Below are positions 1 to 64,000 of a stretch of 64,000 bases of DNA, piece by piece. Each line of letters opens with the position of its first letter. Position 1 is the first letter of the stretch. Both the position numbers and the translations under genes were made by a program. The stretch lies in NCBI GenBank assembly GCA_947499725.1, contig CANMPK010000001.1, positions 1,178,001 through 1,242,000 on the forward strand, written 5' to 3'. The notes beneath the pieces were generated by a model that saw only the letters and a list, made by a program, of their open reading frames with translations, did no database searches and was not told where the DNA came from. The DNA is from an uncultured Paracoccaceae bacterium (lineage in GTDB: Bacteria > Pseudomonadota > Alphaproteobacteria > Rhodobacterales > Rhodobacteraceae).

Positions 1-301
1 CCATCGATACGGCCAGAGGCTTTTCAGAATAAACATGGTGGCCAGCGTTCAGGCAGGCGGCGTTGATTTCATAGTGGCTGGACGGATTGGTCAGGTTCAG
101 GATCAGGCTGCCTTTTGGGGCATTGTCCAAAAGCTCTTGCAGGGTGCCACATTGCGGCACATCCCAATAGTCGCAGAAGGTTTGAAGGCGGGTTTTGTCT
201 TGATCGTAAACGCCCGCGATTTGAACATGCGGAAAGGTCGCGAAAGACCTTAGGTAAAGGTCCGCGACGAAACCGCAGCCGATGATCGACACAGAACTCA
301 T
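1..301 (-). CDS. Gfo/Idh/MocA-type NAD(P)-dependent oxidoreductase (N-terminal part)
   Basis: The gene runs off the left edge, so only about 100 N-terminal codons are visible. The start is the ATG whose complement lies at 299-301. Seen: an N-terminal Rossmann motif (IIGCGFVADLY) right after the start, a beta-alpha pattern ending in NLTNPSSHYE, and the EKP signature in VYSEKPLA close to the edge. In this family the lysine of EKP takes part in catalysis, and members oxidise or reduce sugars and sugar nucleotides. The neighbouring polysaccharide genes suggest a nucleotide-sugar or inositol-type substrate (inference). The C-terminal substrate domain is outside the window, so the exact reaction cannot be named. 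Confidence 0.8.
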   Translation of the reverse strand, partial: MSSVSIIGCGFVADLYLRSFATFPHVQIAGVYDQDKTRLQTFCDYWDVPQCGTLQELLDNAPKGSLILNLTNPSSHYEINAACLNAGHHVYSEKPLAVSM

Positions 302-489
302 GTCTTTGCCTGCTCGCTTTCAATTCTTTTCAGGCGAAATTGCCTGTCTTTGCGCCCGTCTTACAAAGCAAAATGGACAAGAATAAGACGACGCCCCCAC
401 ATTTGAGACTAAGTGAAAAAAGATCTAAGATGCCACAAAAACACCCAGATCCCATCGTAGATCATCCGAAAGACTATCTGGAGCACTTT

Positions 490-1251
490 ATGTATTTCGA
501 AACCGGACATGGCCAAATTGCTGTGAACGTGCCCAATTTAGATCAATTGAAGGCCCGCGTGAGCGATCATTTCAACGCGCGCGATGGCTTTGCTTTGGCG
601 ACGATCAATCTGGACCACCTTGTGAAACTGGATCGTGATACAGCGTTTTATGGGGCCTATGCCTCGCAGGATTTGGTTGTGGCGGATGGCAATCCGATTG
701 TCTGGCTGTCTAAGATTGCAGGCAAACCGGTTGAGCTTTTGCCCGGGTCAGAGCTTGTGGTGCCTTTGGCAGAATGGGCGACGGATGCAAAATGTACGAT
801 CGCGCTGTTTGGCAGCACGCAAGAAGCCCTGATGGACTCGTCTGAAGCGCTGCGCCAAGCGGTGCCCGGTGCGCAGATCGTTTGCATGATTGCGCCTGAA
901 TTTGGGTTTGATCCCACGGGCCCTGCGGCCAAGGACGCTTTGGAAACCATCGAAGCATCTGGAGCGTCTCTGTGTTTTCTGGCGTTGGGTGCGCCGAAAC
1001 AAGAACGCTTTGCTGCTTATGGTCGCGAGATCGCGCCAAGTGTTGGCTTTGCCAGCATTGGGGCTGGATTGGATTTTCTTGCAGGTGCGCAAACGCGCGC
1101 GCCTTTGATTGTGCGTAAAGTCGCAATGGAATGGCTTTGGCGCATGATGGGCAATCCAAAACGATTGGCGAAACGCTATTTTGATTGCGCGACCATCATG
1201 CCAAGCCAAATGCGTGCGGCCTTCCGGTTGCGCCAGAAAGATGCTTTATGA
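490..1251 (+). CDS. WecG/TagA/CpsF-family glycosyltransferase
   Basis: About 253 residues, the usual length for this family. These enzymes move a UDP-activated amino sugar or similar onto an undecaprenyl-linked acceptor. Seen: the conserved INLDHLVKL and ADGNPIVW segments (acceptor region and catalytic Asp), FGSTQEAL, and the donor-side LGAPKQE motif, then an amphipathic C-terminus. The frame is open from a TTG at 340, but the ATG at 490 has GGAG six bases upstream and begins just before the family homology, so I prefer it. ATGs at 373 and 430 have weak ribosome sites. Its stop overlaps the next start (ATGA), so the two genes are probably co-translated. Inferred role: an early step of EPS repeat-unit assembly at the inner membrane. 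Confidence 0.85.
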   Translation: MYFETGHGQIAVNVPNLDQLKARVSDHFNARDGFALATINLDHLVKLDRDTAFYGAYASQDLVVADGNPIVWLSKIAGKPVELLPGSELVVPLAEWATDAKCTIALFGSTQEALMDSSEALRQAVPGAQIVCMIAPEFGFDPTGPAAKDALETIEASGASLCFLALGAPKQERFAAYGREIAPSVGFASIGAGLDFLAGAQTRAPLIVRKVAMEWLWRMMGNPKRLAKRYFDCATIMPSQMRAAFRLRQKDAL

Positions 1252-1781
1252 GCGGGACACCCCTCCCCCATTACGAAAAGGTTTCTGCTGACACGCCAGA
1301 TTTGTCGCGTGAGCGCATTCGTCGGTTTTGGGATCCTGGTCCAAAATTGATCCGCTCTGTGCGGCGCTATCAAGCGGCTCAAGAAAAGGGCGGTGTTGTC
1401 GGCAAACTCTGCGCAAAATATTGGGTGCTGGTGCATCGGTTTTGGTCTGTTGTCACGCAAACAGAAATTCACCAGCATATGGACGTGGCTGGCGGTTTAC
1501 AGCTGCCCCACCCGACTGGGATTATTGTGCATCAGGACTGTAAGATCGGTCCGAACTGCATGATTTTTCAACAAGTGACCCTTGCGAGCGCTGTGATCCT
1601 TGAAGGGCACGTTGATATCGGTGCTGGGGCTAAAATCCTTGGCCCATTGACCATTGGCAAACATGCTCGCATTGGCGCGAATGCTGTTGTGACCAAAGAT
1701 GTCGGTGCCTATGAGACCGTTGCTGGCATTCCGGCAAAGGTGATCCGGACTGATGCGCCGCCAGAGGCAACACAGAGCTAA
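1248..1781 (+). CDS. Hexapeptide-repeat acetyltransferase (serine acetyltransferase-like)
   Basis: 177 residues, starting at the ATG that overlaps the stop of the glycosyltransferase (ATGA). The N-terminal ~80 residues are helical. The rest is a left-handed beta helix of hexapeptide repeats (IVHQDCKIGPNCMI, VDIGAGAKILGPLTIG, ARIGANAVVTKDV) ending in the typical AGIPAKVIR. The fold and the HPTGIIVH segment match CysE-like O-acetyltransferases. The coupled WecG-type gene and EPS context make O-acetylation of a sugar more likely than cysteine synthesis (inference). It is shorter than CysE at the N-terminus. It ends one base before the stop of the convergent polymerase-like gene. Confidence 0.8.
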   Translation: MSGTPLPHYEKVSADTPDLSRERIRRFWDPGPKLIRSVRRYQAAQEKGGVVGKLCAKYWVLVHRFWSVVTQTEIHQHMDVAGGLQLPHPTGIIVHQDCKIGPNCMIFQQVTLASAVILEGHVDIGAGAKILGPLTIGKHARIGANAVVTKDVGAYETVAGIPAKVIRTDAPPEATQS

Positions 1782-1782
1782 A

Positions 1783-3270
1783 TCACATTGGGTTCGTTAA
1801 GATACCGCCACGCGCCAAACGCGCTTTGGCGGTTTCTTCTGCGTTGCGTGCTTTGACACGTTCCGCATAGCCCAGCAATGCCCCAGCGAGGACCCACGTC
1901 AGCGCTGTCAGCGTTGCGTTTGGCAATAGATCAACCACATTCACGGCAAGGATCAAGCACATGCCTGCTGCAATCGGGCTTGGGTGGTAGGCCGCGTTGT
2001 TCTCGCGTTCAAAAGATCGCTTAACAGGGATCGTCACAGCACTGCGCTGAGACCATTGCATACGTTCATTCTTGGCCGATTGTCGTGTTTCATAGGCCAG
2101 CAAAAGAATGGGTAAGATCAACAAGCCGAATTCAGCGATATAGCCCACCCAGCCAAACACCCCGAGCGTGATAATCCAGCGCCCATCTGCCGTTGATAGG
2201 ATTGTGCCAGAGACAGCATCGCGAATGTGATTTCGGCCCCATGACCCCCACCCAAAGATCGGCTTTTCCAAAGCGCGGTCCAGAAGGATGTTTTCATTGT
2301 CAAAACGGAAACGCAAAGACCCTTCGCGGTCGTCGTTCACTGCGGCGGCGGCGCTTAGAATGCGCTCTTCTGGGACGAGATCCATCGCTTTGACCATGGG
2401 GTAGGAAAAGGCCAAAACCGCCAAAACAACAGCGGTGCGCAGTTGCATTTTCCAAGAGCTGAAGACCACCACCCCGATGATGACAACGGCATAGAGCAAC
2501 GGGCTGAGGGTTTTGTTCAAAACAAGGACCCCCGCCAAGAAGATCGTTGCGAGCAGGTATTTCAGTCGCGCCCAGCCTGTTTCATTGCGCCATAGTATGA
2601 TCGCAGCGGTGACGGACATCATAATCAGCATTGCCGTCCAAATCCCGTGGGATAGAAACACAAGCGCGCGGAAGCCTCCGCCACGCACGGCTTGTTCAAA
2701 GCTGTGTTGGAAAAAGCCGTAAATCCAGATGTTCAACTGAGGGCTTAGGCGGATCTCAAGCAAGATCGGGAAACTGTAAAACACGCCAGCGATCACCAAT
2801 GCGACCAAGAGATCTCGCATATCTTCGCGTGTGGTTAGTAATTGTCGGGCCAATAGATAGCTGGAGAGCATGATCGCTTGGTTCATCACCAGCGCGACCA
2901 CGTCCATCGCATATAGGCCGCGGACCCCAAGTTGCGGGAAGATCAACGGCTCTGGGTTGGTGAAAACCGTGAAGACCGGACAAAAGATAAAGGTAAAGAC
3001 CAAAGCCTTGCCTATGTTTGAGCCTGGCAGCAAAGGCTTCTTCACTTTGGTCATTGTATAGACCAGCAGCACCGCCATGATATTGGGCAAAGTGTCTTTA
3101 GACAGTGGCGGCATCAACGGAAAATCGAAGGCTGTCGGCGCAGGAGGCAAAAGCAAGTACGAGCTGAGAAAGGCCCAAATCAAAGCACGCCCCGGCGGTA
3201 AAAACCGGAAGAGCGCCACCAAGACAAGTGGCCAGATACCGAGTACGAGAAAGGCCAATCCGTTTGGCAT
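1783..3270 (-). CDS. Polytopic membrane protein, O-antigen/EPS polymerase-like
   Basis: 495 residues with roughly ten to twelve hydrophobic segments and a long polar loop in the C-terminal half (around DDREGSLRFRFDNENILLDRALEKPIFGWG). That loop, with arginines and the FGWGSWGRN stretch, resembles the periplasmic loop of O-antigen ligase/polymerase (Wzy/WaaL) families. Such proteins join lipid-linked repeat units or transfer glycans in the periplasm. Its place beside a phosphoglycosyl transferase, Wzz and Wzx supports a Wzy role for a Wzx/Wzy-dependent EPS. No catalytic residues can be assigned by eye. It is the last gene of the minus-strand EPS run, 200 bp downstream of the sugar transferase. 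Confidence 0.7.
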   Translation of the reverse strand: MPNGLAFLVLGIWPLVLVALFRFLPPGRALIWAFLSSYLLLPPAPTAFDFPLMPPLSKDTLPNIMAVLLVYTMTKVKKPLLPGSNIGKALVFTFIFCPVFTVFTNPEPLIFPQLGVRGLYAMDVVALVMNQAIMLSSYLLARQLLTTREDMRDLLVALVIAGVFYSFPILLEIRLSPQLNIWIYGFFQHSFEQAVRGGGFRALVFLSHGIWTAMLIMMSVTAAIILWRNETGWARLKYLLATIFLAGVLVLNKTLSPLLYAVVIIGVVVFSSWKMQLRTAVVLAVLAFSYPMVKAMDLVPEERILSAAAAVNDDREGSLRFRFDNENILLDRALEKPIFGWGSWGRNHIRDAVSGTILSTADGRWIITLGVFGWVGYIAEFGLLILPILLLAYETRQSAKNERMQWSQRSAVTIPVKRSFERENNAAYHPSPIAAGMCLILAVNVVDLLPNATLTALTWVLAGALLGYAERVKARNAEETAKARLARGGILTNPM

Positions 3271-3470
3271 TCTGCGCTTTTCCTTGTGTTTCGTCCAACT
3301 GGCCTTCGGTTATATGAACGTCAAATCCTGCGGTCTTTGCAGACCACAGGATCGACTCAGCGAAAGCCTATGCAAAAGGATTAGCAGGAAAACGCGCCAA
3401 TTTCATGGCAGCTTCGACAAAAGCATATGTTTTCCAAAAGCGCCAAGGCGGGCGCGGTTGTGAGTGTTCG

Positions 3471-4133
3471 TTAGTGACCGCTGGCTTTTACAACAACGGA
3501 AACCGTGCGCATCAGCAAAGACAGGTCTGAGCTCAAGCTAAGTTCGGAGTCATATTGATTGTCATAGAAAGCACGTTGCGCGAAGCTTGTTTCATTGCGA
3601 TCAGACACCTGCCAAAGGCCCGTGATGCCAGGGCGCATGGTATAGTAAGCTTGGCCCGGGTACAGCTTGCGCTGGCATGTCATCATTGGGCGTGGACCAA
3701 CCAGAGACATCTCACCAACGAAAACGTTCCAAAGCTGCGGAAGCTCGTCCAAGGATGTTTTGCGGATCACGTGACCAACTTTCGTGATACGCGGATCATT
3801 TTTCAGCTTTTGATGGTGATCCCATTCCCGACGTGCGGCTTCGTTGCTGGCCAGATAGTCTTCCAGCTTTGCCTTCGCGTCTGGAACCATGCTGCGCAGT
3901 TTGATCATGCTAAATTCACGACCGTTCTTGCCAACACGCTTTTGCAAATAGAACGGAGATTTACCGTCCATCGCAACGCATACCGCCAAGATAGCGACAA
4001 CTACGGCAACTGGCGCTGCCAGCATGAGAACAACCAAAATATCCAAAGCACGTTTGAATACTTTGCGGTACAGTCCGGGGGCCGAACGTTCTGGTATTGC
4101 CAACGCGAAATCGCGTCGATCAAAATAAGCCAT
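3471..4133 (-). CDS. ExoY/WcaJ-like undecaprenyl-phosphate sugar phosphotransferase
   Basis: 220 residues, a short monotopic phosphoglycosyl transferase of the ExoY type. It would transfer sugar-1-phosphate to undecaprenyl phosphate and so start repeat-unit synthesis. Seen: the single N-terminal membrane helix (about residues 30-55, [15 protein letters not shown]), [40 protein letters not shown] and [13 protein letters not shown], all canonical. The start has AGAGGA six bases upstream. It lacks the extra N-terminal membrane region of WcaJ/WbaP, so it is about the ExoY length. It follows a 560-bp non-coding stretch and a terminator, so it probably has its own promoter. Confidence 0.92.
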
Positions 4134-4642
4134 CCCATTTCCTCTTCACAGAACCACTCGTAAAAAGCCCTCTGCTACGCAGCACGCGCAGCATTATCCA
4201 CTGAGGTTTCCAGACCTATGCTCGCCCTAAGTTGCCCCCAACTGCTGAATTCATCAGCATGAGAGCGAGCCGGCCCTTCACTAATTTTACGACTTGATTC
4301 CTAATCAACTCACAAGGCTGTTCTATCAAATGCGGCGAAAACCGTCCAGAAGTTAGAAATACACGCATAGGGGTAGCTTGTTGTTTTTAAACGATATTTC
4401 TTAAATTAAGGGAGAAACTATCGAAATTCCCCCATGAAGTCGGCACAATTATCCAAAACTTGGTTCCAAAAAGCCTGCTAATACGGCGTTTGCTTTCAAA
4501 CTGTTTCTAAACACGAAATTAATGGTGTTTCGCTTATAGGCAAAATCTCTGAAATCGGGATGTATTGGTTCAAATCTCGCCTTTTTGCACGATGCAGCTG
4601 CAGAAAACCCTATAGAGATTCGCTCGAAATAAGGAATAAGGC
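4134..4642. promoter_or_regulatory. Long non-coding region upstream of the sugar phosphotransferase
   Basis: More than 500 bases with no believable gene, and visibly more AT-rich than its flanks, especially 4370-4440. It lies between the wzz-like gene (ended by a terminator at 4643-4671) and the start of the ExoY-like gene. Its size and position suggest a promoter and long leader for the gene that commits the cell to EPS synthesis. I see no operator that I can name with confidence. A 109-codon open frame here overlaps the wzz-like gene antiparallel and is not credible. Confidence 0.5.
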
Positions 4643-4671
4643 ACAAAAAAAGGCGCCAATAAGGCGCCTTT
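4643..4671 (-). terminator. Rho-independent terminator after the wzz-like gene
   Basis: A perfect 9-bp stem (AAAGGCGCC at 4649-4657 paired with GGCGCCTTT at 4663-4671, 5-base loop). On the minus strand a run of T residues follows (the complement of the A tract at 4644-4651). It sits about 22 bp past the stop codon of the wzz-like gene. Confidence 0.85.
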
Positions 4672-4693
4672 GATAGAGGTGATTCTGTTGGGA

Positions 4694-5959
4694 TTACCGG
4701 CCCGTCACAAGCGCCACAATCACCAGTACAGCCAAGACAAAGACCGTGATTCCAACCACCCAAGTGAGCTTGCGCCACACCTTTTCATGCGCCACTTGCA
4801 CATTCGGAATAACGGCAACGGCACGTAGGCCCAGTTGGCGCTCTAGCTGGTTTTCCGTGCGAATAATCGGGTTGCGCAGTTCTAGGATTGCGACGAGCAA
4901 AATACCCAGGAAACCGGACAAAACACAGCCCATAAAGGCGATGCGTTTGCGGTTTGGCGCGATCGGTTGTTCAGGTGGAATGGCTGGCTCTAGAACGCGG
5001 AAACTCTCGCCTTGTTGGCTCGCTTGCAGCATGAGCCCCATCTCGGCCTCTGCCTGATTGCGCGTAATGACCTGATACTGATCTGTAAGCTTCTGTAGCT
5101 CGCGTTCCTGACGGCTGAGTTCACGTTCAACATCTGGCGCGCGGCGTTCCAATTCGAGGATCACGTTAATGCGCTCTGCCAACAAATCACGCTGCTGTTC
5201 CAACTGTTCAACGCGGCTGATGAAAATGTTGTTTCGCGCGCCGCGGTTGCCGGCATTCAATTCAAGCAGCTCACGTTCCAGCACTAGTTTCTCTTGCTCA
5301 AGCAATGCGAGTTGCTCGCGCTGAGCAGCCAAACCGCCGGTCAGGCTATTGAGATTATTTCGTTTAAAGTCAGCAAGTTCGCCTTCTAGCCCGTCGATCT
5401 CGATGCTCAGGCGTGCCTCTTCACTTTCAAAGAAGGCCAAGGTTTCTTCGGCCCGTTGAGAGCGCGATTGACGGCTTTCTTCCAGCACATTTGACACCAA
5501 AGTATTGGCCACGCGCGCGGCCAATTCAGGATCACCCAAACGGACCGTAATGCTGAGAGCAGTCGGCGTGATATCTGGGCGCCATGCCAAAGTTGGATCG
5601 GAAACCCGCGTCACCTGCGCTGACTCGCGCAGGGCATGGACCTTATCGCTTTCGGACATATCCGGAAGCTCTCCGAACAGGTTTTCTTGATTTACGATTG
5701 TCAGAAGATTGCCGCGAGACATCACGCGTTGTTCGATGATTTGCAACTGTTGCAGGGTTTGCGAATTGGGCGCGGCGCCTAAAGACTGCTGAACCTGCGG
5801 CTGTTCAATTTGAATCAGCGCCGTGGTTTCATATTCGCGCGGCAAGCTCAGTGCATAAAACAATGACGCAGCAATACCGATGGCCACGACAACTGCCAGC
5901 AAAACGATGTGACGTAGAACTGCGCTGAGGAGTTCATCAATTGTGGCAAGCCTGTTCAT
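4694..5959 (-). CDS. Wzz/GumC-like polysaccharide chain-length determinant (no kinase domain)
   Basis: 421 residues. Seen: an N-terminal membrane helix (about 15-38), a Wzz domain beginning REYETTALIQIEQP, a long heptad-rich coiled coil (about 165-295), a proline-rich segment (PAIPPEQPIAPNR), a second membrane helix (about 335-357), and a third hydrophobic helix at the very C-terminus. Family members are inner-membrane polysaccharide co-polymerases that set chain length. In PCP-2a proteins (ExoP, Wzc) a cytoplasmic tyrosine kinase follows the second helix. Here the link segment LGLRAVAVIPNV is kept, but the protein then ends in another membrane helix. Followed by a clear terminator. Confidence 0.88.
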   Translation of the reverse strand: MNRLATIDELLSAVLRHIVLLAVVVAIGIAASLFYALSLPREYETTALIQIEQPQVQQSLGAAPNSQTLQQLQIIEQRVMSRGNLLTIVNQENLFGELPDMSESDKVHALRESAQVTRVSDPTLAWRPDITPTALSITVRLGDPELAARVANTLVSNVLEESRQSRSQRAEETLAFFESEEARLSIEIDGLEGELADFKRNNLNSLTGGLAAQREQLALLEQEKLVLERELLELNAGNRGARNNIFISRVEQLEQQRDLLAERINVILELERRAPDVERELSRQERELQKLTDQYQVITRNQAEAEMGLMLQASQQGESFRVLEPAIPPEQPIAPNRKRIAFMGCVLSGFLGILLVAILELRNPIIRTENQLERQLGLRAVAVIPNVQVAHEKVWRKLTWVVGITVFVLAVLVIVALVTGR

Positions 5960-6044
5960 GTCTTCGCGTATTTCCTTGGGGCCCTAAAGGGGCTGTGCTC
6001 GTTTATTTACTTTGATTTGCGCCCCTTATATTAGCGCAATGTGT

Positions 6045-6770
6045 TCATCCGATGGCTGAATTTGGATATTCAGCATCATCTGAAAAACCTTCTTTCATAT
6101 GGCACATACTCAGGATTTGGTCACCAATCGAGGCGGACAGACCTTTGAACATTGTTCCTTTTGGCAGGTGAGCGACATCTTGCATCAGTCGCGCATCAAA
6201 GCGGCCTTGGTTGTCGAAGATCAAAGACAGCGCCTGAAAATCAAACATTTCATGGCTGATGGCATATTGGCATTTGTAGATCGCTTCTTTGGCTGAGAAA
6301 AAGCGACGCGCGACCAAGTCACGGGCGTTAAACGGCAATTGGCGCAGCCAAGCCAGTTCTTCTGGGCGGCAGATTTCAGCGAAGATTTCGGCCTCGATTG
6401 GTAGAGCTGGTTCGATATCTACACCAAGTGCGCGGAAACGGTCGCGGTCTGCGACAACGGCAACGCAGGCAGTTTTGTCATGGGTGATGCTGCCGACAAC
6501 GCTGCGTGGCCAGATTGGCGCGCGATCTTCGCCCATCGGGATCGCTGAGGGCGCGCGGCCGAGCGCAAGCAGCGCTTTGCGGGCTGCGGTACGGCCTGCT
6601 GCAAATTCACGCTGGCGCGCAGGTTGCGCGTTGGCGATGGCTTGCTCTTCCGTAGGCCAAAGCGGTTCTGGTTCGGCCAGTGGCGAGGACACAGCGACGG
6701 CAACGCCCATAGGCACCAAGGAGCGCGCGCCCTGTTCGAGCATGGAAAGACGACGGATTTGCAGGGTCAT
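6045..6770 (-). CDS. 4'-Phosphopantetheinyl transferase (EntD/Sfp superfamily)
   Basis: 241 residues. It would attach the 4'-phosphopantetheine arm of CoA to the conserved serine of carrier domains. Seen: GSITHD (residues 93-98), the magnesium motif GVDIE (116-120) and FSAKEAIYK (158-166), in the order and spacing of EntD-type enzymes. The start ATG overlaps the stop of the NRPS gene (ATGA) and has GGGAGA upstream inside that gene. This tight coupling makes it very likely that it activates the PCP of the NRPS and the ACP of the PKS encoded just upstream. It ends 85 bp before the wzz-like gene starts, so one transcript could carry both. Confidence 0.95.
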   Translation of the reverse strand: MTLQIRRLSMLEQGARSLVPMGVAVAVSSPLAEPEPLWPTEEQAIANAQPARQREFAAGRTAARKALLALGRAPSAIPMGEDRAPIWPRSVVGSITHDKTACVAVVADRDRFRALGVDIEPALPIEAEIFAEICRPEELAWLRQLPFNARDLVARRFFSAKEAIYKCQYAISHEMFDFQALSLIFDNQGRFDARLMQDVAHLPKGTMFKGLSASIGDQILSMCHMKEGFSDDAEYPNSAIG

Positions 6771-9700
6771 GATTGTATCTCCCGACGGCGTGCACGCAAG
6801 GCACGGCGTTTTAGCATGGCGTCTTGGCGCGGATGACCGGCTGACGCGATTGGTTGTGGTTGCTGCCCCGCAGCCGGCGGCACCGGCTGTTCTGTGGTAC
6901 GCGCAGGGGCTGATCCCCCAAGCGTTTCAATCCGCTCTGCCAGTGCACCCAGCGTTGGAAAGCGGAAAATGTCTGTGATGGAAAGGGTTTGGAAGCCCAA
7001 GCTATCACGCAATTCTCGGTGCGCCTGCACGGCCAAAAGGCTGTGGCCACCAAGATCAAAGAAGTTGTCGTTTGGCCCAACATTTGCGATGCCGAGGATA
7101 CGTTCCCACACTGCAGCAAGGCTCTGTTGGATGGCGGCTTGGCCCTTGGCGCTGGTTTGCGCGGATGCCACTGGCGCAATGGCTTGCGGCGCAGGTTTTG
7201 GCGCAGATGGTTTGGGCAGCGCTTTGCGATCGACCTTTTTGTTTGGTGTCAGCGGAAAGCTGTCTAGGCGCACGAAGTGGCGCGGCACCATGTAATCCGG
7301 CAGATGTTCTGACAGGTGCGCGCGCATCATTGCGTCGCTTTGATCGCCGCGCAGGTAAGCCACAAGACGCACATCACCTGGGTTGTCTTCGCGTGGAATA
7401 ACAACGGCTTGGTTGATGCCTTGCATCTCTTCAAGACGGCTTTCGATTTCGCCAAGTTCAATTCGATAGCCGCGGATTTTGACTTGATGATCGGCACGGC
7501 CAATGAAATCAAGGCCGCCGTCCAAACGCCCGCGCACCAGATCGCCGGTGCGATAAAGGCGGTCAGTTGTGTCAAACGGGCTTTTCACGAAACGATCTTG
7601 CGTAAGGTCATCGCGTTGCCAATAGCCACGCGTCACCCCTGCCCCGCCGATGTACAATTCACCTGCCACGCCAAGCGGAACGGGCTGCATCGCGTCATCC
7701 AGAACATAGAGACCCGTGTTGGCAATCGGTTGGCCCACATGCACGATACCATCATCCGCAGTTGCTTTGGCCGTGGAGGACCAGATCGTGGTTTCAGTGG
7801 GGCCGTACATATTGGTGATGGTTGCGTCTGTGATGGCGTTCAGCTCGCCGACCAGTTTGCCCGGCAGAGCCTCGCCGCCAATCATCAAATGATCGACTTG
7901 AGCAAGCGCAATGCTGGCTTCTGTATTCATGGTCAGCATACGCGCCATAGATGGCGTGCATTGCAGGTGGGTTACCTTGTGGCGCAGGACTTGGCCCGCG
8001 ATTGAGACATCACTGTCAGCCACACCGATCTCTTGGTTGGTTTCCTTGAGAACCTGCGCAAGGCGCGTGAGACCATCCAAAACAACAGGTGTTGGGATGC
8101 CGTAGTCAATCAGGCAGGCCACTTCGGCGACACCGATTTTCTTAAGCTCTTCAACGCGCTGCACACAATCGTTCACCGTGCCAAACAGACCAGAGTCTTC
8201 GAAATAGCGTTGGAAGGCGAAATCTAGGATGCCGTCCATTTCTTCATCTGTCAGCCCAGTCAGATCAAGCTCGAATGGGTTCTTCACCCCGTCTGGTTTT
8301 TTGAAGGCTGGGAAGGCCCAAGCGTATTGTTTGATCAGACCAGCGGCAGAGCGCAGGTAATTCTTCATCGGATCCCGCGCGGTTTCGCGGGCCTCTTCGC
8401 GGGTGTTGCCCACGAAGGTGTGCAGCATCAGAGTGACTTTAAACTTGGCCGGATCATACCCCGCTTCGCGCAAGGCCGCGTGGTAGATCGCGGTTTTTTC
8501 CTGAACCTCGTCAATGGTTTGACCCAGAAGGTGTGTGAGCACATTGGCGCCGTTGCGCCCTGCTTCTTTCCATGTTTCAGGGTTGCCTGCGGTGGTTACC
8601 CAGATCTCGGGCGCGTCAGACACAGGACGCGGCTGAGTCACAACCGGCATCATGGTGCCGTCTTGGCGCGGGAACTCAACCGGCTCGCCTTTCCACAGGG
8701 TACGCAGGTCTTTGATCTGCTCAAACATCGCGGTTTTATTGGCCGGTGGTGTGTTTTCTGGACGCAGCACAAAATCATCCGGCTGCCAGCCGCTGGCAAT
8801 GGCCAGACCAGCTTTGCCGTCTGTCAGATTGTCGATTACAGCCCATTCTTCGGCAATGCGGGCTGTATGGTGCAGCGGCGCAACGCAGCTGCCTGCACGC
8901 ACGCCGATGTTTTTCACGAAACCTGCCACGGCTGCGCCGGTGACCGATGGGTTCGGGTATGGGCCACCAAAGGCGTGGAAATGGCGTTCTGGGGTCCAGA
9001 CCGCGCAGAAGCCGTTGTCATCGGCAAATTGCGCGCCTTTGAGCAGCAGTTCATATTTGCCTTTGCCTGCGCCGTCATCATTGCCCCAATAATACAGGCT
9101 GAAATCGATGCCGGAGGCGCCAGAGCCCACAGGGCCATCAGAGATTTGCGTGGCGCTTTCATCGCCGGACAGCACCAGCTTGAAGCCGCGAGACAAGGTG
9201 TAGAAGAGCTCTAGCACCGAAATGTCAAAGGACAGGCTGGTGACCGCGAGCCAAGTGCCAGCGCCGTTTTGCGGCACAGCGCTGTCCATGCCCGCAAAGA
9301 AGTTTGCGACATTGCGATGTTCCACCATCACGCCTTTTGGGCGGCCAGTGGAGCCTGAGGTGAAGATCAGATAGGCAAGATCTGCGCCCTTTGCGCCTGC
9401 GTCCACATCGGACTTATCGGCCTGCGCAATGCGGGGATCGGCGTCGATGGTTAGGATAGAGGCCTTTGACTCTGGCAGGTCCGCTTGGATTGCAGATTGC
9501 GAAATGATGAACTTGGCGGCGCTGTCTTCGACATAGATCGCCAGACGATCTGCAGGAAAGCCCGGATCAAGCGGCAAGTAAGCTGCGCCTGCCTTCATTG
9601 CGCCGAGGCAAGCGATCACCAAATCCAGCGAACGTTTGCAATGGATGCCGACCACATCGCCTTTTTGCACCCCATCCGCTTGCAACACATGGGCCACTTG

Positions 9701-11422
9701 GTTGGCGCGTATGTTCAGCTCTGCGTAGCTTAGCGATTGGTGTTCGAACACCAATGCGGTTGCATCCGGTGTTTTGGCGGCTTGTGCTGCGATGGCTTCG
9801 TGGATGGAGGTCTCTAAATCCACATCAACTGCGGTTTGGTTCCATTCTGTCAGCAGTGATTTGCGTTCGGTTTCTGGTAGAATCTCCAGATCAGAGAGCG
9901 TGCCGCTTGGTTTGGCCAATTGATTTGCGATCAATTCCAAACGCGCGATCAGGCGCTCTGCGTGGTCGGTTGGCAAGCGTGTTTCATCAAAGGTCAACCT
10001 GTTGCTGGCAATGTCAAAAGTCATTGCTGCATCAGAGACTTGCCCGCCAAAGCTAACCGCTACATCAGGGGTTGAGATATCCGTAATCGCTGGATCGCGC
10101 AGCGCCAAATCAAGGGCGAAGGCGGGTTTACCTTTGGCCTTGGCAAGCTGAATTTCTGCTAGGTCAAGCAGCTGCGTGATTGGTGTATCGGCTTGCATTT
10201 CAAAGCTTAGCGGAACCCAGCTGGATTGGTAGGCTGCGGCTTCTGGTGCGTGATCGGCAGCAAGTGCCAGATCAACGGAATTTTCCGCCCCGCTGCTCTG
10301 GGCGAGCAGTGCCAATGCAGCGAGGCGTGCCTCTGCCGTTAAGGTTTCTGGCAGAGAAACCGGCAGAGTCTGAAACTGAGGTGATTGCGCTGCGGCTTTG
10401 ACCAGCGGCAGGTGTAGCGGCGCAAAATCGGCGAGTTTGCTGCGCCAGTGATCTTCGGCTTTTACTGTCGCATCTTGAGCTGCGCAGAGCGCTGTGCGGT
10501 CTGCCCCAAGGTTGCAGATCGTGTTGAGTTGCACTTGTGACAACGCTGCCTTTGCGCCGGATAGGTGACGCAAGCCGCCAAGTTGCACTGCGCCGTCGTT
10601 GGTTGCGACGGTCAGGCTGTCTTGGCTTTTGGCCAGAACGGTTCCGGCTGCGCCTTGATCACGGGTGGCTTTGGCGGATTGGACCGCCAGAACCATGCCA
10701 TCGACTGAGATCTTTGGCGTAACAAGTGGGTTCAGATAGTCACCATGATCCAGCGCGCGCACCATTTGCACGACGGCTTTGCTGGTGGTGTTTAAATCGA
10801 TGAGGCCAAACGCTTCTGGACGTTTGAAACGGCCATAATAGCTGCGCTTGCTGAGGTCTTGTGGCTGGCGTGGCAGTTCAGCCATGGCCAATGCTGCAAC
10901 CACATCAGCAAAGCTGTTCAATGCGGCTTCAAAGCATTTGGTGTTCAGGGTCAGCGCTGTATCATTTTCAGAGATATCAAAATTGCGCTGAACGAGGATA
11001 TCGCCTTCATCTACCGCGCCTTCGATCATGTGCCATGTGATGCCGTGCCGATTTGCCCCTTCAAGGCGGGCCCAGACTGGCGCGTTCAGGCCAGCATAGG
11101 CGGGCAGCGGTCCATCATGGAAATTCACAGCACCATGGCTGGCTTGATCCAGCATGTATTGCGGGATCATTTGCAGATTGGCGATGCTCAGCAGCCAATC
11201 ATATCCGGTATCAATATTGAAGTCTTTCAATGCGCCAGAGTGATGCAACACATCGATCTTTTGCGCTTTTGCCCAGTCGGCAATATCGGCATTCCGCGTG
11301 ACAATCATGGCAACTTCGTGACCACTGCTGCGCCAAATCTTGGCGCATTCGATCAGAAGCGACTCATTGCCAATGAGCGCTGCGCGCATGGGTGCGCCGC
11401 TTGGAATGCCTTCAAAACTCAT
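6767..11422 (-). CDS. NRPS: formyltransferase - adenylation with embedded monooxygenase - PCP
   Basis: 1551 residues. Domain order: formyltransferase (about 12-310; N100, H102 and D141 match the methionyl-tRNA formyltransferase triad); a remnant of a condensation domain (about 340-525) without HHxxxDG; an adenylation domain (about 535-757 and 1130-1405; core FTSGSTGRPKG, YGPTETT, YRTGD, NKKVDRKALP) interrupted between A4 and A5 by a flavin luciferase-like monooxygenase of the MupA/Atu3671 type (about 760-1125); and a PCP with Ser1461 (DLGGHSLL). There is no thioesterase; a basic tail (RRALRARRRE) may dock to the PKS. Specificity residues read by eye as D-I-L-Q-M-G-M-I-W-K, close to remembered glycine codes. 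In LgrA the same N-terminal domain formylates the loaded amino acid. The start has GGAGG six bases upstream and overlaps the GT2 gene by 4 bp. Inferred product: an N-formyl, possibly hydroxylated, glycyl thioester. Confidence 0.93.
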   Translation of the reverse strand: MSFEGIPSGAPMRAALIGNESLLIECAKIWRSSGHEVAMIVTRNADIADWAKAQKIDVLHHSGALKDFNIDTGYDWLLSIANLQMIPQYMLDQASHGAVNFHDGPLPAYAGLNAPVWARLEGANRHGITWHMIEGAVDEGDILVQRNFDISENDTALTLNTKCFEAALNSFADVVAALAMAELPRQPQDLSKRSYYGRFKRPEAFGLIDLNTTSKAVVQMVRALDHGDYLNPLVTPKISVDGMVLAVQSAKATRDQGAAGTVLAKSQDSLTVATNDGAVQLGGLRHLSGAKAALSQVQLNTICNLGADRTALCAAQDATVKAEDHWRSKLADFAPLHLPLVKAAAQSPQFQTLPVSLPETLTAEARLAALALLAQSSGAENSVDLALAADHAPEAAAYQSSWVPLSFEMQADTPITQLLDLAEIQLAKAKGKPAFALDLALRDPAITDISTPDVAVSFGGQVSDAAMTFDIASNRLTFDETRLPTDHAERLIARLELIANQLAKPSGTLSDLEILPETERKSLLTEWNQTAVDVDLETSIHEAIAAQAAKTPDATALVFEHQSLSYAELNIRANQVAHVLQADGVQKGDVVGIHCKRSLDLVIACLGAMKAGAAYLPLDPGFPADRLAIYVEDSAAKFIISQSAIQADLPESKASILTIDADPRIAQADKSDVDAGAKGADLAYLIFTSGSTGRPKGVMVEHRNVANFFAGMDSAVPQNGAGTWLAVTSLSFDISVLELFYTLSRGFKLVLSGDESATQISDGPVGSGASGIDFSLYYWGNDDGAGKGKYELLLKGAQFADDNGFCAVWTPERHFHAFGGPYPNPSVTGAAVAGFVKNIGVRAGSCVAPLHHTARIAEEWAVIDNLTDGKAGLAIASGWQPDDFVLRPENTPPANKTAMFEQIKDLRTLWKGEPVEFPRQDGTMMPVVTQPRPVSDAPEIWVTTAGNPETWKEAGRNGANVLTHLLGQTIDEVQEKTAIYHAALREAGYDPAKFKVTLMLHTFVGNTREEARETARDPMKNYLRSAAGLIKQYAWAFPAFKKPDGVKNPFELDLTGLTDEEMDGILDFAFQRYFEDSGLFGTVNDCVQRVEELKKIGVAEVACLIDYGIPTPVVLDGLTRLAQVLKETNQEIGVADSDVSIAGQVLRHKVTHLQCTPSMARMLTMNTEASIALAQVDHLMIGGEALPGKLVGELNAITDATITNMYGPTETTIWSSTAKATADDGIVHVGQPIANTGLYVLDDAMQPVPLGVAGELYIGGAGVTRGYWQRDDLTQDRFVKSPFDTTDRLYRTGDLVRGRLDGGLDFIGRADHQVKIRGYRIELGEIESRLEEMQGINQAVVIPREDNPGDVRLVAYLRGDQSDAMMRAHLSEHLPDYMVPRHFVRLDSFPLTPNKKVDRKALPKPSAPKPAPQAIAPVASAQTSAKGQAAIQQSLAAVWERILGIANVGPNDNFFDLGGHSLLAVQAHRELRDSLGFQTLSITDIFRFPTLGALAERIETLGGSAPARTTEQPVPPAAGQQPQPIASAGHPRQDAMLKRRALRARRREIQS

Positions 11423-12450
11423 CCAGATCCTCCATCCGCAGGCCTTATTGCCTTGGGAAAGGTAATGTTTCTTGTTTTCAATCCCGTCTTACGAAAGACG
11501 GCCTTTGCCCCATGTAATGCCAGATCAATGAGGAAATATTTGGGCTGGTCTAAGGATTTACCTTGCAACAGGCATCTTAGCCGCGCGAGAGCTCCGCCAA
11601 AGAGATGCACGAAGGAGGCAACGGAGGCGTAGACCACGCCGTGGTTTTGCACGAAGTAATGCAGGCGGGAATCCAGCCAGAATTGCGGGATACGCGTCCA
11701 TGTTTTCATGCCTGTAGACACTGACCCAATGTGCATGATCTCGCTTTCGCGCACGAAGTCGACGGTCCATCCGGCACGGCTGGCACGCAGGCAAAGATCG
11801 GTTTCTTCAAAGTATAGGAAAAAGCTCTCATCAAAGAGGCCGGTGTCTCTCAGTGTTTCGGCACGCATCATCAAAGACGCGCCAACAACCCAATCCACTT
11901 GCTGGGTTTTCTCCAAAAGCGGCAGAGAGACGATCGAATTCTTAAGCAAACGGCTCACAGGGCCAAAGCGCACAGCGCCTTCGAATTCGCCTAAAATGGT
12001 TGGGAAGCGAAAGGCAGACCGCTCGGCTTGACCGTCTTGATTCAAGATTTGACTACCGGCAAAACCACATTTTGGGTTGCGGTTCATATGGTCTAGCAAC
12101 GTGCTGATGGTTGTTTGATTGGGAAAAGCATCTGAGTTCAAGATGTAAACATAGTCTGGTGCGCCGCAGTCTAAAGCGTTGTCAAAGCCAAGACGAATGC
12201 CGTGGTTATTGCCTGCCCCAAAGCCACCATTGTGGCCTGATTGCACGACTTCCACCCGCGCTTTGTCCCAGCCTTTTTCTGCGACACCCGCCTGTAGCGT
12301 TTCGAAAGATCCGTCCTGACTGTCATTGTCGACGATCAAAATCTTACCCAAGAGACCTTGCATCGACTGCAAGGCCGCTTCGGTTGACTTCAAGGTCATC
12401 TCAGCCGTTCGATAGTTTAAAATAATGGTTAAAATGCAAGGGTTTGTCAT
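11419..12450 (-). CDS. GT2 glycosyltransferase between the PKS and NRPS genes
   Basis: 343 residues, GT-A fold, inverting. Seen: the N-terminal ILNYRTAEMTL strand-helix, IVDNDSQDGS, GGFGAGNNHG, the metal-binding ILNSDAF (DxD-like), and the acceptor-side FDESFFLYFEETDLCLRA motif typical of rhamnosyltransferase-like GT2 enzymes. Transfers a sugar from a nucleotide donor at the cytoplasmic face. It starts two bases after the PKS stop and has no convincing Shine-Dalgarno of its own, and its stop overlaps the NRPS start (ATGA). This coupling ties a sugar-transfer step directly to the assembly line. The sugar and the acceptor are unknown. Confidence 0.9.
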   Translation of the reverse strand: MTNPCILTIILNYRTAEMTLKSTEAALQSMQGLLGKILIVDNDSQDGSFETLQAGVAEKGWDKARVEVVQSGHNGGFGAGNNHGIRLGFDNALDCGAPDYVYILNSDAFPNQTTISTLLDHMNRNPKCGFAGSQILNQDGQAERSAFRFPTILGEFEGAVRFGPVSRLLKNSIVSLPLLEKTQQVDWVVGASLMMRAETLRDTGLFDESFFLYFEETDLCLRASRAGWTVDFVRESEIMHIGSVSTGMKTWTRIPQFWLDSRLHYFVQNHGVVYASVASFVHLFGGALARLRCLLQGKSLDQPKYFLIDLALHGAKAVFRKTGLKTRNITFPKAIRPADGGSG

Positions 12451-12452
12451 TG

Positions 12453-15400
12453 TTATTCAGCAGCTTTTCTAAATGGCACCACAACTTGCGCAGCGGTTTC
12501 AGCTTGTTCAATTTCTTTACGAATATGGGTCGCCAGGACACGGACGTTCGGTTCAAGGACCATGCTGTCGTGATCACCCGGCACTTCGGTAACGCTTAGG
12601 TTTGGCGCCCATTGTGTCCAATCGTTGTCGTGTAAGACATAGGTGCGCTCGCTGTTGACCCAACTGTCTGCGCCGACCTGCCATTTTCCGACCAATGGCG
12701 GACGATAGAGGGCCACCCGACCATTCCACGGGCGCATTTCGTATTTCGGCAGCGCGCGATAAAAGGCGGCTTCGATTTCGGCATTGTGGAACTGCGTGCC
12801 GTCGCCTTCCTGAGTGACTTCTGGCGCGCGGCGCTTGTTGATCTCCCAAAGGACACGGTTTTTCGCCCAGCGCCAAAGATAGCCAAAGCCGCCAGACTTG
12901 AGCTCTTGCAACTGGATCTTAAAACGATCTTGGCGGGTGAGCGCACGGCGCACAGGCAAAGGCGTATCAAGCATCACGACTAAGGCAACGTCTTCGCCAG
13001 CTTCTTCGAGCTGATGCGCAATTTCATAGGCTGTGATCCCGCCACCCGAGAAGCCGCCAATCAGGTACGGACCTTTCGGCTGTACTTGCTTCATTTCAGC
13101 AACGTAATCGCGTGCAGCCTCTGCGAGATCGTCATGCGGCGCGGCGTCGCCAAAGAGCCCACGCGCCTGCAAGCCATAGAACGGCCGGTCTGTTCCGATC
13201 AGCCTTGCCAGATGGCGCAGGTTCAACACGTTTCCATACATGCCGGCCACCAAGAAGAAGGGCGTTTTCTCGCTTTCGCCCGAGCGTTGCATCGGAACAA
13301 TGTGCGTAAATCGACGCTCTTTCTTCTTTTCTCGCGGGGCTGCCTCTTCGGTGGCACCGTCTTGTGGACCAATACGATCCGTGATCAGGGCCGCACATTG
13401 CTGGATGGTTGGGGCTTCGAATAAAATAGAGATTGGGAATTCAATTCGATAAGCCTTTTTCACCATGGCAAAGAGACGCACAGCAATCAGGGAGTGCCCT
13501 CCAAGATCAAAGAAGCTGTCTTGAACGCCAACTTGTTCGACCCCCAGAAGATCTTGCCAGAAGCCGGCGAGTGTCCGTTCAATCGCCGTGGATGGCGCGA
13601 GGAAATCTGTTTCAAGCTCTGGCCGTTCGAAGCCTTGCGTTTCTTTTTCATTCTGCACGCCCAGCGCATCAAGCTGCGCTGACAAGCCATTGATATCAAG
13701 TGATGAAACCGTAACTTGGGCCAAACCCATGCCAATCGCACGACGCAGTGCTTGCGCGCCTAGGGAGGCAGGAATACCTTGCGAGAGATTATATTGAAGC
13801 CGCTGTTCGTTCGGGGACAATGCCTGTTGGGTCTCAAGCGCATGATCACGCAGGATTTCATTCGCGTTCGGGCGCGGCAAGGCGTCTATTGCAAACCCTT
13901 GCTCGAGGCGGCGCAGAGTGAGCCGATCAACTTCGACACAAACGTTGCCTTCGGCATCTGTCAAAACGATATCGAAGCTTACAGAGCCTGTTTCTTCTCC
14001 GCCGCGTACCTCTTTGACCCAGCTTAGGGCTTTTGACGGTAAGGTCGCATAGTGCCGCAATGCGCCATAGCGCACAGGGACCCAAAGGTGTTCTCCCTGA
14101 TAGCCATCGATCAAAGACATCGCCCAACCTGTCCCCAAATCCAATAGACCTGGGTGCAAGTTGATTTCAGTCACAATGCTCTTCAAGTCAGCGGGCAAAG
14201 CCACTTCGGCAAGCCCTTCGCCCTGCCCTGTCGCCTTGCTGCGCAGCACGTTCCAGTGCGGGCCGAAGTTCAGATGGTTTTCTTGGTCACTGACCAAATA
14301 GTCGCCATCTGCGGCCTGCGTAACAGGCACACACCGTTCACGGATCGCTGGTAAATTTACATCCGTTGGCTGTGGAAGCGAGACGATTGCAATACGACCT
14401 TCTGCATGAACAACAAAGCCGTCGGCGTAATCCCCGAGCACTTTCACATCATAACCAAGATCGGTTGGGCAAAGTTGCAGGCGCAGCTTGCGGACCTGAT
14501 TGTCGGCAACATGGAAGGCGCGCAAGAACATCATATCTCGGATTTCGTAAGCGCGGTTTTCATCCAATGCGAGCATCGCCTCGGAGATCATCTGCAAGTA
14601 GCCTGTCGCAGGCAAAATCGCTTGGCCAGCTGAGGTGCGGTGCTGATCCAGCATCCAGCAGCTTTCATTGGTCAACGTGGCTTGGAAGATCACACTGCCA
14701 TCGGTATCGCTGCGCAGCTCTTGTAGAAAGGGCGCCTCGATTGGGCGGAAGTCAATTGAGACCCCTTCGCCTGTCCGTTCAGCCATACTGTCTGCTGCCA
14801 TGCCCGCATCTGTCCAGATGCCCCAATTCACGGCAACCACTCGGGTTTTGTCGTTTTTACGCGACTGTGCATAGGCATTCAGAAAGTTGTTTGCGGCGAC
14901 ATAGTCCACCTGCCCTGCGGGAGAGATGCTTGTTGATGTTGAAGAGAACAACACAAGCCAATCCAAATCCCCATCTGCAAAGACCTGATCCAACCCAAGG
15001 GTGCCATGCACTTTTGGCGCCAGAACTTCTTCGACATCTGCTGTGGATTTTCCGAGCATGGGCGCATCATTGATAACCCCTGCCCCGTGGATCACACCGT
15101 TGATCTGGCCGAACTGTTCCTTGGCTTTGGCCGTGGCCGCTTTCATTTCGCTGATGTTGTTCACATCTGCTTCCACGACCAGCAACTGCCCTGTGCGCGT
15201 CTCTAGATCTTGCACCGCTTGGATTTGGCGCACGGTTTTGTCGGTTGGGGGATTAAACTGTAAGACCTTCGGCCAATCAGCACGATCTGGCAAAGCGCTG
15301 CGCGATTGCAAAACCACATTGGCGCCTGCGTCCAGCATTTCTTTGGCCACGGTCAGGCCAATCCCACCGAACCCACCTGTGATCAGATAGGTTTCATTTG

Positions 15401-18400
15401 CCTTCCAAGTGATGGCCTTATCTTCGGGCAAGGCCTTGGCTTTGGTAATTTGCTCAAAGCGTTTCTCACCGCGATACGCCACTTGAGCGGAGATTGGATC
15501 TGCAAGCTGCTCTTCGATCAAACGCTCTGTCAGGTCGTCTGTGCGATCAACGTCAATTGACAAGCAACTGACCCAAGGAATTTCGCGCGGCATCACGCCA
15601 AGGGGGCCACGGATGGTGGCTTTCTCAGGATAGGCCAGCGTTTCGCTGCGCACGGCGGCAGCGCCGTTGGTCACGCAGGTGAGAAGCACTGGGCCCGGCA
15701 GGTTTTCATCAACGATGGCCTGCCCCAAGAACATCAGAGAATAAAAGCCCTGTTCGAGGTTGCGATGCAAAAAGCTGCTGCCTGGGCGATAGGTTTCATC
15801 CTCGGTCAAAAGCCACATATGGATGATACGATCCGGCGCGCGCCCACCTGCGATCAAATCGGCGAGCAACTGATCGTAGTCTTCGCGTCCGCGCTCAGGC
15901 GACAGCGTGTAGTCGCCATTAGGTAATTTAGCGAATGCATCGCTGGCGGTCACAAGCGTGACGTCAAAACCAGCCTCTTTCAGGCGATGGCCGAGGGTCG
16001 CGCCCTGCCCACCTTCATCTGCGAAAATCAGATAGCTGTGGACGTCGGCTTCGCTTAGTTCGCTTTGAACATCAACGTCGCATTCCGCGAGGCGTGGTTT
16101 CCAGACCTGTTGAAAGCCCCAATCTGTTGGATCTTCGATGCGCACCAGATCTTCTGCTGCTTCTTGCATCGGCTTACCCGGTTCAATGAAGTACCGGCTG
16201 CGTTGGAATTGGTAGCTGGGCAGCACAACCTTATTGCGGCGCGCCTCGCCCCAGATTTGTTCCCAATCAAAGGAAATGCCGCAGGCCCAAAGGCGACCCA
16301 ATAGGCTGACGAAATAGATATCGTCTTCAATCTCTTCTTCGGGATGGCGCAGGCTGGAAAGGGTTTTACCAGTCGCCACATTGCCATTCATGCGCGCAAG
16401 CGAGCTAAGCGCTTTGCCCGGGCCGACTTCTAGGAACACGCGCCCCGTGGTGTCGGCGCAGGTGGCGATACAATCGGCAAAACGCACAGTGCCGCGCAAG
16501 TGATCCACCCAATACTCTGGGTCAGTCGCTTGTTCTGGCGTCATCTCCACGCCGGTACGGTTTGAGATGATCGGCATCTGCGGCGCGTGCAAATCGATGC
16601 TGCGCAGATAGTCGCCAAAACGCGTTAAAATCGGTTCGAGCATGCGCGAATGCGCAGCGATATCAATCGCAATACGTTGGGCTTCGATCTCTTGCTCTGC
16701 CAGTGTGTTTTGCAAACGATCCAGCGCCTCAACTGGGCCAGAAACCGCAATGAGTTCAGGCGCGTTTTGTGCTGCAATATCAAGATCATCGCCAAGCAGC
16801 GGCTCTAGCTGTTTGCGCGACAAGGGAACGCTGAGCATGCCGCCTGCGGGTACTGTGTCAAACAGTTGCCCACGCAGCAGAACAAGCCCGATGCAATCCT
16901 CAAAGGACATCACGCCCGCCAAACAGGCTGCGGTGTTTTCGCCCATGGAATGGCCCACCAACACTTTGGGCTGCACGCCCCAGCTCAGCCAAAGCTGCGC
17001 CAGCGCGTATTCCACGATCATGATCAACGGCAATTGTAGGGATGGCTGCTTCAGGCGTTCATCTGCCTCTTCCAACGAAATCCCTTCAGCCAGCCAAAGC
17101 GCACGTACATCATGATCCACTTTGCTTTGCAGAATATCCAGACCGCGATCCATCCATTCTTGGAAGACCGGCTCGGTTTCATAGAGGTCTTGGCCCATCC
17201 GCGCATACTGCGCCCCGCCCCCTGGGAACATAAACACCAGTTCTGGGTTCTCGGTTTCAGCGGCATGATCAAAGACGCGACGTTGGAGTTTGGTTTCAAG
17301 CAACTCAATCGCTTCAGCCGCATCGCGCGCTACAAGCACGCGGCGCTTTTCAAAGGCGCGGCGACCTTCTTGCAAGGTGTAGGCCACATCCGCCAAAGAC
17401 TGATCGGGGTTGGCGCGGATATGCGCGGCCAAAGCGGCTGAGTTTGCGTCAAGCGCCTTAGTGCTGCGCGCTGAAATGGTCAGCAAATGGAAAGGCCATT
17501 CTGCTTCGTCAGAGGCTGGGCGCTCTGGAGCTTCTTCCAGAACCACATGGGCGTTTGTGCCACCAACACCCAGCGAGTTCACACCGGCGCGGCGTGGGCC
17601 TTTATGGCTCACCCAATCCGTCAGCGTGTCGTTTACCTTGAACGGGCTGGTGTCAAAATCAATCGCTGGGTTTGGCTTTTCAAACCCAAGGCTTGGGGCC
17701 ATCTTTTTGTGGTGCAGCGACAGGGCTGTTTTGATCAAGCTGGCTGCGCCTGCTGCCGTGTCCAAATGGCCAATGTTGGTTTTTACAGAGCCAATACGGC
17801 AAAACCCTGTGTCTTGTGTGGTTTCGCGGAAGGCTTCCGTGAGGGCTGCCACTTCGATCGGATCCCCCAGATAGGTACCGGTGCCGTGGCATTCAATGTA
17901 ATCGATGGTATCGGCTGGCGCATCGGCCATGGCTTGGGCATCGGCAATCGCGTAAGACTGCCCATCAACAGACGGCGCAAGATAACCAGCTTTGGCAGCA
18001 CCATCGTTGTTCACCGCAGAGCCGCGGATCACGCCCCAGATGTGATCGCCATCGGCAAGCGCCTCGCGCATGCGGCGCAGCACGACAACCCCTGCCCCGC
18101 TGCCGAACACGGTCCCTTGGGCGCGGTGGTCAAAAGCATGGCAATGGCCATCTGGCGAAAGGATTTCGCCATCTTCAAACACATAACCGCGACGATGCGG
18201 CATCTCGATCGTTACGCCGCCAGCCAGCGCCATATCGCATTCGCCGTTTAGCAAGGATTGGCACGCGTAATGCGCTGCCACCAATGATGTGGAACAGGCG
18301 GTCTGCACCGAAATGCTTGGTCCGTTCAGGTTCAGGATGTGGCTCAGGCGTGTAGACAGGAAATCTTTGTCATTGCCCGTATGGCGCAACAGGAACATGC

Positions 18401-18851
18401 CTGTGCTGTCTACAAGGTCTTTGTTGCTGCATAGGTTGAAGTAGAAATAGCTGCCCATACCGCAGCCGCCAAAAACGCCAATATCGCCGTTGAATTTCTC
18501 TGGCACATGGCCTGCGTTTTCCAAGGCTTCCCAGCTCACTTCAAGGAATTGGCGGTGTTGCGGATCCATGATTGCGGCTTCTTTGGGGCTCAGGCCAAAG
18601 AACTCTGCATCGAAATGGTCAAAATCTTCGAGAATCGCTGCGGCGCGCACATAGTTCTTGTGACGCAGTTTTGCGGGGCTTTCGCCCGCCTCTAAAAGCT
18701 CTTCTTCGGACAGTTCAGAAATGCACTCCACACCGTCGCGCAGATTGGCCCAATAGGCGTCAAGCGTCGCAGAGCCTGGCAAATGCGCAGCCATACCAAC
18801 GATTGCAATATCGTTTTCGTTCCAGTCGCTTTCGTTCAACGTCTTCGCCAT
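12453..18851 (-). CDS. Type I polyketide synthase KS-AT-KR-DH-ACP-TE
   Basis: About 2132 residues from the preferred ATG at 18851 (GAAGAG upstream). The frame is open to a GTG at 18899 with no ribosome site; residue numbers below count from that GTG. Ketosynthase 30-455 with Cys202 (TACSTS), His338 (ECHGTGT) and His378 (NIGHLD). Acyltransferase 553-850 with GHSMGE (Ser651). Ketoreductase about 1168-1365 with TGGFGGIG and a Ser/Tyr1333/Asn1337 set. Dehydratase about 1412-1680 with His1420 and Asp1597 (HPGLLD). ACP with Ser1803 (DLGGHSL). Thioesterase 1880-2140 with GFSGG (Ser1951) and PGDHDS. KR preceding DH is not the usual order. One module plus a TE means one C2 extension and release. With the NRPS upstream in the pathway, the KS would accept the formyl-aminoacyl unit (inference). 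Confidence 0.94.
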   Translation of the reverse strand: MAKTLNESDWNENDIAIVGMAAHLPGSATLDAYWANLRDGVECISELSEEELLEAGESPAKLRHKNYVRAAAILEDFDHFDAEFFGLSPKEAAIMDPQHRQFLEVSWEALENAGHVPEKFNGDIGVFGGCGMGSYFYFNLCSNKDLVDSTGMFLLRHTGNDKDFLSTRLSHILNLNGPSISVQTACSTSLVAAHYACQSLLNGECDMALAGGVTIEMPHRRGYVFEDGEILSPDGHCHAFDHRAQGTVFGSGAGVVVLRRMREALADGDHIWGVIRGSAVNNDGAAKAGYLAPSVDGQSYAIADAQAMADAPADTIDYIECHGTGTYLGDPIEVAALTEAFRETTQDTGFCRIGSVKTNIGHLDTAAGAASLIKTALSLHHKKMAPSLGFEKPNPAIDFDTSPFKVNDTLTDWVSHKGPRRAGVNSLGVGGTNAHVVLEEAPERPASDEAEWPFHLLTISARSTKALDANSAALAAHIRANPDQSLADVAYTLQEGRRAFEKRRVLVARDAAEAIELLETKLQRRVFDHAAETENPELVFMFPGGGAQYARMGQDLYETEPVFQEWMDRGLDILQSKVDHDVRALWLAEGISLEEADERLKQPSLQLPLIMIVEYALAQLWLSWGVQPKVLVGHSMGENTAACLAGVMSFEDCIGLVLLRGQLFDTVPAGGMLSVPLSRKQLEPLLGDDLDIAAQNAPELIAVSGPVEALDRLQNTLAEQEIEAQRIAIDIAAHSRMLEPILTRFGDYLRSIDLHAPQMPIISNRTGVEMTPEQATDPEYWVDHLRGTVRFADCIATCADTTGRVFLEVGPGKALSSLARMNGNVATGKTLSSLRHPEEEIEDDIYFVSLLGRLWACGISFDWEQIWGEARRNKVVLPSYQFQRSRYFIEPGKPMQEAAEDLVRIEDPTDWGFQQVWKPRLAECDVDVQSELSEADVHSYLIFADEGGQGATLGHRLKEAGFDVTLVTASDAFAKLPNGDYTLSPERGREDYDQLLADLIAGGRAPDRIIHMWLLTEDETYRPGSSFLHRNLEQGFYSLMFLGQAIVDENLPGPVLLTCVTNGAAAVRSETLAYPEKATIRGPLGVMPREIPWVSCLSIDVDRTDDLTERLIEEQLADPISAQVAYRGEKRFEQITKAKALPEDKAITWKANETYLITGGFGGIGLTVAKEMLDAGANVVLQSRSALPDRADWPKVLQFNPPTDKTVRQIQAVQDLETRTGQLLVVEADVNNISEMKAATAKAKEQFGQINGVIHGAGVINDAPMLGKSTADVEEVLAPKVHGTLGLDQVFADGDLDWLVLFSSTSTSISPAGQVDYVAANNFLNAYAQSRKNDKTRVVAVNWGIWTDAGMAADSMAERTGEGVSIDFRPIEAPFLQELRSDTDGSVIFQATLTNESCWMLDQHRTSAGQAILPATGYLQMISEAMLALDENRAYEIRDMMFLRAFHVADNQVRKLRLQLCPTDLGYDVKVLGDYADGFVVHAEGRIAIVSLPQPTDVNLPAIRERCVPVTQAADGDYLVSDQENHLNFGPHWNVLRSKATGQGEGLAEVALPADLKSIVTEINLHPGLLDLGTGWAMSLIDGYQGEHLWVPVRYGALRHYATLPSKALSWVKEVRGGEETGSVSFDIVLTDAEGNVCVEVDRLTLRRLEQGFAIDALPRPNANEILRDHALETQQALSPNEQRLQYNLSQGIPASLGAQALRRAIGMGLAQVTVSSLDINGLSAQLDALGVQNEKETQGFERPELETDFLAPSTAIERTLAGFWQDLLGVEQVGVQDSFFDLGGHSLIAVRLFAMVKKAYRIEFPISILFEAPTIQQCAALITDRIGPQDGATEEAAPREKKKERRFTHIVPMQRSGESEKTPFFLVAGMYGNVLNLRHLARLIGTDRPFYGLQARGLFGDAAPHDDLAEAARDYVAEMKQVQPKGPYLIGGFSGGGITAYEIAHQLEEAGEDVALVVMLDTPLPVRRALTRQDRFKIQLQELKSGGFGYLWRWAKNRVLWEINKRRAPEVTQEGDGTQFHNAEIEAAFYRALPKYEMRPWNGRVALYRPPLVGKWQVGADSWVNSERTYVLHDNDWTQWAPNLSVTEVPGDHDSMVLEPNVRVLATHIRKEIEQAETAAQVVVPFRKAAE

Positions 18852-18940
18852 AGTCTCTTCAATCGTGCTGCTCTCCCCTATGAAATAAGGGGAATTCACT
18901 TAGGACAGTAGCAATCAAACCTAACGTCAACTTGGTCGAA

Positions 18941-20335
18941 TTATGGCGACTTTAAGGCAAGCACCCCTTCGACCGCGGGCCAGTTTACATAGAGCGCAAG
19001 CCCCATCAAAATGGCGCCTAAAATCGTAAAGCTAACGTCATGCACGGGATCCCAAGTGCCTTGATCCTGTGCAAGCCAAATCACAAACGGATAGACCAAT
19101 ATCATTGCAACGCCTTGCCCAATCAATGCGCCGGGCAATCCAAACAACTGAACACCGATCAACAAACCGGCCAACATAAATACCGCACGTGCAAAGTTTA
19201 GCACGAAAAACTGTCGAGAGTTACCAGCTGCCAAAGCCGCTTGATCATAGGTTAATGCAATCACCTGCGGCACCTGAGAACAGGCGATCAGCACCAAGAT
19301 GCCTCCTGCCAGCATATACCGTTCATCATACATGATATCGATGAGGAAGCTGGACAATACGGCCATGAAGAACAAAGCGCCCATCAAGGCCAGAGACAAA
19401 ACAAACCGCATTTTCTGCAACTGTTTGTAGTTCTCCCGCGAGGCTTTTGGAGGGCAATCACGGTAGATCGGGATGAGAATACGCCGGTTCAAAAGCGCCC
19501 CAAGCAAGAGAGGAAAACCCGCCAAGAAGAAGCCGATATTGTAGATACCGAGCGTCTCAAGAGACAGGAATTTACCAAGTATAATCTTGTCGCCCTGCAC
19601 CAAAAAGAAGCCAACAACGGTGCTTAGGAAAATCCACTTTCCAAAGGTCACTAATTCTTGGGTCGCAGCCTTTTCCCAACGCAGACGATTGCCTTCGCCC
19701 GGAAGGTAAAGGCTCATCAAAACAAGATGCACCAGCGCGCCGAATATGCCGCTGATCACAAGGGCCCAAACGCTTTGCAATATATAGGCAGCAACGACAG
19801 CTACAATCAGGCTAACAACCTGAGAAATAAGATCAATTGCGGTTAACCGCCCAAAGGCCATGTGCCGGTGCGCTGTATCAAACCGGGTTGGGTTAAAGCC
19901 CATAATCGCAAGGGTCACCCCAACCGCAGGCAAAAGCTGAGCCAGTTCTGGGGCCTCAAAGAACTGCGCCGCTGGGATCGCAATGACGAAGGTCACCCCC
20001 CACAAGAGAAAGCCGCGGATAATTTGAATCGTCCATGCCGTATTCAGGAAATCGCGATCATCGCCGCGTTTACTTTGCATAATTGACGGGGTGATCCCGA
20101 CATCAGAAAAGTTGTTCAGCCCTTGCATGAACACATAGACAAGCGCCATCAAGCCAAAGGCTTCAGGGAACAAAAGCCGCGTTAGGATCAGGTTTGATGC
20201 AAGGCGCAGCACCTGCCCCCCGCCAAAGCTAAGCACAGTAAAGGCCGAGCCCCGAAAGGCGCGTGCCGCAATGCCTTGGCCGTTGCGTAGTGCTGTTAGT
20301 TTGCTGCCAACTCCGATCATCGCCCTCGTTTCCAT
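18941..20335 (-). CDS. Wzx-type lipid-linked oligosaccharide flippase
   Basis: 464 residues with 12-14 hydrophobic segments, of the polysaccharide-export branch of the MATE/MOP superfamily (FRGSAFTVLSFGGGQVLRLASNLILTRLLFPEAFG at the N-terminus is typical, as are the membrane pairs after it). These proteins flip undecaprenyl-linked repeat units to the periplasm. Two starts are possible: the ATG at 20335 (GGA upstream) or the ATG at 20320, which overlaps the GT2 stop as ATGA. The gene lies between that GT2 gene and the PKS gene, 89 bp from the preferred PKS start, and completes a Wzx/Wzy/Wzz set with the genes at 1.8-6 kb. Confidence 0.88.
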   Translation of the reverse strand: METRAMIGVGSKLTALRNGQGIAARAFRGSAFTVLSFGGGQVLRLASNLILTRLLFPEAFGLMALVYVFMQGLNNFSDVGITPSIMQSKRGDDRDFLNTAWTIQIIRGFLLWGVTFVIAIPAAQFFEAPELAQLLPAVGVTLAIMGFNPTRFDTAHRHMAFGRLTAIDLISQVVSLIVAVVAAYILQSVWALVISGIFGALVHLVLMSLYLPGEGNRLRWEKAATQELVTFGKWIFLSTVVGFFLVQGDKIILGKFLSLETLGIYNIGFFLAGFPLLLGALLNRRILIPIYRDCPPKASRENYKQLQKMRFVLSLALMGALFFMAVLSSFLIDIMYDERYMLAGGILVLIACSQVPQVIALTYDQAALAAGNSRQFFVLNFARAVFMLAGLLIGVQLFGLPGALIGQGVAMILVYPFVIWLAQDQGTWDPVHDVSFTILGAILMGLALYVNWPAVEGVLALKSP

Positions 20336-21144
20336 TCGTTTCCAGAGCTATCTTTAGAGAATTTCACGATCAAGCTCACCAAAGTATAGACGCAAAACCC
20401 AATGGGACGGGCGAAAGCAAGCTGAGCGATTTCAGCTGGTTTGGCGCGGGTCTTGTCTTCGTTTTTCATCAACTGAGGATAAAGCTCGGCCAATTGGGCG
20501 ACGCCTCTGTTTTGACGACGACGCACTTTAACCAAGTTGCGCAACCCTTCGGCCACCGGCCAAACATAGCCGGCTGGCACCGATAGGCGTTCTCGGGCTT
20601 TGAAATGCAACCGTACGAACATGTCGTCTGAAATGATCTCGGGGAATTTATCCCAACGCGCGCGCCCTGATTCATTCACGCCAAAAACCCCTGCACCGGG
20701 AACGGTTTTGGCCATGAAAGGCACCTTGCTCCAGAAACGTGCATAGGCGCGGCTGATGCGGCTGGCGGCGGCCATATGAAGCTGACCACTGGCCCAGGCA
20801 GGCTCGTCGCGATCTAGGGCGTTTTCAAGCTGATAGAGCAAACGTTCACTGACGCGCACATCCGCATCCAAGTAGATCCGCAAATACCCCAGCGCTGCGT
20901 TATCGCCGACATTCAAAGCGTGCAGTTTATTGCCGACCTCAAGCTCGATCACATCCAGTTGCCAGCCTTTTTCCTCGGCTAGAACCGTGTAACGTCTTGC
21001 AATATCAGCAGTGTTATCTGTGCAGCCGTTGGCGACTACAACAATCTGCAACTGCTCAATGCGCACCGAGGCAAAAATAGCCTCTAGGCAGGTGCTCATC
21101 CAAAGGGCTTCATTATTTGCCGGGATGATGACGCTGGTTTTCAT
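20317..21144 (-). CDS. GT2 glycosyltransferase
   Basis: 275 residues. Seen: SVIIPANNEALWMSTCLEAI, IVVVANGCTDNTADIARRY, a DxD-type metal site in YLDADVRV, and a later ISDDMFVRL stretch, then a short hydrophobic C-terminal segment (FCVYTLVSLIVKF) that may hold it to the membrane. This is the ExoA-like subgroup of GT2. It is the first gene of the minus-strand EPS/PKS/NRPS run and is divergent from a GT4 gene, with 120 bp between them. Donor and acceptor unknown; EPS assembly inferred from context. Confidence 0.88.
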   Translation of the reverse strand: MKTSVIIPANNEALWMSTCLEAIFASVRIEQLQIVVVANGCTDNTADIARRYTVLAEEKGWQLDVIELEVGNKLHALNVGDNAALGYLRIYLDADVRVSERLLYQLENALDRDEPAWASGQLHMAAASRISRAYARFWSKVPFMAKTVPGAGVFGVNESGRARWDKFPEIISDDMFVRLHFKARERLSVPAGYVWPVAEGLRNLVKVRRRQNRGVAQLAELYPQLMKNEDKTRAKPAEIAQLAFARPIGFCVYTLVSLIVKFSKDSSGNEWKRGR

Positions 21145-21264
21145 CCTGTATCCTGTCTATCGCTTATCTGTTTCTGCTCGGATTATGGCGATATATATGT
21201 TAGCTCGTTGCGAAAGGGGGTGCCCGAATTACCTACCCCAAGTCAATAAAGATCGAGCGTAAAC

Positions 21265-22485
21265 GTGTCACAATCCCCAACTCTTGGCTATTTGATACCT
21301 GAATTCCCAGGACAGACCCATATTTTCTTTTGGCGTGAAATTCTTGCGCTCGAACGTATGGGCATAAATGTCGCTTTATTCAGCACACGCAAGCCAGCCG
21401 CAGGTCTGATTTCGCACAAATGGTCCGACGAAGCGATGGCCCGCACAGAATATCTGGGCAAGGTCGATCCTGTTGCCGCCGCGCGTACGGCTTTGGCGGT
21501 TTCGCCGTCGGTTTATGCGCGAGACCTGAGCAAAGAAGGCAAGGCCTTGGGCAAAGATTTGGCGATCACAACAGCAGCGGCTTGGCAGTTGAAACAAAGC
21601 TGCGCGGCGCAGGGGATCACCCATGTGCACGCGCATTCCTGTGGGCGCGCCTCGCTTGTGGCAATGTTCGCCCAACAGATGGGCGGGCCAAGCTACAGCG
21701 TGACATTGCACGGGCCGATGTCAGATTACGGCCCGGGCCAGCGTTTGAAATGGCGCCATGCAAAATTCGCGACAGTGATCACTGAGAAGCTGCGCAAAGA
21801 ACTCCCCACCCAATTGGGCCCAGATTTGCCTGAGCGTCTGTTTATTCAGCCCATGGGCGTTGATCTGAATGTGTTGAAACGCGACACACCCTATTCACCG
21901 CATCAATCAGGCGAGCCTTTGCGCATTTTTTCCTGTGGTCGTTTGAATATCGTCAAAGGTCACCAAGACCTAATGGAAGCGGTCAAATCTCTGCGGGATC
22001 AAGGCCTTAACGTGCGTCTTGATATTGCGGGTGAAGACGATGACGGCGGCTCTGGCTTTCGCAAAGTGCTTGAAGAGAAGATCGTTGAGTTGGGGCTACA
22101 AGAGAGCGTCAGCTTGCTTGGCGCGATTAGCGCTGAAGAGGTGCGCCGCTATTTGCTGAATGCGCATGTGTTCGCTTTGGCCAGTTGGCATGAGCCCTTG
22201 GGCGTTGCCTATATGGAAGCCATGGCCTGTGAAGTACCGACGATTGGCACCAACGCGGGCGGCGTTCCGGAATTGATCCGCGATGGCGTGGATGGCGTCA
22301 TGGTCGCGCCTAAATCCCCAGAGGGATTGGCGGCTGCCATTCGTCTATTGGCGCAAAATCCAAAAGACGCGATGCAGCTGGGGAAAGCCGGCCGCGCGCG
22401 CATTATGGAAAAATTCAATTGCGAAAAAGGGGCAGAACTGATCGCACGCGAGTCTTTAGATTTACGCGTATCAGAAGAAATCTGA
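21265..22485 (+). CDS. GT4 glycosyltransferase
   Basis: 406 residues, GT-B fold, retaining. Seen: LGYLIPEFPGQTHIFFWREILAL at the N-terminus (colanic-acid/EPS GT4 style), HVHAHSCGRAS, SVTLHGPMSDY, the donor-domain entry IFSCGRLNIVKGHQDL, and the C-terminal ASWHEPLGVAYMEAMACEVPTIGTNAGGVPEL signature (E-x7-E region). Starts at a GTG with GAG at a suitable distance. Transfers a hexose from a nucleotide sugar during EPS repeat-unit assembly (inference). Its last 15 bases overlap the convergent RTX-protein gene. Confidence 0.9.
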   Translation: MSQSPTLGYLIPEFPGQTHIFFWREILALERMGINVALFSTRKPAAGLISHKWSDEAMARTEYLGKVDPVAAARTALAVSPSVYARDLSKEGKALGKDLAITTAAAWQLKQSCAAQGITHVHAHSCGRASLVAMFAQQMGGPSYSVTLHGPMSDYGPGQRLKWRHAKFATVITEKLRKELPTQLGPDLPERLFIQPMGVDLNVLKRDTPYSPHQSGEPLRIFSCGRLNIVKGHQDLMEAVKSLRDQGLNVRLDIAGEDDDGGSGFRKVLEEKIVELGLQESVSLLGAISAEEVRRYLLNAHVFALASWHEPLGVAYMEAMACEVPTIGTNAGGVPELIRDGVDGVMVAPKSPEGLAAAIRLLAQNPKDAMQLGKAGRARIMEKFNCEKGAELIARESLDLRVSEEI

Positions 22486-25296
22486 CACGGAAACGATCAG
22501 ATCTGGTGCCTTTGCAAAGGCCAGTGTTTCGATACTGAACAGACGGAAATCCCCATGCGATGAGGCGGCGTGCAGCCGCTTGCCCTCGCGGAAAAACCGG
22601 TATTCTTCCATGAAACCTGGCAAGACCGCATGATCGACGCCTTCTCCGCCATGAAGATAGTCTTGGGCCCCGCCAGCGATCAGTTCATCATCACCCGCGC
22701 CACCTAGCAAGATATCGTCGTAAACAGTGCCTTGAACTGTTTCGCCTGCATCCCCTGCCGTCAGACGTAGGCCCTGTGCAAAGTCATCTGCAGTGCGCGT
22801 GCCCCATGTTGCGCCTGTCGCGTTATATTGCGTCAACGCTTCAAAGCGTGGTGTCTGATCCCCCAAATGGCGCAGGGCGCCCCAGCTTCCCCATTGGGTT
22901 GGCTTGGCAACGTCGACAAAAGCATTGAACAAAGTGCCGCCTGCGGCGTTCCAGCCTTGCAAAAGCTCTTGGTAAATCGCGCCCATGTCTTGCGTATAAT
23001 TCAGATGCGTGAAGAAGTCGGTCAGTTGTTCTTCGCCCGTCCAATCGCCATGGCCAACGATATGCGTGCCCCCTTCATACATGATCAATTCAAGACCATG
23101 CTCTTGGGCAACTTTGGCTTGGTAGGGCAACGCCTCGGTCAACAGCGCTTTCAGCGACCCTTGGCGCAGCGTGTCCACGGCGTTTTTTGTGGCCAAAGCG
23201 AAGGTTGGGTCCTGCTGGATCCATTCCATCACTTTAGGGGCAAAATCTTCGCCCCCTAACTCGTGACCAAAATACCCCGTTACCGCATAGGCATCAAACA
23301 GATCAACTGGACGCGCGCCGCCCTCTGCCACAGACAGTGGCGCTGTTAGCATCCCCTGTTCGAGGCCCGGCCAATCGGTATGGGTGGCGATCACACGCAC
23401 CAAACGATCTTTGTTTTCAAAGGTATCCGTCCAAATCTTGGACATCTGTGCCGCCCGCATGCCGGCAAATTGCATCCAATCCTCTTCGCCCTTCTCGCCC
23501 CAACGTTCCCGCGCTTGCGCTACGGTCCAATGGGTTTGCGGGAACAGGAAATTCCAAAGTTCGTTCGAATATTCGACATAGGCCTTCAGCCCAGGGCGCA
23601 GGCCATCCTGCACCTGTTCCGCAAAGGCTTTGAAATAGTCATCATCTGCGAGATGAGGCATATTAAACCAAGGGTCCGCCCCGATTTGATTGGCAAGCTG
23701 TAGCATCAACTCCAGCGGTACACCGCGCCTTGTGAAACTATAGTCCTCGACAACCGGCCGCTTGTCCCACGTCTCGACAAAAGACCCATTGGTCAGCATC
23801 CAATCCATAAACCGCACGAGGCGCACATCTTCGATAAGCGCGATCCACTCTGGGTTAAAAACGACCCCAGCCTCGTGCAAAGGAATTTGGTCCTCACGCA
23901 CAATCTGAATATTGCGCACGTAATCACCCGTCCCGTTCGGATCGGTATCGTTGATCACGACCCCAATAAACCCGTCTCCAGGTTGGAACCGAAAGGTGAT
24001 TTCATTTTCGCTATATCGAAGCGCGCGCGCAGATCCGGCCAAATCGACCTTTCCCGTTCCTTCGTAGGTCAGACGGTAGACGCCAGAATGTTGTGTCGCG
24101 TCTTCTGGAAAATCTGTCAGAGTCAGCGTTTCAATCTTTGTTAGCGCATCGGGAATGGATGTAGGCCAGCCGTTTTCATCTAAAAAACCGCCCTCTTCCA
24201 ATTCTTGCTGCCCCCAGCCACCATATTGCCCAGGCAGATGGCCAACCCATTGTCGGGCCTGTTTCATCACATCCACAAAGGCGACCTGAGAGGACCAATC
24301 AGCCACGCCATTCAAGCCCATCCCCAAAGCCGGTGCATCCGTTTGCCCGCGCACAATTTCTGTCGCTGCTTTTTGAACTGGCTGAGCTTCTGGCGCCTCA
24401 GTATTGGCTTGGTTCTGCGGCATAGGCATTTCCTGCGCCACGATCGCTAAGAAATCTGCGAAATGGGTTTCGACCAGCGGATGCACAGCGTCCGGCAGGG
24501 TCGCGAGTTTCGGAGTTTGGCCAAACAAACCCGCATAAGTGATTGCTGCAGCTAGGAAATACGTGGTCGGCGCACCATGTGGCGCGTCATCTAAATAAAG
24601 CGCCTCGACAGGAATGTCTCCTAGACCCGTTTCTTCAAAGGCCCGCGCCAAAATGCGTGCGACGGGGATCAATTCGATCTGGGCATCGGGATGCGCGGCC
24701 TGCAATTGCGCCGCGTAATCTGTGTACCAATCATGATAATCCCCCGCATTAAACGCATGGTAACGCCCAAGACGCCGACGGTTCGGTGGAAAGCTGCGCA
24801 GGAAAGAGGCCATATCCGCCCAGCCTTCGTAGATCACGAAGCGCTTGCCTTGGCCCACTGCCGCATACAAATCTGATGTGATCGACAAGGGGGACTCACC
24901 TTGCGGGTTCTCCCCCTCGTAAGGCGCCTCAGGTGCTTGATACTGAATGAAATTCGTCGGGTTCATCAGGATGGTGTCATAGCCGACCGCGTCAAACCCA
25001 GCTGCGCCACGGGGCCATGCAGAAGGCACATTGGAAAAGCCCCATTGCGGATCTGGGGGAAGGTTTTGCACCATGGCGCGCAGAAATTCCCATTCGCCGT
25101 CTAAGCCAAAGCTCACATCATCTTGCGCTGCGAAATACGCCAACCAATGCGGGACATTGGTGTCGTCAATTTCGGTTGGGTGGTGAATGAGACTATTGCC
25201 AAACACATAGATTTTTTGTGCTGGCTGCTGCGCGGCGGCAAGGCTCGCGCAGAGGCATAAAACACCAACTAGAAGTGACCGAACCCAACGCACCAT
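22471..25296 (-). CDS. Secreted SGNH-like / glycosidase-like protein with C-terminal RTX repeats
   Basis: 941 residues. Seen: a Sec signal peptide (1-22, ending ASLAAAQ), a first domain opening IYVFGNSLIHHP (reminiscent of SGNH hydrolases), a central region rich in W/Y/N with sequence features of TIM-barrel glycan hydrolases (YVEYSNELWNF, MYEGGTH, FNAFVDV), and a short block of calcium-binding RTX nonapeptides (about 857-888: DDILLGGAGDDELIAGG). RTX proteins usually lack a Sec signal and use type I export, so having both is unusual. The position beside the EPS genes suggests an extracellular enzyme or anchor acting on the polysaccharide (inference). No catalytic pair can be assigned with confidence. 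Confidence 0.7.
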   Translation of the reverse strand: MVRWVRSLLVGVLCLCASLAAAQQPAQKIYVFGNSLIHHPTEIDDTNVPHWLAYFAAQDDVSFGLDGEWEFLRAMVQNLPPDPQWGFSNVPSAWPRGAAGFDAVGYDTILMNPTNFIQYQAPEAPYEGENPQGESPLSITSDLYAAVGQGKRFVIYEGWADMASFLRSFPPNRRRLGRYHAFNAGDYHDWYTDYAAQLQAAHPDAQIELIPVARILARAFEETGLGDIPVEALYLDDAPHGAPTTYFLAAAITYAGLFGQTPKLATLPDAVHPLVETHFADFLAIVAQEMPMPQNQANTEAPEAQPVQKAATEIVRGQTDAPALGMGLNGVADWSSQVAFVDVMKQARQWVGHLPGQYGGWGQQELEEGGFLDENGWPTSIPDALTKIETLTLTDFPEDATQHSGVYRLTYEGTGKVDLAGSARALRYSENEITFRFQPGDGFIGVVINDTDPNGTGDYVRNIQIVREDQIPLHEAGVVFNPEWIALIEDVRLVRFMDWMLTNGSFVETWDKRPVVEDYSFTRRGVPLELMLQLANQIGADPWFNMPHLADDDYFKAFAEQVQDGLRPGLKAYVEYSNELWNFLFPQTHWTVAQARERWGEKGEEDWMQFAGMRAAQMSKIWTDTFENKDRLVRVIATHTDWPGLEQGMLTAPLSVAEGGARPVDLFDAYAVTGYFGHELGGEDFAPKVMEWIQQDPTFALATKNAVDTLRQGSLKALLTEALPYQAKVAQEHGLELIMYEGGTHIVGHGDWTGEEQLTDFFTHLNYTQDMGAIYQELLQGWNAAGGTLFNAFVDVAKPTQWGSWGALRHLGDQTPRFEALTQYNATGATWGTRTADDFAQGLRLTAGDAGETVQGTVYDDILLGGAGDDELIAGGAQDYLHGGEGVDHAVLPGFMEEYRFFREGKRLHAASSHGDFRLFSIETLAFAKAPDLIVSVSDFF

Positions 25297-25518
25297 TATT
25301 AATGCTTCCCTCTTAACGTCGCTTTAGATGTTATAGCCCACCTTTCTAGAAAATGCAGACAGACTGATACGACAAACTGTTTCCAAGCCCGAAAAAGGTT
25401 TTTCTGGAGGAGGTTAAATAATTCTTAACCCTTAATAATTCGACAAATTTAAACTTTTTAGGTACCCTTAGGTCAGCGTAATTGGCTGAGAAAAGCCCGA
25501 GTAAGCAAAAAAAACCAA
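25297..25518. promoter_or_regulatory. Divergent AT-rich promoter region with a CtrA-like box
   Basis: This 222-bp region separates the RTX-protein gene (minus) from the Hint gene (plus). It contains GGTTAA-N7-TTAACC at 25412-25430, which includes the CtrA consensus TTAA-N7-TTAAC (25414-25429). The rest is AT-rich with A tracts next to the Hint start. Seen directly: the palindrome. Known: CtrA uses this spacing in alphaproteobacteria. Inferred: cell-cycle or CtrA-phosphorelay control of one or both genes. Confidence 0.55.
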
Positions 25519-26496
25519 ATGCCAACATATACAATGACAGTCTTCCAGTGGAGCGGCACTGGATATCGCGCAGAATATAACGATTCACATACAGCGGTTT
25601 TTACCGATGATGATGACTCTGTTGATGGCCGCACAGACAACAATGAAAGCGTTAGCATTGATGGTGGCAGCGCAAATATCACAGGGAGTAACCCCTATAA
25701 GATTGCCGTTAGCTTTACCGACACGGAAGGCAACGATCACGTAGAAGATTTTAACTTCTTCTACACAGCCGATGGCGGCTGGTATTTTGCCCCGCAAGCG
25801 GGCTCTGAATTCACCGAAGGCGCGACACTCGGCAGCTACCAAAGTCACACAGTTGGTTGGGATTACGATGAGGTCGTCTGCTTTGCAGAAGGCACTTTGA
25901 TTCAAACGAAACACGGGCTTGTCGCCGTGGAAGATCTACAACCAGGTCAGTTGATCTTGACCAATGACGATCGCTTTCAGCCGCTGGTGATGAACATGTC
26001 CAGCACCATTTCTCAAAGGGCTTTGCAGACCGACCAAAAGCTGCGCCCAGTGCGTATCAGCGCGGGGGCGATGGGCAATGGATTGCCACATCGTGATCTT
26101 CTGGTTTCGCGCCAGCACCGCATGTTGGTGCAGTCCAAAATTGCAGAACGTATGTTTGGCAAATCACAGGCTTTGATTTCGGCGATCAAATTGACCGAAC
26201 TACCGGGCATCTTTGTCGATACCAACGTTACGTCTGTCACCTATCACCACTTGCTGTTCGAGGATCATGAAGTCGTTTTCGCTGAAGGTGCGCCATCTGA
26301 AAGCCTCTTTACCGGCAAAGAGGCGTTGAAATCTGTCAGCAGCGAAGCGCGCGAAGAGATGATGAAACTCTTCCCAGAGCTTGCAGATATGGAAGCGCGT
26401 GAGCCCGCTTGTTTTATACCGACAAACAAAGAGCAAAAGCACTTGGTTGAACGCCATGTGCAAAACGCACGGGTTTTGCTGGACCCTAATCTTTAG
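25519..26496 (+). CDS. Hint-domain (intein/hedgehog-like) protein
   Basis: 325 residues. The first ~118 residues are a beta-rich, acidic domain (many D, N, G, S). From Cys121 a Hint domain follows: VVCFAEGTLIQTKHGLVAVEDLQPGQ opens it, SRQHRMLV and YHHLLFEDHEVVFAEGAPSESL are the conserved later blocks of the Hint_2 family common in Rhodobacterales. Hint domains can cut the bond before their first cysteine; whether this one does is unknown. There is no signal peptide and no clear ribosome site at the ATG. The stop codon overlaps the stop of the convergent ABC permease. The role of the family is not established. Confidence 0.8.
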   Translation: MPTYTMTVFQWSGTGYRAEYNDSHTAVFTDDDDSVDGRTDNNESVSIDGGSANITGSNPYKIAVSFTDTEGNDHVEDFNFFYTADGGWYFAPQAGSEFTEGATLGSYQSHTVGWDYDEVVCFAEGTLIQTKHGLVAVEDLQPGQLILTNDDRFQPLVMNMSSTISQRALQTDQKLRPVRISAGAMGNGLPHRDLLVSRQHRMLVQSKIAERMFGKSQALISAIKLTELPGIFVDTNVTSVTYHHLLFEDHEVVFAEGAPSESLFTGKEALKSVSSEAREEMMKLFPELADMEAREPACFIPTNKEQKHLVERHVQNARVLLDPNL

Positions 26497-28151
26497 CGAT
26501 TTGCGCGGGCCAGCAACAACACGGCGACAAGACCAACACCCATAATAAGAATTGCGCCAGGGCTGGCATCGCCTAGGTTCTCTAAGCTGGCTTGGTCGTG
26601 CACGCGTGTGGCCAATGTTTCATAGTTGAACGGGCGCAGCAGCATCGTGGCAGGCAGCTCTTTCACGCAATCCACAAAGACAAGCAACAGGGCAGAGCCG
26701 ATAGAGCCTTTGATCAGTGGAAAGTAGATCTCTCGCAGGGTTTGCGCGCGGGTGCGCCCCAGTGACCGCGCTGCCATTTCAAGGCTCGGCGAAACGCGTC
26801 CCATGGCGGCATCCGCTGCGCCTTGACCGATGGCAAAGAAACGCACGCAATAGGCAATGACCAAGGCAAAGGCAGACCCCGTGAGCAACAGGCCAGCCGG
26901 CTCATTCGTGATGCTCTCGATAAAGTCGGCAAGACGGTGATCTAAGAAGGCCAGTGGGAAGAGAATACCCACACCTAAAACGGCGCCAGGCGCTGCGTAA
27001 CCGATTGTTGTTAATGGCAAAAGCAATCGAGGCAAACTACGGCCCGACAGCCGCACACCATACACAAGAAAGACCCCTGCCAGAACCGTTACAACCGCAG
27101 CTATCCCTCCGACAGTGACGGTGTTGGACATCGCTTTGATCAAGCCCGCATCTGCCCAGCGTTCGGGGTTGTCGATGGCGTGGCTCGCGATCACAGAGAG
27201 GGGCAGCACAAAGCCAAACAGGAAGGGCAGCAAACATGCCAACATGGCACAAAAGGCCGCAAAGCCCTTGAGCTGCACACGTTTTGCGGGGCGGTGTCGG
27301 CTAGAGAGGTTGAAGAACTTGATCTTACGGCGGCTGACTTTTTCCATGGTGACAAGAAAGATCACCAGAACCAAAACCACAGATGAAATCTGGGCGGCCC
27401 CGCCAACGTTGTGGCTTTCGAGCCAGACGTTGAAGATGCCCGTGGTCAGGGTTTGCACGGCGAAATAATCGACCGTGCCGAAATCATTCACCGTTTCCAT
27501 CATCACAATCGCTGCGCCCGCGGCGATTGCAGGGCGTGCGAGCGGCAGGCCAACGCGGAAGAAGCGACCGAAGGCCCCTGCCCCTAAAGACTGCGCCACC
27601 TCTTCGGTTGAGGCGGATTGTTCTTTGAACGCTGCGCGGGTGAGGATGTAAACGTATGGGAACAACGCACCTGACAAAACCAGCACTGCCGCGCCGAGTG
27701 AGCGGATCTCTGGGAACCAGTAGTCACGCGATGTTTGCCAACCAAATAAAGACCTTAGCCCCGTTTGTACGGGGCCTGCGTATTCCAGAAAATCCACCAA
27801 AGCATAGGCGCCCACATAGGCTGGAATGGCGAGCGGCATCAGCAAAAGCCATTCAAGCCAGCGCGACATCGGGAAGCGATAGCGCGTGATCAACCAAGCT
27901 GCGCCCGTGCCGATACAGGCGGAGAGCAGGCCGACGCTGAGCATCAGAACCACAGTTGTGCGCAGGTAGCGCGGCAAAGTCGTCGCCAGTAGGTGCGGCC
28001 AGATGTTTTCCGTCGGAAAGAATGCGATCACGGCCACCGCTACAATCGGAGCGAGGACGAGCAAACTGATCAAGATCGCGCCGAGCGACCACGGATTTAG
28101 GATCAATCCGAGAGCTGAGCGTGGCTTCAGGGCTTTGAATTGCATTTTCAT
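26493..28151 (-). CDS. Iron(III)-type ABC transporter permease (FbpB/SfuB-like)
   Basis: About 552 residues from the ATG at 28151. The frame is open to a TTG at 28211, but that extension is polar and lies next to the divergent gene. Twelve or so membrane helices in two halves, each with the permease coupling loop (EVAQSLGAGAFGRFFRVGLPLARPAIAAG and EMAARSLGRTRAQTLREIYFPLIKGSIG), as in fused FbpB/SfuB proteins that move ferric iron from a periplasmic binding protein. No binding-protein or ATPase gene is nearby, so its partners must be elsewhere. Its stop overlaps the stop of the convergent Hint gene. Confidence 0.88.
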   Translation of the reverse strand: MKMQFKALKPRSALGLILNPWSLGAILISLLVLAPIVAVAVIAFFPTENIWPHLLATTLPRYLRTTVVLMLSVGLLSACIGTGAAWLITRYRFPMSRWLEWLLLMPLAIPAYVGAYALVDFLEYAGPVQTGLRSLFGWQTSRDYWFPEIRSLGAAVLVLSGALFPYVYILTRAAFKEQSASTEEVAQSLGAGAFGRFFRVGLPLARPAIAAGAAIVMMETVNDFGTVDYFAVQTLTTGIFNVWLESHNVGGAAQISSVVLVLVIFLVTMEKVSRRKIKFFNLSSRHRPAKRVQLKGFAAFCAMLACLLPFLFGFVLPLSVIASHAIDNPERWADAGLIKAMSNTVTVGGIAAVVTVLAGVFLVYGVRLSGRSLPRLLLPLTTIGYAAPGAVLGVGILFPLAFLDHRLADFIESITNEPAGLLLTGSAFALVIAYCVRFFAIGQGAADAAMGRVSPSLEMAARSLGRTRAQTLREIYFPLIKGSIGSALLLVFVDCVKELPATMLLRPFNYETLATRVHDQASLENLGDASPGAILIMGVGLVAVLLLARANR

Positions 28152-28232
28152 AACGCTCTGTTGCCTGAAACTGGTTTCGCTGTCCAGAAACGAAGCTATA
28201 TTGAGGCCCAAATCTAAGAAAGAACAAATGCT

Positions 28233-29108
28233 ATGCAGGTCGCGTTACATTTTGGTGCTCCTTACACAGACGAAAACCGTTTGCAGCTGTGTCTTGGCAA
28301 GAACCGTGAGGCTTTGGCCGAGCAAGGCACGATTATTCCGCGACCAAGCAGCTATCGCAAACAGATCAAGCAAGTCACCAACCGGTTTAAAGACGGCACC
28401 GGAGATGATGCTCTGCGGATGCAGTTTTGGGATGAAGTCGTTGGCGACCAACATGCAGAACGCGTGGTATTTTCGACCGATACCTTTCTTGGCGTGCCGC
28501 GCCTTGCGATTGGCGGAGATACATTTTTCCCTGGGCAATTCAACAGGTTATCTGCCTTCTTGAACATGTTCGACGGCGCAGAGGTGGAGCTTTTTTACGC
28601 GATTTGCAATCCAGCGAACTTCGTTTCTAGTCTGCTTATGGGACATAAGGGCGAAGATGTGGATACGCTGCTGAATCACAGCGATCCCATGACGTTGCGG
28701 TGGTCAGAATTCTTTGAACGGCTTCAGGAGAACTTTCCAAACGTGCCGGTCACAGTGTGGTGCAATGAAGACTCTCCACTGATCTGGGACGAAATCGTGC
28801 GAGAGGTTTCTGGCGTTGATCCACTGTTTAATCTCACCGGCACTTCGGATTTTCTGAAAGAGCTGATGAGCGCTGAAGGCTTTGAAAGATTTACAGATTT
28901 TATCAAACAACGCCCTGGGATGAGTGCAATCCAGAAGCGGCGTGTTGTGGCGGCGTTTCTTGAGAAATTCGTCAAAGACGAGGCCATCGAAACCGAAGTC
29001 ACCTATCCCGGATGGACGGACGCGCATGTGGATCAGGTGACCGAACTTTACGACGAAGATGTGTATCTGATTCAGTCCATGCCAAACGTGCGGCTGCTGA
29101 CCCCTTAA
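28233..29108 (+). CDS. Conserved protein, degenerate sulfotransferase-like
   Basis: 291 residues, cytoplasmic. The N-terminus (VALHFGAPYTDENRLQLCLGKNREALAEQGTIIPRP) follows the plan of roseobacter sulfotransferase-like proteins, where a beta strand leads to a PAPS-binding loop and then to a helix carrying NRxxLxxxG. Here the phosphate loop (usually hxGxxKTGTT-like) is not present; GAPYTDENR stands in its place. So it has the look of the fold without the binding loop (inference from motif comparison only). It is divergent from the iron permease with 81 bp between starts. Function unknown. Confidence 0.5.
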   Translation: MQVALHFGAPYTDENRLQLCLGKNREALAEQGTIIPRPSSYRKQIKQVTNRFKDGTGDDALRMQFWDEVVGDQHAERVVFSTDTFLGVPRLAIGGDTFFPGQFNRLSAFLNMFDGAEVELFYAICNPANFVSSLLMGHKGEDVDTLLNHSDPMTLRWSEFFERLQENFPNVPVTVWCNEDSPLIWDEIVREVSGVDPLFNLTGTSDFLKELMSAEGFERFTDFIKQRPGMSAIQKRRVVAAFLEKFVKDEAIETEVTYPGWTDAHVDQVTELYDEDVYLIQSMPNVRLLTP

Positions 29109-29290
29109 GCCCGCAACGGTCGCTGGGTTCATTTTTGAGTAAGGTGGCATTTCGCGCTTTTCGCGGTCTGAAATGTACAATTCAGCTTTACGCCAGATCT
29201 GTGCTGGTTTTTGCACGCGACTTGCGCCAAAACAGTTGTATTCATCGTTTGTCATAAACACTCTTTTCGGGTCGCTGATCCGCTGAGAGG

Positions 29291-29308
29291 TGAAAAAAGG
29301 CTTTTTCA
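29291..29308 (+). promoter_or_regulatory. Small hairpin just upstream of the DUF900 gene
   Basis: GAAAAA and TTTTTC form a 6-bp arm pair around AGGC immediately before the GTG start at 29312. It covers the only purine-rich stretch that could serve as ribosome site, so it may damp translation. The stem is AT-only and weak. Confidence 0.3.
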
Positions 29309-29311
29309 ACC

Positions 29312-30337
29312 GTGCTGCGTCTTTGTGTTTTGTTGATCTCTTGCGGGTTTCTTGTGTCTTGTGCCCAGCGTCACGACATTGCTTTTGCGCCCTCTGCCCC
29401 CGACGCCACGGTGCATAACATCTGGGTTGCCAATTTTCGCCCGACCGATCCACCTTTGGATGGGCAACGCAGCAAGCCACGCCCTGAGGCTGTACGATAT
29501 GAGATGAACCAAGTGTCGGTGCCGCCGACACATGAGCTGGGAGAGATTGAATGGCCCAAAGGCAAGCCGGATGCAGCCACTGATTTTGTGACGCTGCAAC
29601 AGAGTGAATTTGGCGATGTGCGCCGTTTCATTCGTGCTTTGGATCGAAATCCGGATGATACGATCATGTTGTTCGTGCATGGCTACAATTTACGCCACGG
29701 TGAAGCCGTGTATCAGCTTGCCCAACTGCGGCATGATTTTGAGATGGACAGCCCGAGTGTGCTGTTCTCGTGGCCGAGTGCGGCCAACCCTGCCGGATAT
29801 GTATATGATCGCGACAGCGTTCTGATCGCACGCGATACATTGGAAGACTTGGTTGTCGCGCTGGCGCGGCAGAGCGGTAAGAAACTGATTATTATGGGAC
29901 ATTCCCTTGGGAACCTATTGATCATGGAGACCCTCCGCCAGATCGAGATTTCTGGGAGTTTGAACATTCGTCAAGAGATTGATGCGCTGTTCATGGTGGC
30001 GCCAGATATTGATGGGGAACTGTTTCAAAGTCAGGCCAGCCGCTTGCGTCAACTGCCAGAACCCACGGTGATTGTGGCCACGGAACAAGACAAAGCCCTG
30101 CGCCTGTCAGCTTGGTTGACGGGGCGCACCAATCGGTTGGGCTCTGCCACGGATCGCAGCGCGGTGGGGGATTTGCCGATTTCCGTGGTAGACACCAGCG
30201 CATTGGCAGAGAAAGGGCTGAACCACTCTGTGCCTTTGACCTCGCCCACTGCGATTGCTGTGTTCAAGCGTATGAACAGCAACGAAGGGGCTGGCAATTT
30301 GGTGCTGCCGCCGGTTTTTCAGATTTCCGCTGACTAA
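29312..30337 (+). CDS. DUF900 alpha/beta hydrolase, putative lipoprotein
   Basis: 341 residues from a GTG start. Seen: a hydrophobic N-terminus ending LVSCAQ, a plausible lipobox with Cys17; FVHGYNLRHGEAV; the nucleophile elbow GHSLGN (Ser198); and a later NHS that may supply the histidine. This is the DUF900 family of serine hydrolases found as cell-envelope lipoproteins in alphaproteobacteria. Substrate unknown; esterase or acyl-hydrolase activity inferred from the triad. The 200 bp upstream hold no gene and a weak hairpin by the start. Confidence 0.85.
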   Translation: MLRLCVLLISCGFLVSCAQRHDIAFAPSAPDATVHNIWVANFRPTDPPLDGQRSKPRPEAVRYEMNQVSVPPTHELGEIEWPKGKPDAATDFVTLQQSEFGDVRRFIRALDRNPDDTIMLFVHGYNLRHGEAVYQLAQLRHDFEMDSPSVLFSWPSAANPAGYVYDRDSVLIARDTLEDLVVALARQSGKKLIIMGHSLGNLLIMETLRQIEISGSLNIRQEIDALFMVAPDIDGELFQSQASRLRQLPEPTVIVATEQDKALRLSAWLTGRTNRLGSATDRSAVGDLPISVVDTSALAEKGLNHSVPLTSPTAIAVFKRMNSNEGAGNLVLPPVFQISAD

Positions 30338-30346
30338 GGCTGTTTG

Positions 30347-30805
30347 TTATTCGGTGAAGCTGAGGCCATCCCAATGGGCTTGGGCTTTGACGATCATCTC
30401 ATCACGGCCCTCATCGAAAATATCGCCGCCCTTTGCAGCAAAGAAGACATAGAGCTTGCCATTGTGGAGGCGCCAGACCTCTGGATCGCCGGGGACTTCT
30501 TTTTTCAATGACATGGCACGGGTGCAGTAGCCGCCAAATTGTGGGGCGTAGGCTTCGGGATTGGCGCGGAAGAGATCGGCATCTGCTGCGGTGGCGAAAC
30601 GCCAAGTGGCACCTTTCCATGTGACGGTTGTGGCGTCAGTGCCATCCGCGGGCGCGCCGGTTTCTACATAGGCGGTGGCGTCATAGCCTTTGAGGGCCAG
30701 CCCATCTTTGCCTTGGCTGAAGCGTTTGATGGTTTTGGCCCAGAGCGCATTTGGCGCGGCAACGAGTGCTGCGGTTGCGATGAAGATCTGACGACGATTG
30801 AGCAT
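30347..30805 (-). CDS. YHS-domain protein, exported
   Basis: 152 residues. The N-terminus MLNRRQIFIATAALVAAPNALWAKT is a signal peptide, with a pair of arginines before the hydrophobic stretch, so Sec or Tat export is possible. The rest matches the stand-alone YHS family (GYDATAYVETGAP, WRFATAADADLFRANPEAYAPQFGGYCTRAM, GDPEVWRLHNGKLYVFF). YHS domains are linked to metal handling, with Tyr-His-Ser-like residues; the actual ligand here is unknown. It converges on the DUF900 gene with 9 bp between stops. Confidence 0.85.
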   Translation of the reverse strand: MLNRRQIFIATAALVAAPNALWAKTIKRFSQGKDGLALKGYDATAYVETGAPADGTDATTVTWKGATWRFATAADADLFRANPEAYAPQFGGYCTRAMSLKKEVPGDPEVWRLHNGKLYVFFAAKGGDIFDEGRDEMIVKAQAHWDGLSFTE

Positions 30806-30921
30806 GGGCCAAGCCTTTGTTTTGAAATGCGCGCTTCTATGGGGCGCAGTTTGGCACAGGCTGGACGCCGATAGAAATCACCTGCGCGTGAGGCGCATTG
30901 CGGCATAGATGGCGCAAAGCA

Positions 30922-30948
30922 AAACCCCGCGCGGGGGGCACGGGGTTT
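30922..30948 (-). terminator. Terminator hairpin after the DUF2312 gene
   Basis: AAACCCCG (30922-30929) pairs with CGGGGTTT (30941-30948) around an 11-base loop. On the minus strand the stem runs into TTTTGCTTT. It sits about 35 bp after the DUF2312 stop. Confidence 0.65.
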
Positions 30949-30983
30949 GATCATTTATTGAAATGTCGTTTGGCTTGGCGGCC

Positions 30984-31244
30984 TTAGCTCATGCCAAGCG
31001 CTTCTTTGTACATTTCTAGAACCGCCTCTTCTTCGGCGATGTCGTTTTCGTCGCGTTTGCGCAGCGCGATGATTTTGCGCAGAACTTTGACGTCATAACC
31101 GCGGCCTTTGGCTTCGGCCATCACCTCTTTTTGGTGATCCATGATGTCTTTTTTCTCTTGCTCGAGGCGTTCGATACGCTCAACGAACTGGCGCAGTTCG
31201 TCTGCGGTTACGCGGTAGCTCGACTCTGTCACATCTTCGGACAT
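30984..31244 (-). CDS. DUF2312 (UPF0335) protein
   Basis: 86 residues from the ATG at 31244, which has AGGAGA five bases upstream; a longer open frame to 31340 lacks support. Seen: VTADELRQFVERIERLEQEKKDIMDHQKEVMAEAKGRGYDVKVLRKIIALRKRD in pattern, the alphaproteobacterial DUF2312 signature: a helical hairpin with a GYD turn. The family is near-universal in the class and suspected to contact nucleic acid, but its function is not known. Followed by its own terminator, so it is probably monocistronic. Confidence 0.9.
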   Translation of the reverse strand: MSEDVTESSYRVTADELRQFVERIERLEQEKKDIMDHQKEVMAEAKGRGYDVKVLRKIIALRKRDENDIAEEEAVLEMYKEALGMS

Positions 31245-31383
31245 GCTGTCTCCTGTCTCTTGATTTGGGCGCACCCTAGCGAGGTGCTGGCGGTGCTGCA
31301 AGCAGGGTTTCGCGGCTTGGCCTTGCGAGTGGCGACACATTGCTTTAGGCGGGCTGCGTGCACGAGAAAAAGGGTGTGACGCA

Positions 31384-31599
31384 ATGGAATGGCTTATTTA
31401 TGTTGGCGCATTTTTGTCAGTGATCGGTTTGGCGGGTTTGGTTCTGTCGATCGTTAAGGTGGTGCGCCTGAAGGGGCAGAACCTGAGTGACGAAGAGATG
31501 CGTGACGGTGTTCAGAAGGTGATGCCTTTGAACCTGGGGTCGCTGTTCCTGTCTGTGATCGGTTTGATGACCGTCACAATGGGGATTTTCCTAAGCTAA
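31384..31599 (+). CDS. Small two-helix membrane protein
   Basis: 71 residues. Two hydrophobic helices (about 4-27 and 50-70) flank a charged loop (VRLKGQNLSDEEMRDGVQKVMPLN). AAAGGG lies upstream of the ATG, somewhat far. The even spacing of helices and the polar loop look like a real inner-membrane protein. I do not recognise a named family. It converges on the FadB-like gene with 8 bp between stops. Confidence 0.65.
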   Translation: MEWLIYVGAFLSVIGLAGLVLSIVKVVRLKGQNLSDEEMRDGVQKVMPLNLGSLFLSVIGLMTVTMGIFLS

Positions 31600-31607
31600 T
31601 AAATACC

Positions 31608-33656
31608 TTAGCGGTTTAGGTCTGCGAAGGTCTGACCGTTTTTGATCAGGTCCAGCAGTAAGGGATCTGCCTGTAGGGCTTTGCCTGTTCCGGACAGAAG
31701 GTTCTTGGTGGCCAGCAAACCCGTTGTATCGGCGTGTTGCATTGGGCCGCCCATGTTACGGGGCACGCCGTAGCCATTCACCATCAGAACATCGATGTCA
31801 GAGGGGCGTTTCGCGGCGCCCTCACGCAGAAGGCGCGCGCCGGCGTTGGCCATGGCGGCCATGATCTTGGATTGGATGTCTTGGTTGCTGGGCGTCTGCC
31901 TTGTGTCTTTTTGCATTCCGGCGATCAGATCTTGAGCCTTGGGGTTTTCTTGCGGCATCCCAATGCTGAAGTCATAAAAACCAGCCCCTGCCCGCACGCC
32001 CAAAAGGCCTTCGCCGGACATGGCGCTGAGCACGGGGAGATCGGCGGTGACGCCGTGATACACTTGTTTGGCCAACAAGAGCGCCGCGCGAATGCCGCGT
32101 TGATCCAGAGCCAAACACGGGCCCTGCGCAAATCCGAGCGCGCGCATGGCTGAATCGATTTGCGTGATACCCGCGCCGTGGCGCAGCAGATGGTCGGTCA
32201 TTTCCCACATTGCGACCAGCACGGTCGCGCCTGACTGACCTGGAATATTTTCCATTTCAACCAGAGACTTACCCATTGAAAGCGACATTTGCGCGGCCAG
32301 TGATGTCGCAAAGGTGCTGATATCGTGTTTGCGGCAAAGTTCCATCACGGGGCGGTTGTGCGCGGGCAATGGGAAATGCAGGCCTACGACTTGTTTGGGA
32401 CGGCCCGAGGCTTCTGCGCAGTCTTCTAAGGGCACGCGACTGCTGGTGCAGGCCAAGACCGTGTCTGCGGGCAAAAGATAGCCAAGGTCTTCAAAAATTC
32501 GCAGCTTTTGCTCTGGCTTGTCTTGCGAGGCATCGACCACCAGATCCGTTCCGCCACAGGCTTCGAGATCGTGGCCTGTTTCGAGTTCGTCAAAATAGCG
32601 ATCCAAGCTCTGAAGATCAGCGCCCTTTGATTTCAGACCATCGATCAGAAAGGGCTTGATGCTTTCTAAGATCTCAGCCCGTGTTTCTGACTGCGTGACA
32701 ACATAAGTGACCGACAAGCCATCGATCAGACAGCGCGCCGCAAGGCTGGCGCCAAGGGGCGTGCCGCCCACGATGGCCAAGTGATCCAGCGATTGACTGG
32801 AGGTGATCAATGTTTTGGCGCGATGGGCCAGTTTACCTTCTGCCATGAGCATATGACGCAGGGCGCGTGCGCGCGGCGTGCTTTGGTGTTCGGCAAAAAA
32901 TTCTTTTTCAAGTTCCAAACCAGCCGTGAAAGGCAGCAAGGGGGCGGCCTCTACTGCAGCGAGAATGCCATCTGCCACTGGGCCGATTTTTGCGGCGCGC
33001 TCTTTCGTATTGCGGATGCTGTCTTGAAAGGCCAAGGGATCAGCAAAGCCTTCGTTGCGCGATGCGCTTGACAGGGCCTGTCGCCCTTCGGCCAAAATAT
33101 CCATCGCAAACCGGATCGCGCCTTGGCTGAATTCGCCAGAAACTTCGGCGTCAAACACAGGGCCGAGCGCTGCGCCGGTGATGGTGCCACCGGACAAAAG
33201 CATTTGCAGCGTCGCCTCGGCGCCGATCAAACGCGGAAGGCGCTGTGTTGCGCCGGCGACGGGTGGCAGGTCTAGTGAAATGCCCGGAAGGCCGACGCGA
33301 ATATTTGGCGCGGCCACTCTGTAGTGGCCACATAGCGCCAGTTCAAAACCAGCGCCAATCGCGTCGCCTTGCAGCGCCATGACCACGGGTTTTTCTGCAT
33401 TTTCAATGAGGTCACACAGGTGCAGCAGTTCTTGCGGCAAAGGCGCTTGTTCTAGCCAAGTCAGATCAAGCCCCGCGCAAAACACGGGCCCCTTTGAGGT
33501 GATGACCACAGCTTCTGTTTTTGGATTCGTTAGGGCCATATTCAAAGCTTGAATAAGTGCCCCGCAGACAGCCGCATCCAGAGCATTGTCGGTCCCGTTT
33601 GCAAAGGTCAATTGCACGACGGGTCCATGCGCTGAATGCGTGACTAAGCCTGACAT
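31608..33656 (-). CDS. FadB/FadJ-like multifunctional fatty-acid oxidation protein with altered active sites
   Basis: 682 residues: enoyl-CoA hydratase domain (about 1-270) followed by NAD-binding and C-terminal 3-hydroxyacyl-CoA dehydrogenase domains. The start has AGAGGT upstream. The fold signatures are clear (FCAGLDL, GAGFELALCGHYRVA, ATQRLPRLIG, NGYGVPRNMGGP). However, the second hydratase glutamate, in FadB within LPE-x-KLG, is Gly125 here (GLPGISLDL), and the dinucleotide loop GxGxxG reads GGTPLG. The dehydrogenase histidine region is GLHFPLPAHN in place of GxHFFSP. In well-studied FadB both glutamates are needed. The protein may have lost one or both activities or handle unusual substrates (inference). 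No thiolase gene adjoins it. Confidence 0.85.
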   Translation of the reverse strand: MSGLVTHSAHGPVVQLTFANGTDNALDAAVCGALIQALNMALTNPKTEAVVITSKGPVFCAGLDLTWLEQAPLPQELLHLCDLIENAEKPVVMALQGDAIGAGFELALCGHYRVAAPNIRVGLPGISLDLPPVAGATQRLPRLIGAEATLQMLLSGGTITGAALGPVFDAEVSGEFSQGAIRFAMDILAEGRQALSSASRNEGFADPLAFQDSIRNTKERAAKIGPVADGILAAVEAAPLLPFTAGLELEKEFFAEHQSTPRARALRHMLMAEGKLAHRAKTLITSSQSLDHLAIVGGTPLGASLAARCLIDGLSVTYVVTQSETRAEILESIKPFLIDGLKSKGADLQSLDRYFDELETGHDLEACGGTDLVVDASQDKPEQKLRIFEDLGYLLPADTVLACTSSRVPLEDCAEASGRPKQVVGLHFPLPAHNRPVMELCRKHDISTFATSLAAQMSLSMGKSLVEMENIPGQSGATVLVAMWEMTDHLLRHGAGITQIDSAMRALGFAQGPCLALDQRGIRAALLLAKQVYHGVTADLPVLSAMSGEGLLGVRAGAGFYDFSIGMPQENPKAQDLIAGMQKDTRQTPSNQDIQSKIMAAMANAGARLLREGAAKRPSDIDVLMVNGYGVPRNMGGPMQHADTTGLLATKNLLSGTGKALQADPLLLDLIKNGQTFADLNR

Positions 33657-33736
33657 TTGAACCTCTGTACTTTAGACGCTGCCTGTTTTCCCTATTAGTA
33701 AGGGTGTTTTAGCATCTGGCAAGCCTAAGCACCTGT

Positions 33737-33952
33737 TCAGACAGGCATATTATCAAAGGATACTTCGAGCGCCTCGTCGACCAGATCAAGGTCAAGACGA
33801 TGCAGCTTGGCCGGCACCTCGCCGCCATTCAAGCGAATCCGAGACAAAGAACGGTGCAGATCATCATGCAGTTCAAAGCGCTGCGCCCCTGTTGTGTGAG
33901 CAATGCGGCGCGCGATTTCTTCTGCGTTTTCAAGATCTTTGGCAACTGTCAT
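33737..33952 (-). CDS. Small conserved-looking helical protein
   Basis: 71 residues, mostly helical and charged (LENAEEIARRIAHTTGAQRFELHDDLHRSLSRIRLNG pattern). The ATG has GAGAAG five bases upstream. No membrane segment or signal peptide. Codon use and spacing fit a real gene, but I do not recognise the family. It stands alone between the FadB-like gene and the sulfur operon, reading away from the latter. Confidence 0.6.
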   Translation of the reverse strand: MTVAKDLENAEEIARRIAHTTGAQRFELHDDLHRSLSRIRLNGGEVPAKLHRLDLDLVDEALEVSFDNMPV

Positions 33953-34122
33953 GGGTCTTCTCTTAGTGTCGTTATTGCGTCGGTCGGCGTCGCGATGGCT
34001 GCACCTTAAGGTAGTACTGAAACAGATTTATAAATCCTTTTCGGGAATTGTCTCTTACGGGAAATCCCTAGGAACCGCAATTTACCTTGTTTTAACGTTT
34101 ATCAGGCTGTGCCCTGCCCACA

Positions 34123-34136
34123 TTGATACAGGTCAA
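34123..34136. promoter_or_regulatory. FNR/CRP-type palindrome upstream of the sulfur operon
   Basis: TTGATACAGGTCAA fits the FnrL half-site rule TTGA-N6-TCAA exactly. Its centre is about 64 bp before the ATG at 34194, and a TATATG-like -10 element lies at 34170-34175. The position fits an activator site. NnrR/Dnr-type regulators read a similar sequence, so the regulator is not settled. Confidence 0.6.
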
Positions 34137-34193
34137 GACGCAAGGCTTGAAAACACATTCTGCTTTTTGTATATGTAATGAAAAGGAGATGCT

Positions 34194-35075
34194 ATGACAC
34201 GCTCTGCCCCCCTATCCCCACTGGTCACCGCTTTCTTTGATGAGGCGACGAATACTGTGTCTTATGTGGTTGCGGATCCGACTGGCTCTGCCTGCGCGAT
34301 CATCGATAGTGTGCTTGATTTTGATTACGCCTCTGGCGCGACCGATACCCGTTCGGCGGATGAGGTGATTGCCTTTGTGAAGGCCGAAGGGCTGGTGGTG
34401 GAGTGGCTGCTGGAAACCCATGTGCATGCGGATCATTTGTCGGCCGCGCCTTATTTACAGGAACACTTGGGCGGTAAAATCGGCATCGGCGCGCAGATCA
34501 CCGCGGTGCAGGATACCTTTGGCAAGGTGTTCAACGAGGGCACTGCCTTTCAGCGCGATGGAAGCCAGTTTGACGCGCTGTTTGAAGAAGGCGATGCGGT
34601 GATGATTGGGCAAATGCGCGGATCGGTGATGCATACGCCCGGTCATACGCCTGCTTGCTTGACCTATGTGATCGGCGATGCGGCCTTTGTGGGCGACACG
34701 CTGTTTATGCCGGATTTCGGTACGGCGCGTTGTGATTTTCCGGGCGGCTCATCTGAGATGTTGTTTGATTCAATCCAGCGCATTTTGGCCTTGCCCGACG
34801 CAACGCGGGTGTTTGTGGGCCATGACTATAAGGCGCCCGGTCGGGATGCTTTTGCTTGGGAAACCACTGTTGGGGAACAGCGCGCGGGGAATGTGCATAT
34901 CGGCGGGGATGCCTCGCAAGCGCGGTTTGTGCAGATGCGCGATGCGCGGGATGCGACTTTGGCCAAGCCTAAGCTGATCATCCCGTCTTTGCAGGTGAAT
35001 ATGCGGGCGGGCCAAATGCCCGAGCCGGAAGAGGATGGTGGCGTGTACCTGAAGGTGCCGCTGAATAAGTTGTAA
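34194..35075 (+). CDS. Metallo-beta-lactamase-fold hydrolase, persulfide dioxygenase/Blh-like
   Basis: 293 residues. Seen: HVHADH (76-81), HTPGHT (147-152, His147 and His151), GDTLF (Asp168) and GHDY (His210): the full metal-ligand set of the glyoxalase II/ETHE1 group. AAAAGGAG lies just upstream of the ATG. ETHE1-like proteins oxidise glutathione persulfide in sulfide detoxification. The downstream YeeE/YedE-type permeases and TIGR01244 protein make the locus look like the Blh/PmpAB sulfide-response operons described with BigR. No BigR-type gene is present here. Persulfide dioxygenase is the best guess; other thioester or lactone hydrolysis is possible. Confidence 0.88.
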   Translation: MTRSAPLSPLVTAFFDEATNTVSYVVADPTGSACAIIDSVLDFDYASGATDTRSADEVIAFVKAEGLVVEWLLETHVHADHLSAAPYLQEHLGGKIGIGAQITAVQDTFGKVFNEGTAFQRDGSQFDALFEEGDAVMIGQMRGSVMHTPGHTPACLTYVIGDAAFVGDTLFMPDFGTARCDFPGGSSEMLFDSIQRILALPDATRVFVGHDYKAPGRDAFAWETTVGEQRAGNVHIGGDASQARFVQMRDARDATLAKPKLIIPSLQVNMRAGQMPEPEEDGGVYLKVPLNKL

Positions 35076-35090
35076 CGTGGAGATGTGTGT

Positions 35091-35516
35091 GTGCCGACAG
35101 ATTGGATAATGGGCCTTTTGGGCGGGCTGATGATTGGCCTTGCGGGGGCTGTGTTTTTGCTGGGCAATGGGCGCGTGATGGGCGCGAGCGGTATTTTGGG
35201 CGGTCTTGTGGATGGCTCTGGCCGTGGCAATGCGCGCGAAAGGCTGTGGTTTTTGGCCGGCGTTCTTGTGACGCCTTTGCTGTTTATTCCGCTGATTGGG
35301 CGCGGTGAGACCCATGCTAGCACAAATGTGATTGTGCTGATTGCCGCCGGTTTGCTGGTGGGGATTGGCACGCGGGTGGCCAATGGGTGTACCTCGGGGC
35401 ACGGGGTTTGTGGGATTTCGCGTCTTTCGCTGCGCGGGATTGTGGCGACGGTGTTTTACATTGGTGCGGGCGGGCTGACAGTGGCATTGATGCGCCATGT
35501 GCTGGGGGTGATCTGA
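35091..35516 (+). CDS. YeeE/YedE-family membrane protein (first half-transporter)
   Basis: About 141 residues with four or so membrane helices (IMGLLGGLMIGLAGAVFLLG; NVIVLIAAGLLVGIGTRVANGCTSGHGVCGISRLS). The conserved NGCTSGHGVCG cysteine motif marks the sulfur/thiosulfate transport family. The frame opens with a GTG at 35085, but the GTG at 35091 has GTGGAG at a better distance. Its stop overlaps the next gene's ATG by one base (TGATG). Half-size members act as pairs. Likely moves a reduced sulfur compound across the inner membrane. Confidence 0.85.
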   Translation: MPTDWIMGLLGGLMIGLAGAVFLLGNGRVMGASGILGGLVDGSGRGNARERLWFLAGVLVTPLLFIPLIGRGETHASTNVIVLIAAGLLVGIGTRVANGCTSGHGVCGISRLSLRGIVATVFYIGAGGLTVALMRHVLGVI

Positions 35517-35941
35517 TGAAACGGTCTGTTTTGGCATTGGTTGCCGGTGGTTTGTTTGGGCTTGGCCTGCGGATTTCTGGCATGACGGATACCACTAAGG
35601 TGCAGGGATGGCTGGATATTTTCGGCGACTGGGACCCGACGCTGGCCTTTGTGATGGGCGGGGCGATTGTGCCGATGTTTATTGCTTGGCGCTTTACCGA
35701 AGGGCGCACGCCTTTGGTGGGCGGGGATTTCCCAGCGCCGCCTGAGCCAAAGATCGGGCGACCCTTGGTTGTTGGATCGGTGCTGTTTGGCATGGGCTGG
35801 GGGCTGGCGGGGCTATGCCCGGGGCCTGCGATTGCCTCGGTCGGATTTGGCGGTTGGCCGGTCTGGGTGTTTTTCGCGGCCATGCTGTTGGGCATGTTGA
35901 TTGCACCAAAGCTGCGCGACGCGCTGGACAGTGGCGCCTGA
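35516..35941 (+). CDS. YeeE/YedE-family membrane protein (second half-transporter)
   Basis: 141 residues from the ATG overlapping the upstream stop. Four hydrophobic segments, with GLCPGPAIASVGFGG carrying the second conserved cysteine motif, and an early GLRISGMTD typical of the partner subunit (DUF6691 type). Together with the preceding gene it would form a PmpAB-like pair. Both are tightly coupled to the metallohydrolase upstream and the TIGR01244 gene 18 bp downstream, which argues for one operon dealing with sulfide or persulfide. Confidence 0.85.
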   Translation: MKRSVLALVAGGLFGLGLRISGMTDTTKVQGWLDIFGDWDPTLAFVMGGAIVPMFIAWRFTEGRTPLVGGDFPAPPEPKIGRPLVVGSVLFGMGWGLAGLCPGPAIASVGFGGWPVWVFFAAMLLGMLIAPKLRDALDSGA

Positions 35942-35959
35942 GCCGAGTAATCAAGGCCT

Positions 35960-36394
35960 ATGGATATTCGTGAAATCACGCCCCGCTATTGTGTTTCTCC
36001 GCAAATCTCTGTGGAGGATATTCAGGTTTTGGCCGATCTTGGCTTTACGACGGTGATTTGCAACCGTCCGGACCAAGAGATTCCGGCAGACTTGCATGCC
36101 TGCGAGATGCAAAAGGCCGCAGAGGCGGCTGGGGTCACGTTTGTGATCAACCCCCTCACCCATGACACGATGACGCCGGATCGTTTGGGCACGCAGCTGG
36201 ATGCTTTGGAGCGTTGTTCTGGCAAAACTTTGGCCTATTGCGCGTCTGGTACGCGGTCAACTGTGGCTTGGGTTTTGGGCAATGCGGCTTCTGTGCCAGC
36301 GGATGCTTTGTTCGCAGCGGCAGAGCAAGGCGGCTATCAGCTGGATGCGTTGCGTCCGCAGGTAGCGATGATTGCGGCGCAAGCCAAGGATTGA
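35960..36394 (+). CDS. TIGR01244-family phosphatase/sulfurtransferase-like protein
   Basis: 144 residues. Cys94 and Arg99 lie in the P-loop CASGTRS, the family's CxxxxxR phosphatase/rhodanese-like active site; earlier segments (YCVSPQISVEDIQVLADLGFTTVICNRPD) also match. Related domains are fused to, or encoded beside, Blh metallohydrolases. Known chemistry for the fold: cysteine phosphatase, or handling a persulfide on the cysteine. The operon context favours the sulfur role (inference). It converges on the FliM-like gene with 3 bp between stops. Confidence 0.85.
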   Translation: MDIREITPRYCVSPQISVEDIQVLADLGFTTVICNRPDQEIPADLHACEMQKAAEAAGVTFVINPLTHDTMTPDRLGTQLDALERCSGKTLAYCASGTRSTVAWVLGNAASVPADALFAAAEQGGYQLDALRPQVAMIAAQAKD

Positions 36395-36397
36395 TCC

Positions 36398-37495
36398 TTA
36401 GCTGAGATCGGTCAATTGATCGAGATCGTCGATATCCAGATTTTCAATCGCAGCCTGTTCTGGGTCGGGCGTTGATGGCAAAGGTTCCGCAACTGGCGGG
36501 GCCTTTTTTGTTTCTGCAGTTTCTGGGGTTTGCGGGGCTGTCGGCAACGGCGTGATATTGGCTGTTTCTGTTGGGCCTGCCTCTGGTTGATCGGATGTTT
36601 CCGCCGGCGACGCTGGCAAGATCAGTTTGATCGCGCGTTGCCCGTTCATTTGCCCAAGCGCTGCTTTGGAGATGGTTTCGTTTTGGTGGATTTCCAAAGC
36701 ACAATTCTGCAAAGCGGAAAGCGGAATTTCTAAGGTATCCCCGACCTTTAGGGCTGCAAGCTTATCAAACGGCAAGGTGATGCGATGCAACACGGCATTC
36801 AGTTCAGCGGGCGCCAGCATGACATTTTCACGAAACAGCGCGGCCTTGGCGGCCAGTGCTTCGGGGCTGTGTTCATCCTGTTGGGCGAGGTCTTCATTCG
36901 GCAGGATCATTTTTGCACGACATGCCACATTGGCTGCGCCGATGGACAGATCTAGATCGAAGCTCGTAAAGCCCGTTCCGGCCAATGACAGCATCAAGGT
37001 GCGCGCATCTTCAACCATGCTGCCAAAGCGGTGACCGGCAGGCCATTCCTCGATGTCGTTTTGCGCAAAAGTGTCATCGCTTGATTGCAACAACGCGTCA
37101 AACACAGAGGACACCAGCGCCGCATCAACCGCCGTTGGAAGGCGATCTGGATCAGGGTCGCGGCCTAAAACGCGGCCCATTGTCAGGTGTTCCAGAACCG
37201 CGCAGACCGTGGCGAGATCGACGATCAACCCGCCTGTGGCGCCTTGCGGGCCTTCGAGCAGCATGTATAGCCCACTTTCCGGCAGGGCTTGCTGGATGTC
37301 TTCGATCCGAAGGGCTTTGGCAGACAAAGTGGTCACCAGCAAAGGCAGCGCAAAGCAATCTTCTGCAGCGCGTGCGAAGATCAGGGGCAGACCGCGTTCC
37401 ACGGCTGACCCAGTTGAAGGCGCAGCGACGGCAGAATTGCCGCGCGATGCGTCATTAGATTTGCGCAACAAAGCCTGTCTTTGCATTTCGCCCAT
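36398..37495 (-). CDS. FliM/FliN (SpoA-domain) family protein outside a flagellar cluster
   Basis: 365 residues. The middle (about 80-215) resembles a divergent FliM CheC-like part. Around 235-300 a SpoA-type FliN domain is visible (ALKVGDTLEIPLSALQNCALEIHQNETISKAALGQMNGQRAIKLI in pattern). The last ~60 residues are a proline/threonine/glutamate-rich tail ending in DLDQLTDLS. FliM links the flagellar C-ring to phosphorylated CheY. No other flagellar gene is in the window; instead it lies 84 bp downstream of a sensor kinase gene on the same strand. It may be the single fliM of the strain or a paralogue; the sequence alone cannot tell. Confidence 0.75.
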   Translation of the reverse strand: MGEMQRQALLRKSNDASRGNSAVAAPSTGSAVERGLPLIFARAAEDCFALPLLVTTLSAKALRIEDIQQALPESGLYMLLEGPQGATGGLIVDLATVCAVLEHLTMGRVLGRDPDPDRLPTAVDAALVSSVFDALLQSSDDTFAQNDIEEWPAGHRFGSMVEDARTLMLSLAGTGFTSFDLDLSIGAANVACRAKMILPNEDLAQQDEHSPEALAAKAALFRENVMLAPAELNAVLHRITLPFDKLAALKVGDTLEIPLSALQNCALEIHQNETISKAALGQMNGQRAIKLILPASPAETSDQPEAGPTETANITPLPTAPQTPETAETKKAPPVAEPLPSTPDPEQAAIENLDIDDLDQLTDLS

Positions 37496-37579
37496 ATACC
37501 CCGCCGAATTTCACCTGGCGCAGCCTGACCATAGGGCGCAGAGCGTTACGAATGTCTTTATAGGGTGCAGCTTTTACTG

Positions 37580-40261
37580 CTATTGCGCGGCAATTTTTAA
37601 CTGTTGCGGCAGCGTGACGCGGAAGGCTGTGCTGCCTTGTCCAGGCAGGTAAGACACCTCTCCGCCAAGGCGGTGCATCACCTCGCGGCAGATGGCGAGG
37701 CCAAGCCCTGCCCCGCCCGCTTTTTGCGGGTTAACACGCGAGAACTTATGGAAAATAATCTCTTGTGCGCCATCCGGAATGGGGGTGCCGTTGTCGATGA
37801 AATCAACGGTCACGACCCCGTCGCTTTCATAGGTGTGGATCTGCAATTCAGGCTGATCCGCATCGCAGTATTTTTGCGCGTTTCTGATCAAATTGATGAA
37901 AACCTGAGACAGTCGATCCAGATCCGTATCCAGCATGATTTCTTCATCGCGACGGCTGCGGATGACTTTAAGTTTGACTTCTGTGTGGTTGAGCGCCGCA
38001 TCCAAGGAGGCCTCGATCACTTCGCGCAGGCTGGCGCGGCCTTGGTCTAGGGTGATTTGGCCGTTCTCTAGAACACTGAGATCCAGCAGGTCGTCCAGTA
38101 GTCGCGTCAGGCGCACGGCTTCGGTGTTGATGATGCCGCTGTATTTGCGTTTCTCGCGGTTGCTGAGGCGGTCATTGTCGCGCAAAATTTCGGAGAATGC
38201 GCGGATGGATGTCATCGGCGTGCGCAGCTCGTGGCTGATTTGGCTGAGGAATTCGTCTTTTTGATCAGAGACTTGCAGCAGCTTTTCATTGGCACGCCCC
38301 AATTGGCGGGCGGTGCGGGACAGCTCGTCTGATTTGACTTCAAGCTGGCTGGAGTATTCCATTATCTGCGCGGTTTCATTGGCCACGGCCATGAGATCTT
38401 GCACCGACACAGACGCACCTCCGACGATTTGGCCGATCATCGCGTGGGCGGTGGCGGCCCCGACAGAGCCGGCGAGTTCACGTTCGAGCACTTGCAGGAA
38501 ATCCGCGTCTGGCTCGGGCAGAAGGCCGGGGATGCCTTGGCGGTTGGCTTCACGTTCGAAGACACGCTGCGCTTCACGGGCGCCAAGGATACGCTGGGCC
38601 ATGACCATTAGGTCTTCGGATTTCGCGGTGCCGTCTGTCCATGTGGGGGCGCGGCTGGAGTGTTCGAAGACATTCACGAATTGCGCGCCTTGCAGGCGTT
38701 CGATGGGGGATGGGATGCCGCAGATCGAGACCACGAAGAAGGCGAATGTATTCAGTGAGATAGACCAAAGCACCGCGTGGATCAGCGGGTCGAGCCCAGA
38801 GATGCCAAACAGCGCTTGGGGGCGCAGCCATGCGAGGCCGAAGAGGCCGTTTTCCATGACCTCAGCTGACAGGAACGTCCCTGTGCCAAAGCTTGGTAGA
38901 AGCAGGCAATAGGCCCAGAGGATGAAGCCCACAGCAAGGCCTGCGATGGCGCCGTTGCGGTTGGCGCCGCGCCAGAAGATGCCACCGAGCAAGCATGGTA
39001 GGAATTGCGCCACACCTGCGAAAGAAATCAAGCCGATGGAAGCCAGCGCGCTGCCGCCGCCGGAGAGGCGATAGTAGAGGTAGCCAAGGACCAGAACCGC
39101 TGCGATGGACAGGCGGCGCGATTGGATGACAACGCTGCGCACATCGCCTGAAACACTGGCGCCCCCTGCCCCTGTGGCGGATAGCCAAATCGGCATGACC
39201 ACGTGGTTGGACACCATTGTGGCCAGCGCCAGCGAGGCCACGATGACCATGGAGGTGGCCGAGCTAAAGCCGCCGAGGAACGAGAGCATCGCAAGGCTTT
39301 CGTTGCCTGTGGCGAGTGGGATCGTCAGGACAAAAAGGTCTGGGTTTGAGCCGGCTGGCAGCAGATCAAGGCCCACCACGGCGATCGGCACGACGAAGAG
39401 GCTCATGATCATCAGGTAGGCTGGGAAAGCCCAACTGGCGGTGCGCAGGTGGTCTTCGTTTTCGTTTTCGACCACCATGACTTGGAACATGCGCGGCAGG
39501 CACAGAAGCGCGGCAGCGGATAGGAAGATCAGCCCCGCCCAGCGTCCGCCTTTGATCTGCCAAGTGGAGATTTCAGAGCTTTCGATACGCGTTAGGATAT
39601 CGGCTGGGCCGTCGGCGATGCCCCAGACCACAAAGACCCCCACCGCCAAAAGCGCGAAGAGTTTGACGATGGCTTCTACCGCGATGGCCATGACAACGCC
39701 GTAGTGGCGCTCATTGGAATCCAAGGTGCGGGTGCCGAAAAGAATGGTAAAGATGGCCAGACCTGCGGCCACCCAAAGTGCTGTGGCGGTGAGATCAACT
39801 TGATCGGATCCCGTGCCGGCAAAAACAGCGAAACTGGTGGTAACTGATTGAAGTTGCAACGCAATATAGGGGGTCGTACCGATGACGGCCAATAGGGTTA
39901 CGGCAATCGCAAGGAAGTTGGATTTACCATAACGAGACGAAATCATATCAGCGATAGAGGTGATGCGCTGCGTGCGCCCGATGCGCACCATGCGGCGCAG
40001 GCCCCACCACCAACCAAACAGCACCAAAGATGGGCCGATGTAGATCGTTAGGTATTCCAAACCGGATCGCGCGGCATAGCCCACGGCGCCGTAAAACGTC
40101 CAAGCGGTGCAATAGATAGACAGAGAGAGCGTGTAGACCACAGGCCAGTTCAGCCAGTTCCCTCGCCCCTTTTTGGCGGCGCGTTCGGCGGCGAAGGCCA
40201 CGGCAAAGAGAAAGGCCACATAGACAAGGCTGACGCCAACGATGGTGTTTAAGCTACCCAT
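37580..40261 (-). CDS. SLC5 (sodium:solute symporter)-fused histidine kinase
   Basis: 893 residues. The first ~500 form a 13-helix sodium/solute symporter domain. A linker with a coiled region follows (about 560-670), then HisKA with His677 (SHELRTP) and HATPase_c with INLIRNAQKY, DNGTPIP and GGAGLGLAICREVM. This is the CbrA/CrbS layout, in which a transporter-like domain senses or carries the signal. CrbS controls acetate use in some gammaproteobacteria. Its ATG overlaps the stop of the small membrane protein upstream by one base, and a response regulator precedes that. The close ScfR regulator and acs operon suggest that it senses acetate or a related acid (inference). Confidence 0.92.
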   Translation of the reverse strand: MGSLNTIVGVSLVYVAFLFAVAFAAERAAKKGRGNWLNWPVVYTLSLSIYCTAWTFYGAVGYAARSGLEYLTIYIGPSLVLFGWWWGLRRMVRIGRTQRITSIADMISSRYGKSNFLAIAVTLLAVIGTTPYIALQLQSVTTSFAVFAGTGSDQVDLTATALWVAAGLAIFTILFGTRTLDSNERHYGVVMAIAVEAIVKLFALLAVGVFVVWGIADGPADILTRIESSEISTWQIKGGRWAGLIFLSAAALLCLPRMFQVMVVENENEDHLRTASWAFPAYLMIMSLFVVPIAVVGLDLLPAGSNPDLFVLTIPLATGNESLAMLSFLGGFSSATSMVIVASLALATMVSNHVVMPIWLSATGAGGASVSGDVRSVVIQSRRLSIAAVLVLGYLYYRLSGGGSALASIGLISFAGVAQFLPCLLGGIFWRGANRNGAIAGLAVGFILWAYCLLLPSFGTGTFLSAEVMENGLFGLAWLRPQALFGISGLDPLIHAVLWSISLNTFAFFVVSICGIPSPIERLQGAQFVNVFEHSSRAPTWTDGTAKSEDLMVMAQRILGAREAQRVFEREANRQGIPGLLPEPDADFLQVLERELAGSVGAATAHAMIGQIVGGASVSVQDLMAVANETAQIMEYSSQLEVKSDELSRTARQLGRANEKLLQVSDQKDEFLSQISHELRTPMTSIRAFSEILRDNDRLSNREKRKYSGIINTEAVRLTRLLDDLLDLSVLENGQITLDQGRASLREVIEASLDAALNHTEVKLKVIRSRRDEEIMLDTDLDRLSQVFINLIRNAQKYCDADQPELQIHTYESDGVVTVDFIDNGTPIPDGAQEIIFHKFSRVNPQKAGGAGLGLAICREVMHRLGGEVSYLPGQGSTAFRVTLPQQLKIAAQ

Positions 40262-40551
40262 CAGTTTTGCTCTGGTTGATCAGGCTTTCCGCGCTCTGCA
40301 TCTTCGGCGCGGCGGGCGCGCGCGAGGGCGGTGCTGGAGATCGCTTTGATCACCACAAGAACGAACCAAACGGCGAAAAGATACACCACCGCATCTGACG
40401 TAGACACCTGCCCCGAGCCATCCACAGGCCAAAGCAGCGGCACGAGCCACAGAATCAGCCCGATGATGGGCAACATGCGAATCCAGTCGATCAGGCGGCG
40501 GCGGCGATAGGTTTGCCGCTCTAGAAATATCATAGAGCGGCCAGTACTCAT
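40261..40551 (-). CDS. Small two-helix membrane protein coupled to the SLC5 kinase
   Basis: 96 residues with two membrane helices (about 25-43 and 54-76), a basic N-terminus (RRRRLIDW) and a charged tail. Its ATG overlaps the response regulator stop (ATGA) and its stop overlaps the kinase start (TGATG), so the three are a tightly coupled set. Small two-helix proteins often accompany SLC5 symporters (as YjcH does ActP); a helper of the symporter-like domain is therefore likely. No family name assigned. Confidence 0.75.
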   Translation of the reverse strand: MSTGRSMIFLERQTYRRRRLIDWIRMLPIIGLILWLVPLLWPVDGSGQVSTSDAVVYLFAVWFVLVVIKAISSTALARARRAEDAERGKPDQPEQN

Positions 40552-40916
40552 GCGCCGACCAGTTGATTAACTGCGTCCAGCACTTCTCCGTTAGAGAAAG
40601 GCTTGGTCATGAAGAGGCTGGCCCCCACACGTTCCGCCATTTCGCGGTCTTTGGTTTGCCCGCGCGCCGTGAGCATAAGCACCGGCAAGCTGGCTGTTTC
40701 GTCTTGAGCCCGTAGGTCTGTCAGGATTTCATATCCGCTGCGCCCAGGCAGCATGACATCCAGAATAACCACATCGGGCTGTCTGTTTTGCACAGCTTCA
40801 ATGGCGTCATGCCCATTAGAATGAGTGACGACATCCCAGCCTGCGCGGGACAGAATGAAGCTGATGGCTTCGATAATATTCGGTTCATCTTCAATCAGAA
40901 GAACTCGCTTGCTCAT
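40548..40916 (-). CDS. Single-domain (CheY-like) response regulator
   Basis: 122 residues from the ATG at 40916, which has GGGAGGA five bases upstream; a longer frame begins at 40937. Receiver only: acidic pair near residues 10-11 (LLIEDEPN), phosphorylated Asp53 (VVILDVMLPG), conserved Thr (LMLTARG) and Lys (MTKPF). No DNA-binding output domain, unlike CrbR. It must act through protein contact or as a phosphate sink. The operon partner is the SLC5 kinase. The FliM-like gene downstream raises the possibility of a motor or adaptor target (speculative). Confidence 0.92.
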   Translation of the reverse strand: MSKRVLLIEDEPNIIEAISFILSRAGWDVVTHSNGHDAIEAVQNRQPDVVILDVMLPGRSGYEILTDLRAQDETASLPVLMLTARGQTKDREMAERVGASLFMTKPFSNGEVLDAVNQLVGA

Positions 40917-40995
40917 GCATTCCTCCCCAGTAAGCATAGCGCGCGCTGACGTATTCTTAGACCGACATGCATCTAAAAACCAAGTTAAATCCCCA

Positions 40996-42294
40996 TTAAA
41001 TGCCCTGCGTCAGAATCGACGGCATGTTTCGCCCTTCGCATTTGGCCCTTGGACAAATGCGGCAGGTGCTGCCGACAAGGCGTGGGTCTTCGACTTTATC
41101 AAGACGCGGCAAGATCAGCATATAGGCATTATAAAGTGGTGTTTTTTCAAAGCTGACGGCGGAAATACGATCGGCGATTGCCAAACATTCGAACTGATCC
41201 GCATCATGTCCTGCCATCTCGACGATGCCGCGCACGGGCTGCATGGGTTGCGAGAGTGCCTTGAACAAAGGCCATTTGGCGCAAGCGGCGCTGAATCGGG
41301 GCAATGAGAACCCGCGCAATTGGCGGCGGAACAACAAAGCGCCGGAGCCATCGCAGACCACCAGTCCCACGGGCATGGGCAAAGCGTCGTCCGGCATGGC
41401 CGCGCAGCGGCGCAGGATGGTGGATAGGCTGACATCAAAACGTTGCGCTAGAAGATCTGGCTTGAGGCCGATTTGATTGATGGCTTCTAAGAATGCAGGG
41501 CGCGGCAGGCGTTTGGCATCGTGTTGATACGCATCCAAAACGCGTTTCGCCATGTCGCGCGCGGCAACTGTCGTCAGCGTGCTGGCCCCCTTCACCAGAT
41601 CTTCAGGCCAGCCAGAAGCGGTTTCTAAGGCTGGGAAATGGTAGTTATTTTCTTTTGAGAAAGCGTCTAGCTCTTCTTGTGGTGAGCTGCCTTTGGTTGC
41701 GGTTTCGTCTTGACCATCAAGATAGGTCACCAAAGTCTGCGCACTTTCGGCGAGGCGTAGGCTGTCTTCATTCAGGTTACGGTGAAAGCGCCCCTGCCAT
41801 TCTGGTTCGATCTGATCGTTTTCATGCAAAATTCCTGCGGTCGAGCGAATGGCGGTGACCATTGTCAGCAGCTCGTGCATGGAGGTGGCCAGATGTGGAT
41901 CATGGGCCAGTCGGTCTGTCAAAGACTGTACCGTGCGTTCGAGCGACTGCACTTGTTTATATTGATCCGCCAGCACTTCGGCCCAGCCTGGAAAGCGCCC
42001 TGCAAATTCATCGACGCGGTCTAATTCGACTTCGGTTTTTCCGCTGGACGCCGCCGCTTCGCGCAGGGTGGCGATCAGGGCAGCTTCGGCGCCTTCGGAG
42101 AGCACAGAAGGCTCTACCCCTAAGGCCGCAGCGATATTTACCAGCAGCTTGCCACCGATTCTTCGTTTGTTGTGTTCGATGAGATTGAGATACGAGGCAG
42201 AAATTTCCGCCTGCGTTGCAAGCTCTGCCTGCCGTATACCATTCATCACGCGCCGCTCTCTGATGCGGCTGCCTACGAGGCTGTCTCGGGCCAT
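40996..42294 (-). CDS. ScfR/RamB/PccR-type XRE regulator of short-chain acyl metabolism
   Basis: 432 residues from the ATG at 42294 (G-rich ribosome site); the frame is open to a TTG at 42306. N-terminal XRE helix-turn-helix (about 5-64: SRIRERRVMNGIRQAELATQAEISASYLNLIEHNKR), a middle helical part, and a C-terminal domain of the DUF2083/ImmA-related type ending in a cysteine set (CRICPRAKC). This layout is that of short-chain fatty acyl regulators such as PccR and RamB, which sense acyl-CoA or carbon state and bind TTTGCAAA-like sites. It is divergent from the ABC-acs operon, with matching sites in the space between. Confidence 0.88.
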   Translation of the reverse strand: MARDSLVGSRIRERRVMNGIRQAELATQAEISASYLNLIEHNKRRIGGKLLVNIAAALGVEPSVLSEGAEAALIATLREAAASSGKTEVELDRVDEFAGRFPGWAEVLADQYKQVQSLERTVQSLTDRLAHDPHLATSMHELLTMVTAIRSTAGILHENDQIEPEWQGRFHRNLNEDSLRLAESAQTLVTYLDGQDETATKGSSPQEELDAFSKENNYHFPALETASGWPEDLVKGASTLTTVAARDMAKRVLDAYQHDAKRLPRPAFLEAINQIGLKPDLLAQRFDVSLSTILRRCAAMPDDALPMPVGLVVCDGSGALLFRRQLRGFSLPRFSAACAKWPLFKALSQPMQPVRGIVEMAGHDADQFECLAIADRISAVSFEKTPLYNAYMLILPRLDKVEDPRLVGSTCRICPRAKCEGRNMPSILTQGI

Positions 42295-42363
42295 GTCTCC
42301 CCCCAATTACCGAGCCGTATTTCAGTGTCTTTTCAACACCTTTCTGCAGTGCCAAATAAAAAC

Positions 42364-42403
42364 TTTACAAAGACACCTAACAGAAGGTGAGTTTCTTTAC
42401 AAA
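42364..42403. promoter_or_regulatory. Pair of RamB-like sites (CTTTACAAA) in the divergent promoter region
   Basis: TTTACAAA occurs at 42364-42371 and 42396-42403, both preceded by C, 32 bp apart (three helix turns). The first is AAAACTTTACAAA, one base off the RamB consensus form ARAACTTTGCAAA. They lie between the ScfR-type regulator gene and the ABC-acs operon, about 135-170 bp from the latter's ATG. Seen: the repeat. Inferred: binding by the neighbouring regulator. Confidence 0.5.
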
Positions 42404-42536
42404 AAAATTATTTAGTTAAAAGGAGTTGTTGAGAAGTTTTCCATCCCTACCGGATAATGGGTAGGCATGTAAATGCACGCATGAGCCGGAAGAGGAGCCG
42501 GTTTATGCACCATCCATAAATGGGAGGATACTTCGA

Positions 42537-43892
42537 ATGTCTAAATCGACACTATCGCGTCGTGGCGTACTAAAGTCTGGGGCCGTTGCCGGTGCCGGCC
42601 TGGCCGTGCCAACGATCTTTACTGGTAGCTCTGTGTCAGCTTTCACAAATGATCCGACAGGTTCATCTGTGACACTGGGCTTCAACGTTCCACAAACTGG
42701 TCCCTACGCGGACGAGGGTGCGGACGAGCTGCGTGCTTATGAGCTGGCAGTTGAGCATCTGAATGGCGGCGGCGACGGCGGCATGATGAATACTTTCTCG
42801 TCCAAGGCGCTCGAAGGCGCTGGTATTCTGGGCAAGAAGGTTGAGTTCGTGACTGGCGACACTCAGACAAAGCCTGATGCGGCGCGTGCGTCTGCACGGT
42901 CCATGATTGAAAAAGATGGCGCGGTGATGATCACTGGCGGTTCTTCTTCTGGTGTTGCGGTTGCTGTGCAAGCGCTTTGCCAAGAAGCAGGCATCATCTT
43001 TATGGCTGGTCTGACACACTCTAACGACACAACAGGTAAGGACAAAAAAGCGAACGGTTTCCGTCACTTCTTTAACTCTTACATGTCTGGTGCGGCGCTG
43101 GCGCCAATCTTGGCAGATCGTTATGGTAAAGACCGTAAAGCCTATCACCTGACAGCGGACTACAACTGGGGTTACACCACAGAAGAAGCGGTTCGCACAT
43201 CCACAGAAGCTATGGGCTGGGAAACAGTTGCAGCGGTGAAAACACCTCTGGCACAGACTGACTTCTCTTCCTATGTGGCACCTGTTCTGAACTCTGGTGC
43301 GGACGTTCTGGTTCTGAACCACTACGGCGGCAACATGGTGAACTCGCTGACATCTGCGGTTCAGTTTGGTCTGCGTGCAGCGGAAGCAAACGGCAAGAAC
43401 TTCGAAATCGTTGTTCCGCTGTATTCCCGTCTGATGGCACGTGGTGCGGGCAAGAACGTTGCTGGCATCTTTGGGTCCACAAACTGGCACTGGTCTTTGG
43501 AAAACGTTGGTGGCGCGAAATACGCGGGCACAAACGCATTCGTTCAGTCCTTCGGTCAGAAGTACGGCTTCCCACCATCTCAGGCCGCGCACACCGTGTA
43601 CTGTCAGACATTGCTGTATGCTGACGCTGTTCAGCGCGCAGGCTCTTTCAACCCATGTGCGGTTGCTGAAGCTCTGGAAGGCTATGAGTTCGACGGTCTG
43701 GGCAATGGTCCAACACTGTACCGCGCCGAAGATCACCAGTGCTTCAAAGACGTGCTTGTTGTGAAAGGTAAAGAGAACCCAGAAAACGAATTCGATCTGC
43801 TCGAAATCGTTGACGTCACACCGGTTGAGCAAGTGTCTTACGACGCTTCCATCTTCGGTGGTGAGCTGGGCTCTTGTAACCCGGGCGCATAA
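42537..43892 (+). CDS. Branched-chain-type ABC transporter substrate-binding protein (Tat signal)
   Basis: 451 residues. The N-terminus MSKSTLSRRGVLKSGAVAGAG is a twin-arginine signal, so the protein is probably exported folded. The rest is a Leu/Ile/Val-binding-type (peripla_BP_6) fold: SVTLGFNVPQTGPYADEGADELRAYELAVEHLNG, VMITGGSSSGVAVAVQALCQEAG, and later lobes with paired cysteines. GGGAGGA precedes the ATG. Such proteins bind amino acids, amides, urea or small acids. The acs gene at the operon end and the ScfR-type regulator favour a short-chain acid or its derivative (inference). Codon use is strongly biased, suggesting high expression. A strong hairpin follows the stop. Confidence 0.9.
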   Translation: MSKSTLSRRGVLKSGAVAGAGLAVPTIFTGSSVSAFTNDPTGSSVTLGFNVPQTGPYADEGADELRAYELAVEHLNGGGDGGMMNTFSSKALEGAGILGKKVEFVTGDTQTKPDAARASARSMIEKDGAVMITGGSSSGVAVAVQALCQEAGIIFMAGLTHSNDTTGKDKKANGFRHFFNSYMSGAALAPILADRYGKDRKAYHLTADYNWGYTTEEAVRTSTEAMGWETVAAVKTPLAQTDFSSYVAPVLNSGADVLVLNHYGGNMVNSLTSAVQFGLRAAEANGKNFEIVVPLYSRLMARGAGKNVAGIFGSTNWHWSLENVGGAKYAGTNAFVQSFGQKYGFPPSQAAHTVYCQTLLYADAVQRAGSFNPCAVAEALEGYEFDGLGNGPTLYRAEDHQCFKDVLVVKGKENPENEFDLLEIVDVTPVEQVSYDASIFGGELGSCNPGA

Positions 43893-43899
43893 GCCTTTG

Positions 43900-43925
43900 G
43901 GTGCCTCGCCCTTCGGCGAGGCACC
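43900..43925 (+). promoter_or_regulatory. Strong intercistronic hairpin after the binding-protein gene
   Basis: An 11-bp perfect stem (GGTGCCTCGCC, loop CTTC, GGCGAGGCACC), 7 bp after the stop, without a following T run. It lies inside the operon before the permease genes. Such stems protect the upstream message or attenuate read-through, giving more binding protein than permease. Confidence 0.75.
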
Positions 43926-44011
43926 ATCTTCCTGAATAAAATCAAGAAGATAAGAGGCTTTTTGAAAGCAATCTTGTCGAAAGACTTCAGTTGGACCCAA
44001 GGGGGGGCCAC

Positions 44012-45043
44012 ATGGATCAGATAATCCTCCAAATCCTGAACGGGTTAGATAAGGGCAGCGCCTATGCGCTGATTGCGCTTGGTCTGACCTTGATCTTCGG
44101 TACGCTTGGCGTGGTGAACTTTGCGCACGGTGCGCTGTTCATGCTGGGTGCGTTCTGCACCGTCACACTAAGCCGCATCCTGACACTGAGCCACGAGGTG
44201 ATTGACGAAAGCCGCAAGGACTTTCTGGGCAATCCTTTGAAGGTCGACGTGCCTTACATTTACGACTGGTTTGGAGAAAGCACCGGTGCCGCCATCATTG
44301 ATTGGGCTGTTCCTTTGTCGATCCTTTTTGCCATTCCGGTTATGATCGGTATCGGCGTTCTGATGGAACGCGGATTGGTCAAACACTTCTACAATCGCCC
44401 ACATGCGGACCAGATTCTGGTGACCTTTGGCCTTGCGATTGTTCTGCAAGAGATCATCAAATACTACTTTGGTGCCAACCAGATCCCTGCCCCTGCGCCG
44501 GAAGCCTTTGTTGGGTCTTTCGACTTTGGTGCGGCTGTTGGATTTGACGCAGGCGCGATCATCTACCCGTACTGGCGTATCGTATACTTCTGCTTTGCGA
44601 TGGTGCTGATCGGTGCGGTGTTTGCCTTCTTGCAATTCACCACATTTGGCATGGTTGTGCGCGCTGGCATGGCGGACCGCGAGACGGTTGGCTTGCTGGG
44701 CATCAACATCGACCGCCGCTTTACCATCATGTTTGGTATCGCCGCTGCGGTGGCTGGCTTGGCGGGCGTGATGTACACGCCGATCAATTCGCCGAACTAT
44801 CACATGGGCATGGATTTCCTCGTGATTTCCTTTGTTGTTGTTGTTGTTGGCGGCATGGGCTCTTTGCCCGGCGCGGTACTGGCAGGCTTTGTTCTGGGTA
44901 TTCTGGAAAGCTTTGCCTCTATGCGTCAGGTCATCGAATTGCTTCCTGGCATCAACCAAGTTGTCATCTATCTGGCAGCCATCGTCATTCTACTTACCCG
45001 TCCGCGTGGCCTGCTTGGTCGCAAAGGCGTGATGGAGGACTAA
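44012..45043 (+). CDS. LivH-type ABC permease
   Basis: 343 residues from the ATG at 44012, preceded by a G-rich ribosome site; the frame opens with TTG at 43991. Eight or so membrane helices. Seen: the LivH opening LNGLDKGSAYALIALGLTLIFGTLGVVNFAHGALFMLG and the coupling region GMADRETVGLLGINIDRRFTIMFGIAAAVAGLAGV. It has a longer polar insert after the second helix (around SHEVIDESRKDF) than textbook LivH. Four bases separate it from the LivM gene. Forms the membrane channel with LivM. Confidence 0.93.
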   Translation: MDQIILQILNGLDKGSAYALIALGLTLIFGTLGVVNFAHGALFMLGAFCTVTLSRILTLSHEVIDESRKDFLGNPLKVDVPYIYDWFGESTGAAIIDWAVPLSILFAIPVMIGIGVLMERGLVKHFYNRPHADQILVTFGLAIVLQEIIKYYFGANQIPAPAPEAFVGSFDFGAAVGFDAGAIIYPYWRIVYFCFAMVLIGAVFAFLQFTTFGMVVRAGMADRETVGLLGINIDRRFTIMFGIAAAVAGLAGVMYTPINSPNYHMGMDFLVISFVVVVVGGMGSLPGAVLAGFVLGILESFASMRQVIELLPGINQVVIYLAAIVILLTRPRGLLGRKGVMED

Positions 45044-45046
45044 CCC

Positions 45047-46252
45047 ATGTTTGGTTTGGACAAAAAAGACACGTCCCTTTTGCTGATCGTGGCGGCTTTG
45101 GTGGCCCTTGCTCCGATCATTTTGAACCCTTTCCCTGAGGGCTCTGCCCTTGCGCAGTTCAACGCAGGCTATCCTGACTTGATGCAGCGTTTTGTGATCT
45201 TTGGCATCTTTGCCATTGGCTTTAACATCCTGTTTGGCCTGACAGGCTACCTGTCTTTCGGTCACGCAGCCTTCTTGGGCGCTGGCTCTTATGCGGGCAT
45301 GTGGATGATGAAACTGCTGACGATCAACGTGATCCCAGCGATCATTTTCTCCACCATCATTGCGGGTGTTATTTCCTTGGCGATTGGTTGGATTTCCCTG
45401 CGTCGCTCGGGCATCTACTTTTCGATCCTGACTTTGGCATTCGCACAGATGGCCTTTGCCTTGGCCGCTTCTGTTCTGACGCCAATCACAGGTGGTGAAA
45501 CAGGTCTGCAAACGAACCTGAACGATCCACGTGTTCTGCCAAGCTTCTTGGGTGGCGGTGCGTCGGCGGATGGCAACATTCCGAAGCCATCCCTGTTTGG
45601 CATCGAGATGAGCGCCTCCTTTGAGCTGCCAGTGGGTAGCTGGGTTTGGACCTTTAACTGGGGCTATTACATCTGCGCCGTGATGATGCTGCTGGCCTTC
45701 TATCTCGCGATCCGCGTGTTCCGCTCTCCGTTTGGTCTGATGCTGAAGGCTGTGAAGTCAAACCAGCAGCGTATGAACTACACGGGCCTGAACACACGCC
45801 CTTATATGCTGGCCTGCTTTGTGATCTCTGGCATGTATGCGGGTCTGGCCGGTGGCCTGATGGCGGCGATGGACCCACAGGTTGGCGCTGAGCGTATGCA
45901 GTGGACAGCCTCTGGTGAGGTGGTTCTGATGACGATCCTTGGCGGTGTGGGCACGTTGATTGGCCCAGTGCTGGGTGCTGGTTTGATCAAATATTTCGAG
46001 AACATCTTCTCGAAGATCAACGACAACCTGCTGCATCAGTGGTTCTCTTTCCTGCCGGATGGTCTGGAAAACTTCATGGTCACCATCATTCACCCGTTCA
46101 TTGGTAAGGGCTGGCACCTGACCTTGGGTCTGATGTTCATGGGGATCGTGATCTTCCTGCCGGGCGGACTGGTTGAAGGCGGACAGCGCATCAAGGCCAT
46201 GTTCAAAGGCAAAAAGGCCGAAAAGGCCACAAAAACCACACCTGCGGAATAA
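45047..46252 (+). CDS. LivM-type ABC permease
   Basis: 401 residues. About nine to ten membrane helices with the LivM signature [26 protein letters not shown] and the coupling loop [49 protein letters not shown] large periplasmic insert (about 145-200) and a lysine-rich C-terminal tail are extra. Directly downstream of the LivH-type gene and 12 bp before the ATPase gene. Partner subunit of the same importer. Confidence 0.93.
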
Positions 46253-46264
46253 GGAGTAAGACGG

Positions 46265-47020
46265 ATGGGAATTCTTGACGTCAAAGACGTAGGCAAACGG
46301 TTCGGTGGCCTGCAAGCACTTGGAGATGTGAACCTCTCGGTTGCCGAGAACTCGGTTCACGCGATTATCGGCCCGAATGGGGCCGGTAAATCCACCCTAC
46401 TGAACTGTCTGGTGGGCAAACTGATCCCTGACACTGGCTCTGTCATGTTTGATGGGCAGTCTGTTCTGGGGCGCAGCCCGCATGAGATCAACCAGATGGG
46501 CATTTCCCGCGTGTTCCAAACGCCAGAGATCTTCGGAGAGCTGAGCGTTTTGGAAAACATGATGATCCCGATCTTCGCCAAGCGCGATGGTGCATTCCGT
46601 ATGCATGCCACTGCGAACATGATGAAAGAACGCGACATCGTTGAAAACGCGGAAAAAGTTCTGGTCGACATGAACATGGCGGACAAGCGCGGCATGAACG
46701 CGGCGTCCATGTCTCGGGGGGACAAACGTCGCCTTGAGATCGGCATGTGTTTGGCGCAAGAGCCTCGGCTGTTGCTGCTGGATGAGCCAACAGCGGGCAT
46801 GGCGCGTGCGGATACCAACAACACCATTGATCTGCTAAAACAGATCAAAGACGAGCGTGACATCACCATCGCCATTATCGAACACGATATGCATGTGGTG
46901 TTCTCTTTGGCAGAACGGATCACCGTTTTGGCCCAAGGCACACCGCTGGTGGAAGACACGCCCGACAATATCAAAGGCCATCCGAAGGTGCGCGAAGCGT
47001 ATCTTGGGGAAGCGGCATAA
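46265..47020 (+). CDS. LivG-type ABC transporter ATPase
   Basis: 251 residues. Walker A GPNGAGKST, Q-loop region FQTPEIFGELSVLENMMIP, signature MSRGDKRRLEIGM, Walker B LLLLDEPTAGM, switch His in IEHDMHVVF. The signature SRGDK departs from the usual LSGGQ, as is normal for the LivG/UrtD branch. AGGAG lies before the ATG. Hydrolyses ATP to power the importer with the LivF-type protein encoded next. Confidence 0.95.
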   Translation: MGILDVKDVGKRFGGLQALGDVNLSVAENSVHAIIGPNGAGKSTLLNCLVGKLIPDTGSVMFDGQSVLGRSPHEINQMGISRVFQTPEIFGELSVLENMMIPIFAKRDGAFRMHATANMMKERDIVENAEKVLVDMNMADKRGMNAASMSRGDKRRLEIGMCLAQEPRLLLLDEPTAGMARADTNNTIDLLKQIKDERDITIAIIEHDMHVVFSLAERITVLAQGTPLVEDTPDNIKGHPKVREAYLGEAA

Positions 47021-47034
47021 GCGAGGACATGACG

Positions 47035-47790
47035 ATGAACGGACCCGCAGATTTTTCAAAAGGCCGCAACCACGCCGAAACCGCACCTGCATATTTGTCG
47101 GTGTGGAACATGGAAAGCTATTATGGCGAAAGCTATATTGTGCAGAACATCAGCTTCAACGTGCATGAGGGCGAGATCCTCGCCCTACTCGGGCGCAACG
47201 GTGCGGGGAAAACCTCGACCCTGCGATCCATCGCACGCATGAGCAGCCCACAGGTCACCCATGGTGAAATCTGGCTAGATCATAAGCCGCTGCATTCCAT
47301 GCAAAGTTATCAGGCCTCCGCTGAGGGGATTGCCTTGGTTCCGGAAGATCGTTCCATCATTCCGGGCCTAACAGTCGAGGAGAATCTGCAGCTTGCGCAG
47401 ATCGCGCCTCCGATTGGTTGGTCTCTGGATCGCCTGTATGACCTTTTCCCACGTCTCGGGGAGCGACGTAAACAGGAGGGGGTCACACTCTCGGGCGGTG
47501 AGCAACAGATGCTTGCCATCGCCCGAGCGCTTGCGCGTGACATTAAAGTTCTGCTGCTGGATGAGCCTTATGAAGGCCTCGCTCCGGTGATCGTGGACGA
47601 GATCGAAAAGACGCTGCGCATCATCAAAGAACAGGGCATCACAACGATCATCGTTGAACAGAATGCGGTGCGTGCGTTGAAATTGGCCGATCGCGCCGTA
47701 ATTTTGGACACCGGCGGAATTGTCTTTGATGGGACTGCGCAGGAAGTGCTTGATAATGAAGAACTTCGGGCAGAGTATCTGGCTATCTGA
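47035..47790 (+). CDS. LivF-type ABC transporter ATPase
   Basis: 251 residues from the ATG at 47035, seven bases after GAGGA; the ATG at 47029 is too close to that site. Walker A LLGRNGAGKTST, signature LSGGEQQMLAIARAL, Walker B VLLLDEPYEGLAP, switch region IIVEQNAVRAL. The N-terminal ~20 residues are longer than in classic LivF. Second ATPase of the branched-chain-type importer. It is followed after about 57 bp by acsA on the same strand with no terminator between. Confidence 0.95.
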   Translation: MNGPADFSKGRNHAETAPAYLSVWNMESYYGESYIVQNISFNVHEGEILALLGRNGAGKTSTLRSIARMSSPQVTHGEIWLDHKPLHSMQSYQASAEGIALVPEDRSIIPGLTVEENLQLAQIAPPIGWSLDRLYDLFPRLGERRKQEGVTLSGGEQQMLAIARALARDIKVLLLDEPYEGLAPVIVDEIEKTLRIIKEQGITTIIVEQNAVRALKLADRAVILDTGGIVFDGTAQEVLDNEELRAEYLAI

Positions 47791-47847
47791 TCGGAGGAGC
47801 AGCCGGCGCCCAGCGCGCCGGACTGCAGATTGAATATAGGATTTACA

Positions 47848-49794
47848 ATGACCACCCCCACCTACCCCCCCGCGGCGGATTTGGCGGCGCAAGCCCATGT
47901 GAACGCTGAGAAATATGATTCAATGTATGCGCAATCTATCGCTGACCCAGAGGCTTTCTGGCGTGAGCAAGGTCAGCGCATTGATTGGATCAAACCGTTC
48001 ACGCAGGTCAAAGACGTCAGCTATGATTTTGGCAACGTAAACATCAACTGGTTTGCTGATGGTACGTTGAATGTGTCCGCCAACTGTATTGACCGCCACT
48101 TGGAAACACGTGGAGATCAAACAGCGATCATCTGGGAGCCTGATAGCCCAGAGGACGAAGCGCAGCACATCACCTATAAAGAGCTGCACGAGAACACCTG
48201 CCGCATGGCAAATGTTCTCAAGGACATGGGTGTGAGCAAAGGCGACCGTGTGGTCTTGTATCTGCCGATGATCCCTGAGGCAGCCTATGCGATGCTGGCC
48301 TGTACGCGGATTGGCGCGATCCACTCTATTGTTTTTGCTGGGTTCTCTCCGGATGCTTTGTCGGCGCGGATCAATGGCTGTGAAGCCAAAGTGGTCATTA
48401 CCGCAGACGAGGCCCCACGTGGTGGGCGCAATACGCCGCTGAAAGCCAATGCTGATAAGGCGCTGGAAAGCTGCGCGGCCTCTGTTCAGTCACTGGTGGT
48501 GCGTCGCACCCGTGGTGATGTGGCGTGGGATGTGTCCCGTGACGTGGATTACAACGCCAAGGCGGCGAACGTATCGACAGACTGCCCTGCCGAGGAAATG
48601 AACGCTGAAGATCCGCTGTTTATTCTGTATACCTCTGGCTCCACGGGGCAGCCGAAGGGTGTTGTGCATACAACGGGCGGCTATTTGGTGTACGCAGCGC
48701 TGACGCATGAGACCACCTTTGATTACCATGATGGCGATATCTACTGGTGTACCGCGGATGTGGGCTGGGTGACGGGTCACAGTTATATCGTGTACGGCCC
48801 GCTGGCCAATGGCGCGACCACGCTGATGTTTGAGGGCACGCCTACCTATCCAGATGCTTCTCGTTTCTGGCAGGTGTGTGAAAAGCACAAGGTGAACCAG
48901 TTCTATACGGCGCCAACGGCGATCCGTGCCTTGATGGGCCAAGGTGATGATTTCGTTACGAAGTGTGACCTATCCAGCCTGAAAATTCTGGGCACTGTGG
49001 GTGAGCCGATCAACCCTGAGGCATGGAATTGGTACAACGATGTTGTCGGCGGTGGCACCTGCCCGATTGTGGATACGTGGTGGCAGACGGAAACCGGTGG
49101 TCACTTGATGACGCCGCTACCTGGCGCGCATGCAACCAAGCCGGGCTCTGCGATGAAACCGTTCTTTGGGATTGAACCTGTCGTGCTGGAGCCTGCCTCT
49201 GGTGAAGAAATCAGCGGCAATGGCGTTGAGGGTGTTCTGTGTATCAAAGACAGTTGGCCGGGCCAGATGCGCACCGTTTGGGGCGATCATGAGCGGTTCG
49301 AGAAAACTTATTTCGCGGACTATAAAGGCTACTACTTCACCGGTGACGGCTGTCGCCGTGATGAGGATGGCGATTACTGGATCACCGGCCGTGTAGATGA
49401 CGTGATCAACGTCTCTGGTCACCGGATGGGCACCGCCGAAGTGGAAAGCGCGTTGGTTGCCCATGAGAAGGTCGCAGAGGCCGCTGTGGTGGGATACCCT
49501 CATGATATTAAGGGACAAGGCATCTATTGCTATGTCACTTTGATGTCTGGCCAAGAACCTACAGAAGAGCTGCGCAAAGAACTGCGCACTTGGGTGCGGA
49601 CAGAGATCGGGCCGATTGCTTCGCCTGATCTGATCCAATGGGCACCGGGCCTGCCGAAAACACGTTCTGGCAAAATCATGCGCCGTATTCTGCGCAAAAT
49701 TGCAGAGAATGATTACGGCGCCTTGGGTGATACGTCGACCTTGGCGGAGCCTGCTGTTGTGGATGATCTGATCGACAACCGGATGAACCGTTAA
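47848..49794 (+). CDS. acsA: Acetyl-CoA synthetase
   Basis: 648 residues, full length for AcsA, from the ATG at 47848 with AGGA upstream; the frame opens at a TTG at 47830. Makes acetyl-CoA from acetate, ATP and CoA through acetyl-AMP. Seen: [30 protein letters not shown], the P-loop [21 protein letters not shown], and the C-terminal [11 protein letters not shown] whose lysine is the acetylation switch. Last gene of the ABC operon and followed by a terminator. Its place with the importer, SLC5 kinase and ScfR-type regulator defines an acid-uptake-and-activation unit. Confidence 0.96.
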
Positions 49795-49845
49795 TTCCAA
49801 ACCATTCCCCGTCGCTAAGGGGTTTCCAGCCTTGGCGACAAAACT

Positions 49846-49883
49846 GGGCCGGCGCTTTTCCTTTGCGTCGGCCCCTCTTTTTT
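49846..49883 (+). terminator. Rho-independent terminator after acsA
   Basis: A 10-bp stem (GGGCCGGCGC at 49846-49855 with GCGTCGGCCC at 49865-49874, one G-T pair), then CTCTTTTTT. It sits about 50 bp after the acsA stop. Confidence 0.85.
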
Positions 49884-49988
49884 GTGCGGCTTTGTGCGGC
49901 GCTCTAGAAGCGCATGCGATCAGCACAGAGGGCTTATTGGCCCAAAGCAGCTATTGTCATCTCACGAGCGCAGGCATAGCGTCGCCGG

Positions 49989-50888
49989 ATGACACGTGAT
50001 CGCACCTTTCTTGGTATTCTCTTGATGCTCAGCTTTAGCTGTGTTGCCCCGATGGGTGATGCGGTGGTGAAACTGCTTGGGCCTTTGGTGCCTGTGGCGA
50101 TCTTTGTGTTTTACCGATTTGTCTTACAGGCGGCTTTTCTGACGCCCTTTGCGTTGATGTCCAAACAACGCTTGCGCCCCACGCGGCGACAGTTGGGGCT
50201 GATCTTGCTGCGCACGTTGTTTCATATCGTCGGGATTGGCGGCATGTTCATGGCTTTGCGGTATCTGCCTTTGGCCGATGCGGTGGCGATTGCCTTTGTG
50301 ATGCCGTTCTTGCAGCTGCTATTGGGCAAGTATTTTCTGAACGAGACCGTTGGCAAGCATCGCCTGCTGGCCTGCTGTGTGGGCTTTTGCGGCACCTTGC
50401 TGGTGATCCAACCCAGCTTTGTCTCTGTGGGCTTGGCCGCGCTGTGGCCGCTTTTGGTGGCCGTGGCCTTTGCCCTGTTTATTCTCGTGGGCCGTCAAAT
50501 CGCGCAAGAGATGGACCCGATTGATATTCAGATGTGCAGCGGTTGGATGGCGACCGCTTTGTTGTTGCCTTTGCTGCTGATCGGCCAAAAGCTGGGGTTT
50601 GAGGGCGTCAGCTTTGTGATCCCTGAAGGTAAGGTCTTGTGGCTACTGCTGCTTGCGGGCGTGTTGGGCACTTTGGCGCATCTGTTGATGACATGGTCTC
50701 TGCGCTTTGCGCCCTCGACCACCTTGGCGCCGCTGACCTACGTTGAAATCCCAATCACAACCATTGTGGGCTTTATCGTATTTGGTGACCTGCCCAATGG
50801 TCTGGCTGCGCTTGGTATTGTGATCACCGTTGTGGCCGGGCTTTATATTGTCTTCAGAGAGCGCGCCATTCACCGCGCGGCACAGTAA
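49989..50888 (+). CDS. EamA-family (DMT) transporter
   Basis: 299 residues with ten membrane helices in two repeated halves, each an EamA unit (ending GLYIVFRERA). The N-terminal half shows FYRFVLQAAFLTPFALMSKQRLRPTRRQ and the second LAPLTYVEIPITTIVGFIVFGDLPN, the usual marks. Members export or import amino acids, nucleosides and other metabolites; the substrate cannot be told. Its last 35 bases overlap the end of the convergent thiamine pyrophosphokinase gene. No strong ribosome site is visible. Confidence 0.88.
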   Translation: MTRDRTFLGILLMLSFSCVAPMGDAVVKLLGPLVPVAIFVFYRFVLQAAFLTPFALMSKQRLRPTRRQLGLILLRTLFHIVGIGGMFMALRYLPLADAVAIAFVMPFLQLLLGKYFLNETVGKHRLLACCVGFCGTLLVIQPSFVSVGLAALWPLLVAVAFALFILVGRQIAQEMDPIDIQMCSGWMATALLLPLLLIGQKLGFEGVSFVIPEGKVLWLLLLAGVLGTLAHLLMTWSLRFAPSTTLAPLTYVEIPITTIVGFIVFGDLPNGLAALGIVITVVAGLYIVFRERAIHRAAQ

Positions 50889-51525
50889 GCACCCGCGCAA
50901 CTATTTCTAAATAGGCTTTCGGCAGGATCATCAGCATCTTGGGCGCCGTGAACATCACCTCGATGGCACCTGTGGCTTTGTTGGAGGTGCCGATTTGCCC
51001 GTCTGGCGTGAAGGTGAGCCCGTTGATCGGCCACTGCAACCCCTCTGAGGTGCCGGACACCAGCCCCATCGGAAACAAGGACACACGGGTGCCTGCCGGC
51101 AAATCAAGCGACATCTGCGCGGGGGCAAGAAAGGCGATGTCTGTATCAGACAATAGAATGCAGCGTTTTTCAGGAAAGCGCGTCAGGGCATTATAACAGG
51201 CCAGTTGGTGATCAATACGCGCGCCCGCGAAGCCTACCCCAAGGATCAGAGGCACATCGATGTTGCGCAGGGCCTTTTCAAAATCCGTGCTGTCTTGCTC
51301 GGCAATCGGGTGCAGGCTGTCGCCCGCCTGCGCTTGATCGCGGGTTGGCAGGCTATCCATATCGCCGATGATGGCGCTGGGGGTGTGCCCTGCGGCCTGA
51401 CAATGCAAAGCCCCGCCATCCGCGGCGACCAAAGTCGGCCCTAAAGCGAGACAACGGTTAATTTCCGCACTGGTGGCTTGCCCTGCCCCGACTAAAGTGA
51501 CAGCATTTGCTTCAGTTATGATCAC
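50854..51525 (-). CDS. Thiamine pyrophosphokinase
   Basis: 223 residues. Makes thiamine diphosphate from thiamine and ATP. Seen: VAADGGALHC, IGDMDSLP and DSTDFEKALR, the conserved acidic motifs of the catalytic domain, then GARIDHQLACYNAL and a beta-rich C-terminal thiamine-binding domain (LFPMGLVSGTSEGLQWPING). Length is normal. Tail-to-tail overlap of 35 bp with the EamA gene. No thiamine riboswitch is visible at its start. Confidence 0.9.
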   Translation of the reverse strand: MIITEANAVTLVGAGQATSAEINRCLALGPTLVAADGGALHCQAAGHTPSAIIGDMDSLPTRDQAQAGDSLHPIAEQDSTDFEKALRNIDVPLILGVGFAGARIDHQLACYNALTRFPEKRCILLSDTDIAFLAPAQMSLDLPAGTRVSLFPMGLVSGTSEGLQWPINGLTFTPDGQIGTSNKATGAIEVMFTAPKMLMILPKAYLEIVARVLTVPRGEWRAL

Positions 51526-51671
51526 GCATTCGCCTTTCCTTCACGCCTTCTTGAGAAGCTTCTGCCCCAATTTAGCCCTAAAATGATACGCTCATTGGCA
51601 CAGAATCGGTCACGTTTGGCCACCCTCAACATGGTAAACAGGCACCAAGTAGTGCAAAGGACCCGAATCCA

Positions 51672-53528
51672 ATGGTTACCAATAACAAAGTTCTAACGGT
51701 TTCGTACGGGACATTCGCCTGTACCTTGGAAGGATTCGATGAGTCCTTTGAAGCCATGAAAGCAATTGCAGAGTATTTCCGGGATCTGGCCGCTGACGAT
51801 CGGTACTTCGGTGCCGAGCCGCCAACCCCAGATGCAGAAATGCTCACGCGCATCGCTGAACGCGAAATCGAACGCCGCGTTCAGGCGCGTACAGAAGCTG
51901 GCTCAATTGTTCTGAGCGCAGCCCCAGCTGTCGCTGAGGCGCAGGCCGAGGCCCCTGTAAAGACAGATGCAGAACCGCTGGTTCTGGACGCATCTGACAC
52001 AGTCGCCGCACCTGCTCCACAGGTTGAAACTGCGGAAGCAACACCTGTTCAGCCAGATGTTAAAGATGTTTCTGAAGATGTGATTGCAGATGTCATAGCG
52101 GATGTCGCTGTTGCTTCTGCTGAGGATGATCTGAATGAAATCGCTGAAGAGGCCGATGAGGTTTCTAACAACATGTTTGAAGAAGAGTATGACTCTTTGA
52201 CAGCAGCGATTGATACGATCTCCAGCGCAGATGACGACGAAGACATTGTAAATGTCGCGCATGATCCAGAATCGGAAGCGCCAGAAGAAGATAGCATCGC
52301 CGCAAAACTGCGCCGTATTCGTGCTGTTGTTTCCACACAGGAAGCAGCGCCTGAAGCAGATGATTTCATCGAGGATCAACATGCGGAAGACATGACAGCG
52401 CCAATCGCTGACACGTTTGAAGCTGCTGAGCCAGCGATCGAAATGGCTGCTGAAGCAAAAGACGAAGATATTGCAGATCTGGATCTGGAAGAAGATGATC
52501 TGGAGCTGACAGAAGCATCCCCTGTGCCTGTAGCACCTGCGGCAACCAAGCCACGGGCGCGCGTTATTCGTATGAAGCGCGCACAGTTTGAGGATGCGGT
52601 TGAGAACGGTCTGCTTGAAGAAGAAGACTCTCTGGACCTGCCAGAAGCTGCACCTGTCGCGGAAGCGCCGGTTGAAACACCTGCGCCACAGCCTGCACCA
52701 AAGGCGGCGCCCGTTGCCGAGACATCTCTGTCTCGTGATGACGAAGACGAGCTGATGGCTGAGCTTTCTGCGCTGGATGCGGAACTGGGTTTGGCCCCTG
52801 AAGAGGAGTCCCCCATCCCTGCGACTGCAGAGGTTGAAGAGGCCCCTGTAGAGGTTGCTGAAGAACCCGTTGCTCCGGTACGCCCACGTCGTGCCCGCCG
52901 TGCGCTGGAACCAGCGACGGAAGATGCGGCTGTGGATCGTCTTTTGGCGGAAGCCAACACCAAACTGGACGAGCCAGAAGGCAAAGGTCGTCGTAGCGCG
53001 ATTGCGCATCTGCGCGCCGCTGTTGCCGCAACGAAAGCTGAAAAAGAGGCTGGTTCTTCTTTGAAAAAAGAAAACATTTCAGATGCTTATCGCGCGGACT
53101 TGGCGGATGCGGTTCGCCCTCGCAAGAGCGCTGCTCCATTGAAACTGGTCGCAGAACAGCGTGTGGACGGCTCTGAAGAGACTGTGCGCCCGCGCCGTGT
53201 GGCTGTTCAAGAGGCAGACACCTCTGCGCCAAATGAGCGTATGGCGGATTTTGTTGAGTTTGCTGAATCTCAAGGCGCAACACAGTTGCCAGAGGTTCTG
53301 GAAGCTGCAGCGTCTTACATGACCTTTGTTGAAGGTCGCCAGCGTTTCTCACGCCCGATGCTGATGCGTCTGGCCTATCAGGTTGGCGAGCAGCCGTTTG
53401 AGCGCGAAGCCGGTCTGGCCAGCTTTGGCCAACTGCTGCGCGATAAGAAGATCGAAAAGATTGCCGGTGGTCGCTTCACCGCATCCGAAGCGATCAACTT
53501 CAAACCATCTGACCGCGCTGCAGGCTGA
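51672..53528 (+). CDS. Large acidic protein with conserved-looking ends and low-complexity middle
   Basis: 618 residues. Three parts: an ordered N-terminal ~75 residues (VSYGTFACTLEGFDESFEAMKAIAEYFRDLAADDRYFGAEPP); a long middle (about 80-470) dominated by A, E, D, P and V that looks disordered and very acidic; and an ordered C-terminal ~95 residues (ADFVEFAESQGATQLPEVLEAAASYMTFVEGRQRFSRPMLMRLAYQVGEQPFEREAGLASFGQLLRD in pattern). No signal peptide or membrane helix. The layout suggests a scaffold or adaptor. I do not recognise a named family. It is followed by a strong terminator and stands alone. Confidence 0.85.
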   Translation: MVTNNKVLTVSYGTFACTLEGFDESFEAMKAIAEYFRDLAADDRYFGAEPPTPDAEMLTRIAEREIERRVQARTEAGSIVLSAAPAVAEAQAEAPVKTDAEPLVLDASDTVAAPAPQVETAEATPVQPDVKDVSEDVIADVIADVAVASAEDDLNEIAEEADEVSNNMFEEEYDSLTAAIDTISSADDDEDIVNVAHDPESEAPEEDSIAAKLRRIRAVVSTQEAAPEADDFIEDQHAEDMTAPIADTFEAAEPAIEMAAEAKDEDIADLDLEEDDLELTEASPVPVAPAATKPRARVIRMKRAQFEDAVENGLLEEEDSLDLPEAAPVAEAPVETPAPQPAPKAAPVAETSLSRDDEDELMAELSALDAELGLAPEEESPIPATAEVEEAPVEVAEEPVAPVRPRRARRALEPATEDAAVDRLLAEANTKLDEPEGKGRRSAIAHLRAAVAATKAEKEAGSSLKKENISDAYRADLADAVRPRKSAAPLKLVAEQRVDGSEETVRPRRVAVQEADTSAPNERMADFVEFAESQGATQLPEVLEAAASYMTFVEGRQRFSRPMLMRLAYQVGEQPFEREAGLASFGQLLRDKKIEKIAGGRFTASEAINFKPSDRAAG

Positions 53529-53561
53529 TCTAAGGTTTTACAGTCTCACTAAGATTTAACG

Positions 53562-53596
53562 AAAAGGCCGCTGAATTCTCAGCGGCCTTTTTGGTT
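53562..53596. terminator. Bidirectional terminator between convergent genes
   Basis: A perfect 13-bp stem (AAAAGGCCGCTGA, loop ATTC, TCAGCGGCCTTTT) between the acidic-protein gene and the 2H phosphoesterase gene. A T run follows on the plus strand and an A tract precedes it, so it works for both. Confidence 0.9.
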
Positions 53597-53600
53597 TGGG

Positions 53601-54113
53601 CTATTGAAGATCAAAGCGTGCAATTTCGCTATGTTGGCCATCCGCGGCGTCAATAACCGCCAAATGATTCAGCTGCCCCTTGATAGAAAGACCCTTTGCG
53701 TTTTCGGCGTCACAAAAGGCTTTGGCTTGGATCAGATCGGGAAATTTCTGAAGGGTCAGATGGGGTACAAATGACACATCCAGCTTGCGCGCATGGGCCA
53801 AGGGTCCTGAATACAGCGCGTTGTGCAACGCATACATCGCGCTATTGCCTTGATCAGGCACAAGAAAGCCATAGCCAGACGTGTCACGATGATCGGTCCA
53901 AGGTGCTATGTGGCGACAGTGGAAATCGATGGCGCAGGTCTGAGAGGCGACATTCGCGATATGCTCAAGATAAGTCTGACGCGGCACATCTGTGACACCA
54001 AATACAAAGGTAAAATGGGGCGCCACGGGTAACCCTGCAGCTTGTCGATGTGCTTCCGCCCAGTCTGCGTGCGCCTTGGGCCAGTTGGGAAAAGCTAAGG
54101 TAAACAGTGCCAT
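53601..54113 (-). CDS. 2H phosphoesterase (2'-5' RNA ligase-like) protein
   Basis: 170 residues. Two HxTx motifs, H33-F-T35 (PHFTFVFG) and H118-L-T120 (PHLTLQKF), the hallmark of the 2H superfamily whose members open cyclic phosphodiesters or join RNA ends. Length and spacing fit the family. Its ribosome site (GAGGG) and ATG lie inside one arm of a perfect 12-bp inverted repeat, so translation may be gated by RNA structure. Substrate unknown. It converges on the acidic-protein gene across a shared terminator. Confidence 0.8.
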   Translation of the reverse strand: MALFTLAFPNWPKAHADWAEAHRQAAGLPVAPHFTFVFGVTDVPRQTYLEHIANVASQTCAIDFHCRHIAPWTDHRDTSGYGFLVPDQGNSAMYALHNALYSGPLAHARKLDVSFVPHLTLQKFPDLIQAKAFCDAENAKGLSIKGQLNHLAVIDAADGQHSEIARFDLQ

Positions 54114-54150
54114 ATGGCCCTCATGTTATGTGTTTTAAGAGGGCCATATG
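54111..54150 (-). promoter_or_regulatory. Perfect 12-bp inverted repeat hiding a ribosome site
   Basis: CATATGGCCCTC at 54111-54122 and GAGGGCCATATG at 54139-54150, with 16 bases between. Read as minus-strand RNA, the 3' arm holds the GAGGG ribosome site and the AUG of the 2H phosphoesterase gene. The 5' arm holds another AUG that begins an eight-codon frame ending UGA just before the GAGGG. It could be a translational switch, a leader peptide, or an operator. Confidence 0.6.
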
Positions 54151-54169
54151 TTTATGCTTTGCGCAAGGC

Positions 54170-54415
54170 TTACTTCTGATCCAGCCCCGGCGCGTCGGGG
54201 TCTTCTTGGCCAACACCCAAGAAGATGCTTTTGAAGGGCGCGATCCAAAGCACGCCAAGGGCCACATAGATCACCAGTTGCAGCAAGAAGATCGGGCGAT
54301 CAAACCAAGCCACCACCGCTGTGGCCACGATTGTGGCCAACAGGATGTAGATTGGCAGACCCAGCAACAGGATCACAACAGCCCAGCGGCGACGTGCTTT
54401 GTAAGACAGCGCCAT
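54170..54415 (-). CDS. DUF2842 small membrane protein
   Basis: 81 residues from the ATG at 54415, four bases past the purA stop; the longer frame to 54460 would overlap purA and is not needed. Two membrane helices (RRWAVVILLLGLPIYILLATIVATAVVAW and FLLQLVIYVALGVLWIAPF) joined by a short loop, then an acidic tail. This is the DUF2842 family, often next to purA in Rhodobacterales. Function unknown; co-transcribed with purA. Confidence 0.85.
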   Translation of the reverse strand: MALSYKARRRWAVVILLLGLPIYILLATIVATAVVAWFDRPIFLLQLVIYVALGVLWIAPFKSIFLGVGQEDPDAPGLDQK

Positions 54416-54419
54416 CAGA

Positions 54420-55715
54420 TCAATCCGCGAACGGGTCAGTGACCAGAATCGTGTCGTCACGCTCTGGCGAAGTTGACAGCAGTGCCACAGGGCATTCGAT
54501 CAGCTCTTCCACGCGTTTCACGTATTTGATCGCATTGGCTGGCAGATCGTTCCAGCTGCGCGCACCTTCGGTGGATTCGCTCCAGCCCGGCATTTCTTCG
54601 TAGATCGGCGTGCAGCGCGCTTGCTGCTCTGCCGCGGTTGGCAGGTAATCCAAACGCTCGCCGTCCAGCTCATAGCCGATGCAGATCTTCAGAGTTTCAA
54701 ACCCATCCAGAACATCCAGCTTGGTCAGGGAAATCCCTGTGATGCCGGACGTCGCGCAGGTTTGGCGCACCAGACACGCATCAAACCAACCACAGCGGCG
54801 CTTACGGCCTGTTGTGGTACCAAATTCGTGGCCACGTGTGCCAAGACGGTTGCCATCTTCGTCGTCCAGCTCTGTTGGGAACGGGCCTTCGCCAACGCGT
54901 GTTGTATAGGCTTTCACGATGCCAAGCACGTAGTCGATAGAGCCCGGGCCAACGCCAACACCTGTCGCGGCTTGGCCAGCGATCACGTTGGAAGATGTCA
55001 CAAACGGATAAGTACCGAAATCGATATCCAGCAGCGCGCCTTGAGCGCCTTCAAACAAGATACGTTTGCCGGCTTTGCGCTTTTCCGCCAGAACTTTCCA
55101 GACTGGGGCGGCATAAGGGAGGATGCTTGCCGCAACCTCCTTTAGCTTTGTGATCAAAGCGTCGCGATCAACAGGCTCGATGCCCAAGCCTTTGCGCAGC
55201 GGATCATGGTGCTGCAAAGCGCGGTCTACGCGGGCTTCCAAAGTGGCTTCGTCAGCCAAATCAGCCACGCGCACCGCACGGCGACCCACTTTATCTTCGT
55301 ATGCTGGGCCAATGCCGCGACCGGTTGTGCCGATCTTGGTGCCCTTGCTGGCCGCTTCTTCACGCGCACGATCCAGCTCGCCGTGGATTGGCAGGATCAG
55401 CGGCGTGTTTTCCGCGATCATCAATGTTTCAGGAGAGATATCCACGCCCTGCTCGCGCACGGTCGCGATCTCATTCATCAGATGCCAAGGATCCAGAACA
55501 ACACCGTTGCCGATGACAGACAGTTTTCCGCCACGCACAACGCCGGAAGGCAGCGCGTGCAACTTGTAAACCTTGCTATCAATCACGAGGGTATGGCCCG
55601 CGTTGTGGCCCCCTTGGAAGCGTGCAATGACGTCTGCGCGTTCGCTCAGCCAGTCTACGATCTTACCTTTACCCTCATCGCCCCACTGGGCGCCGACGAC
55701 AACAACATTGGCCAT
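54420..55715 (-). CDS. purA: Adenylosuccinate synthetase
   Basis: 431 residues, standard length. Joins IMP and aspartate with GTP in AMP synthesis. Seen: [21 protein letters not shown] with the GDEGKGK P-loop, GGHNAGHT, the [14 protein letters not shown] loop, [23 protein letters not shown], and LTKLDVLDG. All catalytic landmarks are intact. The ATG is at 55715, with a short upstream region before the divergent small membrane-protein gene. A DUF2842 gene follows after 4 bp. Confidence 0.98.
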
Positions 55716-55892
55716 GTTCGGTCCTTAAATCAGAGTTCAAACCCGCGCCCTTTTAACGACAGGTGCAGCCCTGTGAAACCGCTAAATGTGCAAATGCGAC
55801 ATGAAATCTGGGGAAAACTCTGCATTTTGCCCTGAAAGACTGGACAGCACTGCCCATTTTACGCAAATGCTAAAGAAAAGATGGGGGACCGG

Positions 55893-56288
55893 ATGGGCTA
55901 TTTCCTACGTTGGATTTTCGCCTTTCTGCTATTGGCAGTCACATTTAATCCGACGGACTATAACTATGTCCGCTGGAGCATGGCGCATTACAGTACCGAA
56001 TTACCAGTCACAGTTCTGATGGGGCTGATCCTGTTGATTGGCTATATCATTTACCTACGCGCCACCCTGCGTTCGATTGGCGGCTTTGGCATGTTCCTGA
56101 TCCTTGCTGTCGTCGCAGCGCTCATGTGGGTCTTATATGATTGGGGCGTTCTCAGCCTTGAAAACCGCAGCCTGAACACATGGCTCGGCATTTTCTCGCT
56201 CTCCTGTGTACTCGGAATTGGCCTAAGCTGGAGCCTCGTGCGCCGGCAGCTCTCCGGTCAAGCAGATATGGACGACGTGGACGAATAA
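55893..56288 (+). CDS. Conserved four-helix membrane protein (DUF6524-like)
   Basis: 131 residues from the ATG at 55893 (G-rich site upstream); an ATG at 55881 is also in frame. Four membrane helices (YFLRWIFAFLLLAVTFNPT; LPVTVLMGLILLIGYIIYLRATL; GMFLILAVVAALMWVLYDWG; TWLGIFSLSCVLGIGLSWSLVRRQ) and an acidic tail. It recurs in Rhodobacterales as a short inner-membrane protein. Function unknown. A G/C-rich hairpin follows at about 45 bp. Confidence 0.8.
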   Translation: MGYFLRWIFAFLLLAVTFNPTDYNYVRWSMAHYSTELPVTVLMGLILLIGYIIYLRATLRSIGGFGMFLILAVVAALMWVLYDWGVLSLENRSLNTWLGIFSLSCVLGIGLSWSLVRRQLSGQADMDDVDE

Positions 56289-56333
56289 GCGCCCTCTATA
56301 AGCTTCTTCTTGGCCCAAATACCTAAACGGGGG

Positions 56334-56354
56334 TTTGGGGGCCTGCCCCCCAAA
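56334..56354 (+). terminator. Terminator-like hairpin after the membrane-protein gene
   Basis: TTTGGGGG and CCCCCAAA form an 8-bp stem with a short loop, then AA. There is no T run, so the call is weaker. G/C-rich stems of this sort are common after genes in this group. Confidence 0.5.
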
Positions 56355-56468
56355 AATCAGCAAAAACCCATCCTCTGATCTGAACCGTTCGAATCCGCCT
56401 TGCCCTAGGGCGGAAAACTGCATAGATACCCGCTGAAGTTATCGAAGCTCTGCAAAGACAAGGCCATC

Positions 56469-56834
56469 ATGGAAAACGTCGTACTTATCATCCATCTTCT
56501 CTTGGCTCTCGCGCTGATCGGTATCGTGCTGATGCAACGATCTGAAGGTGGCGGCCTTGGCATGGGTGGCGGCGGCGGCAATGGCGCCGTGTCTGGCCGC
56601 TCTGCAGCGACCGCTTTGGGCAAGCTAACATGGATCATCGCAGCGGCGTTTATCTGTACCTCTATCGCTCTGACAGTGATCGCGGCGAAGAACGCAGGCG
56701 GCAACTCTGTGATCGATAGCTTGGGCACTGAACTGACACCGCCAACCAGCGAAACAGTTCCTGCGCCAGCGACAGATTCCCTGCTGCCACCGGCAGAAGG
56801 TGATGATGCGCCGCTGGTGCCACGCGCCGAATAA
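56469..56834 (+). CDS. secG: Preprotein translocase subunit SecG
   Basis: 121 residues. Accessory subunit of SecYEG. Two membrane helices (VVLIIHLLLALALIGIVLMQ and LTWIIAAAFICTSIALTVIA) flank the typical glycine-rich loop (SEGGGLGMGGGGGN-A-V-S-GRSAATALGK). The C-terminus is a proline/threonine-rich tail longer than in enterobacteria, as usual in alphaproteobacteria. It lies upstream of pyrG, an arrangement often seen in the class. Confidence 0.95.
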   Translation: MENVVLIIHLLLALALIGIVLMQRSEGGGLGMGGGGGNGAVSGRSAATALGKLTWIIAAAFICTSIALTVIAAKNAGGNSVIDSLGTELTPPTSETVPAPATDSLLPPAEGDDAPLVPRAE

Positions 56835-57058
56835 TTCCGCACATTCAGCAGCTCCAACCAAGGAGCATGCTACAATAGCTTGCGATAATCGGGCAGACCG
56901 CAACAGCATCTTGCGGTCATATTGCCAAACGTGAGCGAATCCTTTATATCTTGAGTCCCGTGATGCATCGGTAATTTCATTACCGCCGGTACTCGCATTC
57001 TTAGAATTTTTCGCCGTCCGAAAACGGCGTAACGGCAATCACGGGGGTCGCCAAACCT
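56835..57058 (+). promoter_or_regulatory. Structured leader between secG and pyrG
   Basis: 224 bp without a gene but with three short perfect hairpins in a row: GACCGCAA/TTGCGGTC (56896-56918, 7-base loop), CGGTAAT/ATTACCG (56969-56985, 3-base loop) and CGCCGT/ACGGCG (57012-57029). None has a T run directly after it. A G-rich ribosome site follows before pyrG. It may be a regulated 5' leader for pyrG, or hold the secG terminator plus a pyrG promoter. Confidence 0.4.
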
Positions 57059-58702
57059 ATGGCAAGGTTCATTTTCATTACGGGTGGTGTTGTGTCTTCG
57101 CTGGGCAAAGGTCTTGCTTCAGCTGCATTGGGCGCATTGCTGCAAGCGCGCGGCTATACGGTACGTTTGCGCAAGCTCGATCCGTATCTCAATGTTGACC
57201 CAGGCACGATGAGCCCATTTGAACACGGCGAGGTCTTCGTCACCGACGATGGCGCGGAAACCGATCTGGACCTTGGCCACTACGAGCGATTCACCGGCGT
57301 GCCAGCCCGTATGACTGATTCCGTGTCCTCTGGCCGTATCTATTCCAACGTTCTAGAGCGTGAGCGTCGTGGTGACTATCTGGGCAAAACCATTCAGGTT
57401 GTTCCCCATGTGACCAACGAAATCAAAGACTTCATTTCCATTGGGGAAGACGAAGTGGATTTCATGCTCTGTGAGATCGGCGGCACCGTGGGTGACATCG
57501 AAGGCCTGCCCTTCTTTGAAGCCATCCGTCAGTTCAGCCACGACAAACCACGTGGCGAATGTATCTTTATGCACCTGACACTGCTGCCATATCTGGCGGC
57601 CTCTGGCGAGCTGAAGACAAAACCGACACAGCACTCTGTGAAAGAATTGCAATCCATCGGCATAGCGCCGGATATTCTGGTGTGCCGTTCAGAGCAGCCT
57701 ATTCCTGAAAAGGAACGCGAGAAGATCGCGCTGTTCTGTAACGTGCGCAAAGAGGCGGTTGTGGCCGCTTATGATCTGAAATCCATCTACGAAGCGCCTT
57801 TGGCGTACCATCACGAAGGTTTGGATCAGGCGGTTCTGGATGCCTTTGGCATCGCCCCTGCCCCAAAACCAAAGCTGGATCGTTGGAACGACGTTCAAGA
57901 CCGTATCCACAACACAGATGGCGAAGTCTCTGTGGCGATTGTGGGCAAATACACGCAACTTGAGGATGCGTATAAGTCCATCAAAGAAGCGCTGGTCCAC
58001 GGCGGCATGCACAACCGCGTGCGTGTGAAAGTGAACTGGGTGGATGCGGAAACCTTTGATAAGGCAGATGCTGCGCCACATCTGGAAGGCTATGATGCGA
58101 TCCTCGTGCCAGGCGGCTTTGGCGAGCGTGGCACCGAAGGTAAGATCAAAGCTGCGCAATATGCGCGCGAGCATAAGATCCCATATCTGGGCATCTGCCT
58201 AGGCATGCAAATGGCCGTGATCGAAGCGGCGCGGAACGTCGCGGGTGTGTCTGATGCGGGGTCAGAAGAGTTTGACCATGAAGCAGGCAAAAAGCGTTTT
58301 GAGCCAGTGGTTTACCACCTGAAGGAATGGGTTCAGGGCAACGCCAAGGTGAAACGCAAAGCCGATGATGACAAAGGCGGCACCATGCGTTTGGGCGGCT
58401 ATAATGCGACTTTGGCCGAAGGGTCTAACGTGGCAAATGTCTATGGCACAACAGCCATCGAAGAGCGTCACCGTCACCGCTATGAGGTCGACATCAAATA
58501 CCGCGAACAGCTTGAAAAAGCCGGCCTGAAGTTCTCTGGTATGAGCCCAGATGGCGCACTGCCGGAAATCGTGGAATGGGAAGATCACCCTTGGTTCATC
58601 GGCGTTCAGTTCCACCCAGAACTGAAATCCAAACCGTTTGATCCGCATCCGCTGTTCAAAGACTTCATTCGCGCGGCGAAGGACAATTCTCGCCTCGTTT
58701 AA
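57059..58702 (+). CDS. pyrG: CTP synthase
   Basis: 547 residues, full length. Makes CTP from UTP, ATP and glutamine. Seen: the N-terminal synthetase domain opening [53 protein letters not shown], and [18 protein letters not shown]. The C-terminal glutaminase domain has the nucleophile in YLGICLGMQ and the His/Glu pair in QFHPELKS. All key residues are intact. Preceded by a structured leader and followed by a strong terminator. Confidence 0.98.
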
Positions 58703-58724
58703 GAAGTTGCTAAGACTTTCTTGC

Positions 58725-58760
58725 GAAAACGTCGCCATTGGCGGCGTTTTCTGCGTTTTT
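58725..58760 (+). terminator. Rho-independent terminator after pyrG
   Basis: A 12-bp stem (GAAAACGTCGCC, loop ATT, GGCGGCGTTTTC, one G-T pair) followed by TGCGTTTTT, about 20 bp past the pyrG stop. Confidence 0.88.
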
Positions 58761-58844
58761 AGGGGTGTTTCATAGATTTCCCCCCAGACACGTCCGCCTG
58801 TGCTATAGTCGCCCGATACTGCATGGCGCGACTGGGGAGGACAC

Positions 58845-59333
58845 ATGCACACACTTACTATTCGTCAGGCGGCTTCGTCTGACGCTGAATCACTTGCATC
58901 TATCGGATATGCCGCATGGACCCGCGGCATTGGGCAGGCCCTGCCAAAGACCACGCGTGGGCGGGTCTCGGTTGATCAATTCGCAGCCTTCGTCAAAGCA
59001 CAGCCTGAAAATGTTCTGCTTGTCGAAGATGACGCTGGTCCGCTCGGCTATATTGCGGCCGCTGATGGTGAAAACACAGTGACAGACCTTTGGGTCCATC
59101 AAGACCATGAAGGCAAAGGCATTGGATCTAAGCTCTTGAAAGATCTAGAAACCCTTTTGCAATCCCGCGGATTTGAAAGCACTTTTCTAGAGATCATGAC
59201 ATCCGACACACGGCTTTTAGGCTTATCGCGCAACCGTGGATACAAAGTGATAAGCAGCGGCATGCGCGTCGATCATATTCTGCAACTGCCGTTGCACAAA
59301 ACCCAACTTAAGAAACGCTTGATCCGCGCATAA
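58845..59333 (+). CDS. GNAT-family N-acetyltransferase
   Basis: 162 residues. GGGGAGGA lies just before the ATG. Seen: TIRQAASSDAESLASIGYAAW at the N-terminus, VLLVEDDAGPLGYIAA and TVTDLWVHQDHEGKGIGSKLLKDLETLLQSRG, the last carrying the acetyl-CoA-binding Q/RxxGxG/A motif, then LEIMTSDTRLLGLSRNRGYKV. A single GNAT domain of normal size. The acceptor (small molecule or protein) cannot be inferred. Stands alone. Confidence 0.9.
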   Translation: MHTLTIRQAASSDAESLASIGYAAWTRGIGQALPKTTRGRVSVDQFAAFVKAQPENVLLVEDDAGPLGYIAAADGENTVTDLWVHQDHEGKGIGSKLLKDLETLLQSRGFESTFLEIMTSDTRLLGLSRNRGYKVISSGMRVDHILQLPLHKTQLKKRLIRA

Positions 59334-59455
59334 GTCGCTTTGCGTGTATCGCCCAGAAAGAAAGACATCCTTGCGTTGTTTTTCCCCCCAGCTTTTCGTT
59401 GCGTTCAGTGCGGTCTTCTTACAGAATAAGCCAACGTCAAGAAGGGGTGATGACA

Positions 59456-59881
59456 ATGTGGGATGGATTGATCGCGCGGCTGCAAGGTAAGCCCAAACAA
59501 GCAACCCCTTTGCCAGAACCGGATGAGCAATTGGCGCTGGGTGCCCTGCTGGTGCGGATCGCGAAATCTGACCACGAATATCATGTGACAGAAATCGCTG
59601 AAATCGATGAAATCCTGTCTAAGACCTTTGAAATCAATGCCGTTGAAGCCGCAAAGATGCGTGCAACCTGCGAAAAGCTTGAGGCGCAAGCCCCTGGCAC
59701 CCCCGACTTTGGCCTCTTAATTCGCCAACACGTGGACTATGCGCACCGTTTGGAAATGATCCATGCCATGTGGAAGGTCATTTTGGCAGACGGTCGTGAC
59801 ACCCCTGAAGAAGACGCGGCGTTGCATGAAATTGAGAGTGTTCTGGGGATCAACCCGTCCGACAGCCCTGCTCCGCACTAG
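59456..59881 (+). CDS. TerB-family protein (first of a tandem pair)
   Basis: 141 residues from the ATG at 59456, eight bases after GAAGGGG; the ATG at 59450 is too close to that site. All-helical TerB/DjlA-like domain: LALGALLVRIAKSDHEYHVTEIAEIDEIL, RLEMIHAMWKVILADGRDTPEEDAALHEIESVLGI. The acidic D-G-x-x-x-x-E-E repeats resemble metal-binding turns of TerB. Family members sit in stress or envelope complexes; the specific role is unknown. A paralogue follows 72 bp downstream. Confidence 0.88.
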   Translation: MWDGLIARLQGKPKQATPLPEPDEQLALGALLVRIAKSDHEYHVTEIAEIDEILSKTFEINAVEAAKMRATCEKLEAQAPGTPDFGLLIRQHVDYAHRLEMIHAMWKVILADGRDTPEEDAALHEIESVLGINPSDSPAPH

Positions 59882-59953
59882 AGCGCGGTTTCCTGCTGAC
59901 AGGTGGCACCGCTTTGACTTGACCTTTGCGCGCCAAAGCCCGATCTAATTCTT

Positions 59954-60388
59954 ATGTTTGCTGATTTTCTAAAACGCCTGACGGCGCCCGAACCCGCCCC
60001 ATTGAATGACGATGACGCGCGCCTTGCGCTCAGCGCGCTATTGGTGCGCATTGCCCGTGCCGATGGCGACTATGCGCCAGAAGAAGTGGCGCGGATTGAT
60101 CGCATTATTGGTGCGCGCTATGGCCTAAGCCAAGCAGATGCCACGGCTTTGCGCCGCGAAGCTGAAACCTTGGAATCCGAAGCGCCAGACACCGTGCGCT
60201 TTACCCGCGCGATCAAAGATGCCGTCGCTTTTGAGGAACGCATCGGCGTGATCGAAGCCCTGTGGCAAGTGGTTTTAGCAGATGGCGCGCGGGATGCGGA
60301 AGAAGATGCCTTGGTGCGTCTGGTCTCCAGCCTATTGGGCATCAACGATCGCGACAGCGCCTTGGCGCGTCAAAGGGTGGCAAACTAA
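59954..60388 (+). CDS. TerB-family protein (second of a tandem pair)
   Basis: 144 residues. Same plan as the upstream gene: LALSALLVRIARADGDYAPEEVARIDRIIGARYG, RIGVIEALWQVVLADGARDAEEDALVRLVSSLLGI. The two share many positions, so they arose by duplication; the second keeps a fuller DGDYAPEE turn. No clear ribosome site at the ATG, so it may depend on translation of the first. A terminator overlaps its stop. Confidence 0.88.
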   Translation: MFADFLKRLTAPEPAPLNDDDARLALSALLVRIARADGDYAPEEVARIDRIIGARYGLSQADATALRREAETLESEAPDTVRFTRAIKDAVAFEERIGVIEALWQVVLADGARDAEEDALVRLVSSLLGINDRDSALARQRVAN

Positions 60389-60407
60389 GGGCGCTCGCGC
60401 CCTTTCC
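60387..60407 (+). terminator. Terminator after the TerB pair
   Basis: AAGGGCG, loop CTCG, CGCCCTT and then TCCC. The stem begins within the stop codon of the second TerB gene. The T run is short. Confidence 0.6.
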
Positions 60408-60566
60408 CTCCCAAACTTGAACGCTACGTTTTTGATCAATTGAAAGCTAATTGACAAATAGCGCACAAAAACTCCCCAAAACTGTCGATTTGTTCATTGC
60501 ATTTGCCCGACTTTTCCGACCAACTTGTCAGAAATTAAAAACTGACTAACGACGCGGGGACATATT

Positions 60567-61343
60567 GTGACGGACAAAACGCCGGTTCTTGAGATCAAAG
60601 GACTGCAAAAGTCCTATGGCGACCTTCATGTCATCAAAGGTGTCGATATTACTGCCCACAAGGGCGATGTGGTCTCGCTGATTGGCAGCTCTGGCTCGGG
60701 TAAATCCACGATTTTGCGCTGCTGTAACCTGCTGGAAGACAGCCAAGACGGCGAGATCCGTTTCAAAGGCGAGCCGATCCAATGGAAAGGCACGGGCGCG
60801 AACCGTAAGCCGGGCGATCCGAAACAAGTTCAGCGTATTCGCACCAATTTTTCCATGGTCTTTCAGCAGTTTAACCTGTGGTCCCACATGACCATCCTGC
60901 AAAATGTCATGGAAGCGCCGGTCACTGTATTGGGCCGCGACAAAGACGAAGTAGAAGAAAAAGCCCGCGGTTATCTGCACAAGGTAGGCATTGGCGACAA
61001 GTGCGATGTCTACCCTGCGCAATTGTCCGGCGGGCAACAGCAACGCGCCGCCATCGCGCGCGGGCTGTGCATGGAGCCGGAGGCGCTTTTGTTTGACGAG
61101 CCGACCTCTGCGCTTGACCCAGAATTGGAACAAGAAGTCATCAAAGTCATTAAATCACTCGCGGAAGAGGGGCGCACGATGTTGATCGTGACGCATGACA
61201 TGAAGATGGCCGCCGATATTTCAAGCCAAGTGGTGTTCTTGCACCAAGGCTTGATCGAAGAGCAAGGTGCCCCTGCCGATCTGTTTGGTGCGCCTAAGTC
61301 TGAACGGTTGAAGCAGTTTCTGTCTTCAACCGGAACAATCTAA
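60567..61343 (+). CDS. Polar amino-acid ABC transporter ATPase (HisP/GlnQ-like)
   Basis: 258 residues from a GTG with GGGGA seven bases upstream. Walker A IGSSGSGKST, Q-loop VFQQFNLWSHMTILQNVMEAPV, signature LSGGQQQRAAIARGL, Walker B ALLFDEPTSALDPEL, switch IVTHDMKMAA: all canonical for the HisP/GlnQ branch. It heads an operon with a binding protein and two permeases. The insert around GEPIQWKGTGANRKPGDPKQ is like that in HisP/OccP ATPases, which favours basic amino acids or opine-like substrates (inference). Confidence 0.95.
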   Translation: MTDKTPVLEIKGLQKSYGDLHVIKGVDITAHKGDVVSLIGSSGSGKSTILRCCNLLEDSQDGEIRFKGEPIQWKGTGANRKPGDPKQVQRIRTNFSMVFQQFNLWSHMTILQNVMEAPVTVLGRDKDEVEEKARGYLHKVGIGDKCDVYPAQLSGGQQQRAAIARGLCMEPEALLFDEPTSALDPELEQEVIKVIKSLAEEGRTMLIVTHDMKMAADISSQVVFLHQGLIEEQGAPADLFGAPKSERLKQFLSSTGTI

Positions 61344-61370
61344 TAAAAAAACACAACGGGAGTTAATAAA

Positions 61371-62090
61371 ATGAAGAAACTCGTACTAAGCACAGCGGCT
61401 TTGGCCCTGACAGCTGGTTTCGCAATGGCGGATGGCCATGGCGTTGTTCGTCTAGGGACAGAAGGCGCATATGAGCCTTGGAACTTCGTAAACGACGCTG
61501 GCGAAATCGACGGTTTTGAGCGCGATCTGGGTGACGAGCTGTGTGAACGCGCAGAGCTGACCTGTGAGTGGGTCAAGAATGACTGGGATTCCATCATTCC
61601 AAACCTCGTGTCCGGCAACTACGATGCGATCATCGCGGGCATGTCCATCACTGCAGAGCGTGAAGAAGTCATCGACTTCACACAGGGTTACACACCACCA
61701 GATCCATCCGCGTACCTGTCTTTGGACGCAGGTGTTGATCTGGAAGGCGGCATCATCGCAGCGCAGGCGTCCACTCTGCAAGCGGCATTCATCGCAGACC
61801 AAGGTTGGACTCTGATCGAATTCGCAACACCAGAAGAAACAGTCGCAGCGGTTCGCAACGGCGAAGCAGATGCGGTTCTGGCGGACTCTTCCTTCATCGA
61901 CACTGTGGTTGGCACAGACGGTCTGGTGAAACTAGAGCGCACCGAAGCGATCGGTGGCGGCGTTGGCATGGGTTTCCGTGAATCCGATGCAGAGCTGCGC
62001 GGCAAGTTCGACGCGGCGATCACATCCATGAAAGAAGACGGTTCTTTGAACGAGCTGATCGCAAAATGGCAGGTTTCCAGTCAGTGGTAA
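61371..62090 (+). CDS. Polar amino-acid ABC transporter binding protein
   Basis: 239 residues with a Sec signal peptide (KKLVLSTAALALTAGFAMA). The mature part is a family-3 solute-binding fold: VRLGTEGAYEPWNFVNDAGEIDGFERDLGDELCERAELTCEWV, the DSIIPNLVSGNYDAIIAGMSIT ligand loop and ERTEAIGGGVGMGFRESDAEL. GGGAGT lies upstream. Codon use is strongly biased, as for an abundant periplasmic protein. The two cysteines in the CERAELTC stretch could form a disulfide, as in HisJ/LAO. A strong hairpin follows its stop, before the permeases. Confidence 0.93.
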   Translation: MKKLVLSTAALALTAGFAMADGHGVVRLGTEGAYEPWNFVNDAGEIDGFERDLGDELCERAELTCEWVKNDWDSIIPNLVSGNYDAIIAGMSITAEREEVIDFTQGYTPPDPSAYLSLDAGVDLEGGIIAAQASTLQAAFIADQGWTLIEFATPEETVAAVRNGEADAVLADSSFIDTVVGTDGLVKLERTEAIGGGVGMGFRESDAELRGKFDAAITSMKEDGSLNELIAKWQVSSQW

Positions 62091-62127
62091 GCCTTACGGC
62101 GAACCAAGACGTCTAATCTGATCTATC

Positions 62128-62150
62128 GGAGCGCGCACTTTGCGCGCTCC
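62128..62150 (+). promoter_or_regulatory. Intercistronic hairpin after the binding-protein gene
   Basis: GGAGCGCGC, loop ACTTT, GCGCGCTCC: a perfect 9-bp stem with no T run, 38 bp past the stop. Same placement as the hairpin in the other ABC operon at 43900. Confidence 0.7.
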
Positions 62151-62175
62151 ACCTTCTGACTTTCAAAGGACCGCG

Positions 62176-63060
62176 ATGTTTTCCTATTGCACCGACCCGT
62201 CCACGCTAGACAATCTTGCATGGCTCAGCTGCTACCTCACCACGGGTAAGCATTCCGCCATGTATGTCTCTGTGTTTGTTGTGTTGCTGCTATTGGCAAT
62301 CACCGCGCCTATGGCGTTGCTGTTTGGCTTTGGGGCCGCAACGGCGTCGCGCTCGACCATCCTGCCCCTGCGCTGGCTGGGTCGCGCCTATACCAGCATC
62401 GTGCGCGGCGTGCCGGACATTGCGTTTTTCTTGTTTTTTGTCATTGCCTTAGACCAAGGCTTTGAATGGCTGCGCCATAAGGTGAAATGCCCAGATTGGG
62501 ACGAGCCGATCCGGCGCGGCGTGGATTTTGTGGTCTGTGATGCGGCCAAACTGCCGCTGGGCAATGCCCCGCAATGGGTGCATGAAACCTATGGCTTCTT
62601 CCTTGCGGTTCTGACCTTTGCCATCGTCTTTGGCGCCTTTGCAGCCAATGTGATGTATGGCGCGATGCAAACTGTGCCGCGTGCGCAGCTTGAAACGGCA
62701 GAGGCATATGGCATGACACGCCGCCAAACCTTCTGGCGCGTGCTGGTGCCGCAAATGTGGGTCTATGCCCTGCCCGGCCTGTCCAACCTGTGGATGGTGC
62801 TGATCAAAGCCACACCATTGCTGTTCCTGCTGGGCGTGGAAGACATCGTCTACTGGGCCCGCGAGCTTGGCGGCACACAGAACCCACGCTTCACCGATTA
62901 CCCGCATGGGGACTGGCGCATGTGGTACTTCCTCGCGCTGCTGGTGTTCTATTTGATGTTCACCAAAGTCTCTGAGGTCGTGCTGGACCGTATCATGAAA
63001 CGATTGACCAAAGGCCAAGCCACTATGGGTGGCGAAGCACAAAGAAAGGCTGCCGCATGA
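62176..63060 (+). CDS. Polar amino-acid ABC permease (HisQ-like)
   Basis: 294 residues from the ATG at 62176 (AAAGGA five bases upstream); the frame opens earlier at 62140. Membrane helices with the coupling loop QLETAEAYGMTRRQTFWRVLVPQMW typical of HisMQ permeases, and TSIVRGVPDIAFFLFF near the first helix pair. A loop at about 105-140 (with VKCPDWDEP and DFVVCDAAKLP) is longer than in enterobacterial HisQ. Its stop overlaps the next ATG (ATGA). Confidence 0.93.
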   Translation: MFSYCTDPSTLDNLAWLSCYLTTGKHSAMYVSVFVVLLLLAITAPMALLFGFGAATASRSTILPLRWLGRAYTSIVRGVPDIAFFLFFVIALDQGFEWLRHKVKCPDWDEPIRRGVDFVVCDAAKLPLGNAPQWVHETYGFFLAVLTFAIVFGAFAANVMYGAMQTVPRAQLETAEAYGMTRRQTFWRVLVPQMWVYALPGLSNLWMVLIKATPLLFLLGVEDIVYWARELGGTQNPRFTDYPHGDWRMWYFLALLVFYLMFTKVSEVVLDRIMKRLTKGQATMGGEAQRKAAA

Positions 63061-63863
63061 GCTGCTTGCAAACCATCAGCGACTACGCCTTTCGCTCTCT
63101 CGGCTATGGGGAACGTCTGTTGCCACGTGGCGATTTCACCCTGTGTCAGCAATTCACACTGATCGGCTCTGGCATGATCTGGAACGTATACTTTGGCGTT
63201 TTGGCCCTGCTGGCAGGCTTCTTTTTAGCCGTCACTTTGGCCGTAGGGAAATCCAGCGCCAACCCAATGGCGCGCAAACCTGCGGAATGGTTCATCTTTG
63301 TGTTCCGCGGCAGCCCGCTGTTTATCCAGTTCTTCTTTGGCTACTTCCTGTTCCTAAGCTTGAAGAGCGTTTCATCCGTGTTTGATCCCTTCACCTCGGC
63401 GGCGCTTGGCGCTTTGGTGGTGCTGTTTCTCAATACCTCTGCTTATACCGCCGAGATCTTCTATGGCGCGCTGCTGTCGATCCCGAAAGGCGATGTTGAG
63501 GCGGCGGATGCCTACGGTATGACCGGCTTTAAACGCTTCCGGCGTATCACCTTCCCGACCATGCTGCGCTTGGCTTGGCCGTCTTATACGAACGAGGCGA
63601 TTTTTCTCTTTCACGCGACGACCTTGGTGTTCTTCTCGGGCTTTCCGGCCCTGCGCCAAAAGGGCGATGCGTTGTATTACGCGAGCTATTTTGCGGATAA
63701 GACATTCAACCCCTTCGTGCCCTACCCCATCTTGGCGGGCTATTTCATCCTGCTGACTTTGGTGCTGATCGGTCTGTTTGGCGTGGCCAACCGCCGCTTG
63801 AATCGCCATATGCCACAGACGAAACTGCCGCGTATGAAGTTCCGCCTGAACCTGATCCGCTGA
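63057..63863 (+). CDS. Polar amino-acid ABC permease (HisM-like)
   Basis: 268 residues. Same family as the preceding gene, with FIFVFRGSPLFIQFFFGYFLF, the coupling loop KGDVEAADAYGMTGFKRFRRITFPTMLRLAWP and a basic C-terminal end. Starts inside the stop of the HisQ-like gene. Together the pair forms the channel of the importer. A glutamine amidotransferase gene follows after 65 bp, a neighbour that hints at uptake and metabolism of an amino acid or polyamine-type nitrogen source (inference). Confidence 0.93.
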   Translation: MSCLQTISDYAFRSLGYGERLLPRGDFTLCQQFTLIGSGMIWNVYFGVLALLAGFFLAVTLAVGKSSANPMARKPAEWFIFVFRGSPLFIQFFFGYFLFLSLKSVSSVFDPFTSAALGALVVLFLNTSAYTAEIFYGALLSIPKGDVEAADAYGMTGFKRFRRITFPTMLRLAWPSYTNEAIFLFHATTLVFFSGFPALRQKGDALYYASYFADKTFNPFVPYPILAGYFILLTLVLIGLFGVANRRLNRHMPQTKLPRMKFRLNLIR

Positions 63864-63928
63864 TCGCGCTGGCCTAAACGGCCCGCCTATGGCAAGAGGC
63901 GCGCAGCGGTTCATTTAAGAGGTACAGC

Positions 63929-64000
63929 ATGAAAATCGGTATCCTTCAGGCAGGCTCTTTCGATCCTAAAATGCAGGAGGTCACGGGTGACGTGGACAAC
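63929..64000 (+). CDS. Type 1 glutamine amidotransferase (N-terminal fragment)
   Basis: Only 24 codons before the window ends. The start ATG has AAGAGG upstream. The opening MKIGILQAGSFDPKM and then GDVDN matches the N-terminus of GMP-synthase-like class I glutamine amidotransferases that sit beside amino-acid ABC operons in this group. The catalytic cysteine lies beyond the window, so the call rests on the first strand and on context. Confidence 0.6.
   Translation, partial: MKIGILQAGSFDPKMQEVTGDVDN

Follow-up and report, generated by a model that had tools for sequence, protein, structure and literature searches.

Why should a type I polyketide synthase (PKS) and an NRPS-like gene lie within a row of exopolysaccharide (EPS) genes, and do they belong to the same pathway? 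This question is raised by the window analyzed here, a 64,000-nucleotide stretch of DNA from an uncultured Paracoccaceae bacterium. On the basis of sequence, we lean towards a two-module line dedicated to the EPS, from which a Wzx/Wzy polymer would receive an acyl unit derived from N-formyl-(hydroxy)glycine.

Gene row and domain architecture in the window

The original prediction placed GT2, Wzx, PKS, GT2, NRPS, phosphopantetheinyl transferase (PPTase) and Wzz genes on one strand. Both the ORFs and the Pfam profiles bore this out, and the entire PKS/NRPS-like/EPS row was located on the minus strand (Table 1). The predicted spacing was also found: a 2-bp gap from PKS to GT2b and overlaps of 4 bp each at the GT2b/NRPS-like and NRPS-like/PPTase junctions, in addition to a 19-bp overlap of GT2a and Wzx. 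The Wzz gene is just beyond the span 6045-21144, and the priming transferase and Wzy-like genes carry the row on. Three components by which a Wzx/Wzy-dependent locus is recognized are present in the window: a flippase, a chain-length protein and a priming sugar-phosphate transferase. The Wzz protein showed a sub-cut-off match to TIGR03007 (XrtA-system chain-length determinant), and GT2b weakly matched the rhamnosyltransferase TIGR01556 (44.2 bits, cut-off 200.55). Recent acquisition of foreign DNA was rejected, as the GC content of the region (0.525-0.569) resembles that of the rest of the window (0.508-0.594).

Table 1 Genes and domains annotated in the window
Feature	Position	Strand	Evidence
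WecG/TagA/CpsF glycosyltransferase	340..1251	+	Glyco_tran_WecG 145.4 bits
Wzy-like polymerase/ligase	1783..3270	-	Wzy_C 25 bits, cut-off 31.7
Undecaprenyl-phosphate sugar-phosphate transferase (priming)	3471..4133	-	Bac_transf 195.2 bits
Wzz-type chain-length protein	4694..5959	-	Wzz 35.7 bits
4'-Phosphopantetheinyl transferase (PPTase)	6045..6770	-	4PPT_N 89.1 bits, ACPS 58 bits
NRPS-like protein, 1551 aa	6767..11422	-	FT - C-domain remnant - A(MOX) - PCP
NRPS-like: formyltransferase (FT) domain (residues 1-300)	10523..11422	-	Formyl_trans_N 56.4 bits
NRPS-like: condensation-domain remnant, C-terminal end only	9833..10459	-	Pfam Condensation, sub-threshold
NRPS-like: adenylation domain, N-terminal part (A1-A4)	9158..9805	-	AMP-binding
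NRPS-like: MupA/Atu3671-type luciferase-like monooxygenase (MOX), A4/A5 insert	8051..9103	-	TIGR04020 461.4 bits, cut-off 244.45
NRPS-like: adenylation domain, C-terminal part (A5-A10)	7217..7999	-	Code DILQMGMIW from motifs
NRPS-like: peptidyl carrier domain (PCP)	6929..7123	-	PP-binding 49.9 bits
GT2b, middle glycosyltransferase, 343 aa	11419..12450	-	Glyco_tranf_2_3 39.9 bits
PKS, monomodular type I, 2148 aa	12453..18899	-	KS-AT-KR-DH-ACP-TE
PKS: ketosynthase (residues ~29-455)	17535..18815	-	Pfam; motifs
PKS: acyltransferase (residues 555-827)	16419..17237	-	Acyl_transf_1 150.1 bits; GHSMGE, IAAHS motifs
PKS: KR (residues 1170-1364) then DH (1391-1667)	13899..15392	-	Pfam
PKS: ACP (residues 1776-1839) and thioesterase (1893-2125)	12525..13574	-	Pfam
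Wzx-type flippase, 464 aa	18941..20335	-	Polysacc_synt_3 174.6 bits
GT2a, GT2 glycosyltransferase, 275 aa	20317..21144	-	Pfam Glycos_transf_2 52.5 bits
GT4 glycosyltransferase	21265..22485	+	Glycos_transf_1 131.1 bits
SGNH-like and glycosidase-like RTX-repeat protein, secreted-looking	22471..25296	-	Motifs by eye; Pfam, RTX repeats only

The label NRPS fitted the smaller megasynthase only partly: an adenylation (A) domain and a PCP are present, but instead of a complete condensation (C) domain the protein has an FT domain and an A domain interrupted by a MOX. The Pfam profile search revealed no complete C domain, the hallmark of an elongation module, in the NRPS-like protein; the Condensation profile was covered only at positions 391-456 of 456, with 18.6 bits against a gathering score of 30.6. 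Thus, a peptidyl product is not to be expected, and we rejected it. Pfam also found no TE in the NRPS-like protein, with which a chain-ending module of the myxothiazol type finishes. Judged from its domains, the protein appears to be a glycine-loading, formylating and oxidizing module rather than an elongating NRPS.

The FT domain is fused to A-PCP, the architecture of a formylating initiation module, and its N/H/D residues, the catalytic ones in this family, were kept in all 61 aligned proteins, as was the PCP serine. A PDB search with this domain ranked ArnA and other sugar N-formyltransferases first and LgrA weaker. The MOX is inserted between A4 and A5, as in the myxothiazol type, and matched the PDB entry for PuwE (6ket, 323.6 bits). 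The A-domain code of the window protein (DILQMGMIW) is one substitution away from the published glycine/MOX code (eight of nine positions); the pattern DILQxGM[IV]W occurred in 61/61 proteins and the exact DILQLGMIW, nine of nine positions, in 13/61, with the lysine following the nine positions kept at ≥95% in the alignment. LgrA module 2, a glycine module, was also compared, and the DILQ code was not seen there, so that glycine is assigned here from the glycine/MOX code in the literature. Four Gly A domains with a MOX are reported in the relevant passage, all with DILQLGMIWK (PMC12283262). In the PKS, the active-site residues of KS (C-H-H), AT (S/H), KR (S-Y-N), DH (H/D), ACP (S) and TE (S-D-H) were likewise kept in 61/61 aligned proteins.

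Conservation of the row and its EPS context

Homologs of the NRPS-like protein were identified in 160 of the 390 genomes of the order (about two in five) and GT2b homologs in 159, every one of which was NRPS-positive. The single NRPS-positive genome without GT2b (G317) has a longer colinear line and no EPS homolog within 40 kb. One locus was sampled from each of 60 genera out of 64 hit genera, G317 being among the four outside the sample. The original prediction held that membership of one pathway would be reflected in conserved neighborhoods across the order. This was indeed observed: PKS, GT2b and the NRPS-like gene were all present in 60/60 loci, and in 59/60 they followed this order on one strand. 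The nearest start codon was at most 15 bp from the preceding stop in 56/59 loci at the PKS/GT2b junction and in 54/59 at the GT2b/NRPS junction. In L043, an extra open frame is present between PKS and GT2b.

At least one EPS match within a 20-kb stretch was found in 57/60 sampled loci and at least two in 47/60, compared with none in the controls, 20 stretches of 20 kb picked arbitrarily in 20 of these genomes. The single EPS-linked pathway that had been proposed is well supported by this context, and chance juxtaposition was rejected in view of the conserved row and the empty controls. Homologs usually lacking EPS genes, which would speak for a separate function, were not what we observed within the order. 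Two of the three EPS-negative loci (G096 and G003) gave Wzx and Wzy matches when the stretch was widened (the control was kept at 20 kb), and the third (G197), on a contig of 28 kb, gave no EPS match after widening. Among the named loci, whose genomes overlap with the 60-locus sample, 65/70 had at least one EPS match. Matches to individual proteins in the 60 loci numbered 41 for GT2a, 31 for Wzx and 29 for the Wzy-like protein; the PPTase was matched in 52 and had no match in 8. The SGNH/glycosidase-like RTX protein is a candidate EPS-processing enzyme; visual inspection showed a start resembling a signal peptide and the motifs GNSL, NE and YEGG. It was matched in 17/60 loci, and in 9 of these 17 its gene overlapped the preceding one by 4 bp.

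Distance correlations were high for PKS-NRPS (0.86), PKS-GT2b (0.72) and PKS-Wzz (0.85), with p values of 0.001 to 0.005 for every gene pair (floor 0.001). Since the PKS-Wzz value is as high, these correlations do not single out GT2b, and they are weak as proof of its membership, as shared ancestry alone could yield them. Two matches lay on very long open frames (3693 and 3699 aa; G154 and G170), which raised the question of a fused PKS-NRPS; in G154, two open frames 12 bp apart were read.

Outside the order, we considered six EPS-type candidates: four named Hyphomicrobiales plasmids and the genomes G999 and G897. Wzx matches were present in all six, adjoining the PKS in L234, L235, L237 and G999, and the Aminobacter and Shinella loci have an annotated polysaccharide biosynthesis/export protein. 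The GT2 gene between the megasynthases had been regarded as the strongest sign of a common pathway. It occupies this position in the sampled loci of the order; in 6/6 loci outside it the PKS and NRPS-like genes diverge and GT2b does not separate them, a GT2b homolog being found elsewhere in the stretch in 2/6. Among the loci examined, the intervening position of GT2b is thus restricted to the window's order. More distant relatives (∼42-45% identity) are NRPS-then-PKS lines without nearby homologs of the window's EPS proteins. The relatives lacking EPS matches were G1057 and, with the NRPS-like gene upstream of the PKS on one strand, G669, G727, G1036, G317 and Aliiroseovarius M344; the FT fusion is kept in G669 and G727. 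The existence of such lines without EPS genes suggests that the core NRPS-PKS line is probably older than its EPS link.

A putative pathway and its alternatives

The domains present and their conserved active sites, together with an A-domain code of the glycine/MOX type, the close packing of the row and the recurrent EPS context, lead us to infer a series of catalytic steps, an NRPS-to-PKS order and attachment of the product to EPS. The PPTase would arm the two carriers. Glycine would be adenylated by the NRPS-like protein and loaded on its own PCP, the FT domain would N-formylate it and the inserted flavin monooxygenase would hydroxylate its alpha carbon. The PKS ketosynthase would then accept this starter and add one malonyl-type C2 unit, followed by KR reduction and DH dehydration, to give what is formally a 4-formamido-(4-hydroxy)but-2-enoyl unit, possibly more if the PKS iterates. 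The TE may release the acyl unit by transfer to one of the sugars in the lipid-linked repeat, for which GT2b would be one of the glycosyltransferases, although simple hydrolysis could be its activity instead. Finally, Wzx, Wzy and Wzz would flip, polymerize and size the decorated polymer, and the neighboring SGNH/glycosidase-type protein could have a part in its processing. The PKS precedes the NRPS-like gene in the window, which counts against the NRPS-to-PKS order; the five NRPS-first relatives listed above count in favor of that direction. We provisionally set aside oxazole formation of the conglobatin kind, which would call for a cyclodehydratase gene.

It is possible, but rather doubtful, that the product is instead a small molecule that diffuses away, the line having only its locus and regulation in common with the EPS genes. 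Such a molecule might be, for example, a formamido-butenolide derived from a lactonized 4-formamido-4-hydroxybutenoate, or a glycosylated form of this butenolide. The TE domain of the PKS and the EPS-free NRPS-first relatives would fit such a product, and surveys, in the parts dealing with these clusters, class them as orphan secondary-metabolite clusters. On the other hand, the near-perfect co-occurrence of GT2b and the EPS context in and beyond the order, in spite of differing gene orders, argue against it.

RkpA/WcbR-type PKSs of capsule loci have a lipid or terminal anchor role. The acyl product of the window line might similarly be a terminal or lipid anchor of the polymer rather than a decoration of its repeat unit, and wcbR/rkpA type I PKS genes are indeed described in clusters for capsular polysaccharide synthesis and export (passage in PMC3908369). 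We consider this improbable, as a glycine-primed one-module line would give a short polar chain instead of a lipid, and an undecaprenyl-phosphate priming transferase is already present in the locus. Still less probable is that the FT domain acts on an EPS amino-sugar and not on PCP-bound glycine. Its best PDB matches are consistent with this, as is the Paracoccus marcusii CP157 record, which annotates the formyltransferase as a separate gene; however, the FT and A-PCP share one open frame in 61/61 proteins, and the fusion persists in the two relatives G669 and G727 that have no EPS matches nearby. Hadacidin illustrates N-formyl-N-hydroxyglycine hydroxamate chemistry, for which formyl, oxygenase and glycine functions would be a fitting set of parts. 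That the MOX hydroxylates nitrogen in this way, yielding an N-formyl-N-hydroxyglycyl hydroxamate and a metal-binding EPS, is nevertheless very unlikely, because the A4/A5-inserted monooxygenases described in the passages on the myxothiazol/melithiazol type target the glycyl alpha carbon (PMC10204066).

With regard to the EPS-dedicated line, its presence inside EPS clusters of one marine alphaproteobacterial genus after another suggests that the slime polymer probably bears an undescribed acyl group. If so, the orphan antibiotic-type cluster of surveys would be part of surface-polymer synthesis, which would help explain its wide conservation. It would also point to a novel type of EPS substituent with a bearing on attachment and on life in biofilms. 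A bolder and quite speculative extension is that many Rhodobacterales and some Hyphomicrobiales use a bespoke NRPS-PKS line to equip the EPS repeat unit with a reactive glycine/malonate-derived N-formyl-hemiaminal, butenolide or hydroxamate-like group, giving the polymer cross-linking, metal-binding or adhesion chemistry. To our knowledge, no bacterial polysaccharide substituent has chemistry of this kind. The widespread roseobacter NRPS-like/T1PKS cluster would then belong to polysaccharide tailoring and not to secondary metabolism.

Comparison with known systems and reported clusters

The window protein resembles myxothiazol/melithiazol synthetases in having a MOX between A4 and A5 of a glycine A domain. 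In those systems, cleavage of the oxidized residue leaves a terminal amide, and a following TE hydrolyses the thioester, as stated in the relevant passages (PMC10204066), whereas the window protein has an FT domain and neither a complete C domain nor a TE. The combination of formyltransferase and A-PCP at the start of a line is common to LgrA (linear gramicidin) and CongA (conglobatin). CongA is described as feeding a PKS, with predicted glycine loading, and neither monooxygenase nor luciferase is mentioned in the main text of that paper (PMC4504003). The window differs from both in the C-domain remnant between FT and A, and in a single PKS module that ends in a TE and lies inside an EPS locus. 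Likeness to RkpA/WcbR, type I PKSs amid polysaccharide synthesis genes, is one of context, and no NRPS-like partner is mentioned in the passage on them (PMC3908369). A flippase, a chain-length protein, a priming transferase, several glycosyltransferases and a polymerase-like protein (Wzy_C match below cut-off) link the window to Wzx/Wzy-dependent EPS loci; its row also includes an acyl-building assembly line.

A literature search covering titles, the beginnings of abstracts and some passages found nothing linking the NRPS-like/T1PKS line to EPS. One survey of 37 genomes reports, in its cluster descriptions, an NRPS-like/T1PKS cluster type in 18 species (PMC10584327), some or all of which may carry the window row. 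Its Roseibaca domitiana cluster comprises an NRPS of 4,527 nt and a T1PKS of 6,333 nt, and the 992 nt between them, with one locus tag, would fit GT2b. The words exopolysaccharide, glycosyltransferase, luciferase and formyl are absent from its main text, as are polysaccharide, glycosyltransferase and luciferase from that of a second study, in which the relevant passage reports the Paracoccus marcusii CP157 cluster as a hybrid HSR/NRPS/PKS (PMC8273931). The gene row of this cluster, on pCP157_02, is the same as that of the window.

Recurrence of the gene row in Rhodobacterales

The window (G000:C1:1178001-1242000) belongs to a 3.15-Mb genome, and its minus strand carries, in this order, genes for a GT2 glycosyltransferase (GT2a), Wzx, a PKS, a middle GT2 glycosyltransferase (GT2b), an NRPS-like protein, a phosphopantetheinyl transferase (PPTase), Wzz, a priming sugar transferase and a Wzy-like protein. 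The original prediction read PKS, GT2b and NRPS, placed inside an exopolysaccharide (EPS) operon, as one pathway; the 2-bp gap between PKS and GT2b and the ATGA overlaps (GT2b/NRPS-like, NRPS-like/PPTase) were exactly as it gave them.

Coordinates of features in the window
Feature	Position	Strand	Remark
Wzy-like protein	1783-3270	-	
Priming transferase	3471-4133	-	
Wzz	4694-5959	-	
PPTase	6045-6770	-	
NRPS-like protein	6767-11422	-	
GT2b	11419-12450	-	
PKS	12453-18899	-	
Wzx	18941-20335	-	
GT2a	20317-21144	-	
Esterase/glycosidase-like protein	22471-25296	-	Secreted-looking
Hint_2 domain protein	25519-26496	+	Between EPS locus and ABC transporter permease gene
Urea/branched-chain-type ABC transporter genes, then acetate--CoA ligase	42537-49794	+	Ordinary
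CTP synthase	57059-58702		Ordinary

Comparison of neighbourhoods across Rhodobacterales bore the row out. A set of 20-kb loci was drawn from 60 genera, one locus per genus; all 60 contained the three genes, and 59 had them in the order PKS, GT2b, NRPS-like gene on one strand. At least one EPS match (Wzx, Wzz, Wzy, priming transferase, GT2a, the esterase/glycosidase-like protein or WecG) occurred in 57 loci and at least two in 47, compared with 0 of 20 arbitrary 20-kb stretches from 20 of the same genomes. Two of the three EPS-negative loci, L035 (genome G096) and L076 (G003), gained Wzx and Wzy matches once widened, the control being kept at 20 kb; L051 (G197), on a 28-kb contig, had no EPS match after widening. 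PPTase matches were present in 52 loci. An extra open frame separated PKS from GT2b in L043; the GT2b of L047 (G154) lay ∼5 kb away on the opposite strand. Four of the 64 hit genera (G230, G235, G317 and G381) were absent from this sample, the first three because they fell outside the best matches listed; the sample thus omits low-scoring relatives, including G317, which breaks the pattern. Among 80 named loci, the best of 575 relatives in 590 stretches, 70 had room for the row. A strict scripted test accepted 66 of these; L182 and L210 were rejected only for a small overlap, L173 for a partial match, and in L202 GT2b was located elsewhere. At least one EPS match was found in 65 of these 70 loci, whose genomes overlap with the 60-locus sample.

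Among 390 genomes sampled from the order, 160 (in 64 of 139 genera) had an NRPS-like homolog at E up to 1e-80 and 159 had a GT2b homolog at E up to 1e-60. When the lists of positive genomes were compared by eye, the GT2b set equaled the NRPS-like set minus G317, and none of the 390 genomes had GT2b without the NRPS-like gene. The line in G317 is longer: an NRPS-like gene is followed on its strand by a PKS, and additional NRPS/PKS stretches are present; within 40 kb neither GT2b nor any EPS protein of the window has a match. The recurrence of the row and its EPS context are strongly supported.

In G154, G170 and L202, GT2b has left its place between PKS and NRPS. In G170 one stop codon interrupts the GT2b match, and in G337 GT2b and the NRPS-like gene, the latter near a contig end, are on separate contigs; G154, G170 and G337 are all of genus g74. 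Plasmids carry the row in L232, L236, L238, L242 and L243 (Ruegeria, Paracoccus and Parasedimentitalea); these five came from searching a plasmid collection and give no rate of plasmid carriage.

Domains, active sites and proposed chemistry

The PKS (2148 aa) has the architecture KS-AT-KR-DH-ACP-TE. The NRPS-like protein (1551 aa) comprises a formyltransferase (FT), a condensation-domain remnant, an A domain split between A4 and A5 by a MupA/Atu3671-type luciferase-like monooxygenase (MOX), and a PCP. Only positions 391-456 of the 456 in the condensation profile match (18.6 bits, under the family cut-off), so the N-terminal part of this domain, where the catalytic motif lies, seems to be absent. 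In all 61 aligned proteins (window plus the 60 loci), the NRPS-like protein keeps FT N/H/D and PCP Ser, and the PKS keeps KS C-H-H, AT S and H, KR S-Y-N, DH H and D, ACP Ser and TE S-D-H, residues which we take to be catalytic from their families. Support for these parts and their active-site residues is strong.

At its nine specificity positions the A domain of the window has DILQMGMIW; all 61 aligned proteins fit DILQxGM[IV]W and 13 have DILQLGMIW, with a conserved lysine at the tenth position. PMC12283262 gives one shared code, DILQLGMIWK, for four MOX-containing domains that activate glycine. The window's MOX insertion shares the A4/A5 position of the myxothiazol/melithiazol type. Loading of glycine and its alpha-hydroxylation are moderately supported predictions. 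The best PDB matches of the FT domain were ArnA and other sugar N-formyltransferases, with LgrA weaker, a ranking that speaks against carrier-bound glycine as its substrate, whereas fusion of FT to A-PCP speaks for it. In L238 (Paracoccus marcusii CP157 plasmid pCP157_02, 13742-18333) the FT part is annotated as its own gene overlapping the remaining NRPS-like gene, which may reflect either a genuine split or an error in sequencing; in Paracoccus sp. Arc7-R13 (L236) the protein is one gene.

The most parsimonious reaction sequence, each catalytic step being inferred from family membership, would begin with loading of glycine on the NRPS-like protein, its N-formylation and alpha-hydroxylation of the N-formylglycine; the starter would then pass to KS for one extension, reduction and dehydration, and TE would release the acyl unit onto the lipid-linked repeat unit, ahead of flipping by Wzx. 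The product, its attachment site and the role of GT2b are weakly supported suggestions. The secreted-looking protein at 22471-25296, read by eye as an SGNH-type esterase-like part joined to a glycosidase-like part, matched only RTX repeats in Pfam, with none for the SGNH or glycosidase parts. Its matches recur in 17 of 60 loci, nine with a 4-bp overlap with the preceding gene, a pattern that an enzyme trimming or transferring the acyl group would fit. Next to its relative in L075 is a small SGNH-like protein (4314-5294).

Transfer of rhamnose by GT2b would fit these hints: a weak rhamnosyltransferase-model match far below the cut-off, a Ruegeria conchae plasmid in which the row adjoins rfbA and rfbD, and an rfbA match (71% identity) on contig 7 of the window's genome, the window having none. 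A rhamnose operon is present on some roseobacter biofilm plasmids.

Relation to reported clusters

PMC10584327 reports an NRPS-like/T1PKS hybrid more often than any other new cluster type, in 18 species of 37 genomes, and the gene coordinates that it lists for Roseibaca domitiana have a spacing that fits PKS-GT2b-NRPS; its main text does not contain exopolysaccharide, glycosyltransferase, luciferase or formyl. A hybrid cluster of Paracoccus marcusii CP157 is reported in PMC8273931, whose main text is without polysaccharide, glycosyltransferase or luciferase; the plasmid record has the same row as the window. PKS genes in capsule loci were already known (available text of PMC3908369). The window locus shares with these capsule loci a PKS among polysaccharide genes and adds a putative glycine-loading, formylating and oxidising partner; no description of such a partner was found in the open-access part of the literature, and an earlier one may exist.

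Relatives with and without EPS genes

Six loci outside the order, in stretches ending at ∼40 kb, were examined: four of eight listed Hyphomicrobiales plasmids (Aminobacter niigataensis, Shinella zoogloeoides, Rhizobium grahamii and Neorhizobium sp. SOG26) and genomes G999 and G897 from other families of the class. PKS and NRPS-like gene were divergent in all six, a PPTase match following in five; every locus had a Wzx match, and five had one to WecG or the priming transferase. GT2b matches (34-40% identity) occurred elsewhere in the ∼40-kb stretch in two (L234 and L237). Wzx adjoins PKS in the window, L234, L235, L237 and G999.

No EPS protein of the window had a match at three further loci, those of G669, G727 and Aliiroseovarius sp. 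M344, the last from within the order; in these the NRPS-like gene comes before PKS, both on one strand. The arrangement at G1036 is similar but includes a larger PKS, the genes at G1057 are divergent and without EPS matches, and G1025 is a multi-modular NRPS locus. Since one genus includes both G897 (EPS type) and G669 (non-EPS), the two types represent distinct lineages of the gene. Most simply, the core line would predate its link to EPS, and that link would have persisted while the gene order changed.

The version on the M344 plasmid (L239, 14383-33741) is a colinear NRPS-like/NRPS-PKS line with VPLPA-CTERM and exosortase XrtD genes close by. The Wzz of the window likewise matches a chain-length protein of an exosortase system, though below the cut-off.
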